The position numbers and the translations under genes are program-made. The notes under the pieces are model-generated. The model did no database searches. It was not told the origin of the DNA and was given only the letters and a program-made list of their open reading frames with translations. From the NCBI GenBank assembly GCA_037349105.1, contig JAYJMM010000036.1:6112001-6176000 (forward strand): a stretch of 64,000 nt of DNA. Direction: 5' to 3'. The DNA comes from Limnomonas spitsbergensis (lineage: Eukaryota; Chlorophyta; Chlorophyceae; Chlamydomonadales). Below are positions 1-64,000 of this stretch, one piece after another; positions within the stretch are counted from its first letter, which is position 1; each line of letters starts with the position of its first letter.

Positions 1-25
1 GGGCTCGAACCCTCGACCACAAGAT
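1..25 (-). tRNA. Permuted tRNA-Lys(CUU), copy 1, partial (3' half only)
   Basis: The window opens inside the 3' half. The minus strand reads from A38 at position 25 through the anticodon 3' strand, variable loop, T stem and T loop TTCGAGC. The acceptor 3' strand and the whole 5' half lie outside the window. The visible part matches the intact copies. Confidence 0.85.
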
Positions 26-160
26 TTCACGCTCATGACGGTCTCAAACCTGCTCACCAGCCAATCATAGCATCGTAAACAGTCTCTTTAAAGCCACGGA
101 CACGACTGCTCTTGATCACTCTTTCTCCAAGACGACGGCAGAATCGGCGACCGAGCCAAG

Positions 161-1381
161 GTGCGGCGAGACACACCGCTTTCACGGAACCCTCTTAAGG
201 ACAAGGCCTCCGGGGAGATGACCCTGCAACACGCCTTGCGTCGTTTAAAAGCAAACGGCTGGCCATATATACGAGGGCGATTTCAGGAGATCTCTCCCCT
301 CGGCCAAACGACCTGCTCCAACACGCGTCGTTGTTATTTCGTCCGGGTGGAACGCTTGTCCTTGGCTGAAGCCGGCGTCCGGAACCACGCCAAAAGCTTA
401 ATGGCACCCACTTGAGGGTGTTCGACAGCCGCAACCCATAGGAGCTCGCCGTTCACCGACAGCGTTGGCCCACTTTTCCGGGGGCGCGTCAATTAGGCCA
501 CCGGGCCCAACCGACCGATCGCCCAAGTCGACCGCACCGACCAAGCTCCTCGTCACCACCCTTCGTGGATGGCGCTTCCCGCCATCGATTTGCTGTATGC
601 GAGACTTGAAGGGCCTCGCTCCTACGGTCTTGTGAGGTTTCTCCTCGTTGTTCCGCTTGGGTAGTTCATGCTTCTTGCCATGCCTATAGGTTGGCTTGTT
701 TCAAGACGCGACTCGAAGAATCGGCGAGCCCATTTCCGGCAAAGCCTACTGAAATTGGGGCTTGACATGATTGTGCCCCTGGTACACGCCGGGGTTATTT
801 TACATGCTCGTGCAAAGTCCCGGTTCATGTCTTTCCTTCAAATAACTGATTGCGACTCACATAGCAACTCGGAGATGAACGTTGACCATTAAGTCTATAG
901 TCAAAGTCGTGGACTACTCGTGGTTGTGCCATATCATGTTCTTTAGAGTCGAGTTTTGACGCATGTCTTTCAAAGATTTATATTGTATGTGATCGCTTCT
1001 CAACTTCTCATTTTTTGATCACATGCATTTGGATCTCGGTTGTAGTCGAAGAAGGGCCGGTCGAAGACTCGAAAACATCTGCTATAGACAAGTATCTTAC
1101 GTTTTTCTGGTATCAACCTCAATCACACGGACTATGCAGCATGTGGAGACGCAAAAAGGACACCTGCCACATTGCCGTTTCTACGCCTCCGTCGGTAACT
1201 GACAATAAACCTTTGCCGTCGTGCTCATCATAATCTTGGGGCTGACTAAACTACGGGTAGATAAAATCGTCCCACACTATCGGCCTTTTTAAGAACCTCT
1301 GCCTGGCCAGGGCCGGCTACAAAGAGAACCTCGCATGTCAAAAACGGTTACTTGGCAGACCCTCGGTGCTTCCCTTGTGCA
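161..1381. other. Unit spacer without a recognisable gene (representative, unit 1)
   Basis: This stretch, repeated in every unit, contains several overlapping short ORFs on both strands (68-84 codons). Their changes between units alter residues freely, and the TATA deletion in units 26-30 shifts frame in the overlapping pair. I see no known domain, no splice-site-supported exon chain and no other RNA gene. A short perfect hairpin (CCCCGG, TACACG loop, CCGGGG in later units) is the only compact structure noted. Its equivalent in unit 2 is at 2912-2929. Confidence 0.7.
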
Positions 1382-1874
1382 CGGTAAATTCGCACTTTGA
1401 CATGTCCCCAACATGCATACTGAATATGTTACTAGTTAAATATTTTGGGGGTGAGCGGGTACATGCGCGATAGAATAACAATTAGCAAAAAGTGTGTGCG
1501 GCCGGTCAGTAACAGGCCCAACCAACTATTTTGTCAGTGCGCGGGGTATTTTCTGTACCTACCATCAAAAACTGATTAGGACTGATTTATGCCACATCCA
1601 TTCACATATTGCTGACCGTGTACTTTTCTTTCAAGCATCAAACTAGGTTTTTAAACGAGTCGACAATACGTAGTGGTTGCAAGAGTTGCGCAAAGTAAAT
1701 TTTACGACTCACAGAAAGTGTTGTTAAATTGCTTGTTACGAACTTGCTTCGCAACATAACAAGCAACTTGTTTTATAACATACACGTGCACAAAGTAGAG
1801 TACTTTTTGCTTGCGCAACAAATTTGATCTATTTGTCATCCAAAGGGGTGCGCGGACTCTATTCGATTTCACGG
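1382..1874. mobile_element. Old decayed transposon of the family inserted in unit 11 (representative)
   Basis: The left end CGGTAAATTCGCACTTTGAC resembles the terminal CCGTAAAACGCCTTTTAC at 24185. The right end GGGGTGCGCGGAC, then TTTCACGG and TA, resembles the 24185-24864 right end GGGGTGCGCGGAC, then TTTTACGG and TA. Interior blocks also align in order: AATTAAAT, GGGGTGCGCGG, CAT, TGCGCG, then CCCAACCAACTATTTTG near 1529 against CCCAAACAACTATTTTG at 24298. Units 26-30 match the family best (GGGTGCGCGGG). It is about 493 bp, present in all units, and has no coding capacity. Confidence 0.55.
1731..1764. repeat. Inverted repeat, potential hairpin (representative)
   Basis: GCTTGTTA and TAACAAGC flank an inner TTGC-TTC-GCAA hairpin, giving an imperfect cruciform-like structure within the transposon relic. 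It is unchanged in almost all units. Function is unknown; it could be a remnant of the element's internal palindromes. Confidence 0.5.
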
Positions 1875-1973
1875 TACAACTATGGTTGAGTCTGTGCGGA
1901 CAAGTCGCGATGTACATATCAAGCTCCTAGCACGAGAGGTTGATAGGCTCCCTCTTAAATATATGAGTGCATG

Positions 1974-2015
1974 TAAGATTCTTGCGCTCTACCATCCCAC
2001 CCTACCTCACTGGGC
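1974..2015 (-). pseudogene. Decayed second tRNA-Lys 5' half (representative, unit 1)
   Basis: The minus strand starts GCCCAGT, which can pair with ATTGGGC, and ends GAGCGCAAGA-ATCTTA followed by CATGC, matching the functional 5' half and its trailer. The D-arm region is replaced by a G-rich run and is about 5 nt longer (42 nt versus 37), so the D stem and A box are gone. It sits 66 bp downstream of the functional 5' half in every unit. It looks like a duplicated 5' half that decayed. The anticodon letters CTT and the helix-forming trailer survive. Confidence 0.65.
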
Positions 2016-2059
2016 ACACTTGGAGGTTTGCATGCTCCTTGTGCATCCTATTCACCGCT

Positions 2060-2063
2060 AAAA
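2060..2063 (-). terminator. Pol III T-run terminator after the 5' half (representative)
   Basis: The minus strand has CATTTTAG 18 nt beyond A37. A four-T run is the minimal Pol III terminator in many eukaryotes. It sits at the same place (236 to 233 bp before each anchor) in regular units and is kept in the decayed units. It would give a short trailer holding the CACGC helix strand. Confidence 0.65.
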
Positions 2064-2099
2064 TGTTTAGGTGCGTGCGTGTAAGAGTCTTGCGCTCTG

Positions 2100-2111
2100 C
2101 CAACTGAGCTA
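2100..2111 (-). promoter_or_regulatory. A box of permuted tRNA-Lys (representative)
   Basis: The minus strand reads TAGCTCAGTTGG, matching the TRGCNNAGYNGG consensus. It starts 25 bp downstream of the B box. It is almost invariant across the array except for copy 24 (GC for TT) and a C-to-T change in copies 28-30. Confidence 0.8.
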
Positions 2112-2135
2112 ACCGGGCAGTCTTCGCCCAATGAG

Positions 2136-2146
2136 GGGCTCGAACC
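2136..2146 (-). promoter_or_regulatory. B box of permuted tRNA-Lys (representative)
   Basis: The minus strand reads GGTTCGAGCCC, close to the Pol III B box consensus GGTTCGANTCC. Because the halves are swapped it lies upstream of the A box, the reverse of a normal tRNA gene. Copies 8, 9, 16-18, 20-23, 25 and 26 have substitutions inside it. Confidence 0.8.
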
Positions 2147-2221
2147 CTCGCCCACAAGATTTCACGCTCATGACGGTCTCAGACCTGCTCACCAGCCATT
2201 CATAGCTTCGTAAACAGTCTC

Positions 2222-2227
2222 TTTAAA
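2222..2227 (-). promoter_or_regulatory. TATA-like element upstream of permuted tRNA (representative)
   Basis: TTTAAA lies 62 bp upstream of A38 on the minus strand and is conserved in every unit, including units with surrounding changes (TATTTAAAG near 50737, TTTTTAAAG near 63563). With normal TATA spacing, transcription would begin about 30 nt before the 3' half. Its role is inferred; no experiment is visible here. Confidence 0.4.
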
Positions 2228-2911
2228 GCCACGGACACGACTGCTCTTGATCACTCTTTCTCCAAGACGACGGCAGAATCGGCGACCGAGCCAAGGTGCG
2301 GCGAGACACACCGCTTTCACGGAACCCTCTTAAGGACAAGGCCTCCGGGGAGATGACCCTGCAACACGCCTTGCGTCGTTTAAAAGCAAACGGCTGGCCA
2401 TATATAGGAGGGCGATTTCAGGAGACCTCTCCCCTCGGCCAAACGACCTGCTCCAACACGCGTCGTTGTTATTTCGTCCGGGTGGAACGCTTGTCCTTGG
2501 CTGAGGCCGGCGTCCGGAACCACGCCAAAAGCTCAATGGCACCCACTTGAGGGTGTTCGACAGCCGCAACCCATAGGAGCTCGCCGTTCACCGACATCGT
2601 TGGCCCACTTTTCCGGGGGCGCGTCAATTAGGCCACCGGGCCCAACCGACCGATCGCCCAAGTCGACCGCACCGACCAAGCTCCTCGTCACCACCCTTCG
2701 TGGATGGCGCTTCCCGCCATCGATTTGCTGTATGCGAGACTTGAAGGGCCTCGCTCCTACGGTCTTGTGAGGTTTCTCCTCGTTGTTCCGCTTGGGTAGT
2801 TCATGCTTCTTGCCATGCCTATAGGTTGGCTTGTTTCAAGACGCGACTCGAAGAATCGGCGAGCCCATTTCCGGCAAAGCCTACTGAAATTGGGGCTTGA
2901 CATGATTGTGC

Positions 2912-2929
2912 CCCCGGTACACGCCGGGG
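2912..2929. repeat. Short perfect hairpin CCCCGG/CCGGGG (representative)
   Basis: A 6-bp stem with loop TACACG lies in the gene-free part of the unit. Units 1, 3, 4 and 5 have CCCTGG, which keeps a wobble pair. Later units change the loop (TAAACG near 34342, TATACG near 47165 and 49300) without breaking the stem. Role unknown. Confidence 0.4.
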
Positions 2930-4216
2930 TTATTTTACATGCTCGTGCAAAGTCCCGGTTCATGTCTTTCCTTCAAATAACTGATTGCGACTCACATAGC
3001 GACTCGGAGATGAACGTTGACCATTAAGTCTATAGTCAAAGTCGTGGACTACTCGTGGTTGTGCCATATCATGTTCTTTAGAGTCGAGTTTTGACGCATG
3101 TCTTTCAAAGATTTATATTGTATGTGATCGCTTCTCAACTTCTCATTTTTTGATCACATGCATTTGGATCTCGGTTGTAGTCGAAGAAGGGCCGGTCGAA
3201 GACTCGAAAACATCTGCTATAGACAAGTATCTTACGTTTTTCTGGTATCAACCTCAATCACACGGACTATGCAGCATGTGGAGACGCAAAAAGGACACCT
3301 GCCACATTGCCGTTTCTACGCCTCCGTCGGTAACTGACAATAAACCTTTGCCGTCGTGCTCATCATAATCTTGGGGCTGACTAAACTACGGGTAGATAAA
3401 ATCGTCCCACACTATCGGCCTTTTTAAGAACCTCTGCCTGGCCAGGGCCGGCTACAAAGAGAACCTCGCATGTCAAAAACGGTTACTTGGCAGACCCTCG
3501 GTGCTTCCCTTGTGCACGGTAAATTCGCACTTTGACATGTCCCCAACATGCATACTGAATATGTTACTAGTTAAATATTTTGGGGGTGAGCGGGTACATG
3601 CGCGATAGAATAACAATTAGCAAAAAGTGTGTGCGGCCGGTCAGTAACAGGCCCAACCAACTATTTTGTCAGTGCGCGGGGTATTTTCTGTACCTACCAT
3701 CAAAAACTGATTAGGACTGATTTATGCCACATCCATTCACATATTGCTGACCGTGTACTTTTCTTTCAAGCATCAAACTAGGTTTTTAAACGAGTCGACA
3801 ATACGTAGTGGTTGCAAGAGTTGCGCAAAGTAAATTTTACGACTCACAGAAAGTGTTGTTAAATTGCTTGTTACGAACTTGCTTCGCAACATAACAAGCA
3901 ACTTGTTTTATAACATACACGTGCACAAAGTAGAGTACTTTTTGCTTGCGCAACAAATTTGATCTATTTGTCATCCAAAGGGGTGCGCGGACTCTATTCG
4001 ATTTCACGGTACAACTATGGTTGAGTCTGTGCGGACAAGTCGCGATGTACATATCAAGCTCCTAGCACGAGAGGTTGATAGGCTCCCTCTTAAATATATG
4101 AGTGCATGTAAGATTCTTGCGCTCTACCATCCCACCCTACCTCACTGGGCACACTTGGAGGTTTGCATGCTCCTTGTGCATCCTATTCACCGCTAAAATG
4201 TTTAGGTGCGTGCGTG

Positions 4217-4295
4217 TAAGAGTCTTGCGCTCTGCCAACTGAGCTAACCGGGCAGTCTTCGCCCAATGAGGGGCTCGAACCCTCGACCACAAGAT
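4217..4295 (-). tRNA. Circularly permuted tRNA-Lys(CUU), copy 3, intact
   Basis: The consensus sequence of the array: all stems paired, anticodon CTT, 6-nt joint AAGACT, break at 37/38, and leader GCGTG and trailer CACGC complementary. Confidence 0.92.
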
Positions 4296-6351
4296 TTCAC
4301 GCTCATGACGGTCTCAAACCTGCTCACCAGCCAATCATAGCATCGTAAACAGTCTCTTTAAAGCCACGGACACGACTGCTCTTGATCACTCTTTCTCCAA
4401 GACGACGGCAGAATCGGCGACCGAGCCAAGGTGCGGCGAGACACACCGCTTTCACGGAACCCTCTTAAGGACAAGGCCTCCGGGGAGATGACCCTGCAAC
4501 ACGCCTTGCGTCGTTTAAAAGCAAACGGCTGGCCATATATACGAGGGCGATTTCAGGAGATCTCTCCCCTCGGCCAAACGACCTGCTCCAACACGCGTCG
4601 TTGTTATTTCGTCCGGGTGGAACGCTTGTCCTTGGCTGAGGCCGGCGTCCGGAACCACGCCAAAAGCTCAATGGCACCCACTTGAGGGTGTTCGACAGCC
4701 GCAACCCATAGGAGCTCGCCGTTCACCGACAGCGTTGGCCCACTTTTCCGGGGGCGCGTCAATTAGGCCACCGGGCCCAACCGACCGATCGCCCAAGTCG
4801 ACCGCACCGACCAAGCTCCTCGTCACCACCCTTCGTGGATGGCGCTTCCCGCCATCGATTTGCTGTATGCGAGACTTGAAGGGCCTCGCTCCTACGGTCT
4901 TGTGAGGTTTCTCCTCGTTGTTCCGCTTGGGTAGTTCATGCTTCTTGCCATGCCTATAGGTTGGCTTGTTTCAAGACGCGACTCGAAGAATCGGCGAGCC
5001 CATTTCCGGCAAAGCCTACTGAAATTGGGGCTTGACATGATTGTGCCCCTGGTACACGCCGGGGTTATTTTACATGCTCGTGCAAAGTCCCGGTTCATGT
5101 CTTTCCTTCAAATAACTGATTGCGACTCACATAGCAACTCGGAGATGAACGTTGACCATTAAGTCTATAGTCAAAGTCGTGGACTACTCGTGGTTGTGCC
5201 ATATCATGTTCTTTAGAGTCGAGTTTTGACGCATGTCTTTCAAAGATTTATATTGTATGTGATCGCTTCTCAACTTCTCATTTTTTGATCACATGCATTT
5301 GGATCTCGGTTGTAGTCGAAGAAGGGCCGGTCGAAGACTCGAAAACATCTGCTATAGACAAGTATCTTACGTTTTTCTGGTATCAACCTCAATCACACGG
5401 ACTATGCAGCATGTGGAGACGCAAAAAGGACACCTGCCACATTGCCGTTTCTACGCCTCCGTCGGTAACTGACAATCAACCTTTGCCGTCGTGCTCATCA
5501 TAATCTTGGGGCTGACTAAACTACGGGTAGATAAAATCGTCCCACACTATCGGCCTTTTTAAGAACCTCTGCCTGGCCAGGGCCGGCTACAAAGAGAACC
5601 TCGCATGTCAAAAACGGTTACTTGGCAGACCCTCGGTGCTTCCCTTGTGCACGGTAAATTCGCACTTTGACATGTCCCCAACATGCATACTGAATATGTT
5701 ACTAGTTAAATATTTTGGGGGTGAGCGGGTACATGCGCGATAGAATAACAATTAGCAAAAAGTGTGTGCGGCCGGTCAGTAACAGGCCCAACCAACTATT
5801 TTGTCAGTGCGCGGGGTATTTTCTGTACCTACCATCAAAAACTGATTAGGACTGATTTATGCCACATCCATTCACATATTGCTGACCGTGTACTTTTCTT
5901 TCAAGCATCAAACTAGGTTTTTAAATGAGTCGACAATACGTAGTGGTTGCAAGAGTTGCGCAAAGTAAATTTTACGACTCACAGAAAGTGTTGTTAAATT
6001 GCTTGTTACGAACTTGCTTCGCAACATAACAAGCAACTTGTTTTATAACATACACGTGCACAAAGTAGAGTACTTTTTGCTTGCGCAACAAATTTGATCT
6101 ATTTGTCATCCAAAGGGGTGCGCGGACTCTATTCGATTTCACGGTACAACTATGGTTGAGTCTGTGCGGACAAGTCGCGATGTACATATCAAGCTCCTAG
6201 CACGAGAGGTTGATAGGCTCCCTCTTAAATATATGAGTGCATGTAAGATTCTTGCGCTCTACCATCCCACCCTACCTCACTGGGCACACTTGGAGGTTTG
6301 CATGCTCCTTGTGCATCCTATTCACCGCTAAAATGTTTAGGTGCGTGCGTG

Positions 6352-6430
6352 TAAGAGTCTTGCGCTCTGCCAACTGAGCTAACCGGGCAGTCTTCGCCCA
6401 ATGAGGGGCTCGAACCCTCGACCACAAGAT
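6352..6430 (-). tRNA. Circularly permuted tRNA-Lys(CUU), copy 4, intact
   Basis: Identical to consensus copy 3 across both halves and the joint. All arms are paired and the B box GGTTCGAGCCC is intact. Confidence 0.92.
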
Positions 6431-8486
6431 TTCACGCTCATGACGGTCTCAAACCTGCTCACCAGCCAATCATAGCTTCGTAAACAGTCTCTTTAAAACC
6501 ACGGACACGACTGCTCTTGATCACTCTTTCTCCAAGACGACGGCAGAATCGGCGACCGAGCCAAGGTGCGGCGAGACACACCGCTTTCACGGAACCCTCT
6601 TAAGGACAAGGCCTCCGGGGAGATGACCCTGCAACACGCCTTGCGTCGTTTAAAAGCAAACGGCTGGCCATATATAGGAGGGCGATTTCAGGAGACCTCT
6701 CCCCTCGGCCAAACGACCTGCTCCAACACGCGTCGTTGTTATTTCGTCCGGGTGGAACGCTTGTCCTTGGCTGAGGCCGGCGTCCGGAACCACGCCAAAA
6801 GCTCAATGGCACCCACTTGAGGGTGTTCGACAGCCGCAACCCATAGGAGCTCGCCGTTCACCGACAGCGTTGGCCCACTTTTCCGGGGGCGCGTCAATTA
6901 GGCCACCGGGCCCAACCGACCGATCGCCCAAGTCGACCGCACCGACCAAGCTCCTCGTCACCACCCTTCGTGGATGGCGCTTCCCGCCATCGATTTGCTG
7001 TATGCGAGACTTGAAGGGCCTCGCTCCTACGGTCTTGTGAGGTTTCTCCTCGTTGTTCCGCTTGGGTAGTTCATGCTTCTTGCCATGCCTATAGGTTGGC
7101 TTGTTTCAAGACGCGACTCGAAGAATCGGCGAGCCCATTTCCGGCAAAGCCTACTGAAATTGGGGCTTGACATGATTGTGCCCCTGGTACACGCCGGGGT
7201 TATTTTACATGCTCGTGCAAAGTCCCGGTTCATGTCTTTCCTTCAAATAACTGATTGCGACTCACATAGCAACTCGGAGATGAACGTTGACCATTAAGTC
7301 TATAGTCAAAGTCGTGGACTACTCGTGGTTGTGCCATATCATGTTCTTTAGAGTCGAGTTTTGACGCATGTCTTTCAAAGATTTATATTGTATGTGATCG
7401 CTTCTCAACTTCTCATTTTTTGATCACATGCATTTGGATCTCGGTTGTAGTCGAAGAAGGGCCGGTCGAAGACTCGAAAACATCTGCTATAGACAAGTAT
7501 CTTACGTTTTTCTGGTATCAACCTCAATCACACGGACTATGCAGCATGTGGAGACGCAAAAAGGACACCTGCCACATTGCCGTTTCTACGCCTCCGTCGG
7601 TAACTGACAATAAACCTTTGCCGTCGTGCTCATCATAATCTTGGGGCTGACTAAACTACGGGTAGATAAAATCGTCCCACACTATCGGCCTTTTTAAGAA
7701 CCTCTGCCTGGCCAGGGCCGGCTACAAAGAGAACCTCGCATGTCAAAAACGGTTACTTGGCAGACCTTCGGTGCTTCCCTTGTGCACGGTAAATTCGCAC
7801 TTTGACATGTCCCCAACATGCATACTGAATATGTTACTAGTTAAATATTTTGGGGGTGAGCGGGTACATGCGCGATAGAATAACAATTAGCAAAAAGTGT
7901 GTGCGGCCGGTCAGTAACAGGCCCAACCAACTATTTTGTCAGTGCGCGGGGTATTTTCTGTACCTACCATCAAAAACTGATTAGGACTGATTTATGCCAC
8001 ATCCATTCACATATTGCTGACCGTGTACTTTTCTTTCAAGCATCAAACTAGGTTTTTAAATGAGTCGACAATACGTAGTGGTTGCAAGAGTTGCGCAAAG
8101 TAAATTTTACGACTCACAGAAAGTGTTGTTAAATTGCTTGTTACGAACTTGCTTCGCAACATAACAAGCAACTTGTTTTATAACATACACGTGCACAAAG
8201 TAGAGTACTTTTTGCTTGCGCAACAAATTTGATCTATTTGTCATCCAAAGGGGTGCGCGGACTCTATTCGATTTCACGGTACAACTATGGTTGAGTCTGT
8301 GCGGACAAGTCGCGATGTACATATCAAGCTCCTAGCACGAGAGGTTGATAGGCTCCCTCTTAAATATATGAGTGCATGTAAGATTCTTGCGCTCTACCAT
8401 CCCACCCTACCTCACTGGGCACACTTGGAGGTTTGCATGCTCCTTGTGCATCCTATTCACCGCTAAAATGTTTAGGTGCGTGCGTG

Positions 8487-8565
8487 TAAGAGTCTTGCGC
8501 TCTGCCAACTGAGCTAACCGGGCAGTCTTCGCCCAATGAGGGGCTCGAACCCTCGACCACAAGAT
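8487..8565 (-). tRNA. Circularly permuted tRNA-Lys(CUU), copy 5, intact
   Basis: Identical to consensus copy 3 in both halves and in the AAGACT joint. Confidence 0.92.
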
Positions 8566-10621
8566 TTCACGCTCATGACGGTCTCAAACCTGCGCACCAG
8601 CCAATCATAGCTTCGTAAACAGTCTCTTTAAAGCCACGGACACGACTGCTCTTGATCACTCTTTCTCCAAGACGACGGCAGAATCGGCGACCGAGCCAAG
8701 GTGCGGCGAGACACACCGCTTTCACGGAACCCTCTTAAGGACAAGGCCTCCGGGGAGATGACCCTGCAACACGCCTTGCGTCGTTTAAAAGCAAACGGCT
8801 GGCCATATATAGGAGGGCGATTTCAGGAGACCTCTCCCCTCGGCCAAACGACCTGCTCCAACACGCGTCGTTGTTATTTCGTCCGGGTGGAACGCTTGTC
8901 CTTGGCTGAGGCCGGCGTCCGGAACCACGCCAAAAGCTCAATGGCACCCACTTGAGGGTGTTCGACAGCCGCAACCCATAGGAGCTCGCCGTTCACCGAC
9001 ATCGTTGGCCCACTTTTCCGGGGGCGCGTCAATTAGGCCACCGGGCCCAACCGACCGATCGCCCAAGTCGACCGCACCGACCAAGCTCCTCGTCACCACC
9101 CTTCGTGGATGGCGCTTCCCGCCATCGATTTGCTGTATGCGAGACTTGAAGGGCCTCGCTCCTACGGTCTTGTGAGGTTTCTCCTCGTTGTTCCGCTTGG
9201 GTAGTTCATGCTTCTTGCCATGCCTATAGGTTGGCTTGTTTCAAGACGCGACTCGAAGAATCGGCGAGCCCATTTCCGGCAAAGCCTACTGAAATTGGGG
9301 CTTGACATGATTGTGCCCCTGGTACACGCCGGGGTTATTTTACATGCTCGTGCAAAGTCCCGGTTCATGTCTTTCCTTCAAATAACTGATTGCGACTCAC
9401 ATAGCAACTCGGAGATGAACGTTGACCATTAAGTCTATAGTCAAAGTCGTGGACTACTCGTGGTTGTGCCATATCATGTTCTTTAGAGTCGAGTTTTGAC
9501 GCATGTCTTTCAAAGATTTATATTGTATGTGATCGCTTCTCAACTTCTCATTTTTTGATCACATGCATTTGGATCTCGGTTGTAGTCGAAGAAGGGCCGG
9601 TCGAAGACTCGAAAACATCTGCTATAGACAAGTATCTTACGTTTTTCTGGTATCAACCTCAATCACACGGACTATGCAGCATGTGGAGACGCAAAAAGGA
9701 CACCTGCCACATTGCCGTTTCTACGCCTCCGTCGGTAACTGACAATAAACCTTTGCCGTCGTGCTCATCATAATCTTGGGGCTGACTAAACTACGGGTAG
9801 ATAAAATCGTCCCACACTATCGGCCTTTTTAAGAACCTCTGCCTGGCCAGGGCCGGCTACAAAGAGAACCTCGCATGTCAAAAACGGTTACTTGGCAGAC
9901 CCTCGGTGCTTCCCTTGTGCACGGTAAATTCGCACTTTGACATGTCCCCAACATGCATACTGAATATGTTACTAGTTAAATATTTTGGGGGTGAGCGGGT
10001 ACATGCGCGATAGAATAACAATTAGCAAAAAGTGTGTGCGGCCGGTCAGTAACAGGCCCAACCAACTATTTTGTCAGTGCGCGGGGTATTTTCTGTACCT
10101 ACCATCAAAAACTGATTAGGACTGATTTATGCCACATCCATTCACATATTGCTGACCGTGTACTTTTCTTTCAAGCATCAAACTAGGTTTTTAAATGAGT
10201 CGACAATACGTAGTGGTTGCAAGAGTTGCGCAAAGTAAATTTTACGACTCACAGAAAGTGTTGTTAAATTGCTTGTTACGAACTTGCTTCGCAACATAAC
10301 AAGCAACTTGTTTTATAACATACACGTGCACAAAGTAGAGTACTTTTTGCTTGCGCAACAAATTTGATCTATTTGTCATCCAAAGGGGTGCGCGGACTCT
10401 ATTCGATTTCACGGTACAACTATGGTTGAGTCTGTGCGGACAAGTCGCGATGTACATATCAAGCTCCTAGCACGAGAGGTTGATAGGCTCCCTCTTAAAT
10501 ATATGAGTGCATGTAAGATTCTTGCGCTCTACCATCCCACCCTACCTCACTGGGCACACTTGGAGGTTTGCATGCTCCTTGTGCATCCTATTCACCGCTA
10601 AAATATTTAGGTGCGTGCGTG

Positions 10622-10700
10622 TAAGAGTCTTGCGCTCTGCCAACTGAGCTAACCGGGCAGTCTTCGCCCAATGAGGGGCTCGAACCCTCGACCACAAGAT
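10622..10700 (-). tRNA. Circularly permuted tRNA-Lys(CUU), copy 6, intact
   Basis: Both halves and joint match the consensus. A substitution just past the terminator region (ATATTTTAG on the minus strand) leaves the TTTT run intact. Confidence 0.92.
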
Positions 10701-12756
10701 TTCACGCTCATGACGGTCTCAAACCTGCGCACCAGCCAATCATAGCTTCGTAAACAGTCTCTTTAAAGCCACGGACACGACTGCTCTTGATCACTCTTTC
10801 TCCAAGACGACGGCAGAATCGGCGACCGAGCCAAGGTGCGGCGAGACACACCGCTTTCACGGAACCCTCTTAAGGACAAGGCCTCCGGGGAGATGACCCT
10901 GCAACACGCCTTGCGTCGTTTAAAAGCAAACGGCTGGCCATATATAGGAGGGCGATTTCAGGAGACCTCTCCCCTCGGCCAAACGACCTGCTCCAACACG
11001 CGTCGTTGTTATTTCGTCCGGGTGGAACGCTTGTCCTTGGCTGAGGCCGGCGTCCGGAACCACGCCAAAAGCTCAATGGCACCCACTTGAGGGTGTTCGA
11101 CAGCCGCAACCCATAGGAGCTCGCCGTTCACCGACAGCGTTGGCCCACTTTTCCGGGGGCGCGTCAATTAGGCCACCGGGCCCAACCGACCGATCGCCCA
11201 AGTCGACCGCACCGACCAAGCTCCTCGTCACCACCCTTCGTGGATGGCGCTTCCCGCCATCGATTTGCTGTATGCGAGACTTGAAGGGCCTCGCTCCTAC
11301 GGTCTTGTGAGGTTTCTCCTCGTTGTTCCGCTTGTGTAGTTCATGCTTCTTGCCATGCCTATAGGTTGGCTTGTTTCAAGACGCGACTCGAAGAATCGGC
11401 GAGCCCATTTCCGGCAAAGCCTACTGAAATTGGGGCTTGACATGATTGTGCCCCCGGTACACGCCGGGGTTATTTTACATGCTCGTGCAAAGTCCCGGTT
11501 CATGTCTTTCCTTCAAATAACTGATTGCGACTCACATAGCGACTCGGAGATGAACGTTGACCATTAAGTCTATAGTCAAAGTCGTGGACTACTCGTGGTT
11601 GTGCCATATCATGTTCTTTAGAGTCGAGTTTTGACGCATGTCTTTCAAAGATTTATATTGTATGTGATCGCTTCTCAACTTCTCATTTTTTGATCACATG
11701 CATTTGGATCTCGGTTGTAGTCGAAGAAGGGCCGGTCGAAGACTCGAAAGCATCTGCTATAGACAAGTATCTTACGTTTTTCTGGTATCAACCTCAATCA
11801 CACGGACTATGCAGCATGTGGAGACGCAAAAAGGACACCTGCCACATTGCCGTTTCTACGCCTCCGTCGGTAACTGACAATAAACCTTTGCCGTCGTGCT
11901 CATCATAATCTTGGGGCTGACTAAACTACGGGTAGATAAAATCGTCCCACACTATCGGCCTTTTTAAGAACCTCTGCCTGGCCAGGGCCGGCTACAAAGA
12001 GAACCTCGCATGTCAAAAACGGTTACTTGGCAGACCCTCGGTGCTTCCCTTGTGCACGGTAAATTCGCACTTTGACATGTCCCCAACATGCATACTGAAT
12101 ATGTTACTAGTTAAATATTTTGGGGGTGAGCGGGTACATGCGCGATAGAATAACAATTAGCAAAAAGTGTGTGCGGCCGGTCAGTAACAGGCCCAACCAA
12201 CTATTTTGTCAGTGCGCGGGGTATTTTCTGTACCTACCATCAAAAACTGATTAGGACTGATTTATGCCACATCCATTCACATATTGCTGACCGTGTACTT
12301 TTCTTTCAAGCATCAAACTAGGTTTTTAAATGAGTCGACAATACGTAGTGATTGCAAGAGTTGCGCAAAGTAAATTTTACGACTCACAGAAAGTGTTGTT
12401 AAATTGCTTGTTACGAACTTGCTTCGCAACATAACAAGCAACTTGTTTTATAACATACACGTGCACAAAGTAGAGTACTTTTTGCTTGCGCAACAAATTT
12501 GATCTATTTGTCATCCAAAGGGGTGCGCGGACTCTATTCGATTTCACGGTACAACTATGGTTGAGTCTGTGCGGACAAGTCGCGATGTACATATCAAGCT
12601 CCTAGCACGAGAGGTTGATAGGCTCCCTCTTAAATATATGAGTGCATGTAAGATTCTTGCGCTCTACCATCCCACTCTACCTCACTGGGCACACTTGGAG
12701 GTTTGCATGCTCCTAGTGCATCCTATTCACCGCTAAAATGTTTAGGTGCGTGCGTG

Positions 12757-12835
12757 TAAGAGTCTTGCGCTCTGCCAACTGAGCTAACCGGGCAGTCTTC
12801 GCCCATTGAGGTGCTCGAACCCTCGACCACAAGAT
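12757..12835 (-). tRNA. Permuted tRNA-Lys(CUU), copy 7, two stem mismatches
   Basis: U67 is changed to A, giving a G6/A67 mismatch in the acceptor stem. C61 is changed to A, breaking the G53-C61 pair that closes the T loop. The anticodon arm and 5' half are unchanged. It is probably weak or non-functional. Confidence 0.8.
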
Positions 12836-14891
12836 TTCACGCTCATGACGGTCTCAAACCTGCGCACCAGCCAATCATAGCTTCGTAAACAGTCTCTTTA
12901 AAGCCACGGACACGACTGCTCTTGATCACTCTTTCTCCAAGACGACGGCAGAATCGGCGACCGAGCCAAGGTGCGGCGAGACACACCGCTTTCACGGAAC
13001 CCTCTTAAGGACAAGGCCTCCGGGGAGATGACCCTGCAACACGCCTTGCGTCGTTTAAAAGCAAACGGCTGGCCATATATACGAGGGCGATTTCAGGAGA
13101 CCTCTCCCCTCGGCCAAACGACCTGCTCCAACACGCGTCGTTGTTATTTCGTCCGGGTGGAACGCTTGTCCTTGGCTGAGGCCGGCGTCCGGAACCACGC
13201 CAAAAGCTCAATGGCACCCACTTGAGGGTGTTCGACAGCCGCAACCCATAGGAGCTCGCCGTTCACCGACAGCGTTGGCCCACTTTTCCGGGGGCGCGTC
13301 AATTAGGCCACCGGGCCCAACCGACCGATCGCCCAAGTCGACCGCACCGACCAAGCTCCTCGTCACCACCCTTCGTGGATGGCGCTTCCCGCCATCGATT
13401 TGCTGTATGCGAGACTTGAAGGGCCTCGCTCCTACGGTCTTGTGAGGTTTCTCCTCGTTGTTCCGCTTGGGTAGTTCATGCTTCTTGCCATGCCTATAGG
13501 TTGGCTTGTTTCAAGACGCGACTCGAAGAATCGGCGAGCCCATTTCCGGCAAAGCCTACTGAAATTGGGGCTTGACATGATTGTGCCCCCGGTACACGCC
13601 GGGGTTATTTTACATGCTCGTGCAAAGTCCCGGTTCATGTCTTTCCTTCAAATAACTGATTGCGACTCACATAGCGACTCGGAGATGAACGTTGACCATT
13701 AAGTCTATAGTCAAAGTCGTGGACTACTCGTGGTTGTGCCATATCATGTTCTTTAGAGTCGAGTTTTGACGCATGTCTTTCAAAGATTTATATTGTATGT
13801 GATCGCTTCTCAACTTCTCATTTTTTGATCACATGCATTTGGATCTCGGTTGTAGTCGAAGAAGGGCCGGTGGAAGACTCGAAAACATCTGCTATAGACA
13901 AGTATCTTACGTTTTTCTGGTATCAACCTCAATCACACGGACTATGCAGCATGTGGAGACGCAAAAAGGACACCTGCCACATTGCCGTTCCTACGCCTCC
14001 GTCGGTAACTGACAATAAACCTTTGCCGTCGTGCTCATCATAATCTTGGGGCTGACTAAACTACGGGTAGATAAAATCGTCCCACACTATCGGCCTTTTT
14101 AAGAACCTCTGCCTGGCCAGGGCCGGCTACAAAGAGAACCTCGCATGTCAAAAACGGTTACTTGGCAGACCCTCGGTGCTTCCCTTGTGCACGGTAAATT
14201 CGCACTTTGACATGTCCCCAACATGCATACTGAATATGTTACTAGTTAAATATTTTGGGGGTGAGCGGGTACATGCGCGATAGAATAACAATTAGCAAAA
14301 AGTGTGTGCGGCCGGTCAGTAACAGGCCCAACCAACTATTTTGTCAGTGCGCGGGGTATTTTCTGTACCTACCATCAAAAACTGATTAGGACTGATTTAT
14401 GCCACATCCATTCACATATTGCTGACCGTGTACTTTTCTTTCAAGCATCAAACTAGGTTTTTAAATGAGTCGACAATACGTAGTGGTTGCAAGAGTTGCG
14501 CAAAGTAAATTTTACGACTCACAGAAAGTGTTGTTAAATTGCTTGTTACGAACTTGCTTCGCAACATAACAAGCAACTTGTTTTATAACATACACGTGCA
14601 CAAAGTAGAGTACTTTTTGCTTGCGCAACAAATTTGATCTATTTGTCATCCAAAGGGGTGCGCGGACTCTATTCGATTTCACGGTACAACTATGGTTGAG
14701 TCTGTGCGGACAAGTCGCGATGTACATATCAAGCTCCTAGCACGAGAGGTTGATAGGCTCCCTCTTAAATATATGAGTGCATGTAAGATTCTTGCGCTCT
14801 ACCATCCCACCCTACCTCACTGGGCACACTTGGAGGTTTGCATGCTCCTTGTGCATCCTATTCACCGCTAAAATGTTTAGGTGCGTGCGTG

Positions 14892-14970
14892 TAAGAGTCT
14901 TGCGCTCTGCCAACTGAGCTAACCGGGCAGTCTTCGCCCAATGAGGGGCCCGAACCCTCGACCACAAGAT
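14892..14970 (-). tRNA. Permuted tRNA-Lys(CUU), copy 8, A58G in T loop
   Basis: The T loop reads TTCGGGC instead of TTCGAGC. A58 is near-invariant in tRNAs (it forms the T54-A58 reverse Hoogsteen pair) and is also a B-box position, so both folding and transcription could suffer. Otherwise consensus. Confidence 0.82.
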
Positions 14971-17026
14971 TTCACGCTCATGACGGTCTCAAACCTGCGC
15001 ACCAGCCAATCATAGCTTCGTAAACAGTCTCTTTAAAGCCACGGACACGACTGCTCTTGATCACTCTTTCTCCAAGACGACGGCAGAATCGGCGACCGAG
15101 CCAAGGTGCGGCGAGACACACCGCTTTCACGGAACCCTCTTAAGGACAAGGCCTCCGGGGAGATGACCCTGCAACACGCCTTGCGTCGTTTAAAAGCAAA
15201 CGGCTGGCCATATATAGGAGGGCGATTTCAGGAGACCTCTCCCCTCGGCCAAACGACCTGCTCCAACACGCGTCGTTGTTATTTCGTCCGGGTGGAACGC
15301 TTGTCCTTGGCTGAGGCCGGCGTCCGGAACCACGCCAAAAGCTCAATGGCACCCACTTGAGGGTGTTCGACAGCCGCAACCCATAGGAGCTCGCCGTTCA
15401 CCGACAGCGTTGGCCCACTTTTCCGGGGGCGCGTCAATTAGGCCACCGGGCCCAACCGACCGATCGCCCAAGTCGACCGCACCGACCAAGCTCCTCGTCA
15501 CCACCCTTCGTGGATGGCGCTTCCCGCCATCGATTTGCTGTATGCGAGACTTGAAGGGCCTCGCTCCTACGGTCTTGTGAGGTTTCTCCTCGTTGTTCCG
15601 CTTGGGTAGTTCATGCTTCTTGCCATGCCTATAGGTTGGCTTGTTTCAAGACGCGACTCGAAGAATCGGCGAGCCCATTTCCGGCAAAGCCTACTGAAAT
15701 TGGGGCTTGACATGATTGTGCCCCCGGTACACGCCGGGGTTATTTTACATGCTCGTGCAAAGTCCCGGTTCATGTCTTTCCTTCAAATAACTGATTGCGA
15801 CTCACATAGCGACTCGGAGATGAACGTTGACCATTAAGTCTATAGTCAAAGTCGTGGACTACTCGTGGTTGTGCCATATCATGTTCTTTAGAGTCGAGTT
15901 TTGACGCATGTCTTTCAAAGATTTATATTGTATGTGATCGCTTCTCAACTTCTCATTTTTTGATCACATGCATTTGGATCTCGGTTGTAGTCGAAGAAGG
16001 GCCGGTCGAAGACTCGAAAACATCTGCTATAGACAAGTATCTTACGTTTTTCTGGTATCAACCTCAATCACACGGACTATGCAGCATGTGGAGACGCAAA
16101 AAGGACACCTGCCACATTGCCGTTTCTACGCCTCCGTCGGTAACTGACAATAAACCTTTGCCGTCGTGCTCATCATAATCTTGGGGCTGACTAAACTACG
16201 GGTAGATAAAATCGTCCCACACTATCGGCCTTTTTAAGAACCTCTGCCTGGCCAGGGCCGGCTACAAAGAGAACCTCGCATGTCAAAAACGGTTACTTGG
16301 CAGACCCTCGGTGCTTCCCTTGTGCACGGTAAATTCGCACTTTGACATGTCCCCAACATGCATACTGAATATGTTACTAGTTAAATATTTTGGGGGTGAG
16401 CGGGTACATGCGCGATAGAATAACAATTAGCAAAAAGTGTGTGCGGCCGGTCAGTAACAGGCCCAACCAACTATTTTGTCAGTGCGCGGGGTATTTTCTG
16501 TACCTACCATCAAAAACTGATTAGGACTGATTTATGCCACATCCATTCACATATTGCTGACCGTGTACTTTTCTTTCAAGCATCAAACTAGGTTTTTAAA
16601 TGAGTCGACAATACGTAGTGGTTGCAAGAGTTGCGCAAAGTAAATTTTACGACTCACAGAAAGTGTTGTTAAATTGCTTGTTACGAACTTGCTTCGCAAC
16701 ATAACAAGCAACTTGTTTTATAACATACACGTGCACAAAGTAGAGTACTTTTTGCTTGCGCAACAAATTTGATCTATTTGTCATCCAAAGGGGTGCGCGG
16801 ACTCTATTCGATTTCACGGTACAACTATGGTTGAGTCTGTGCGGACAAGTCGCGATGTACATATCAAGCTCCTAGCACGAGAGGTTGATAGGCTCCCTCT
16901 TAAATATATGAGTGCATGTAAGATTCTTGCGCTCTACCATCCCACCCTACCTCACTGGGCACACTTGGAGGTTTGCATGCTCCTTGTGCATCCTATTCAC
17001 CGCTAAAATGTTTAGGTGCGTGCGTG

Positions 17027-17105
17027 TAAGAGTCTTGCGCTCTGCCAACTGAGCTAACCGGGCAGTCTTCGCCCAATGAGGGGCCCGAACCCTCGACCAC
17101 AAGAT
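17027..17105 (-). tRNA. Permuted tRNA-Lys(CUU), copy 9, A58G in T loop
   Basis: Same single A58G change as copy 8 in the adjacent unit, pointing to a duplicated or converted neighbour. The rest is consensus. Confidence 0.82.
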
Positions 17106-19161
17106 TTCACGCTCATGACGGTCTCAAACCTGCGCACCAGCCAATCATAGCTTCGTAAACAGTCTCTTTAAAGCCACGGACACGACTGCTCTTGATCACT
17201 CTTTCTCCAAGACGACGGCAGAATCGGCGACCGAGCCAAGGTGCGGCGAGACACACCGCTTTCACGGAACCCTCTTAAGGACAAGGCCTCCGGGGAGATG
17301 ACCCTGCAACACGCCTTGCGTCGTTTAAAAGCAAACGGCTGGCCATATATAGGAGGGCGATTTCAGGAGACCTCTCCCCTCGGCCAAACGACCTGCTCCA
17401 ACACGCGTCGTTGTTATTTTGTCCGGGTGGAACGCTTGTCCTTGGCTGAGGCCGGCGTCCGGAACCACGCCAAAAGCTCAATGGCACCCACTTGAGGGTG
17501 TTCGACAGCCGCAACCCATAGGAGCTCGCCGTTCACCGACAGCGTTGGCCCACTTTTCCGGGGGCGCGTCAATTAGGCCACCGGGCCCAACCGACCGATC
17601 GCCCAAGTCGACCGCACCGACCAAGCTCCTCGTCACCACCCTTCGTGGATGGCGCTTCCCGCCATCGATTTGCTGTATGCGAGACTTGAAGGGCCTCGCT
17701 CCTACGGTCTTGTGAGGTTTCTCCTCGTTGTTCCGCTTGGGTAGTTCATGCTTCTTGCCATGCCTATAGGTTGGCTTGTTTCAAGACGCGACTCGAAGAA
17801 TCGGCGAGCCCATTTCCGGCAAAGCCTACTGAAATTGGGGCTTGACATGATTGTGCCCCCGGTACACGCCGGGGTTATTTTACATGCTCGTGCAAAGTCC
17901 CGGTTCATGTCTTTCCTTCAAATAACTGATTGCGACTCACATAGCGACTCGGAGATGAACGTTGACCATTAAGTCTATAGTCAAAGTCGTGGACTACTCG
18001 TGGTTGTGCCATATCATGTTCTTTATAGTCGAGTTTTGACGCATGTCTTTCAAAGATTTATATTGTATGTGATCGCTTCTCAACTTCTCATTTTTTGATC
18101 ACATGCATTTGGATCTCGGTTGTAGTCGAAGAAGGGCCGGTCGAAGACTCCAAAGCATCTGCTATAGACAAGTATCTTACGTTTTTCTGGTATCAACCTC
18201 AATCACACGGACTATGCAGCATGTGGAGACGCAAAAAGGACACCTGCCACATTGCCGTTTCTACGCCTCCGTCGGTAACTGACAATAAACCTTTGCCGTC
18301 GTGCTCATCATAATCTTGGGGCTGACTAAACTACGGGTAGATAAAATCGTCCCACACTATCGGCCTTTTTAAGAACCTCTGCCTGGCCAGGGCCGGCTAC
18401 AAAGAGAACCTCGCATGTCAAAAACGGTTACTTGGCAGACCCTCGGTGCTTCCCTTGTGCACGGTAAATTCGCACTTTGACATGTCCCCAACATGCATAC
18501 TGAATATGTTACTAGTTAAATATTTTGGGGGTGAGCGGGTACATGCGCGATAGAATAACAATTAGCAAAAAGTGTGTGCGGCCGGTCAGTAACAGGCCCA
18601 ACCAACTATTTTGTCAGTGCGCGGGGTATTTTCTGTACCTACCATCAAAAACTGATTAGGACTGATTTATGCCACATCCATTCACATATTGCTGACCGTG
18701 TACTTTTCTTTCAAGCATCAAACTAGGTTTTTAAATGAGTCGACAATACGTAGTGGTTGCAAGAGTTGCGCAAAGTAAATTTTACGACTCACAGAAAGTG
18801 TTGTTAAATTGCTTGTTACGAACTTGCTTCGCAACATAACAAGCAACTTGTTTTATAACATACACGCGCACAAAGTAGAGTACTTTTTGCTTGCGCAACA
18901 AATTTGATCTATTTGTCATCCAAAGGGGTGCGCGGACTCTATTCGATTTCACGGTACAACTATGGTTGAGTCTGTGCGGACAAGTCGCGATGTACATATC
19001 AAGCTCCTAGCACGAGAGGTTGATAGGCTCCCTCTTAAATATATGAGTGCATGTAAGATTCTTGCGCTCTACCATCCCACTCTACCTCACTGGGCACACT
19101 TGGAGGTTTGCATGCTCCTTGTGCATCCTATTCACCGCTAAAATGTTTAGGTGCGTGCGTG

Positions 19162-19240
19162 TAAGAGTCTTGCGCTCTGCCAACTGAGCTAACCGGGCAG
19201 TCTTCGCCCAATGAGGGGCTCGAACCCTCGACCACAAGAT
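19162..19240 (-). tRNA. Circularly permuted tRNA-Lys(CUU), copy 10, intact
   Basis: Consensus in both halves and joint, with T loop TTCGAGC restored relative to copies 8 and 9. Confidence 0.92.
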
Positions 19241-21296
19241 TTCACGCTCATGACGGTCTCAAACCTGCGCACCAGCCAATCATAGCTTCGTAAACAGTCT
19301 CTTTAAAGCCACGGACACGACTGCTCTTGATCACTCTTTCTCCAAGACGACGGCAGAATCGGCGACCGAGCCAAGGTGCGGCGAGACACACCGCTTTCAC
19401 GGAACCCTCTTAAGGACAAGGCCTCCGGGGAGATGACCCTGCAACACGCCTTGCGTCGTTTAAAAGCAAACGGCTGGCCATATATAGGAGGGCGATTTCA
19501 GGAGACCTCTCCCCTCGGCCAAACGACCTGCTCCAACACGCGTCGTTGTTATTTCGTCCGGGTGGAACGCTTGTCCTTGGCTGAGGCCGGCGTCCGGAAC
19601 CACGCCAAAAGCTCAATGGCACCCACTTGAGGGTGTTCGACAGCCGCAACCCATAGGAGCTCGCCGTTCACCGACAGCGTTGGCCCACTTTTCCGGGGGC
19701 GCGTCAATTAGGCCACCGGGCCCAACCGACCGATCGCCCAAGTCGACCGCACCGACCAAGCTCCTCGTCACCACCCTTCGTGGATGGCGCTTCCCGCCAT
19801 CGATTTGCTGTATGCGAGACTTGAAGGGCCTCGCTCCTACGGTCTTGTGAGGTTTCTCCTCGTTGTTCCGCTTGGGTAGTTCATGCTTCTTGCCATGCCT
19901 ATAGGTTGGCTTGTTTCAAGACGCGACTCGAAGAATCGGCGAGCCCATTTCCGGCAAAGCCTACTGAAATTGGGGCTTGACATGATTGTGCCCCCGGTAC
20001 ACGCCGGGGTTATTTTACAAGCTCGTGCAAAGTCCCGGTTCATGTCTTTCCTTCAAATAACTGATTGCGACTCACATAGCGACTCGGAGATGAACGTTGA
20101 CCATTAAGTCTATAGTCAAAGTCGTGGACTACTCGTGGTTGTGCCATATCATGTTCTTTATAGTCGAGTTTTGACGCATGTCTTTCAAAGATTTATATTG
20201 TATGTGATCGCTTCTCAACTTCTCATTTTTTGATCACATGCATTTGGATCTCGGTTGTAGTCGAAGAAGGGCCGGTGGAAGACTCGAAAACATCTGCTAT
20301 AGACAAGTATCTTACGTTTTTCTGGTATCAACCTCAATCACACGGACTATGCAGCATGTGGAGACGCAAAAAGGACACCTGCCACATTGCCGTTTCTACG
20401 CCTCCGTCGGTAACTGACAATAAACCTTTGCCGTCGTGCTCATCATAATCTTGGGGCTGACTAAACTACGGGTAGATAAAATCGTCCCACACTATCGGCC
20501 TTTTTAAGAACCTCTGCCTGGCCAGGGCCGGCTACAAAGAGAACCTCGCATGTCAAAAACGGTTACTTGGCAGACCCTCGGTGCTTCCCTTGTGCACGGT
20601 AAATTCGCACTTTGACATGTCCCCAACATGCATACTGAATATGTTACTAGTTAAATATTTTGGGGGTGAGCGGGTACATGCGCGATAGAATAACAATTAG
20701 CAAAAAGTGTGTGCGGCCGGTCAGTAACAGGCCCAACCAACTATTTTGTCAGTGCGCGGGGTATTTTCTGTACCTACCATCAAAAACTGATTAGGACTGA
20801 TTTATGCCACATCCATTCACATATTGCTGACCGTGTACTTTTCTTTCAAGCATCAAACTAGGTTTTTAAATGAGTCGACAATACGTAGTGGTTGCAAGAG
20901 TTGCGCAAAGTAAATTTTACGACTCACAGAAAGTGTTGTTAAATTGCTTGTTACGAACTTGCTTCGCAACATAACAAGCAACTTGTTTTATAACATACAC
21001 GTGCACAAAGTAGAGTACTTTTTGCTTGCGCAACAAATTTGATCTATTTGTCATCCAAAGGGGTGCGCGGACTCTATTCGATTTCACGGTACAACTATGG
21101 TTGAGTCTGTGCGGACAAGTCGCGATGTACATATCAAGCTCCTAGCACGAGAGGTTGATAGGCTCCCTCTTAAATATATGAGTGCATGTAAGATTCTTGC
21201 GCTCTACCATCCCACCCTACCTCACTGGGCACACTTGGAGGTTTGCATGCTCCTTGTGCATCCTATTCACCGCTAAAATGTTTAGGTGCGTGCGTG

Positions 21297-21375
21297 TAAG
21301 AGTCTTGCGCTCTGCCAACTGAGCTAACCGGGCAGTCTTCGCCCAATGAGGGGCTCGAACCCTCGACCACAAGAT
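21297..21375 (-). tRNA. Circularly permuted tRNA-Lys(CUU), copy 11, intact
   Basis: Consensus sequence. The unit that follows this gene carries the two transposon insertions, which do not touch any tRNA half. Confidence 0.92.
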
Positions 21376-23080
21376 TTCACGCTCATGACGGTCTCAAACC
21401 TGCGCACCAGCCAATCATAGCTTCGTAAACAGTCTCTTTAAAGCCACGGACACGACTGCTCTTGATCACTCTTTCTCCAAGACGACGGCAGAATCGGCGA
21501 CCGAGCCAAGGTGCGGCGAGACACACCGCTTTCACGGAACCCTCTTAAGGACAAGGCCTCCGGGGAGATGACCCTGCAACACGCCTTGCGTCGTTTAAAA
21601 GCAAACGGCTGGCCATATATAGGAGGGCGATTTCAGGAGACCTCTCCCCTCGGCCAAACGACCTGCTCCAACACGCGTCGTTGTTATTTCGTCCGGGTGG
21701 AACGCTTGTCCTTGGCTGAGGCCGGCGTCCGGAACCACGCCAAAAGCTCAATGGCACCCACTTGAGGGTGTTCGACAGCCGCAACCCATAGGAGCTCGCC
21801 GTTCACCGACAGCGTTGGCCCACTTTTCCGGGGGCGCGTCAATTAGGCCACCGGGCCCAACCGACCGATCGCCCAAGTCGACCGCACCGACCAAGCTCCT
21901 CGTCACCACCCTTCGTGGATGGCGCTTCCCGCCATCGATTTGCTGTATGCGAGACTTGAAGGGCCTCGCTCCTACGGTCTTGTGAGGTTTCTCCTCGTTG
22001 TTCCGCTTGGGTAGTTCATGCTTCTTGCCATGCCTATAGGTTGGCTTGTTTCAAGACGCGACTCGAAGAATCGGCGAGCCCATTTCCGGCAAAGCCTACT
22101 GAAATTGGGGCTTGACATGATTGTGCCCCCGGTACACGCCGGGGTTATTTTACATGCTCGTGCAAAGTCCCGGTTCATGTCTTTCCTTCAAATAACTGAT
22201 TGCGACTCACATAGCGACTCGGAGATGAACGTTGACCATTAAGTCTATAGTCAAAGTCGTGGACTACTCGTGGTTGTGCCATATCATGTTCTTTAGAGTC
22301 GAGTTTTGACGCATGTCTTTCAAAGATTTATATTGTATGTGATCGCTTCTCAACTTCTCATTTTTTGATCACATGCATTTGGATCTCGGTTGTAGTCGAA
22401 GAAGGGCCGGTCGAAGACTCGAAAACATCTGCTATAGACAAGTATCTTACGTTTTTCTGGTATCAACCTCAATCACACGGACTATGCAGCATGTGGAGAC
22501 GCAAAAAGGACACCTGCCACATTGCCGTTTCTACGCCTCCGTCGGTAACTGACAATAAACCTTTGCCGTCGTGCTCATCATAATCTTGGGGCTGACTAAA
22601 CTACGGGTAGATAAAATCGTCCCACACTATCGGCCTTTTTAAGAACCTCTGCCTGGCCAGGGCCGGCTACAAAGAGAACCTCGCATGTCAAAAACGGTTA
22701 CTTGGCAGACCCTCGGTGCTTCCCTTGTGCACGGTAAATTCGCACTTTGACATGTCCCCAACATGCATACCGTAAAACCACTTAAGCTCCGCGCACCCCA
22801 AAAAAAAAGAATTTAATTTTCGGCCGCGCACCCCAAAAAGAATTTAAAAAACGGTCGCGCAGCGACGAAATTTTAATTTAATTCAACGCCGCGCAGCACG
22901 AAATTTAATTAAACATCGCGCATCACTGGAAATAATTAAATTTTCGTCCGCGCAGCACTTTCAGCCAGTACTGTCAAACTCAGTTACAACTTCGTTTGAT
23001 GCTAGCTGGACCCGCATTCCGTAGTCGTCATCCCCCTCCTCCGCCGATTCCTGGCCTCAGGAAACGTGTGGCTATTGGGG

Positions 23081-23155
23081 CCCGGGGGGCTCAGTGGTAC
23101 TACGTAACTTAGCAGTCCACCCTGAGGTCTGCAGTTCGAATCCTGTCAATGTTCA
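23081..23155 (+). other. tRNA-like A box/B box module in transposon copy A
   Basis: GGCTCAGTGGTA at 23088-23099 resembles an A box, and AGTTCGAATCC at 23133-23143 is one base from a perfect B box. The spacing is typical of a tRNA gene. Acceptor and T stems do not pair well, so it is a tRNA-derived relic or promoter rather than a tRNA. It may let Pol III transcribe the element. Confidence 0.55.
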
Positions 23156-23301
23156 GCACTTTCAGCCAGTACAGCAATACTTAGTTAACACCCTCACAGT
23201 CAGCAAAAGTCATAATACGGTAGTCAAAATTCATCCACCTGAGGTATACAGTCAGTAGACGTCAATATAATCATCCTCCTCCGGTACACGGTCAACATAG
23301 T

Positions 23302-23395
23302 CATCCTCCTCCTCCTCCTCCTCCTCCGTCTCCTCCTCCTCCTCCTCCTCCCACTCCCCCTCCTCCTCCTCCTCCTCCACCTGCTCCTCTTGCTC
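23302..23395. repeat. (TCC)n microsatellite inside transposon copy A
   Basis: A run of TCC/CTC triplets interrupted by a few variants. On the minus strand it gives a glutamate-rich open frame, a by-product of the repeat and not a credible gene. The tract is absent from copy B and accounts for much of the length difference. Confidence 0.85.
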
Positions 23396-23451
23396 CTGAT
23401 CCTCCAGATCCTCCATCGGACGTCGAACCACGGACGTCGAATCAAACAGTC

Positions 23452-23465
23452 GCGCGCTAGCGCGC
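23452..23465. repeat. Perfect palindrome GCGCGCTAGCGCGC in copy A
   Basis: A 14-bp perfect palindrome, also present at 24359-24372 in copy B. Its retention in both copies suggests it is an original part of the element, possibly a structural or protein-binding site. Confidence 0.7.
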
Positions 23466-24358
23466 AAAATTTTGTAGAAAGTGCTGTTTTTAATTCATAC
23501 CGCGCACCCCCAAAATAATTGTTTGGGCACCTGACTGACACGTCGCGCAGCGGCAATTTTTGAATTAATATTAGCGCGCAGCCATGTCCGCGCACCCCAA
23601 TAATTATTTAATTACGAGCGGAGCTAAAGTGGTTCTACGGTACTGAATATGTTACTAGTTAAATATTTTGGGGGTGAGCGGGTACATGCGCGATAGAATA
23701 ACAATTAGCAAAAAGTGTGTGCGGCCGGTCAGTAACAGGCCCAACCAACTATTTTGTCAGTGCGCGGGGTATTTTCTGTACCTACCATCAAAAACTGATT
23801 AGGACTGATTTATGCCACATCCATTCACATATTGCTGACCGTGTACTTTTCTTTCAAGCATCAAACTAGGTTTTTAAATGAGTCGACAATACGTAGTGGT
23901 TGCAAGAGTTGCGCAAAGTAAATTTTACGACTCACAGAAAGTGTTGTTAAATTGCTTGTTACGAACTTGCTTCGCAACATAACAAGCAACTTGTTTTATA
24001 ACATACACGTGCACAAAGTAGAGTACTTTTTGCTTGCGCAACAAATTTGATCTATTTGTCATCCAAAGGGGTGCGCGGACTCTATTCGATTTCACGGTAC
24101 AACTATGGTTGAGTCTGTGCGGACAAGTCGCGATGTACATATCAAGCTCCTAGCACGAGAGGTTGATAGGCTCCCTCTTAAATACCGTAAAACGCCTTTT
24201 ACTCCGCTCGTAATTAAATAATTATTGGGGTGCGCGGACATAGCTGCGCGCTAATATTAATTCAAAAATTGCCGCTGCGCGGAGCGTCAGTCAGGTGCCC
24301 AAACAACTATTTTGGGGGTGCGCGGTATGAATTAAAAACAACACTTTTTACAAAAATG

Positions 24359-24372
24359 GCGCGCTAGCGCGC
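24359..24372. repeat. Perfect palindrome GCGCGCTAGCGCGC in copy B
   Basis: Counterpart of the palindrome at 23452-23465, conserved between the two element copies although neighbouring bases differ. Confidence 0.7.
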
Positions 24373-24480
24373 GACTGTTTGATTCGACATCCGTTCAGCC
24401 ATCCTTGTCAAGTCTGCTCAAATAGCCATGCACAGCAACACTACTGATGACTCAGATGAGCACTACTGGCTGGCAGTGCT

Positions 24481-24556
24481 GAACATTGCCAGGATTCGAA
24501 CCGCAGACCTCAGGGTCGACTGCAAAGTTCCGTAGTACCACTGAGCCCCCCGGGCA
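24481..24556 (-). other. tRNA-like A box/B box module in transposon copy B
   Basis: On the minus strand, GGCTCAGTGGTA (24547-24536) is followed by a perfect B box GGTTCGAATCC (24502-24492). It is homologous to the module in copy A. The cloverleaf stems are not convincing. The B box is better preserved here than in copy A. Confidence 0.55.
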
Positions 24557-24986
24557 CCAATAGCCACACGTTTCCTGAGGCCAGGAATCGTCGGAGGAAA
24601 GGGAAGGAGGCTACGGTATGCGGGTCCTGCTAGCTTCAAGCGAAGTTGTAACAGAGTTTGACAGTACTGGCTGAAAGCTGCGCGGAGTAAAATTTAAATT
24701 GTTTCCAGTGATGCGCGATGTTTAATTAAATTTCCTGCTGCGCGACGTTAAATTTAATTAAAATTTCGTCGCTGCGCGACCGTTTTTTAAATTCTTTTTG
24801 GGGTGCGCGGCCGAAAAATAAATTCTTTTTTTTGGGGGTGCGCGGACCTTAAGGCGTTTTACGGTAAATGAGTGCATGTAAGATTCTTGCGCTCTACCAT
24901 CCCACCCTACCTCACTGGGCACACTTGGAGGTTTGCATGCTCCTTGTGCATCCTATTCACCGCTAAAATGTTTAGGTGCGTGCGTG

Positions 24987-25065
24987 TAAGAGTCTTGCGC
25001 TCTGCCAACTGAGCTAACCGGGCAGTCTTCGCCCATTGAGGGGTTCGAACCCTCGACCACAAGAT
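24987..25065 (-). tRNA. Permuted tRNA-Lys(CUU), copy 12, acceptor mismatch
   Basis: U67 to A gives a G6/A67 mismatch. T-loop position 59 is G to A, which is tolerated and leaves B box GGTTCGAACCC. It lies about 120 bp past the second transposon insertion. Confidence 0.85.
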
Positions 25066-27092
25066 TTCACGCTCATGACGGTCTCAAACCTGCGCACCAG
25101 CCAACCATAGGTTCGTAAACAGTCTCTTTAAAGCCACGGACACGACTGCTCTTGATCACTCTTTCTCCAAGACGACGGCAGAATCGGCGACCGAGCCAAG
25201 GTGCGGCGAGACACACCGCTTTCACGGAACCCTCTTAAGGACAAGGCCTCCGGGGAGATGACCCTGCAACACGCCTTGCGTCGTTTAAAAGCAAACGGCT
25301 GGCCATATATAGGAGGGCGATTTCAGGAGACCTCTCCCCTCGGCCAAACGACCTGCTCCAACACGCTTGTCCTTGGCTGAGGCCGGCGTCCGGAACCACG
25401 CCAAAAGCTCAATGGCACCCACTTGAGGGTGTTCGACAGCCGCAACCCATAGGAGCTCGCCGTTCACCGACAGCGTTGGCCCACTTTTCCGGGGGCGCGT
25501 CAATTAGGCCACCGGGCCCAACCGACCGATCGCCCAAGTCGACCGCACCGACCAAGCTCCTCGTCACCACCCTTCGTGGATGGCGCTTCCCGCCATCGAT
25601 TTGCTATATGCGAGACTTCAAGGGCCTCGCTCCTACGGTCTTGTGAGGTTTCTCCTCGTTGTTCCGCTTGGGTAGTTCATGCTTCTTGCCATGCCTATAG
25701 GTTGGCTTGTTTCAAGACGCGACTCGAAGAATCGGCGAGCCCATTTCCGGCAAAGCCTACTGAAATTGGGGCTTGACATGATTGTGCCCCCGGTACACGC
25801 CGGGGTTATTTTACATGCTCGTGCAAAGTCCCGGTTCATGTCTTTCCTTCAAATAACTGATTGCGACTCACATAGCGACTCGGAGATGAACGTTGACCAT
25901 TAAGTCTATAGTCAAAGTCGTGGACTACTCGTGGTTGTGCCATATCATGTTCTTTAGAGTCGAGTTTTGACGCATGTCTTTCAAAGATTTATATTGTATG
26001 TGATCGCTTCTTAACTTCTCATTTTTTGATCACATGCATTTGGATCTCGGTTGTAGTCGAAGAAGGGCCGGTCGAAGACTCGAAAACATCTGCTATAGAC
26101 AAGTATCTTACGTTTTTCTGGTATCAACCTCAATCACACGGACTATGCAGCATGTGGAGACGCAAAAAGGACACCTGCCACATTGCCGTTTCTACGCCTC
26201 CGTCGGTAACTGACAATAAACCTTTGCCGTCGTGCTCATCATAATCTTGGGGCTGACTAAACTACGGGTAGATAAAATCGTCCCACACTATCGGCCTTTT
26301 TAAGAACCTCTGCTTGGCCAGGGCCGGCTACAAAGAGAACCTCGCATGTCAAAAACGGTTACTTGGCAGACCCTCGGTGCTTCCCTTGTGCACGGTAAAT
26401 TCGCACTTTGACATGTCCCCAACATGCATACTGAATATGTTACTAGTTAAATATTTTGGGGGTGAGCGGGTACATGCGCGATAGAATAACAATTAGCAAA
26501 AAGTGTGTGCGGCCGGTCAGTAACAGGCCCAACCAACTATTTTGTCAGTGCGCGGGGTATTTTCTGTACCTACCATCAAAAACTGATTAAGACTGATTTA
26601 TGCCACATCCATTCACATATTGCTGACCGTGTACTTTTCTTTCAAGCATCAAACTAGGTTTTTAAACGAGTCGACAATACGTAGTGGTTGCAAGAGTTGC
26701 GCAAAGTAAATTTTACGACTCACAGAAAGTGTTGTTAAATTGCTTGTTACGAACTTGCTTCGCAACATAACAAGCAACTTGTTTTATAACATACACGTGC
26801 ACAAAGTAGAGTACTTTTTGCTTGCGCAACAAATTTGATCTATTTGTCATCCAAAGGGGTGCGCGGACTCTATTCGATTTCACGGTACAACTATGGTTGA
26901 GTCTGTGCGGACAAGTCGCGATGTACATATCAAGCTCCTAGCACGAGAGGTTGATAGGCTCCCTCTTAAATATATGAGTGCATGTAAGATTCTTGCGCTC
27001 TACCATCCCACCCTACCTCACTGGGCACACTTGGAGGTTTGCATGCTCCTTGTGCATCCTATTCACCGCTAAAATGTTTAGGTGCGTGCGTG

Positions 27093-27171
27093 TAAGAGTC
27101 TTGCGCTCTGCCAACTGAGCTAACCGGGCAGTCTTCGCCCAATGAGGGGCTCGAACCCTCGACCACAAGAT
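27093..27171 (-). tRNA. Circularly permuted tRNA-Lys(CUU), copy 13, intact
   Basis: Consensus in both halves, joint, leader GCGTG and trailer CACGC. Confidence 0.92.
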
Positions 27172-29227
27172 TTCACGCTCATGACGGTCTCAAACCTGCG
27201 CACCAGCCAACCATAGCTTCGTAAACAGTCTCTTTAAAGCCACGGACACGACTGCTCTTGATCACTCTTTCTCCAAGACGACGGCGGAATCGGCGACCGA
27301 GCCAAGGTGCGGCGAGACACACCGCTTTCACGGAACCCTCTTAAGGACAAGGCCTCCGGGGAGATGACCCTGCAACACGCCTTGCGTCGTTTAAAAGCAA
27401 ACGGCTGGCCATATATAGGAGGGCGATTTCAGGAGACCTCTCCCCTCGGCCAAACGACCTGCTCCAACACGCGTCGTTGTTATTTCGTCCGGGTGGAACG
27501 CTTGTCCTTGGCTGAGGCCGGCGTCCGGAACCACGCCAAAAGCTCAATGGCACCCACTTGAGGGTGTTCGACAGCCGCAACCCATAGGAGCTCGCCGTTC
27601 ACCGACAGCGTTGGCCCACTTTTCCGGGGGCGCGTCAATTAGGCCACCGGGCCCAACCGACCGCTCGCCCAAGTCGACCGCATCGACCAAGCTCCTCGTC
27701 ACCACCCTTCGTGGATGGCGCTTCCCGCCATCGATTTGCTGTATGCGAGACTTGAAGGGCCTCGCTCCTACGGTCTTGTGAGGTTTCTCCTCGTTGTTCC
27801 GCTTGGGTAGTTCATGCTTCTTGCCATGCCTATAGGTTGGCTTGTTTCAAGACGCGACTCGAAGAATCGGCGAGCCCATTTCCGGCAAAGCCTACTGAAA
27901 TTGGGGCTTGACATGATTGTGCCCCCGGTACACGCCGGGGTTATTTTACATGCTCGTGCAAAGTCCCGGTTCATGTCTTTCCTTCAAATAACTGATTGCG
28001 ACTCACATAGCGACTCGGAGATGAACGTTGACCATTAAGTCTATAGTCAAAGTCGTGGACTACTCGTGGTTGTGCCATATCATGTTCTTTATAGTCGAGT
28101 TTTGACGCATGTCTTTCAAAGATTTATATTGTATGTGATCGCTTCTCAACTTCTCATTTTTTGATCACATGCATTTGGATCTCGGTTGTAGTCGAAGAAG
28201 GGCCGGTCGAAGACTCGAAAACATCTGCTATAGACAAGTATCTTACGTTTTTCTGGTATCAACCTCAATCACACGGACTATGCAGCATGTGGAGACGCAA
28301 AAAGGACACCTGCCACATTGCCGTTTCTACGCCTCCGTCGGTAACTGACAATAAACCTTTGCCGTCGTGCTCATCATAATCTTGGGGCTGACTAAACTAC
28401 GGGTAGATAAAATCGTCCCACACTATCGGCCTTTTTAAGAACCTCTGCTTGGCCAGGGCCGGCTACAAAGAGAACCTCGCATGTCAAAAACGGTTACTTG
28501 GCAAACCCTCGGTGCTTCCCTTGTGCACGGTAAATTCGCACTTTGACATGTCCCCAACATGCATACTGAATATGTTACTAGTTAAATATTTTGGGGGTGA
28601 GCGGGTACATGCGCGATAGAATAACAATTAGCAAAAAGTGTGTGCGGCCGGTCAGTAACAGGCCCAACCAACTATTTTGTCAGTGCGCGGGGTATTTTCC
28701 GTACCTACCATCAAAAACTGATTAGGACTGATTTATGCCACATCCATTCACATATTGCTGACCGTGTACTTTTCTTTCAAGCATCAAACTAGGTTTTTAA
28801 ATGAGTCGACAATACGTAGTGATTGCAAGAGTTGCGCAAAGTAAATTTTACGACTCACAGAAAGTGTTGTTAAATTGCTTGTTACGAACTTGCTTCGCAA
28901 CATAACAAGCAACTTGTTTTATAACATACACGTGCACAAAGTAGAGTACTTTTTGCTTGCGCAACAAATTTGATCTATTTGTCATCCAAAGGGGTGCGCG
29001 GACTCTATTCGATTTCACGGTACAACTATGGTTGAGTCTGTGCGGACAAGTCGCGATGTACATATCAAGCTCCTAGCACGAGAGGTTGATAGGCTCCCTC
29101 TTAAATATATGAGTGCATGTAAGATTCTTGCGCTCTACCATCCCACCCTACCTCACTGGGCACACTTGGAGGTTTGCATGCTCCTTGTGCATCCTATTCA
29201 CCGCTAAAATGTTTAGGTGCGTGCGTG

Positions 29228-29306
29228 TAAGAGTCTTGCGCTCTGCCAACTGAGCTAACCGGGCAGTCTTCGCCCAATGAGGGGCTCGAACCCTAGACCA
29301 CAAGAT
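29228..29306 (-). tRNA. Permuted tRNA-Lys(CUU), copy 14, outer T-stem mismatch
   Basis: G49 is T, so the outer 49/65 pair of the T stem is lost. Everything else is consensus. Confidence 0.85.
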
Positions 29307-31368
29307 TTCACGCTCATGACGGTCTCAAACCTGCGCACCAGCCAATCATAGCTTCGTAAACAGTCTCTTTAAAGCCACGGACACGGCTGCTCTTGATCAC
29401 TCTTTCTCCAAGACGACGGCAGAATCGGCGACCGAGCCAAGGTGCGGCGAGACACACCGCTTTCACGGAACCCTCTTAAGGACAAGGCCTCCGGGGAGAT
29501 GACCCTGCAACACGCCTTGCGTCGTTTAAAAGCAAACGGCTGGCCATATATAGGAGGGCGATTTCAGGAGACCTCTCCCCTCGGCCAAACGACCTGCTCC
29601 AACACGCGTCGTTGTTATTTCGTCCGGGTGGAACGCTTGTCCTTGGCTGAGGCCGGCGTCCGGAACCACGCCAAAAGCTCAATGGCACCCACTTGAGGGT
29701 GTTCGACAGCCGCAACCCATAGGAGCTCGCCGTTCACCGACAGCGTTGGCCCACTTTTCCGGGGTCGCGTCAATTAGGCCACCGGGCCCAACCGACCGAT
29801 CGCCCAAGTCGACCGCACCGACCAAGCTCCTCGTCACCACCCTTCGTGGATGGCGCTTCCCGCCATCGATTTGCTGTATGCGAGACTTGAAGGGCCTCGC
29901 TCCTACGGTCTTGTGAGGTTTCTCCTCGTTGTTCCGCTTGGGTAGTTCATGCTTCTTGCCATGCCTATAGGTTGGCTTGTTTCAAGACGCGACTCGAAGA
30001 ATCGGCGAGCCCATTTCCGGCAAAGCCTACTGAAATTGGGGCTTGACATGATTGTGCCCCCGGTACACGCCGGGGTTATTTTACATGCTCGTGCAAAGTC
30101 CCGGTTCATGTCTTTCCTTCAAATAACTGATTGCGACTCACATAGCGACTCGGAGATGAACGTTGACCATTAAGTCTATAGTCAAAGTCGTGGACTACTC
30201 GTGGTTGTGCCATATCATGTTCTTTATATTTATAGTCGAGTTTTGACGCATGTCTTTCAAAGATTTATATTGTATGTGATCGCTTCTCAACTTCTCATTT
30301 TTTGATCACATGCATTTGGATCTCGGTTGTAGTCGAAGAAGGGCCGGTCGAAGACTCGAAAACATCTGCTATAGACAAGTATCTTACGTTTTTCTGGTAT
30401 CAACCTCAATCACTCGGACTATGCAGCATGTGGAGACGCAAAAAGGACACCTGCCACATTGCCGTTTCTACGCCTCCGTCGGTAACTGACAATAAACCTT
30501 TGCCGTCGTGCTCATCATAATCTTGGGGCTGACTAAACTACGGGTAGATAAAATCGTCCCACACTATCGGCCTTTTTAAGAACCTCTGCCTGGCCAGGGC
30601 CGGCTACAAAGAGAACCTCGCATGTCAAAAACGGTTACTTGGCAGACCCTCGGTGCTTCCCTTGTGCACGGTAAATTCGCACTTTGACATGTCCCCAACA
30701 TGCATACTGAATATGTTACTAGTTAAATATTTTGGGGGTGAGCGGGTACATGCGCGATAGAATAACAATTAGCAAAAAGTGTGTGCGGCCGGTCAGTAAC
30801 AGGCCCAACCAACTATTTTGTCAGTGCGCGGGGTATTTTCTGTACCTACCATCAAAAACTGATTAGGACTGATTTATGCCACATCCATTCACATATTGCT
30901 GACCGTGTACTTTTCTTTCAAGCATCAAACTAGGTTTTTAAATGAATCGACAATACGTAGTGGTTGCAAGAGTTGCGCAAAGTAAATTTTACGACTCACA
31001 TAAAGTGTTGTTAAATTGCTTGTTACGAACTTGCTTCGCAACATAACAAGCAACTTGTTTTATAACATACACGTGCACAAAGTAGAGTACTTTTTGCTTG
31101 CGCAACAAATTTGATATATTTGTCATCCAAAGGGGTGCGCGGACTCTATTCGATTTCACGGTACAACTATGGTTGAGTCTGTGCGGACAAGTCGCGATGT
31201 ACATATCAAGCTCCTAGCACGAGAGGTTGATAGGCTCCCTCTTAAATATATGAGTGCATGTAAGATTCTTGCGCTCTACCATCCCACCCTACCTCACTGG
31301 GCACACTTGGAGGTTTGCATGCTCCTTGTGCATCCTATTCACCGCTAAAATGTTTAGGTGCGTGCGTG

Positions 31369-31447
31369 TAAGAGTCTTGCGCTCTGCCAACTGAGCTAAC
31401 CGGGCAGTCTTCGCCCATTGAGGGGCTCGAACCCTCGACCACAAGAT
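31369..31447 (-). tRNA. Permuted tRNA-Lys(CUU), copy 15, acceptor mismatch
   Basis: U67 to A (G6/A67 mismatch), the same change as in copies 7 and 12. Other positions are consensus. Confidence 0.85.
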
Positions 31448-33503
31448 TTCACGCTCAAGACGGTCTCAAACCTTCGCACCAGCCAATCATAGCTTCGTAT
31501 ACACTCTCTTTAAAGCCACGGACACGACTGCTCTTGATCACTCTTTCTCCAAGACGACGGCAGAATCGGCGACCGAGCCAAGGTGCGGCGAGACACACCG
31601 CTTTCACGGAACCCTCTTAAGGACAAGGCCTCCGGGGAGATGACCCTGCAACACGCCTTGCGTCGTTTAAACGCAAACGGCTGGCCATATATAGGAGGGC
31701 GATTTCAGGAGACCTCTCCCCTCGGCCAAACGACCTGCTCCAACACGCGTCGTTGTTATTTCGTCCGGGTGGAACGCTTGTCCTTGGCTGAGGCCGGCGT
31801 CCGGAACCACGCCAAAAGCTCAATGGCACCCACTTGAGGGTGTTCGACAGCCGCAACCCATAGGAGCTCGCCGTTCACCGACAGCGTTGGCCCACTTTTC
31901 CGGGGGCGCGTCAATTAGGCCACCGGGCCCAACCGACCGATCGCCCAAGTCGACCGCACCGACCAAGCTCCTCGTCACCACCCTTCGTGGATGGCGCTTC
32001 CCGCCATCGATTTGCTGTATGCGAGACTTGAAGGGCCTCGCTCCTACGGTCTTGTGAGGTTTCTCCTCGTTGTTCCGCTTGGGTAGTTCATGCTTCTTGC
32101 CATGCCTATAGGTTGGCTTGTTTCAAGACGCGACTCGAAGAATCGGCGAGCCCATTTCCGGCAAAGCCTACTGAAATTGGGGCTTGACATGATTGTGCCC
32201 CCGGTACACGCCGGGGTTATTTTACATGCTCGTGCAAAGTCCCGGTTCATGTCTTTCCTTCAAATAACTGATTGCGACTCACATAGCGACTCGGAGATGA
32301 ACGTTGACCATTAAGTCTATAGTCAAAGTCGTGGACTACTCGTGGTTGTGCCATATCATGTTCTTTATAGTCGAGTTTTGACGCATGTCTTTCAAAGATT
32401 TATATTGTATGTGATCGCTTCTCAACTTCTCATTTTTTGATCACATGCATTTGGATCTCGGTTGTAGTCGAAGAAGGGCCGGTCGAAGACTCGAAAACAT
32501 CTGCTATAGACAAGTATCTTACGTTTTTCTGGTATCAACCTCAATCACACGGACTATGCAGCATGTGGAGACGCAAAAAGGACACCTGCCACATTGCCGT
32601 TTCTACGCCTCCGTCGGTAACTGACAATAAACCTTTGCCGTCGTGCTCATCATAATCTTGGGGCTGACTAAACTACGGGTAGATAAAATCGTCCCACACT
32701 ATCGGCCTTTTTAAGAACCTCTGCCTGGCCAGGGCCGGGTACAAAGAGAACCTCGCATGTCAAAAACGGTTACTTGGCAGACCCTCGGTGCTTCCCTTGT
32801 GCACGGTAAATTCGCACTTTGACATGTCCCCAACATGCATACTGAATATGTTACTAGTTAAATATTTTGGGGGTGAGCGGGTACATGCGCGATAGAATAA
32901 CAATTAGCAAAAAGTGTGTGCGGCCGGTCAGTAACAGGCCCAACCAACTATTTTGTCAGTGCGCGGGGTATTTTCTGTACCTACCATCAAAAACTGATTA
33001 GGACTGATTTATGCCACATCCATTCACATATTGCTGACCGTGTACTTTTCTTTCAAGCATCAAACTAGGTTTTTAAATGAGTCGACAATACGTAGTGGTT
33101 GCAAGAGTTGCGCAAAGTAAATTTTACGACTCACAGAAAGTGTTGTTAAATTGCTTGTTACGAACTTGCTTCGCAACATAACAAGCAACTTGTTTTATAA
33201 CATACACGTGCACAAAGTAGAGTACTTTTTGCTTGCGCAACAAATTTGATATATTTGTCATCCAAAGGGGTGCGCGGACTCTATTCGATTTCACGGTACA
33301 ACTATGGTTGAGTCTGTGCGGACAAGTCGCGATGTACATATCAAGCTCCTAGCACGAGAGGTTGATAGGCTCCCTCTTAAATATATGAGTGCATGTAAGA
33401 TTCTTGCGCTCTACCATTCCACCCTACCTCACTGGGCACACTTGGAGGTTTGCATGCTCCTTGTGCATCCTATTCACCGCTAAAATGTTTAGGTGCGTGC
33501 GTG

Positions 33504-33582
33504 TAAGAGTCTTGCGCTCTGCCAACTGAGCTAACCGGGCAGTCTTCGCCCAATGAGGGGCTCGAACTCTCGACCACAAGAT
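33504..33582 (-). tRNA. Permuted tRNA-Lys(CUU), copy 16, T-stem mismatch
   Basis: G52 is A, giving an A52/C62 mismatch and altering the first base of the B box. Other arms are paired. Confidence 0.83.
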
Positions 33583-35638
33583 TTCACGCTCATGACGGTC
33601 TCAAACCTGCGCACCAGCCAATCATAGCTTCGTAAACAGTCTCTTTAAAGCCACGGACACGACTGCTCTTGATCACTCTTTCTCCAAGACGACGGCAGAA
33701 TCGGCGACCGAGCCAAGGTGCGGCGAGACACACCGCTTTCACGGAACCCTCTTAAGGACAAGGCCTCCGGGGAGATGACCATGCAACACGCCTTGTGTCG
33801 TTTAAAAGCAAACGGCTGGCCATATATAGGAGGGCGATTTCAGGAGACCTCTCCCCTCGGCCAAACGACCTGCTCCAACACGCGTCGTTGTTATTTCGTC
33901 CGGGTGGAACGCTTGTCCTTGGCTGAGGCCGGCGTCCGGAACCACGCCAAAAGCTCAATGGCACCCACTTGAGGGTGTTCGACAGCCGCAACCCATAGGA
34001 GCTCGCCGTTCACCGACAGCGTTGGCCCACTTTTCCGGGGGCACGTCAATTAGGCCACCGGGCCCAACCGACCGATCGCCCAAGTCGACCGCACCGACCA
34101 AGCTCCTCGTCACCACCCTTCGTGGATGGCGCTTCCCGCCATCGATTTGCTGTATGCGAGACTTGAAGGGCCTCGCTCTTACGGTCTTGTGAGGTTTCTC
34201 CTCGTTGTTCCGCTTGGGTAGTTCATGCTTCTTGCCATGCCTATAGGTTGGCTTGTTTCAAGACGCGACTCGAAGAATCGGCGAGCCCATTTCCGGCAAA
34301 GCCTACTGAAATTGGGGCTTGACATGATTGTGCCCCCGGTAAACGCCGGGGTTATTTTACATGCTCGTGCAAAGTCCCGGTTCATGTCTTTCCTTCAAAT
34401 AACTGATTGCGACTCACATAGCGACTCGGAGATGAACGTTGACCATTAAGTCTATAGTCAAAGTCGTGGACTACTCGTGGTTGTGCCATATCATGTTCTT
34501 TAGAGTCGAGTTTTGACGCATGTCTTTCAAAGATTTATATTGTATGTGATCGCTTCTCAACTTCTCATTTTTTGATCACATGCATTTGGATCTCGGTTGT
34601 AGTCGAAGAAGGGCCGGTCGAAGACTCGAAAACATCTGTTATAGACAAGTATCTTACGTTTTTCTGGTTTCAACCTCAATCACTCGGACTATGCAGCATG
34701 TGGAGACGCAAAAAGGACACCTGCCACATTGCCGTTTCTACGCCTCCGTCGGTAACTGGCAATAAACCTTTGCCGTCGTGCTCATCATAATCTTGGGGCT
34801 GACTAAACTACGGGTAGATAAAATCGTCCCACACTATCGGCCTTTTTAAGAACCTCTGCCTGGCCAGGGCCGGCTACAAAGAGAACCTCGCATGTCAAAA
34901 ACGGTTACTTGGCAGACCCTCGGTGCTTCCCTTGTGCACGGTAAATTCGCACTTTGACATGTCCCCAACATGCATACTGAATATGTTACTAGTTAAATAT
35001 TTTGGGGGTGAGCGGGTACATGCGCGATAGAATAACAATTAGCAAAAAGTGTGTGCGGCCGGTCAGTAACAGGCCCAACCAACTATTTTGTCAGTGCGCG
35101 GGGTATTTTCTGTACCTACCATCAAAAACTGATTAGGACTGATTTATGCCACATCCATTCACATATTGCTGACCGTGTACTTTTCTTTCAAGCATCAAAC
35201 TAGGTTTTTAAATGAATCGACAATACGTAGTGGTTGCAAGAGTTGCGCAAAGTAAATTTTACGACTCACATAAAGTGTTGTTAAATTGCTTGTTACGAAC
35301 TTGCTTCGCAACATAACAAGCAACTTGTTTTATAACATACACGTGCACAAAGTAGAGTACTTTTTGCTTGCGCAACAAATTTGATATATTTGTCATCCAA
35401 AGGGGTGCGCGGACTCTATTCGATTTCACGGTACAACTATGGTTGAGTCTGTGCGGACAAGTCGCGATGTACATATCAAGCTCCTAGCACGAGAGGTTGA
35501 TAGGCTCCCTCTTAAATATATGAGTGCATGTAAGATTCTTGCGCTCTACCATCCCACCCTACCTCACTGGGCACACTTGGAGGTTTGCATGCTCCTTGTG
35601 CATCCTATTCACCGCTAAAATGTTTAGGTGCGTGCGTG

Positions 35639-35717
35639 TAAGAGTCTTGCGCTCTGCCAACTGAGCTAACCGGGCAGTCTTCGCCCAATGAGGGGCCCGA
35701 ACCCTCGACCACAAGAT
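35639..35717 (-). tRNA. Permuted tRNA-Lys(CUU), copy 17, A58G in T loop
   Basis: T loop TTCGGGC, the same change as copies 8 and 9 but about 18 kb away. That suggests either recurrence or exchange between distant units. Confidence 0.82.
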
Positions 35718-37777
35718 TTCACGCTCATGACGGTCTCAAACCTGCGCACCAGCCAATCATAGCTTCGTAAACAGTCTCTTTAAAGCCACGGACACGACTG
35801 CTCTTGATCACTCTTTCTCCAAGACGACGGCAGAATCGGCGACCGAGCCAAGGTGCGGCGAGACACACCGCTTTCACGGAACCCTCTTAAGGACGAGGCC
35901 TCCGGGGAGATGACCCTGCAACACGCCTTGCGTCGTTTAAAAGCAAACGGCTGGCCATATATAGGAGGGCGATTTCAGGAGACCTCTCCCCTCGGCCAAA
36001 CGACCTGCTCCAACACGCGTCGTTGTTATTTCGTCCGGGTGGAACGCTTGTCCTTGGCTGAGGCCGGCGTCCGGAACCACGCCAAAAGCTCAATGGCACC
36101 CACTTGAGGGTGTTCGACAGCCGCAACCCATAGGAGCTCGCCGTTCACCGACAGCGTTGGCCCACTTTTCCGGGGGCACGTCAATTAGGCCACCGGGCCC
36201 AACCGACCGATCGCCCAAGTCGACCGCACCGACCAAGCTCCTCGTCACCACCCTTCGTGGATGGCGCTTCCCGCCATCGATTTGCTGTATGCGAGACTTG
36301 AAGGGCCTCGCTCTTACGGTCTTGTGAGGTTTCTCCTCGTTGTTCCGCTTGGGTAGTTCATGCTTCTTGCCATGCCTATAGGTTGGCTTGTTTCAAGACG
36401 CGACTCGAAGAATCGGCGAGCCCATTTCCGGCAAAGCCTACTGAAATTGGGGCTTGACATGATTGTGCCCCCGGTACACGCCGGGGTTATTTTACATGCT
36501 CGTGCAAAGTCCCGGTTCATGTCTTTCCTTCAAATAACTGATTGCGACTCACATAGCGACTCGGAGATGAACGTTGACCATTAAGTCTATAGTCAAAGTC
36601 GTGGACTACTCGTGGTTGTGCCATATCATGTTCTTTATATAGTCGAGTTTTGACGCATGTCTTTCAAAGATTTATATTGTATGTGATCGCTTCTCAACTT
36701 CTCATTTTTTGATCACATGCATTTGGATCTCGGTTGTAGTCGAAGAAGGGCCGGTCGAAGACTCGAAAGCATCTGCTATAGACAAGTATCTTACGTTTTT
36801 CTGGTATCAACCTCAATCACACGGACTATGCAGCATGTGGAGACGCAAAAAGGACACCTGCCACATTGCCGTTTCTACGCCTCCGTCGGTAACTGACAAT
36901 AAACCTTTGCCGTCGTGCTCATCATAATCTTGGGGCTGACTAAACTACGGGTAGATAAATCGTCCCACACTATCGGCCTTTTTAAGAACCTCTGCCTGGC
37001 CAGGGCCGGCTACAAAGAGAACCTCGCATGTCAAAAACGGTTACTTGGCAGACCCTCGGTGCTTCCCTTGTGCACGGTAAATTCGCACTTTGACATGTCC
37101 CCAACATGCATACTGAATATGTTACTAGTTAAATATTTTGGGGGTGAGCGGGTACATGCGCGATAGAATAACAATTAGCAAAAAGTGTGTGCGGCCGGTC
37201 AGTAACAGGCCCAACCAACTATTTTGTCAGTGCGCGGGGTATTTTCTGTACCTACCATCAAAAACTGATTAGGACTGATGATTTATGCCACATCCATTCA
37301 CATATTGCTGACCGTGTACTTTTCTTTCAAGCATCAAACTATGTTTTTAAATGAGTCGACAATACGACGTGGTTGCAAGAGTTGCGCAAAGTAAATTTTA
37401 CGACTCACAGAAAGTGTTGTTAAATTGCTTGTTACGAACTTGCTTCGCAACATAACAAGCAACTTGTTTTATAACATACACGTGCACAAAGTAGAGTACT
37501 TTTTGCTTGCGCAACAAATTTGATCTATTTGTCATCCAAAGGGGTGCGCGGACTCTATTCGATTTCACGGTACAACTATGGTTGAGTCTGTGCGGACAAG
37601 TCGCGATGTACATATCAAGCTCCTAGCACGAGAGGTTGATAGGCTCCCTCTTAAATATATGAGTGCATGTAAGATTCTTGCGCTCTACCATCCCACCCTA
37701 CCTCACTGGGCACACTTGGAGGTTTGCATGCTCCTTGTGCATCCTATTCACCGCTAAAATGTTTAGGTGCGTGCGTG

Positions 37778-37856
37778 TAAGAGTCTTGCGCTCTGCCAAC
37801 TGAGCTAACCGGGCAGTCTTCGCCCAATGAGGCGCTTGAACCCTCGACCACAAGAT
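37778..37856 (-). tRNA. Permuted tRNA-Lys(CUU), copy 18, damaged T arm
   Basis: G57 is A and C61 is G, so the pair closing the T loop is lost and the B box is altered. The 5' half is consensus. It is probably non-functional. Confidence 0.78.
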
Positions 37857-39913
37857 TTCACGCTCATGACGGTCTCAAACCTGCGCACCAGCCAATCATG
37901 GCTTCGTAAACAGTCTCTTTAAAGCCACGGACACGACTGCTCTTGATCACTCTTTCTCCAAGACGACGGCAGAATCGGCGACCGAGCCAAGGTGCGGCGA
38001 GACACACCGCTTTCACGGAACCCTCTTAAGGACAAGGCCTCCGGGGAGATGACCCTGCAACACGCCTTGCGTCGTTTAAAAGCAAACGGCTGGCCATATA
38101 TAGGAGGGCGATTTCAGGAGACCTCCCCCCTCGGCCAAACGACCTGCTCCAACACGCGTCGTTGTTATTTCGTCCGGGTGGAACGCTTGTCCTTGGCTGA
38201 GGCCTGCGTCCGGAACCACGCCAAAAGCTCAATGGCACCCACTTGAGGGTGTTCGACAGCCGCAACCCATAGGAGCTCGCCGTTCACCGACAGCGTTGGC
38301 CCACTTTTCCGGGGGCGCGTCAATTAGGCCACCGGGCCCAACCGACCGATCGCCCAAGTCGACCGCACCGACCAAGCTCCTCGTCACCACCCTTCGTGAA
38401 TGGCGCTTCCCGCCATCGATTTGCTGTATGCGAGACTTGAAGGGCCTCGCTCCTACGGTCTTGTGAGGTTTCTCCTCGTTGTTCCGCTTGGGTAGTTCAT
38501 ACTTCTTGCCATGCCTATAGGTTGGCTTGTTTCAAGACGCGACTCGAAGAATCGGCGAGCCCATTTCCGGCAAAGCCTACTGAAATTGGGGCTTGACATG
38601 ATTGTGCCCCCGGTACACGCCGGGGTTATTTTACATGCTCGTGCAAAGTCCCGGTTCATGTCTTTCCTTCAAATAACTGATTGCGACTCACATAGCGACT
38701 CGGAGATGAACGTTGACCATTAAGTCTATAGTCAAAGTCGTGGACTACTCGTGGTTGTGCCATATCATGTTCTTTATAGTCGAGTTTTGACGCATGTCTT
38801 TCAAAGATTTATATTGTATGTGATCGCTTCTCAACTTCTCATTTTTTGATCACATGCATTTGGATCTCGGTTGTAGTCGAAGAAGGGCCGGTCGAAGACT
38901 CGAAAGCATCTGCTATAGACAAGTATCTTACGTTTTTCTGGTATCAACCTCAATCACACGGACTATGCAGCATGTGGAGACGCAAAAAGGACACCTGCCA
39001 CATTGCCGTTTTTACGCCTCCGTCGGTAACTGACAATAAACCTTTGCCGTCGTGCTCATCATAATCTTGGGGCTGACTAAACTACGGGTAGATAAAATCG
39101 TCCCACACTATCGGCCTTTTTAAGAACCTCTGCCTGGCCAGGGCCGGCTACAAAGAGAACCTCGCATGTCAAAAACGGTTACTTGGCAGACCCTCGGTGC
39201 TTCCCTTGTGCACGGTAAATTCGCACTTTGACATGTCCCCAACATGCATACTCAATATGTTACTAGTTAAATATTTTGGGGGTGAGCGGGTACATGCGCG
39301 ATAGAATAACAATTAGCAAAAAGTGTGTGCGGCCGGTTAGTAACAGGCCCAACCAACTATTTTGTCAGTGCGCGGGGTATTTTCTGTACCTACCATCAAA
39401 AACTGATTAGGACTGATGATTTATGCCACATCCATTCACATATTGCTGACCGTGTACTTTTCTTTCAAGCATCAAACTAGGTTTTTAAATGAGTCGACAA
39501 TACGTAGTGGTTGCAAGAGTTGCGCAAAGTAAATTTTACGACACAGAAAGTGTTGTTAAATTGCTTGTTACGAACTTGCTTCGCAACATAACAAGCAACT
39601 TGTTTTATAACATACACGTGCACAAAGTAGAGTACTTTTTGCCTGCGCAACAAATTTGATCTATTTGTCATCCAAAGGGGTGCGCGGACTCTATTCGATT
39701 TCACGGTACAACTATGGTTGAGTCTGTGCGGACAAGTCGCGATGTACATATCAAGCTCCTAGCACGAGAGGTTGATAGGCTCCCTCTTAAATATATGAGT
39801 GCATGTAAGATTCTTGCGCTCTACCATCCCACCCTACCTCACTGGGCACACTCGGAGGTTTGCATGCTCCTTGTGCATCCTATTCACCGCTAAAATGTTT
39901 AGGTGCGTGCGTG

Positions 39914-39992
39914 TAAGAGTCTTGCGCTCTGCCAACTGAGCTAACCTGGCAGTCTTCGCCCAATGAGGGGCTCGAACCCTCGACCACAAGAT
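39914..39992 (-). tRNA. Permuted tRNA-Lys(CUU), copy 19, acceptor mismatch
   Basis: C4 is A, giving an A4/G69 mismatch in the middle of the acceptor stem. The 3' half is consensus. Confidence 0.83.
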
Positions 39993-42052
39993 TTCACGCT
40001 CATGACGGTTTCAAACCTGCGCACCAGCCAATCATAGCTTCGTAAACAGTCTCTTTAAAGCCACGGACACGACTGCTCTTGATCACTCTTTCTCCAAGAC
40101 GACGGCAGAATCGGCGACCGAGCCAAGGTGCGGCGAGACACACCGCTTTCACGGAACCCTCTTAAGGACAAGGCCTCCGGGGAGATGACCCTCCAACACG
40201 CCTTGCGTCGTTTAAAAGCAAACGGCTGGCCATATATAGGAGGGCGATTTCAGGAGACCTCTCCCCTCGGCCAAACGACCTGCTCCAACACGCGTCGTTG
40301 TTATTTCGTCCGGGTGGAACGCTTGTCCTTGGCTGAGGCCGGCGTCCGGAACCACGCCAAAAGCTCAATGGCACCCACTTGAGGGTGTTCGACAGCCGCA
40401 ACCCATAGGAGCTCGCCGTTCACCGACAGCGTTGGCCCACTTTTCCGGGGGCGCGTCAATTAGGCCACCGGGCCCAACCGACCGATTGCCCAAGTCGACC
40501 GCACCGACCAAGCTCCTCGTCACCACCCTTCGTGGATGGCGCTTCCCGCCATCGATTTGCTGTATGCGAGACTTGAAGGGCCTCGCTCCTACGGTCTTGT
40601 GAGGTTTCTCCTCGTTGTTCCGCTTGGGTAGTTCATGCTTCTTGCCATGCCTATAGGTTGGCTTGTTTCAAGACGCGACTCGAAGAATCGGCGAGCCCAT
40701 TTCCGGCAAAGCCTACTGAAATTGGGGCTTGACATGATTGTGCCCCCGGTACACGCCGGGGTTATTTTACATGATCGTGCAAAGTCCCGGTTCATGTCTT
40801 TCCTTCAAATAACTGATTGCGACTCACATAGCGACTCGGAGATGAACGTTGACCATTAAGTCTATATATAGTCAAAGTCGTGGACTACTCGTGGTTGTGC
40901 CATATCATGTTCTTTAGAGTCGAGTTTTGACGCATGTCTTTCAAAGATTTATATTGTATGTGATCGCTTCTCAACTTCTCATTTTTTGATCACATGCATT
41001 TGGATCTCGGTTGTAGTCGAAGAAGGGCCGGTCGAAGACTCGAAAGCATCTGCTATAGACAAGTATCTTACGTTTTTCTGGTATCAACCTCAATCACACG
41101 GACTATGCAGCATGTGGAGACGCAAAAAGGACACCTGCCACATTGCCGTTTCTACGCCTCCGTCGGTAACTGACAATAAACCTTTGCCGTCGTGCTCATC
41201 ATAATCTTGGGGCTGACTAAACTACGGGTAGATAAAATCGTCCCACACTATCGGCCTTTTTAAGAACCTCTGCCTGGCCAGGGCCGGCTACAAAGAGAAC
41301 CTCGCATGTCAAAAACGGTTACTTGGCAGACCCTCGGTGCTTCCCTTGTGCACGGTAAATTCGCACTTTGACATGTCCCCAACATGCATACTCAATATGT
41401 TACTAGTTAAATATTTTGGGGGTGAGCGGGTACATGCGCGATAGAATAACAATTAGCAAAAAGTGTGTGCGGCCGGTTAGTAACAGGCCCAACCAACTAT
41501 TTTGTCAGTGCGCGGGGTATTTTCTGTACCTACCATCAAAAACTGATTAGGACTGATTTATGCCACATCCATTCACATATTGCTGACCGTGTACTTTTCT
41601 TTCAAGCATCAAACTAGGTTTTTAAATGAGTCGACAAAACGTAGTGGTTGCAAGAGTTGCGCAAAGTAAATTTTACGACTCACAGAAAGTGTTGTTAAAT
41701 TGCTTGTTACGAACTTGCTTCGCAACATAACAAGCAACTTGTTTTATAACATACACGTGCACAAAGTAGAGTACTTTTTTCTTGCGCAACAAATTTGATC
41801 TATTTGTCATCCAAAGGGGTGCGCGGACTCTATTCGATTTCACGGTACAACTATGGTTGAGTCTGTGCGGACAAGTCGCGATGTACATATCAAGCTCCTA
41901 GCACGAGAGGTTGATAGGCTCCCTCTTAAATATATGAGTGCATGTAAGATTCTTGCGCTCTACCATCCCACCCTACCTCACTGGGCACACTTGGAGGTTT
42001 GCATGCTCCTTGTGCATCCTATTCACCGCTAAAATGTTTCAGTGCGTGCGTG

Positions 42053-42131
42053 TAAGAGTCTTGCGCTCTGCCAACTGAGCTAACCGGGCAGTCTTCGCCC
42101 AATGAGGGGCTCGATCCCTCGACCACAAGAT
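42053..42131 (-). tRNA. Permuted tRNA-Lys(CUU), copy 20, T54A
   Basis: The T loop begins ATCGAGC. T54 is near-invariant and lies in the B box, so promoter strength and T-loop fold may both be affected. Stems are paired. Confidence 0.82.
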
Positions 42132-44188
42132 TTCACGCTCATGACGGTCTCAAACATGCGCACCAGCCAATCATAGCTTCGTAAACAGTCTCTTTAAAAC
42201 CACGGACACGACTGCTCTTGATCACTCTTTCTCCAAGACGACGGCAGAATCGGCGACCGAGCCAAGGTGCGGCGAGACACACCGCTTTCACGGAACCCTC
42301 TTAAGGACAAGGCCTCCGGGGAGATGACCCTGCAACACGCCTTGCGTCGTTTAAAAGCAAACGGCTCGCCATATATAGGAGGGCGATTTCAGGAGACCTC
42401 CCCCCTCGGCCAAACGACCTGCTCCAACACGCGTCGTTGTTATTTCGTCCGGGTGGAACGCTTGTCCTTGGCTGAGGCCTACGTCCGGAACCACGCCAAA
42501 AGCTCAATGGCACCCACTTGAGGGTGTTTGACAGCCGCAACTCATAGGAGCTCGCCGTTCACCGACAGCGTTGGCCCACTTTTCCGGGGGCGCGTCAATT
42601 AGGCCACCGGGCCCAACCGACCGATCGCCCAAGTCGACCGCACCGACCAAGCTCCTCGTCACCACCCTTCGTGGATGGCGCTTCCCGCCATCGATTTGCT
42701 GTATGCGAGACTTGAAGGGCCTCGCTCCTACGGTCTTGTGAGGTTTCTCCTCGTTGTTCCGCTTGGGTAGTTCATGCTTCTTGCCATGCCTATAGGTTGG
42801 CTTGTTTCAAGACGCGACTCGAAGAATCGGCGAGCCCATTTCCGGCAAAGCCTACTGAAATTGGGGCTTGACATGATTGTGCCCCCGGTACACGCCGGGG
42901 TTATTTTACATGCTCGTGCAAAGTCCCGGTTCATGTCTTTCCTTCAAATAACTGATTGCGACTCACATAGCGACTCGGAGATGAACGTTGACCATTAAGT
43001 CTATAGTCAAAGTCGTGGACTACTCGTGGTTGTGCCATATCATGTTCTTTATAGTCGAGTTTTGACGCATGTCTTTCAAAGATTTATACTGTATGTGATC
43101 GCTTCTCAACTTCTCATTTTTTGATCACATGCATTTGGATCTCGGTTGTAGTCGAAGAAGGGCCGGTCGAAGACTCGAAAGCATCTGCTATAGACAAGTA
43201 TCTTACGTTTTTCTGGTATCAACCTCAATCACACGGACTATGCAGCATGTGGAGACGCAAAAAGGACACCTGCCACATTGCCGTTTCTACGCCTCCGTCG
43301 GTAACTGACAATAAACCTTTGCCGTCGTGCTCATCATAATCTTGGGGCTGACTAAACTACGGGTAGATAAAATCGTCCCACACTATCGGCCTTTTTAAGA
43401 ACCTCTGCCTGGCCAGGGCCGGCTACAAAGAGAACCTCGCATGTCAAAAACGGTTACTTGGCAGACCCTCGGTGCTTCCCTTGTGCACGGTAAATTCGCA
43501 CTTTGACATGTCCCCAACATGCATACTCAATATGTTACTGGTTAAATATTTTGGGGGTGAGCGGGTACATGCGCGATAGAATAACAATTAGCAAAAAGTG
43601 TGTGCAGCCGGTCAGTAACAGGCCCAACCAACTATTTTGTCAGTGCGCGGGGTAGTTTTCTGTACCTACCATCAAAAACTGATTAGGACTGATTTATGCC
43701 ACATCCATTCACATATTGCTGACCGTGTACTTTTCTTTCAAGCATCAAACTAGGTTTTTAAATGAGTCGACAATACGTTGTGGTTGCAAGAGTTGCGCAA
43801 AGTAAATTTTACGACTCACAGAAAGTGTTGTTAAATTGCTTGTTACGAACTTGCTTCGCAACATAACAAGCAACTTGTTTTATAACATACACGTGCACAA
43901 AGTATAGTACTTTTTGCTTGCGCAACAAATTTGATCTATTTGTCATCCAAAGGGGTGCGCGGACTCTATTCGATTTCACGGTACAACTATGGTTGAGTCT
44001 GTGCGGACAAGTCGCGATGTACATATCAAGCTCCTAGCACGAGAGGTTGATAGGCTCCCTCTTAAATATATGAGTGCATGTAAGATTCTTGCGCTCTACC
44101 ATCCCACCCTACCTCACTGGGCACACTTGGAGGTTTGCATGCTCCTTGTGCATCCTATTCACCGCTAAAATGTTTAGGTGCGTGCGTG

Positions 44189-44267
44189 TAAGAGTCTTGC
44201 GCTCTGCCAACTGAGCTAACCGGGCAGTCTTCGCCCAATGAGGGGCTCGATCCCTCGACCACAAGAT
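44189..44267 (-). tRNA. Permuted tRNA-Lys(CUU), copy 21, T54A
   Basis: Same T54A as copy 20. All stems are paired and the joint and leader/trailer helix are consensus. Confidence 0.82.
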
Positions 44268-46327
44268 TTCACGCTCATGACGGTCTCAAACCTGCGCACC
44301 AGCCAATCATAGCTTCGTAAACAGTCTCTTTAAAGCCACGGACACGACTGCTCTTGATCACTCTTTCTCCAAGACGACGGCAGAATCGGCGACCGAGCCA
44401 AGGTGCGGCGAGACACACCGCTTTCACGGAACCCTCTTAAGGACAAGGCCTCCGGGGAGATGACCCTGCAACACGCCTTGCGTCGTTTAAAAGCAAACGG
44501 CTCGCCATATATAGGAGGGCGATTTCAGGAGACCTCCCCCCTCGGCCAAACGACCTGCTCCAACACGCGTCGTTGTTATTTCGTCCGGGTGGAACGCTTG
44601 TCCTTGGCTGAGGCCGGCGTCCGGAACCACGCCAAAAGCTCAATGGCACCCACTTGAGGGTGTTCGACAGCCGCAACCCATAGGAGCTCGCCGTTCACCG
44701 ACAGCGTTGGCCCACTTTTCCGGGGGCGAGTCAATTAGGCCACCGGGCCCAACCGACCGATCGCCCAAGTCGACCGCACCGACCAAGCTCCTCGTCACCA
44801 CCCTTCGTGGATGGCGCTTCCCGCCATCGATTTGCTGTATGCGAGACTTGAAGGGCCTCGCTCCTACGGTCTTGTGAGGTTTCTCCTCGTTGTTCCGCTT
44901 GGGTAGTTCATGCTTCTTGCCATGCCAATAGGTTGGCTTGTTTCAAGACGCGACTCGAAGAATCGGCGAGCCCATTTCCGGCAAAGCTTACTGAAATTGG
45001 GGCTTGACATGATTGTGCCCCCGGTACACGCCGGGGTTATTTTACATGCTCGTGCAAAGTCCCGGTTCATGTCTTTCCTTCAAATAACTGATTGCGACTC
45101 ACATAGCGACTCGGAGATGAACGTTGACCATTAAGTCTATATATAGTCAAAGTCGTGGACTACTCGTGGTTGTGCCATATCATGTTCTTTATAGTCGAGT
45201 TTTGACGCATGTCTTTCAAAGATTTATATTGTATGTGATCGCTTCTCAACTTCTCATTTTTTGATCACATGCATTTGGATCTCGGTTGTAGTCGAAGAAG
45301 GGCCGGTCGAAGACTCGAAAGCATCTGCTATATACAAGTATCTTACGTTTTTCTGGTATCAACCTCAATCACACGGACTATGCAGCATGTGGAGACGCAA
45401 AAAGGACACCTGCCACATTGCCGTTTCTACGCCTCCGTCGGTAACTGACAATAAACCTTTGCCGTCGTGCTCATCATAATCTTGGGGCTGACTAAACTAC
45501 GGGTATATAAAATCGGCCCACACTATCGGCCTTTTTAAGAACCTCTGCCTGGCCAGGGCCGGCTACAAAGAGAACCTCGCATGTCAAAAACGGTTACTTG
45601 GCAGACCCTCGGTGCTTCCCTTGTGCACGGTAAATTCGCACTTTGACATGTCCCCAACATGCATACTGAATATGTTACTGGTTAAATATTTTGGGGGTGA
45701 GCGGGTACATGCGCGATAGAATAACAATGAGCAAAAAGTGTGTGCGGCCGGTCAGTAACAGGCCCAACCAACTATTTTGTCAGTGCGCGGGGTATTTTCT
45801 GTACCTACCATCAAAAACTGATTAGGACTGATATATGCCACATCCATTCACATATTGCTGACCGTGTACTTTTCTTTCAAGCATCAAACTAGGTTTTTAA
45901 ATGAGTCGACAATACGTAGTGGTTGCAAGAGTTGCGCAAAGTAAATTTTACGACTCACAGAAAGTGTTGTTAAATTGCTTGTTACGAACTTGCTTCGCAA
46001 CATAACAAGCAACTTGTTTTATAACATACACGTGCACAAAGTAGAGTACTTTTTGCTTGCGCAACAAATTTGATCCATTTGTCATCCAAAGGGGTGCGCG
46101 GACTCTATTCGATTTCACGGGACAACTATGGTTGAGTCTGTGCGGACAAGTCGCGATGTACATATCAAGCTCCTAGCACGAGAGGTTGATAGGCTCCCTC
46201 TTAAATATATGAGTGCATGTAAGATTCTTGCGCTCTACCATCCCACCCTACCTCACTGGGCACACTTGGAGGTTTGCATGCTCCTTGTGCATCCTATTCA
46301 CCGCTAAAATGTTTAGGTGCGTGCGTG

Positions 46328-46406
46328 TAAGAGTCTTGCGCTCTGCCAACTGAGCTAACCGGGCAGTCTTCGCCCAATGAGGGGCTCGGACCCTCGACCA
46401 CAAGAT
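46328..46406 (-). tRNA. Permuted tRNA-Lys(CUU), copy 22, T55C
   Basis: The T loop reads TCCGAGC. T55 (pseudouridine in most tRNAs) is conserved and part of the B box. The upstream leader is also altered, but the GCGTG next to the cut site is kept. Confidence 0.82.
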
Positions 46407-48462
46407 TTCACGCTCTTGACGGTCTCGAACCTGCTCACCAGCCAATCATAGCTTCGTAAACAGTCTCTTTAAAGCCACGGACACGACTGCTCTTGATCAC
46501 TCTTTCTCCAAGACGACGGCAGAATCGGCGACCGAGCCAAGGTGCGGCGAGACACACCGCTTTCACGGAACCCTCTTAAGGACAAGGCCTCCGGGGAGAT
46601 GACCCTGCAACACGCCTTGCGTCGTTTAAAAGCAAACGGCTGGCCATATATAGGAGGGCGATTTCAGGAGACCTCTCCCCTCGGCCAAACGACCTGCTCC
46701 AACACGCGTCGTTGTTATTTCGTCCGGGTGGAACGCTTGTCCTTGGCTGAGGCCGGCGTCCGGAACCACGCCAAAAGCTCAATGGCACCCACTTGAGGGT
46801 GTTCGACAGCCGCAACCCATAGGAGCTCGCCGTTCACCGACAGCGTTGGCCCACTTTTCCGGGGGCGAGTCAATTAGGCCACCGGGCCCAACCGACCGAT
46901 CGCCCAAGTCGACCGCACTGACCAAGCTCCTCGTCACCACCCTTCGTGGATGGCGCTTCCCGCCATCGATTTGCTGTATGCGAGACTTGAAGGGCCTCGC
47001 TCCTACGGTCTTGTGAGGTTTCTCCTCGTTGTTCCGCTTGGGTAGTTCATGCTTCTTGCCATGCCTATAGGTTGGCTTGTTTCAAGACGCGACTCGAAGA
47101 ATCGGCGAGCCCATTTCCGGCAAAGCCTACTGAAATTGGGGCTTGACATGATTGTGCCCCCGGTATACGCCGGGGTTATTTTACATGCTCGTGCAAAGTC
47201 CCGGTTCATGTCTTTCCTTCAAATAACTGATTGCGACTCACATAGCGACTCGGAGATGAACGTTGACCATTAAGTCTATAGTCAAAGTCGTGGACTACTC
47301 GTGGTTGTGCCATATCATGTTCTTTATAGTCGAGTTTTGACGCATGTCTTTCAAAGATTTATATTGTATGTGATCGCTTCTCAACTTCTCATTTTTTGAT
47401 CACATGCATTTGGATCTCGGTTGTAGTCGAAGAAGGGCCGGTCGAAGACTCGAAAGCATCTGCTATAGACAAGTATCTTACGTTTTTCTGGTATCAACCT
47501 CAATCACACGGACTATGCAGCATGTGGAGACGCAAAAAGGACACCTGCCACATTGCCGTTTCTACGCTTCCGTCGGTAACTGACAATAAACCTTTGCCGT
47601 CGTGCTCATCATAATCTTGGGGCTGACTAAACTACGGGTATATAAAATCGGCCCACACTATCGGCCTTTTTAAGAACCTCTGCCTGGCCAGGGCCGGCTA
47701 CAAAGAGAACCTCGCATGTCAAAAACGGTTACTTGGCAGACCCTCGGTGCTTCCCTTGTGCACGGTAAATTCGCACTTTGACATGTCCCCAACATGCATA
47801 CTGAATATGTTACTGGTTAAATATTTTGGGGGTGAGCGGGTACATGCGCGATAGAATAACAATTAGCAAAAAGTGTGTGCGGCCGGTCAGTAACAGGCCC
47901 AACCAACTATTTTGTCAGTGCGCGGGGTATTTTCTGTACCTACCATCAAAAACTGATTAGGACTGATATATGCCACATCCATTCACATATTGCTGACCGT
48001 GTACTTTTCTTTCAAGCATCAAACTAGGTTTTTAAATGAGTCGACAATACGTAGTGGTTGCAAGAGTTGCGCAAAGTAAATTTTACGACTCACAGAAAGT
48101 GTTGTTAAATTGCTTGTTACGAACTTGCTTCGCAACATAACAAGCAACTTGTTTTATAACATACACGTGCACAAAGTAGAGTACTTTTTGCTTGCGCAAC
48201 AAATTTGATCCATTTGTCATCCAAAGGGGTGCGCGGACTCTATTCGATTTCACGGGACAACTATGGTTGAGTCTGTGCGGACAAGTCGCGATGTACATAT
48301 CAAGCTCCTAGCACGAGAGGTTGATAGGCTCCCTCTTAAATATATGAGTGCATGTAAGATTCTTGCGCTCTACCATCCCACCCTACCTCACTGGGCACAC
48401 TTGGAGGTTTGCATGCTCCTTGTGCATCCTATTCACCGCTAAAATGTTTAGGTGCGTGCGTG

Positions 48463-48541
48463 TAAGAGTCTTGCGCTCTGCCAACTGAGCTAACCGGGCA
48501 GTCTTCGCCCAATGAGGGGCTCGGACCCTCGACCACAAGAT
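48463..48541 (-). tRNA. Permuted tRNA-Lys(CUU), copy 23, T55C
   Basis: Carries the same T55C and leader changes as copy 22. The two units look like a recent duplication. Confidence 0.82.
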
Positions 48542-50596
48542 TTCACGCTCTTGACGGTCTCGAACCTGCTCACCAGCCAATCATAGCTTCGTAAACAGTC
48601 TCTTTAAAGCCACGGACACGACTGCTCTTGATCACTCTTTCTCCAAGACGACGGCAGAATCGGCGACCGAGCCAAGGTGCGGCGAGACACACCGCTTTCA
48701 CGGAACCCTCTTAAGGACAAGGCCTCCGGGGAGATGACCCTGCAACACGCCTTGCGTCGTTTAAAAGCAAACGGCTGGCCATATATAGGAGGGCGATTTC
48801 AGGAGACCTCTCCCCTCGGCCAAACGACCTGCTCCAACACGCGTCGTTGTTATTTCGTCCGGGTGGAACGCTTGTCCTTGGCTGAGGCCGGCGTCCGGAA
48901 CCACGCCAAAAGCTCAATGGCACCGACTTGAGGGTGTTCGACAGCCGCAACCCATAGGAGCTCGCCGTTCACCGACAGCGTTGGCCCACTTTTCCGGGGG
49001 CGCGTCAATTAGGCCACCGGGCCCAACCGACCGATCGCCCAAGTCGACCGCACTGACCAAGCTCCTCGTCACCACCCTTCGTGGATGGCGCTTCCCGCCA
49101 TCGATTTGCTGTATGCGAGACTTGAAGGGCCTCGCTCCTACGGTCTTGTGAGGTTTCTCCTCGTTGTTCCGCTTGGGTAGTTCATGCTTCTTGCCATGCC
49201 TATAGGTTGGCTTGTTTCAAGACGCGACTCGAAGAATCGGCGAGCCCATTTCCGGCAAAGCCTACTGAAATTGGGGCTTGACATGATTGTGCCCCCGGTA
49301 TACGCCGGGGTTATTTTACATGCTCGTGCAAAGTCCCGGTTCATGTCTTTCCTTCAAATAACGGATTGCGACTCACATAGCGACTCGGAGATGAACGTTG
49401 ACCATTAAGTCTATAGTCAAAGTCGTGGACTACTCGTGGTTGTGCCATATCATGTTCTTTATAGTCGAGTTTTGACGCATGTCTTTCAAAGATTTATATT
49501 GTATGTGATCGCTTCTCAACTTCTCATTTTTTGATCACATGCATTTGGATCTCGGTTGTAGTCGAAGAAGGGCCGGTCGAAGACTCGAAAGCATCTGCTA
49601 TAGACAAGTATCTTACGTTTTTCTGGTATCAACCTCAATCACACGGACTATGCAACATGTGGAGACGCAAAAAGGACACCTGCCACATTGCCGTTTCTAC
49701 GCCTCCGTCGGTAACTGACAAAAAACCTTTGCCGTCGTGCTCATCATAATTTTGGGGCTGACTAAACTACGGGTAGATAAAATCGTCCCACACTATCGGC
49801 CTTTTTAAGAACCTCTGCCTGGCCAGGGCCAGCTACAAAGAGAACCCCGCATGTCAAAAACGGTTACTTGGCAGACCCTCGGTGCTTCCCTTGTGCACGG
49901 TAAATTCGCACTTTGACATGTCCCCAACATGCATACTGAATATGTTACTGGTTAAATATTTTGGGGGTGAGCGGGTACATGCGCGATAGAATAACAATTA
50001 GCAAAAAGTGTGTGCGGCCGGTCAGTAACAGGCCCAACCAACTATTTTGTCAGTGCGCGGGGTATTTTCTGTACCTACCATCAAAAATGATTAGGACTGA
50101 TTTATGCCACATCCATTCACATATTGCTGACCGTGTACTTTTCTTTCAAGCATCAAACTAGGTTTTTAAATGAGTCGACAATACGTAGTGGTTGCAAGAG
50201 TTGCGCAAAGTAAATTTTACGACTCACAGAAAGTGTTGTTAAATTGCTTGTTACGAACTTGCTTCGCAACATAACAAGCAACTTGTTTTATAACATACAC
50301 GTGCACAAAGTAGAGTACTTTTTGCTTGCGCAACAAATTTGATCTATTTGTCATCCAAAGGGGTGCGCGGACTCTATTCGATTTCACGGGACAACTATGG
50401 TTGAGTCTGTGCGGACAAGTCGCGATGTACATATCAAGCTCCTAGCACGAGAGGTTGATAGGCTCCCTCTTAAATATATGAGTGCATGTAAGATTCTTGC
50501 GCTCTACCATCCCACCCTACCTCACTGGGCACACTTGGAGGTTTGCATGCTCCTTGTGCATCCTATTCACCGCTAAAATGTTTAGGTGCGTGCGTG

Positions 50597-50675
50597 TAAG
50601 AGTCTTGCGCTCTGCCTGCTGAGCTAACCGGGCAGTCTACGCCCAATGAGGGGCTCGAACCCTCGACCACAAAAT
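50597..50675 (-). tRNA. Permuted tRNA-Lys(CUU), copy 24, variant but foldable
   Basis: The D loop is AGCAGGCA instead of AGTTGGCA, keeping G18, G19 and A21. C40 is U, converting G30-C40 to a G-U pair. The joint between the halves reads TAGACT instead of AAGACT. No stem is broken, so this may be a functional variant. Confidence 0.85.
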
Positions 50676-52738
50676 TTCACGCTCATGACGGTCTCGAACC
50701 TGCTCACCAGCCAATCACAGCTTCGTAAACAGTCTATTTAAAGCCACGGACACGACTGCTCTTGATCACTCTTTCTCCAAGACGACGGCAGAATCGGCGA
50801 CCGAGCCAAGGTGCAGCGAGACACACCGCTTTCACGGAACCCTCTTATGGACAAGGCCTCTGGGGCGATGACCCTGCAACACGCCTTGCGTCGTTTAAAA
50901 GCAAACGGCTGGCCATATATAGGAGGGCGATTTCAGGAGACCTCCCCCCTCGGCCAAACGACCTGCTCCAACACGCGTCGTTGTTATTTCGTCCGGGTGG
51001 AACGCTTGTCCTTGGCTGAGGCCTGCGTCCGGAACCACGCCAAAAGCTCAATGGCACCCACTTGAGGGTGTTCGACAGCCGCAACCCATAGGAGCTCGCC
51101 GTTCACCGACAGCGTTGGCCCACTTTTCCGGGGGCGCGTCAATTAGGCCACCGGGCCCAACCGTCCGATCGCCCAAGTCGACCGCACCGACCAAGCTCCT
51201 CGTCACCACCCTTCGTGGATGGCGCTTCCCGCCATCGATTTGCTGTATGCGAGACTTGAAGGGCCTCGCTCCTACGGTCTTGTGAGGTTTCTCCTCGTTG
51301 TTCCGCTTGGGTAGTTCATGCTTCTTGCCATGCCTATAGGTTGGCTTGTTTCAAGACGCGACTCGAAGAATCGGCGAGCCCATTTCCGGCAAAGCCTACT
51401 GAAATTGGGGCTTGACATGATTGTGCCCCCGGTACACGCCGGGGTTATTTTGCATGCTCGTGCAAAGTCCCGGTTCATGTCTTTTCTTCAAATAACTGAT
51501 TGCGACTCACATAGCGACTCGGAGATGAACGTTGACCATTAAGTCTATATATAGTCAAAGTCGTGGACTACTCGTGGTTGTGCCATATCATGTTCTTTAT
51601 AGTCGAGTTTTGACGCATGTCTTTCAAAGATTTATATTGTATGTGATCGCTTCTCAACTTCTCATTTTTTGATCACATGCATTTGGATCTCGGTTGTAGT
51701 CGAAGAAGGGCCGGTCGAAGACTCGAAAGCATCTGCTATAGACAAGTATCTTACGTTTTTCTGGTATCAACCTCAATCACACGGACTATGCAGCATGTGG
51801 AGACGCAAAAAGGACACCTGCCACATTGCCGTTTCTACGCCTCCGTCGGTAACTGACAATAAACCTTTGCCGTCGTGCTCATCATAATTTTGGGGCTGAC
51901 TAAACTACGGGTAGATAAAATCGGCCCACACTATCGGCCTTTTTAAGAACCTCTGCCTGGCCAGGGCCGGCTACAAAGAGAACCTCGCATGTCAAAAACG
52001 GTTACTTGGCAGACCCTCGGTGCTTCCCTTGTGCACGGTAAATTCGCACTTTGACATGTCCTCAACATGCATACTGAATATGTTACTAGTTAAATATTTT
52101 GGGGGTGAGCGGGTACATGCGCGATAGAATAACAATTAGCAAAAAGTGTGTGCGGCCGGTCAGTAACAGGCCCAACCAACTATTTTGTCAGTGCGCGGGG
52201 TATTTTCTGTACCTACCATCAAAAACTGATTAGGACTGATGATTTATGCCACATCCATTCACATATTGCTGACCGTGTACTTTTCTTTCAAGCATCAAAC
52301 TAGGTTTTTAAATGAGTCGACAATACGTAGTGGTTGCAAGAGTTGCGCAAAGTAAATTTTACGACTCACAGAAAGTGTTGTTAAATTGCTTGTTACGAAC
52401 TTGCTTCGCAACATAACAAGCAACTTGTTTTATAACATACACGTGCACAAAGTAGAGTACTTTTTGCTTGCGCAACAAATTTGATATATTTGTCATCCAA
52501 AGGGGTGCGCGGACTCTATTCGATTTCACGGTACAACTATGGTTGAGTCTGTGCGGACAAGTCGCGATGTACATATCAAGCTCCTAGCACGAGAGGTTGA
52601 TAGGCTCCCTCTTAAATATATGAGTGCATGTAAGATTCTTGCGCTCTACCATCCCACCCTACCTCACTGGGCACACTTGGAGGTTTGCATGCTCCTTGTG
52701 CATCCTATTCACCGCTAAAATGTTTAGGTGCGTGCGTG

Positions 52739-52817
52739 TAAGAGTCTTGCGCTCTGCCAACTGAGCTAACAGGGCAGTCTTCGCCCCATGAGGGGCTCGA
52801 TCCCTCGACCACAAGAT
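52739..52817 (-). tRNA. Permuted tRNA-Lys(CUU), copy 25, compensatory acceptor change
   Basis: G5 is U and U68 is G, so the consensus G5-U68 wobble becomes U5-G68. Two changes 42 bp apart on the DNA, one in each half, preserve one pair of the permuted fold. T54A is also present. Confidence 0.85.
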
Positions 52818-54877
52818 TTCACGCTCATGACGGTCTCAAACCTGCGCACCAGCCAATCATAGCTTCTTATACAGTCTCTTTAAAGCCACGGACACGACTG
52901 CTCTTGATCACTCTTTCTCCAAGACGACGGCAGAATCGGCGACCGAGCCAAGGTGCGGCGAGACACACCGCTTTCACGGAACCCTCTTAAGGACAAGGCC
53001 TCCGGGGAGATGACCCTGCAACACGCCTTGCGTCGTTTAAAAGCAAACGGCTGGCCATATATAGGAGGGCGATTTCAGGAGACCTCCCCCCTCGGCCAAA
53101 CGACCTGCTCCAACACGCGTCGTTGTTATTTCGTCCGGGTGGAACGCTTGTCCTCGGCTGAGGCCTGCGTCCGGAACCACGCCAAAAGCTCAATGGCACC
53201 CACTTGAGGGTGTTCGACAGCCGCAACCCATAGGAGCTCGCCGTTCACCGACAGCGTTGGCCCACTTTTCCGGGGGCGAGTCAATTAGGCCACCGGGCCC
53301 AACCGACCGATCGCCCAAGTCGACCGCACCGACCAAGCTCCTCGTCACCACCCTTCGTGGATGGCGCTTCCCGCCATCGATTTGCTGTATGCGAGACTTG
53401 AAGGGCCTCGCTCCTACGGTCTTGTGAGGTTTCTCCTCGTTGTTCCGCTTGGGTAGTTCATGCTTCTTGCCATGCCTATAGGTTGGCTTGTTTCAAGACG
53501 CGACTCGAAGAATCGGCGAGCCCATTTCCGGCAAAGCCTACTGAAATTGGGGCTTGACATGATTGTGCCCCCGGTACACGCCGGGGTTATTTTGCATGCT
53601 CGTGCAAAGTCCCGGTTCATGTCTTTTCTTCAAATAACTGATTGCGACTCACATAGCGACTCGGAGATGAACGTTGACCATTAAGTCTATATATAGTCAA
53701 AGTCGTGGACTACTCGTGGTTGTGCCATATCATGTTCTTTATAGTCGAGTTTTGACGCATGTCTTTCAAAGATTTATATTGTATGTGATCGCTTCTCAAC
53801 TTCTCATTTTTTGATCACATGCATTTGGATCTCGGTTGTAGTCGAAGAAGGGCCGGTCGAAGACTCGAAAACATCTGCTATAGACAAGTATCTTACGTTT
53901 TTCTGGTATCAACCTCAATCACACGGACTATGCAGCATGTGGAGACGCAAAAAGGACACCTGCCACATTGCCGTTTCTACGCCTCCGTCGGTAACTGACA
54001 ATAAACCTTTGCCGTCGTGCTCATCATAATCTTGGGGCTGACTAAACTACGGGTAGATAAAATCGTCCCACACTATCGGCCTTTTTAAGAACCTCTGCCT
54101 GGCCAGGGCCGGCTACAAAGAGAACCTCGCATGTCAAAAACGGTTACTTGGCAGACCCTCGGTGCTTCCCTTGTGCACGGTAAATTCGCACTTTGACATG
54201 TCCCCAACATGCATACTGAATATGTTACTAGTTAAATATTTTGGGGGTGAGCGGGTACATGCGCGATAGAATAACAATTAGCAAAAAGTGTGTGCGGCCG
54301 GTCAGTAACAGGCCCAACCAACTATTTTGTCAGTGCGCGGGGTATTTTCTGTACCTACCATCAAAAACTGATTAAGACTGATTTATGCCACATCCATTCA
54401 CATATTGCTGACCGTGTACTTTTCTTTCAAGCATCAAACTAGGTTTTTAAATGAGTCGACAATACGTAGTGGTTGCAAGAGTTGCGCAAAGTAAATTTTA
54501 CGACTCACAGAAAGTGTTGTTAAATTGCTTGTTACGAACTTGCTTCGCAACATAACAAGCAACTTGTTTTATAACATACACGTGCACAAAGTAGAGTACT
54601 TTTTGCTTGTGCAACAAATTTGATCTATTTGTCATCCAAAGGGGTGCGCGGACTCTATTCGATTTCACGGTACAACTATGGTTGAGTCTGTGCGGACAAG
54701 TCGCGATGTACATATCAAGCTCCTAGCACGAGAGGTTGATAGGCTCCCTCTTAAATATATGAGTGCATGTAAGATTCTTGCGCTCTACCATCCCACCCTA
54801 CCTCACTGGGCACACTTGGAGGTTTGCATGCTCCTTGTGCATCCTATTCACCGCTAAAATGTTTAGGTGCGTGCGTG

Positions 54878-54956
54878 TAAGAGTCTTGCGCTCTGCCAAC
54901 TGAGCTAACCGGGCAGTCTTCGCCCAATGAAGGGCTCGATCCCTCGACCACAAGAT
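54878..54956 (-). tRNA. Permuted tRNA-Lys(CUU), copy 26, T54A and G-U in T stem
   Basis: T54A as in copies 20, 21 and 25. C63 is U, turning G51-C63 into a G-U pair. The rest is consensus. Confidence 0.82.
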
Positions 54957-57026
54957 TTCACGCTCATGACGGTCTCAAACCTGCGCACCAGCCAATCATA
55001 GCTTCTTATACAGTCTCTTTAAAGCCACGGACACGACTGCTCTTGATCACTCTTTCTCAAAGACGACGGCAGAATCGGCGACCGAGCCAGGGTGCGGCGA
55101 GACACACCGCTTTCACGGAACCCACTTAAGGACAAGGCCTCCGGGGCGATGACCCTGCAACACGCCTTGCGTCGTTTAAAAGCAAACGGCTGGCCATAGG
55201 AGGGCGATTTCAGGAGACGTCCCCCCTCGGCCAAACGACCTGCTCCAACACGCGTCGTTGTTATTTCGTCCGGGTGGAACGCTTGTCCTTGGCTGAGGCC
55301 GGCGTCCGGAACCACGCCAAAAGCTCAATGGCACCCACTTGAGGGTGTTTGACAGCCGCAACCCATAGGAGCTCGCCGTTCACCGACAGCGTTGGCCCAC
55401 TTTTCCGGGGGCGCGTCAATTAGGCCACCGGGCCCAACCGACCGATCGCCCATGTCGACCGCACCGACCAAGCTCCTCGTCACCACCCTTCGTGGATGGC
55501 GCTTCCCGCCATCGATTTGCTGTATGCGAGACTTGAAGGGCCTCGCTCCTACGGTCTTGTGAGGTTTCTCCTCGTTGTTCCGCTTGGGTAGTTCATGCTT
55601 CTTGCCATGCCTATAGGTTGGCTTGTTTCAAGACGCGACTCGAAGAATCGGCGAGCCCATTTCCGGCAAAGCCTACTGAAATTGGGGCTTGACATGATTG
55701 TGCCCCCGGTACACGCCGGGGTTATTTTACATGCTCGTGCAAAGTCCCCGGTCATGTCTTTCCTTCAAATAACTGATTGCGACTCACAAAGCGACTCGGA
55801 GATGAACGTTGACCATTAAGTCTATAGTCAAAGGCGTGGACTTCTCGTGGTTGTGCCATATCATGTTCTTTAAAGTCGAATTTTGACGCATGTCTTTCAA
55901 AGATTTATATTATATGTGATCGCTTCTCAACATCTCATTTTTTGATCACATGCATTTGGATCTCGGTTGTAGTCGAAGAAGGGCCGGTCGAAGACTCGAA
56001 AGCATCTGCTATAGACAAGTATCTTACGGTTTTCTGGTATCAACCTCAATCACACGGACTATGCAACATGTGGAGACGCAAAAAGGACACCTGCCACATT
56101 GCCGTTTCTACGCCTCCGTCGGTAACTGACAATAAACCTTTGCCGTCGTGCTCATCATAATCTTGGGGCTGACTAAACTACGGGTAGATAAAATCGTCCC
56201 ACACTATCGGCCTCTTTAAGAACCTCTGCTTGGCCAGGGCCGGCTACAAAGAGAACCTCGCATGTCAAAAACGGTTACTTGGCAGACCCTCGGTGCTTCC
56301 CTTGTGCACGGTAAATACGCACTTTGACATGTCCCCAACATGCATACTTTATGACGAGTTTGAATATGTTACTAATTAAATATTTTGGGGGTGCGCGGGT
56401 ACATGCGCGATAGAATAACAATTAGCAAAAAGTGTGTGCGGCCGGTCAATAACATGCCCAACCAACTATTTTGTCAGTGCGCGGGGTATTTTCTGTACCT
56501 ACCATCAAAACTGATTAGGACTGATTTATGCCACATCCATTCACATATTGCTGACCGTGTACTTTTCTTTCAAGCATCAAACTAGGTTTTTAAATGAGTC
56601 GACAATACGTAGTGGTTGCAAGAGTTGCGCAAAGTAAATTTTACGACTCACAGAAAGTGTTGTTAAATTGCTTGTTACGAACTTGCTTCGCAACATAACA
56701 AGCAAATTGTTTTATAACATACGCTTGCGCGCGTACAAAGTAGATTACTTTTTGCTTGCGCAACAAATATGATATACTTGTCATCCAAAGGGGTGCGCGG
56801 ACTCTATTCGATTTCACGGTACAACTATGGTTGAGTCTGTGCGGACAAGTCGCGATGTACATATCAAGCTCCTAGCACGAGAGGTTGATAGGCTCCCTCT
56901 TAAATATATGAGTGCATGTAAGATTCTTGCGCTCTACCATCCCACCCTACCTCACTGGGCACACTCGGAGGTTTGCATGCTCCTTGTGCATCCTATTCAC
57001 CGCTAAAATGTTTGGGTGCGTGCGTG

Positions 57027-57104
57027 TAAGAGTCTTGCGCTTTGCCAACTGAGCTAACCGGGCAATCTTCGCCCAATGAGGGGCTCGAACCTCGACCACA
57101 AGAT
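57027..57104 (-). pseudogene. Permuted tRNA-Lys, copy 27, decayed
   Basis: One base is deleted from the T stem, leaving GAGG before the T loop. G22 is A, breaking the C13-G22 pair of the D stem. The anticodon arm and CTT remain. With a shortened T stem it is unlikely to be a working tRNA. Confidence 0.8.
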
Positions 57105-59175
57105 TTCACGCTCATGACGGTCTCAAACCTGCGCACCAGCCAATCATAGCTTCTTATACAGTCTCTTTAAAGCCACGGACACGACTGCTCTTGATCACTC
57201 TTTCTCAAAGACGACGGCAGAATCGGCGACCGAGCCAGGGTGCGGCGAGACACACCGCTTTCACGGAACCCACTTAAGGACAAGGCCTCCGGGGCGATGA
57301 CCCTGCAACACGCCTTGCGTCGTTTAAAAGCAAACGGCTGGCCATAGGAGGGCGATTTCAGGAGACGTCCCCCCTCGGCCAAACGACCTGCTCCAACACG
57401 CGTCGTTGTTATTTCGTCCGGGTGGAACGCTTGTCCTTGGCTGAGGCCGGCGTCCGGAACCACGCCAAAAGCTCAATGGCACCCACTTGAGGGTGTTTGA
57501 CAGCCGCAACCCATAGGAGCTCGCCGTTCACCGACAGCGTTGGCCCACTTTTCCGGGGGCGCGTCAATTAGGCCACCGGGCCCAACCGACCGATCGCCCA
57601 TGTCGACCGCACCGACCAAGCTCCTCGTCACCACCCTTCGTGGATGGCGCTTCCCGCCATCGATTTGCTGTATGCGAGACTTGAAGGGCCTCGCTCCTAC
57701 GGTCTTGTGAGGTTTCTCCTCGTTGTTCCGCTTGGGTAGTTCATGCTTCTTGCCATGCCTATAGGTTGGCTTGTTTCAAGACGCGACTCGAAGAATCGGC
57801 GAGCCCATTTCCGGCAAAGCCTACTGAAATTGGGGCTTGACATGATTGTGCCCCCGGTACACGCCGGGGTTATTTTACATGCTCGTGCAAAGTCCCCGGT
57901 CATGTCTTTCCTTCAAATAACTGATTGCGACTCACAAAGCGACTCGGAGATGAACGTTGACCATTAAGTCTATAGTCAAAGGCGTGGACTACTCGTGGTT
58001 GTGCCATATCATGTTCTTTAAAGTCGAATTTTGACGCATGTCTTTCAAAGATTTATATTATATGTGATCGCTTCTCAACATCTCATTTTTTGATCACATG
58101 CATTTGGATCTCGGTTGTAGTCGAAGAAGGGCCGGTCGAAGACTCGAAAGCATCTGCTATAGACAAGTATCTTACGGTTTTCTGGTATCAACCTCAATCA
58201 CACGGACTATGCAACATGTGGAGACGCAAAAAGGACACATGCCACATTGCCGTTTCTACGCCTCCGTCGGTAACTGACAATAAACCTTTGCCGTCGTGCT
58301 CATCGTAATTTTGGGGCTGACTAAACTACGGGTAGATAAAATCGTCCCACACTATCGGCCTTTTTAAGAACCTCTGCCTGGCCAGGGTCAGCTACAAAGA
58401 GAACCTCGCATGTCAAAAACGGCTACTTGGCAGACCCTCGGTGCTTCCCTTGTGCACGGTAAATACGCACTTTGACATGTCCACAACATGCATACTTTAT
58501 AACGAGTTTGAATATGTTACTTATTAAATATTTTGGGGGTGCGCGGGTACATGCGCGATAGAATACCAATTAGCAAAAAGTGTGCGCGTCCGGTCAGTAA
58601 CAGGCCCAACCAACTATTTTGTCAGTGCGCGGGGTAGTTTTCTGTACCTACCATCAAAACTGATTAGGACTGATTTATGCCACATCCATTCACATATTGC
58701 TGACCGTGTACTTTTCTTTCAAGCATCAAACTAGGTTTTCAAATGAGTCGACAATACGTAGTGGTTGCAAGAGTTGCGCACAGTAAATTTTACGCCTCAC
58801 AAAAAGTGTTGTTAAATTGCTTGTTACGAACTTGCTTCGCAACATAACAAGCAACTTGTTTTATAACATACGGTTGCGCGAGCACACAGTAGAGTACTTT
58901 TTGCTTGCGCAACAAATTTGATCTATTTGTCATCCAAAGGGGTGCGCGGACTCTATTCGATTTCACGGTACAACTATGGTTGAGTCTGTGCGGACAAGTC
59001 GCGATGTACATATCAAGCTCCTAGCACGGGAGGTTGATAAGCTCCCTCTTAAATATATGAGTGCATGTAAGATTCTTGCGCTCTACCATCCCACCCTACC
59101 TCACTGGGCACACTTGGAGGTTTGCATGCTCCTTGTGCATCCTATTCACCGCTAAAATGTTTGGGTGCGTGCGTA

Positions 59176-59246
59176 TAAGAGTCTTGCGCTCTGCCAACTA
59201 AGCTAATCTTCGCCCAATGAGGGACTTTAACCCTCGACCACAAGAT
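59176..59246 (-). pseudogene. Permuted tRNA-Lys, copy 28, lacks 5' acceptor strand
   Basis: An 8-bp deletion at the joint between the halves removes CT of the joint and nucleotides 1-6. The 3' half therefore runs straight into the D arm and no acceptor stem can form. The T loop is TTAAAGT. The leader/trailer helix persists as GCGTG/TACGC with one G-U pair. Confidence 0.85.
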
Positions 59247-61310
59247 TTCACGCTCCCGACGGTCTCAAACCTGCGCACCAGCCAATCATAGCTTCGTAAT
59301 CAGTCTCTTTAAAGCCACGGACACGACTGCTCTTGACCACTCTTTCTCCAAGACGACGGCAGAATCGGCGACCGAGCCAGGGTGCGGCGAGACACACCGC
59401 TTTCACGGAACCCACTTAAGGACAAGGCCTCCGGGGCGATGACCCTGCAACACGCCTTGCGTCGTTTAAAAGCAAACGGCTGGCCATAGGAGGGCGATTT
59501 CAGGAGACCTCCCCCCTCGGCCAAACGACCTGCTCCAACACGCGTCGTTGTTATTTTGTCCGGGTGGAACGCTTGTCCTTGGCTGAGGCCGGCGTCCGGA
59601 ACCACGCCAAAAGCTCAATGGCACCCACTTGAGGGTGTTCGACAGCCGCAACCCATAGGAGCTCGCCGTTCACCGACAGCGTTGGCCCACTTTTCCGGGG
59701 GCGCGTCAATTAGGCCACTGGGCCCAACCGACCGATCGCCCAAGTCGACCGCACCGACGAAGCTCCTCGTCACCACCCTTCGTGGATGGCGCTTCCCGCC
59801 ATCGATTTGCTGTATGCGAGACTTGAAGGGCCTTGCTTACAAAGTCTTGTGAGGTTTCTCCTCGTTGTTCCGCTTGGGTAGTTCCTATAGGTTGGCTTGA
59901 TTCAAGACGCGACTCGAAGAATCGGCGAGCCCATTTCCGGCAAAGCCTACTGAAATTGGGGCTTGACATGATTGTGCCCCCGGTACACGCCGGGGTTATT
60001 TTACATGCTCGTGCAAAGTCCCCGTTCATGTCTTTCCTTCAAATAACTGATTGCGACTCACAAAGCGACTCGGAGATGAACGTTGACCATTAAGTCTATA
60101 GTCAAAGGCGTGGACTACTCGTGGTTGTGCCATATCATGTTCTTTAGAGTCGAGTTTTGACGCATGTCTTACAAAGATTTATATTGTATGTGATCGCTTC
60201 TCAACATCTCATTTTTTGATCACATGCATTTGGATCTCGGTTGTAGTCGAAGAAGGGCCGGTCGAAGACTCGAAAGCATCTGCTATAGACAAGTATCTTA
60301 CGTTTTTCTGGTATCAACCTCAATCACACGGACTATGCAACATGTGGAGACGCAAAAAGGACACATGCCACATTGCCGTTTCTACGCCTCCGTCGGTAAC
60401 TGACAATAAACCTTTGCCGTCGTGCTCATCGTAATTTTGGGGCTGACTAAACTACGGGTAGATAAAATCGTCCCACACTATCGGCCTTTTTAAGAACCTC
60501 TGGCTGGCCAGGGTCAGCTACAAAGAGAACCTCGCATGTCAAAAACGGCTACTTGGCAGACCCTCGGTGCTTACCTTGTGCACGGTAAATACGCACTTTG
60601 ACATGTCCACAACATGCATACTTTATAACGAGTTTGAATATGTTACTTATTAAATATTTTGGGGGTGCGCGGGTACATGCGCGATAGAATACCTGAATAC
60701 CAATTAGCAAAAAGTGTGCGCGTCCGGTCAGTAACAGGCCCAACCAACTATTTTGTCAGTGCGCGGGGTAGTTTTCTGTACCTACCATCAAAAACTGATT
60801 AGGACTGATTTATGCCACATCCATTCACTTATTGCTGACCGTGTACTTTTCTTTCAAGCATCAAACTAGGTTTTCAAATGAGTCGACAATACGTAGTGGT
60901 TGCAAGAGTTGCGCACAGTAAATTTTACGCCTCACAAAAAGTGTTGTTAAATTGCTTGTTACGAACTTGCTTCGCAACATAACAAGCAACTTGTTTTATA
61001 ACATACGGTTGCGCGAGCACACAGTAGAGTACTTTTTGCTTGCGCAACAAATTTGATATATTTGTCATCCAAAGGGGTGCGCGGACTCTATTCGATTTCA
61101 CGGTACAACTATGGTTGAGTCTGTGCGGACAAGTCGCGATGTACATATCAAGCTCCTAGCACGGGAGGTTGATAGGCTCCCTCTTAAATATATGAGTGCA
61201 TGTAAGATTCTTGCGCTCTACCATCCCACCCTACCTCACTGGGCACACTTGGAGGTTTGCATGCTCCTTGTGCATCCTATTCACCGCTAAAATGTTTGGG
61301 TGCGTGCGTA

Positions 61311-61381
61311 TAAGAGTCTTGCGCTCTGCCAACTAAGCTAATCTTCGCCCAATGAGGGACTTTAACCCTCGACCACAAGAT
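61311..61381 (-). pseudogene. Permuted tRNA-Lys, copy 29, lacks 5' acceptor strand
   Basis: Same 8-bp deletion and T-loop changes as copy 28, consistent with duplication of that unit after the damage. Confidence 0.85.
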
Positions 61382-63429
61382 TTCACGCTCCCGACGGTCT
61401 CAAACCTGCGCACCAGCCAATCATAGCTTCGTAATCAGTCTCTTTAAAGCCACGGACACGACTGCTCTTGACCACTCTTTCTCCAAGACGACGGCAGAAT
61501 CGGCGACCGAGCCAGGGTGCGGCGAGACACACCGCTTTCACGGAACCCACTTAAGGACAAGGCCTCCGGGGCGATGACCCTGCAACACGCCTTGCATCGT
61601 TTAAAAGCAAACGGCTGGCCATAGGAGGGCGATTTCAGGAGACCTCCCCCCTCGGCCAAACGACCTGCTCCAACACGCGTCGTTGTTATTTCGTCCGGGT
61701 GGAACGCTTGTCCTTGGCTGAGGCCTGCGTCCGGAACCACGCCAAAAGCTCAATGGCACCCACTTGAGGGTGTTCGACAGCCGCAACCCATAGGAGCTCG
61801 CCGTTCACCGACAGCGTTGGCCCACTTTTCCGGGGGCGCGTCAATTAGGCCACTGGGCCCAACCGACCGATCGCCCAAGTCGACCGCACCGACCAAGCTC
61901 CTCGTCACCACCCTTCGTGGATGGCGCTTCCCGCCATCGATTTGCTGTATGCGAGACTTGAAGGGCCTTGCTTCTAAAGTCTTGTGAGGTTTCTCCTCGT
62001 TGTTCCGCTTGGGTAGTTCCTATAGGTTGGCTTGATTCAAGACGCGACTCGAAGAATCGGCGAGCCCATTTCCGGCAAAGCCTACTGAAATTGGGGCTTG
62101 ACATGATTGTGCCCCCGGTACACGCCGGGGTTATTTTACATGCTCGTGCAAAGTCCCCGTTCATGTCTTTCCTTCAAATAACTGATTGCGACTCACAAAG
62201 CGACTCGGAGATGAACGTTGACCATTAAGTCTATAGTCAAAGGCGTGGACTACTCGTGGTTGTGCCATATCATCAATGTTCTTTAGAGTCGAATTTTGAC
62301 GCATGTCTTTCAAAGATTTATATTGTATGTGATCGCTTCTCAACATCTCATTTTTTGATCACATGCATTTGGATCTCGGTTGTAGTCGAAGAAGGGCCGG
62401 TCGAAGACTCGAAAGCATCTGCTATAGACAAGTATCTTACGTTTTTCTGGTATCAACCTCAATCACACGGACTATGCAACATGTGGAGACGCAAAAAGGA
62501 CACATGCTACATTGCCGTTTCTACGCCCCCATCGGTAACTGACAATAAACCTTTGCCGTCGTGCTCATCGTAATTTGGGGGCGGACTAAACTACGGGTAG
62601 ATAAAATCGTCCCACACTATCGGCCTTTTTAAGAACCTGGCCAGGGCCGGCTACAAAAAAAACCTCGCATGTCAAAAACGGCTACTTGGCAGACCCTCGG
62701 TGCTTCCCTTGTGCACGGTAAATACGCACTTTGACATGTCCACAACATGCATACTTTATAACGAGTTTGAATATGTTACTTATTAAATATTTTGGGGGTG
62801 CGCGGGTACATGCGCGATAGAATACCAATTAGCAAAAAGTGTGCGCGTCCGGTCAGTAACAGGCCCAACCAACTATTTTGTCAGTGCGCGGGGTAGTTTT
62901 ATGTACCTACCATCAAAAACTGATTAGGACTGATTTATGCCACATCCATTCACATATTGCTGACCGTGTACTTTTCTTTCAAGCATCAAACTAGGTTTTC
63001 AAATGAGTCGACAATACGTAGTGGTTGCAAGAGTTGCGCAAAGTAAATTTTACGACTCACAGAAAGTGTTGTTAAATTGCTTGTTACGAACTTGCTTCGC
63101 AACATAACAAGCAACTTGTTTTATAACATACACGTGCACAAAGTAGAGTACTTTTTGCTTGTGCAACAAATTTGATCTATTTGTCATCCAAAGGGGTGCG
63201 CGGACTCTATTCGATTTCACGGTACAACTATGGTTGAGTCTGTGCGGACAAGTCGCGATGTACATATCAAGCTCCTAGCACGAGAGGTTGATAGGCTCCC
63301 TCTTAAATATATGAGTGCATGTAAGATTCTTGCGCTCTACCATCCCACCCTACCTCACTGGGCACACTCGGAGGTTTGCATGCTCCTTGTGCATCCTATT
63401 CACCGCTAAAATGTTTGGGTGCGTGCGTG

Positions 63430-63500
63430 TAAGAGTCTTGCGCTCTGCCAACTAAGCTAATCTTCGCCCAATGAGGGGCTTTAACCCTCGACCACAAGAT
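63430..63500 (-). pseudogene. Permuted tRNA-Lys, copy 30, lacks 5' acceptor strand
   Basis: Same 8-bp deletion as copies 28 and 29, with T loop TTAAAGC and trailer CACGC. It cannot form an acceptor stem. Confidence 0.85.
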
Positions 63501-64000
63501 TTCACGCTCCCGACGGTCTCAAACCTGCGCACCAGCCAATCATAGCTTCGTAATCAGTATTTTTAAAGCCACGGACACGACTGCTCTTGATCACTCTTTC
63601 TCCAAGACGACGGCAGAATCGGCGACCGAGCCAGGGTGCGGCGAGACACACCGCTTTCACAGAACCCACTTCAGGACAAGGCCTCCGGGGCGATGACCCT
63701 GCAACACACCTTGCGTCGTTTAAAAGCAAACGGCTGGCCATAGGAGGGCGATTTCAGGAGTCGTCCCCCCTCGGCCAAACGACCTGCTCCAACACGCGTC
63801 GTTGTTATTTCGTCCGGGTGGAACGCCTGTCCTTGGCTGAGGCCGGCGTCCGGAACCACGCCAAAAGCTCAATGGCACCCACTTGAGGATGCTCGAAAGC
63901 CGCAACCCATAGGAGCTCGCCGTTCACCGACAGCGTTGGCCCACTTTTCCGGGGGCGCGTCAATTAGGCCACCGGGCCCAACCGACCGATCGCCCATGTC

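Follow-up and report, generated by a model that had tools for sequence, protein, structure and literature searches.

Permuted tRNA-Lys genes at dispersed loci and in a tandem array in the green alga Limnomonas spitsbergensis

In a stretch of Limnomonas spitsbergensis DNA, a tRNA-Lys(CUU) is encoded at positions 2082-2160 with its two halves in swapped order, which raises the question of whether such an arrangement is a functional gene or an accident of one satellite repeat. The stretch analysed, referred to here as the window, comprises 64,000 nucleotides (contig C36:6112001-6176000) of a 260-Mb assembly in 124 contigs. A sequence-only reading had placed the 3′ half before the 5′ half on the minus strand with 6 nt between them, and its coordinates proved exact; the 3′ half indeed lies upstream of the 5′ half, on the same strand and across a short spacer. 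Put back in the usual order, the halves form a complete cloverleaf of 73 nt carrying the conserved residues, and the details claimed for it (break at 37/38, anticodon CTT, T54, T55, C56, A58, G73 and every stem paired) agree, with two G-T pairs among the paired bases of the acceptor stem. One cloverleaf check of the reordered halves took in the 25 of 29 window copies that fitted its pattern. The elements of this copy and its surroundings are as follows.

2164..2244, minus strand: relic of a tRNA-Ser gene, in the same place as an intact tRNA-Ser(AGA) elsewhere (alignment)
2161..2167, minus strand: leader end GCGTGAA, with a G at -3 of the junction; its GCGTG is predicted to pair with the trailer CACGC (RNA folding)
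2125..2160, minus strand: 3′ half of tRNA-Lys(CUU), positions 38-73 (sequence)
2119..2124, minus strand: intervening AAGACT, joining the tRNA 3′ end to the 5′ end (sequence)
2082..2118, minus strand: 5′ half of tRNA-Lys(CUU), positions 1-37, with anticodon CTT (sequence)
2077..2081, minus strand: trailer start CACGC, predicted pairing partner of the leader (RNA folding)
2060..2063, minus strand: TTTT, putative RNA polymerase III terminator, +19 to +22 after the 5′ half (sequence)
1974..2015, minus strand: additional, decayed 5′ half that lies downstream of the permuted gene and has TGGTAGAGCGCAAGAATCTTA at its end (alignment score 34, against 18 for the next best in the array unit)

Neither linear ARAGORN nor an Rfam gathering scan found a tRNA in the window, and ARAGORN gave the reordered tRNA-Lys(CUU) a score of 122. 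As a control for chance, the window was shuffled once by dinucleotides, and none of the 127,835 segments circularised from it was called as a tRNA. Of 99,835 circularised segments from 50 kb of real flank, 21 were; 19 of these calls were an array copy at the edge of locus L011, and the other two were an odd tRNA-Gly (L018) and a call with no assigned identity (L019). We then scored the loci with a permuted covariance model, for which nine non-Lys tRNAs from this genome were rotated at the anticodon loop and given a rotated cloverleaf. This check, which the sequence-only reading had proposed, returned 70.2 bits for the copy at 2082-2160, far above the controls in this genome (32 bits for the best of 57 ordinary-tRNA loci and 36 bits for a neighbouring Cys-Tyr pair, L122), and 49-75 bits for all 29 whole window copies. 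Clusters of tRNAs on viral contigs reached up to 54 bits with the same model (26 of 37 viral loci scored), so that the covariance score alone is no proof; the genome context is.

That context is, in the first place, a tandem array. Its units, mostly 2135 bp long, run from about 6064514 to 6176103 on contig C36 and end 49 kb from the contig end. The window lies within this array and holds 29 whole permuted cores.

1..64000, minus strand: part of a 111.6-kb, 52-unit tandem array, G000:C36:6064514-6176103 (sequence comparison)
2161..4295, minus strand: one 2135-bp array unit, starting with the 3′ half at 4295 (sequence comparison)
Low coordinates 4217, 6352, 8487, 10622, 12757, 14892, 17027, 19162 and 21297, minus strand: whole permuted copies
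Low coordinates 24987, 27093, 29228, 31369, 33504, 35639, 37778 and 39914, minus strand: whole permuted copies
Low coordinates 42053, 44189, 46328, 48463, 50597, 52739, 54878 and 57027, minus strand: whole permuted copies
Low coordinates 59176, 61311 and 63430, minus strand: copies with an 8-nt loss
1-25, minus strand: copy cut by the window edge

The claim that every unit carries the gene was nearly right: 49 of the 52 array units were called tRNA-Lys(CTT) when circularised and three were not. The three right-most units have an 8-nt loss that spans the boundary between spacer and 5′ half. Among the 40 of 54 candidates scored, a 401-bp segment of the array unit had matches in the array only. 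Two inserts in array units, at window positions 22771-23640 and 24185-24864, have TACCGTAAAAC-like and GTTTTACGGTA-like inverted ends and a tRNA-like stretch inside, and look like MITE-type elements. To the right of the array we observed long simple-repeat tracts (L012:1262-3371, L012:7958-9999 and the end of L015). The last 600 bases of the contig are simple repeat and L014-L017 have a G+C content of 0.66-0.67, and most of the sequence between the array and the contig end may thus be repetitive; CCCTAAA telomere repeats stand at the other end of the contig. No Pfam family was found in four open reading frames of the array flanks, and a plasmid search gave no match. Elsewhere in the genome, the light-harvesting family has 111 matches; for one 84-residue fragment of this family the best single-domain PDB matches were chlorophyll a/b-binding proteins, the top row overall being the multi-domain LHCI chain 9vfj. 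Together with the telomere repeats, these matches speak for a phototroph, most likely from the green lineage and perhaps a host with a secondary green plastid.

Beyond the array, the Lys(CUU) 5′ half recurs at dispersed loci. Its 64 occurrences in the genome divide into 52 in the array and 12 on nine other contigs, namely C19, C25 (two), C62, C65, C82 (two), C109, C110, C112 (two) and C120. A 3′ half lies beside 62 of them; the two 5′ halves lacking a 3′-half match belong to an array copy in which one base is deleted and to a truncated dispersed copy at C82. Each of the 12 dispersed loci was read, and each has the permuted order. The 73-nt tRNA is identical in nine of them, differs at one base at C110 and at three at C120, and at C82:24601 carries a single change and lacks the end of the 3′ half. 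Among the 11 untruncated loci the spacer measures 5 nt in seven and 6 nt in four, and its letters differ. The flanks are unrelated around the gene except at the C25 pair and C110, which have an upstream tRNA-Ser in common, and a few short repeats recur farther out. The permuted covariance model found every one of the 12, ten of them at 70-75 bits, the variant L063 at 57 bits and the truncated L057 at 33 bits.

These loci bear on a different reading of the array, in which the halves stand in ordinary order across an intron of about 2 kb. Within a tandem array this reading and the permuted one have identical letters. It is nevertheless very improbable, and we rejected it: the dispersed loci are permuted without exception; no second 5′ or 3′ half was found within about 700-800 bases on either side of them, apart from the second C25 gene 2.3 kb away; a T-run directly follows the 5′ half; and the array breaks off within a unit rather than at an intact gene. 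Such a T-run is compatible with the permuted order alone, because the polymerase would stop before any later 3′ half.

A permuted gene might also be mimicked by neighbouring ordinary tRNAs or by assembly errors. Viral contigs illustrate how this can happen, since 30 of 37 matches to a B-box-to-A-box pattern lay in two adjacent ordinary tRNAs and the other seven touched one; four of these seven gave a circularised call (three with no assigned identity and one tRNA-Met, from at most 144 segments each). At the 12 dispersed loci, however, no ordinary tRNA-Lys was called, only three tRNA-Ser, and the permuted order recurs between many flanks that are largely unrelated, as well as in two isoacceptors. 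We therefore rejected mimicry and assembly error, whose probability we regard as negligible.

The viral collection itself yielded no intact permuted tRNA-Lys among the 37 pattern matches. One match, L149:6446-6522 on the minus strand of IMGVR_UViG_3300042476_000244, scored 54 bits with the permuted tRNA model and has a 7-bp acceptor pairing; it is flanked by an ordinary tRNA-Val and tRNA-Pro, in a region that has 36 tRNA matches in Rfam, and its 3′ piece seems to have an anticodon arm of its own. It is either two decayed tRNAs fused together or a permuted viral tRNA. Another of the 37, on the L156 contig, gave a circularised tRNA-Met(cat) call beside an ordinary tRNA-Met, probably by chance, as many segment ends were tried.

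Does the permutation extend to the second lysine isoacceptor? A Lys(UUU) 5′-half pattern had five matches, all identical stretches, against three for the reversed control. The one locus read is permuted and gives a 72-nt tRNA with the spacer ACCATG, an ARAGORN score of 125, 70.5 bits with the permuted covariance model, a G at -3 and TTTT at +13. All five 5′-half loci match this permuted gene across the spacer and both halves at 95-100% identity, and a search with the whole gene added a sixth locus at 90% identity and two more in part. Together with the dispersed Lys(CUU) loci, the permuted Lys(UUU) gene is, at the level of sequence, the strongest evidence for a functional arrangement as opposed to an accident of one satellite.

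The sequence-only reading had also proposed looking for an ordinary tRNA-Lys(CUU) in the genome, and pattern searches found none. A pattern for unbroken tRNA-Lys of either anticodon gave 16 matches against 10 for its reversed control; four of the 16 were tRNA-Thr genes, and at the other 12 loci neither ARAGORN nor Rfam called a tRNA. Ordinary tRNA-Lys of either anticodon was thus not found by pattern, to which a gene with an unusual arm or intron position could be invisible. A tRNA family search had 57 matches over the cut-off (63 of 8791 candidates scored), of which ARAGORN named 40, none of them Lys, left 13 with no assigned anticodon and did not call four. Taken with the dispersed and array Lys(CUU) copies and the Lys(UUU) results, every tRNA-Lys locus detected is permuted. 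Permutation is not general in the genome, since Ala, Thr, Trp, Phe, Arg, Tyr and other tRNAs have ordinary genes; at the two of eight tRNA-Tyr 5′-half loci that were read as a control, the halves stand in ordinary order with an intron, and both have a G at -3.

Other tRNA-like repeats were encountered along the way. Thirteen dispersed tRNA-like sequences (L098-L100 and L102-L111) share a similar tail, TGAGTGACTGGTAAAACCTCTCGGCG or close to it, and are probably a tRNA-derived SINE. Three tRNA-Tyr 5′ halves, at G000:C120:3440541, 3444927 and 3449313, are spaced by exactly 4386 bp, and the middle one has an ordinary tRNA-Cys just upstream (L122); this stretch is possibly another small tandem repeat with a tRNA pair.

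We next considered whether the permuted loci carry the signals that transcription and processing would need. A T-run begins at +7 to +13 after the 5′ half in all 12 dispersed loci and at +19 in the array (the chance of TTTT within 21 bases is 0.08-0.10), and there is none in the spacer. A G stands at -3 of the junction at 14 of 14 loci (the 12 dispersed ones, the array and the Lys(UUU) locus read), a base that we would expect to pair with position 32, as in the A-I pair of introns in eukaryotic tRNAs. A pair of this name is mentioned in PMC4090602. In RNA folding the array precursor alone forms a cloverleaf in which the spacer is the acceptor loop. The predicted GCGTG/CACGC pairing of array leader and trailer holds for leaders of up to 30 nt, and at 40 nt another fold of the leader competes. 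Looking for a bulge-helix-bulge or relaxed motif at the junction, we counted helices of 5 bp at the C25 pair and in the array, 7 bp, including G-T, at C110 and 2-5 bp elsewhere, and leader-trailer pairing near the junction of Lys(UUU) is clear energetically. Across the 14 loci, own leader-trailer pairs were weakly better than mismatched ones (p = 0.016 with 14-nt arms, 0.028 with 10-nt arms and 0.14 with 18-nt arms), and a helix test gave p = 0.037, or 0.052 when one of the two near-identical C25 loci was left out.

With the halves in swapped order, tRNA-Lys is probably made through a small circular RNA. From the route reviewed for Cyanidioschyzon merolae (C. merolae) and green algae we infer how transcription, enzymes and circle would operate here. 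RNA polymerase III would transcribe leader, 3′ half, 5-6 nt of spacer, 5′ half and trailer, stopping at the T-run just after the 5′ half; the precursor would fold into a cloverleaf, with the short spacer closing the acceptor stem; leader and trailer would then be cut off at 37/38 by the tRNA-splicing endonuclease, as in intron excision; ligation would yield a 78-79-nt circle; and RNase P and tRNase Z would remove the spacer, after which CCA would be added. The steps of splicing endonuclease, circle ligation, RNase P, tRNase Z and CCA addition are those described from C. merolae and green-algal work in PMC3978253 (in part).

How such a gene would be transcribed is less obvious, as the swap of its halves reverses the order of its internal A and B boxes. 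Three of the 12 dispersed loci (both at C25, and C110) have an intact tRNA-Ser(AGA) whose end lies six bases upstream of the permuted gene, and on sequence grounds this upstream tRNA-Ser probably supplies the polymerase III promoter at some loci. The array has a relic of this gene in the same place. Its alignment score is 52 (57 with the array consensus); 1000 shuffled versions of the 110-nt leader scored at most 45, and the next part of the unit that does not overlap it scored 35. The B-box-like stretch of the relic reads GGTCTGAGACC in the unit at 2164..2244, GGTTTGAGACC in most units and GGTTCGAGACC in three other window units; the idea that this stretch is a decayed 3′ half was dropped, since the tRNA-Ser relic fits better. 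Of the nine dispersed loci with no tRNA-Ser, four have TATA in the interval from -80 to -45 (background 0.05). In the interval from -50 to -25, three carry TGAAAG and three GTCATGA, a single locus being counted under both; these motifs were picked by eye from the same sequences, which makes their p-values optimistic. Our hypothesis is that the upstream tRNA-Ser and the TATA-like and other motifs are two ways of supplying an external promoter.

The relic also suggests where the array came from: a single pair of tRNA-Ser and permuted tRNA-Lys appears to have been amplified in tandem, and its Ser half has decayed. Two such pairs stand 2.3 kb apart at C25. Whether the array still contributes tRNA is a separate matter, because it could be a non-functional satellite of tRNA pseudogenes, the tRNA being made by the dispersed permuted loci. 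We consider this unlikely, though it deserves serious weight. The variable sites within the array (counted without unit 19, which holds an insertion) amount to 18 of 36 in the 3′ half (unit positions 1-36), 10 of 37 in the 5′ half, six of which are affected by the single 8-nt loss shared by three units, 22 of 77 in the tRNA-Ser relic and 22 of 301 in the other flanks (Fisher p ~1e-9 for the 3′ half). The 3′ half is thus more variable than the flanks, and single array copies are without visible selection. A pseudogene satellite would account for this variability, which in some copies reaches T54, T55, C56, G57 and A58, as well as for the 8-nt loss in three of the 52 copies, the more distant T-run and the damaged A-box region of the Ser relic. 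Against it, 22 of the 52 copies are identical to the conserved dispersed tRNA, 49 are still called, and the array has a clear predicted leader-trailer helix. The variability is moreover strongest in the stretch that would be transcribed, the Ser relic and both halves. Transcription-associated mutation has been reported for tRNA genes and may be the cause of this excess, a pattern that argues for transcription of the array to the extent that the link holds.

Altogether, we conclude with considerable confidence that these are functional permuted nuclear tRNA-Lys genes of the 37/38 type, or type II, which would be expressed by way of a circle, that they have apparently replaced the ordinary genes, and that the array appears to be an amplified Ser-Lys pair. 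What was observed in favour of this conclusion is the gene order, the complete reordered tRNAs, the many loci with largely unrelated flanks, the T-run, the G at -3, leader-trailer pairing at some loci and the absence of ordinary tRNA-Lys from the pattern searches. A bolder version, to which we lean only slightly, is that all cytosolic lysine is decoded via tRNAs made through circular RNA: permuted genes would have displaced every ordinary one for both codons, spread to at least 12 sites and been amplified like ribosomal DNA, with a tRNA-Ser or its relic as a borrowed promoter.

Several consequences would follow. The 12 dispersed Lys(CUU) loci, the array and Lys(UUU) offer natural replicates for learning which signals processing needs, and the Ser-Lys loci suggest how a gene with inverted A and B boxes gets transcribed. 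Annotators should be warned that linear ARAGORN calls no lysine tRNA at the loci to which it was applied. For C. merolae and a nucleomorph, genome compaction has been suggested as a possible explanation of permuted genes (PMC3978253, in part); a 260-Mb genome in which the whole tRNA set of one amino acid is seemingly permuted, and then multiplied, speaks against it as a general cause.

The following comparisons draw on parts of the sources cited. Permuted tRNAs are known from C. merolae, Ostreococcus, Micromonas, nucleomorphs and Thermofilum (PMC3978253, PMC4494063). The range given by the sequence-only reading, a few algae, one nucleomorph and one archaeon, is widened by Auxenochlorella (PMC12636532) and a second nucleomorph (PMC4494063). 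Permuted tRNA genes have so far been described as scattered genes, and in the literature on them, represented mostly by titles and abstracts, we found no tandem array of permuted genes, no permuted Lys(CUU) and no whole multi-copy set.

C. merolae (Soma 2007 in PMC3978253) shares with L. spitsbergensis the permuted order, a T-run after the 5′ half and a permuted tRNA-Lys(TTT), the only Lys entry in Table 1 of PMC3978253. That gene is broken at 59/60 and has a 38-bp spacer, whereas the genes described here are broken at 37/38 and have spacers of 5-6 nt. A TATA-like sequence is reported upstream in C. merolae, and we found one at four of the nine loci lacking tRNA-Ser; the C. merolae genome, at 16.5 Mb, is far smaller than the 260 Mb here (PMC3978253). 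Auxenochlorella, also a green alga, has 5′ and 3′ halves in reverse order as well (PMC12636532). Ordinary tRNA genes with a 37/38 intron, such as tRNA-Tyr in this genome, have the same break and the G at -3, but their halves stand in normal order with the intron between them.

A close likeness is to the type II genes of prasinophytes (Ostreococcus and Micromonas) and the chlorarachniophyte nucleomorph (Maruyama 2010 in PMC3978253), which have the same 37/38 junction and a short spacer, with a range of 1-74 in the table and 5 in the nucleomorph, against 5-6 nt here. The tRNA-Cys of O. lucimarinus is reported to have an extra 5′ half downstream (PMC3978253), as the array unit has a decayed one. 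The prasinophyte and nucleomorph type II lists in the part of PMC3978253 consulted are without Lys, whereas both Lys isoacceptors are permuted in L. spitsbergensis, which further differs from these lineages in its many dispersed copies, its 52-unit array and the tRNA-Ser directly upstream at three loci.
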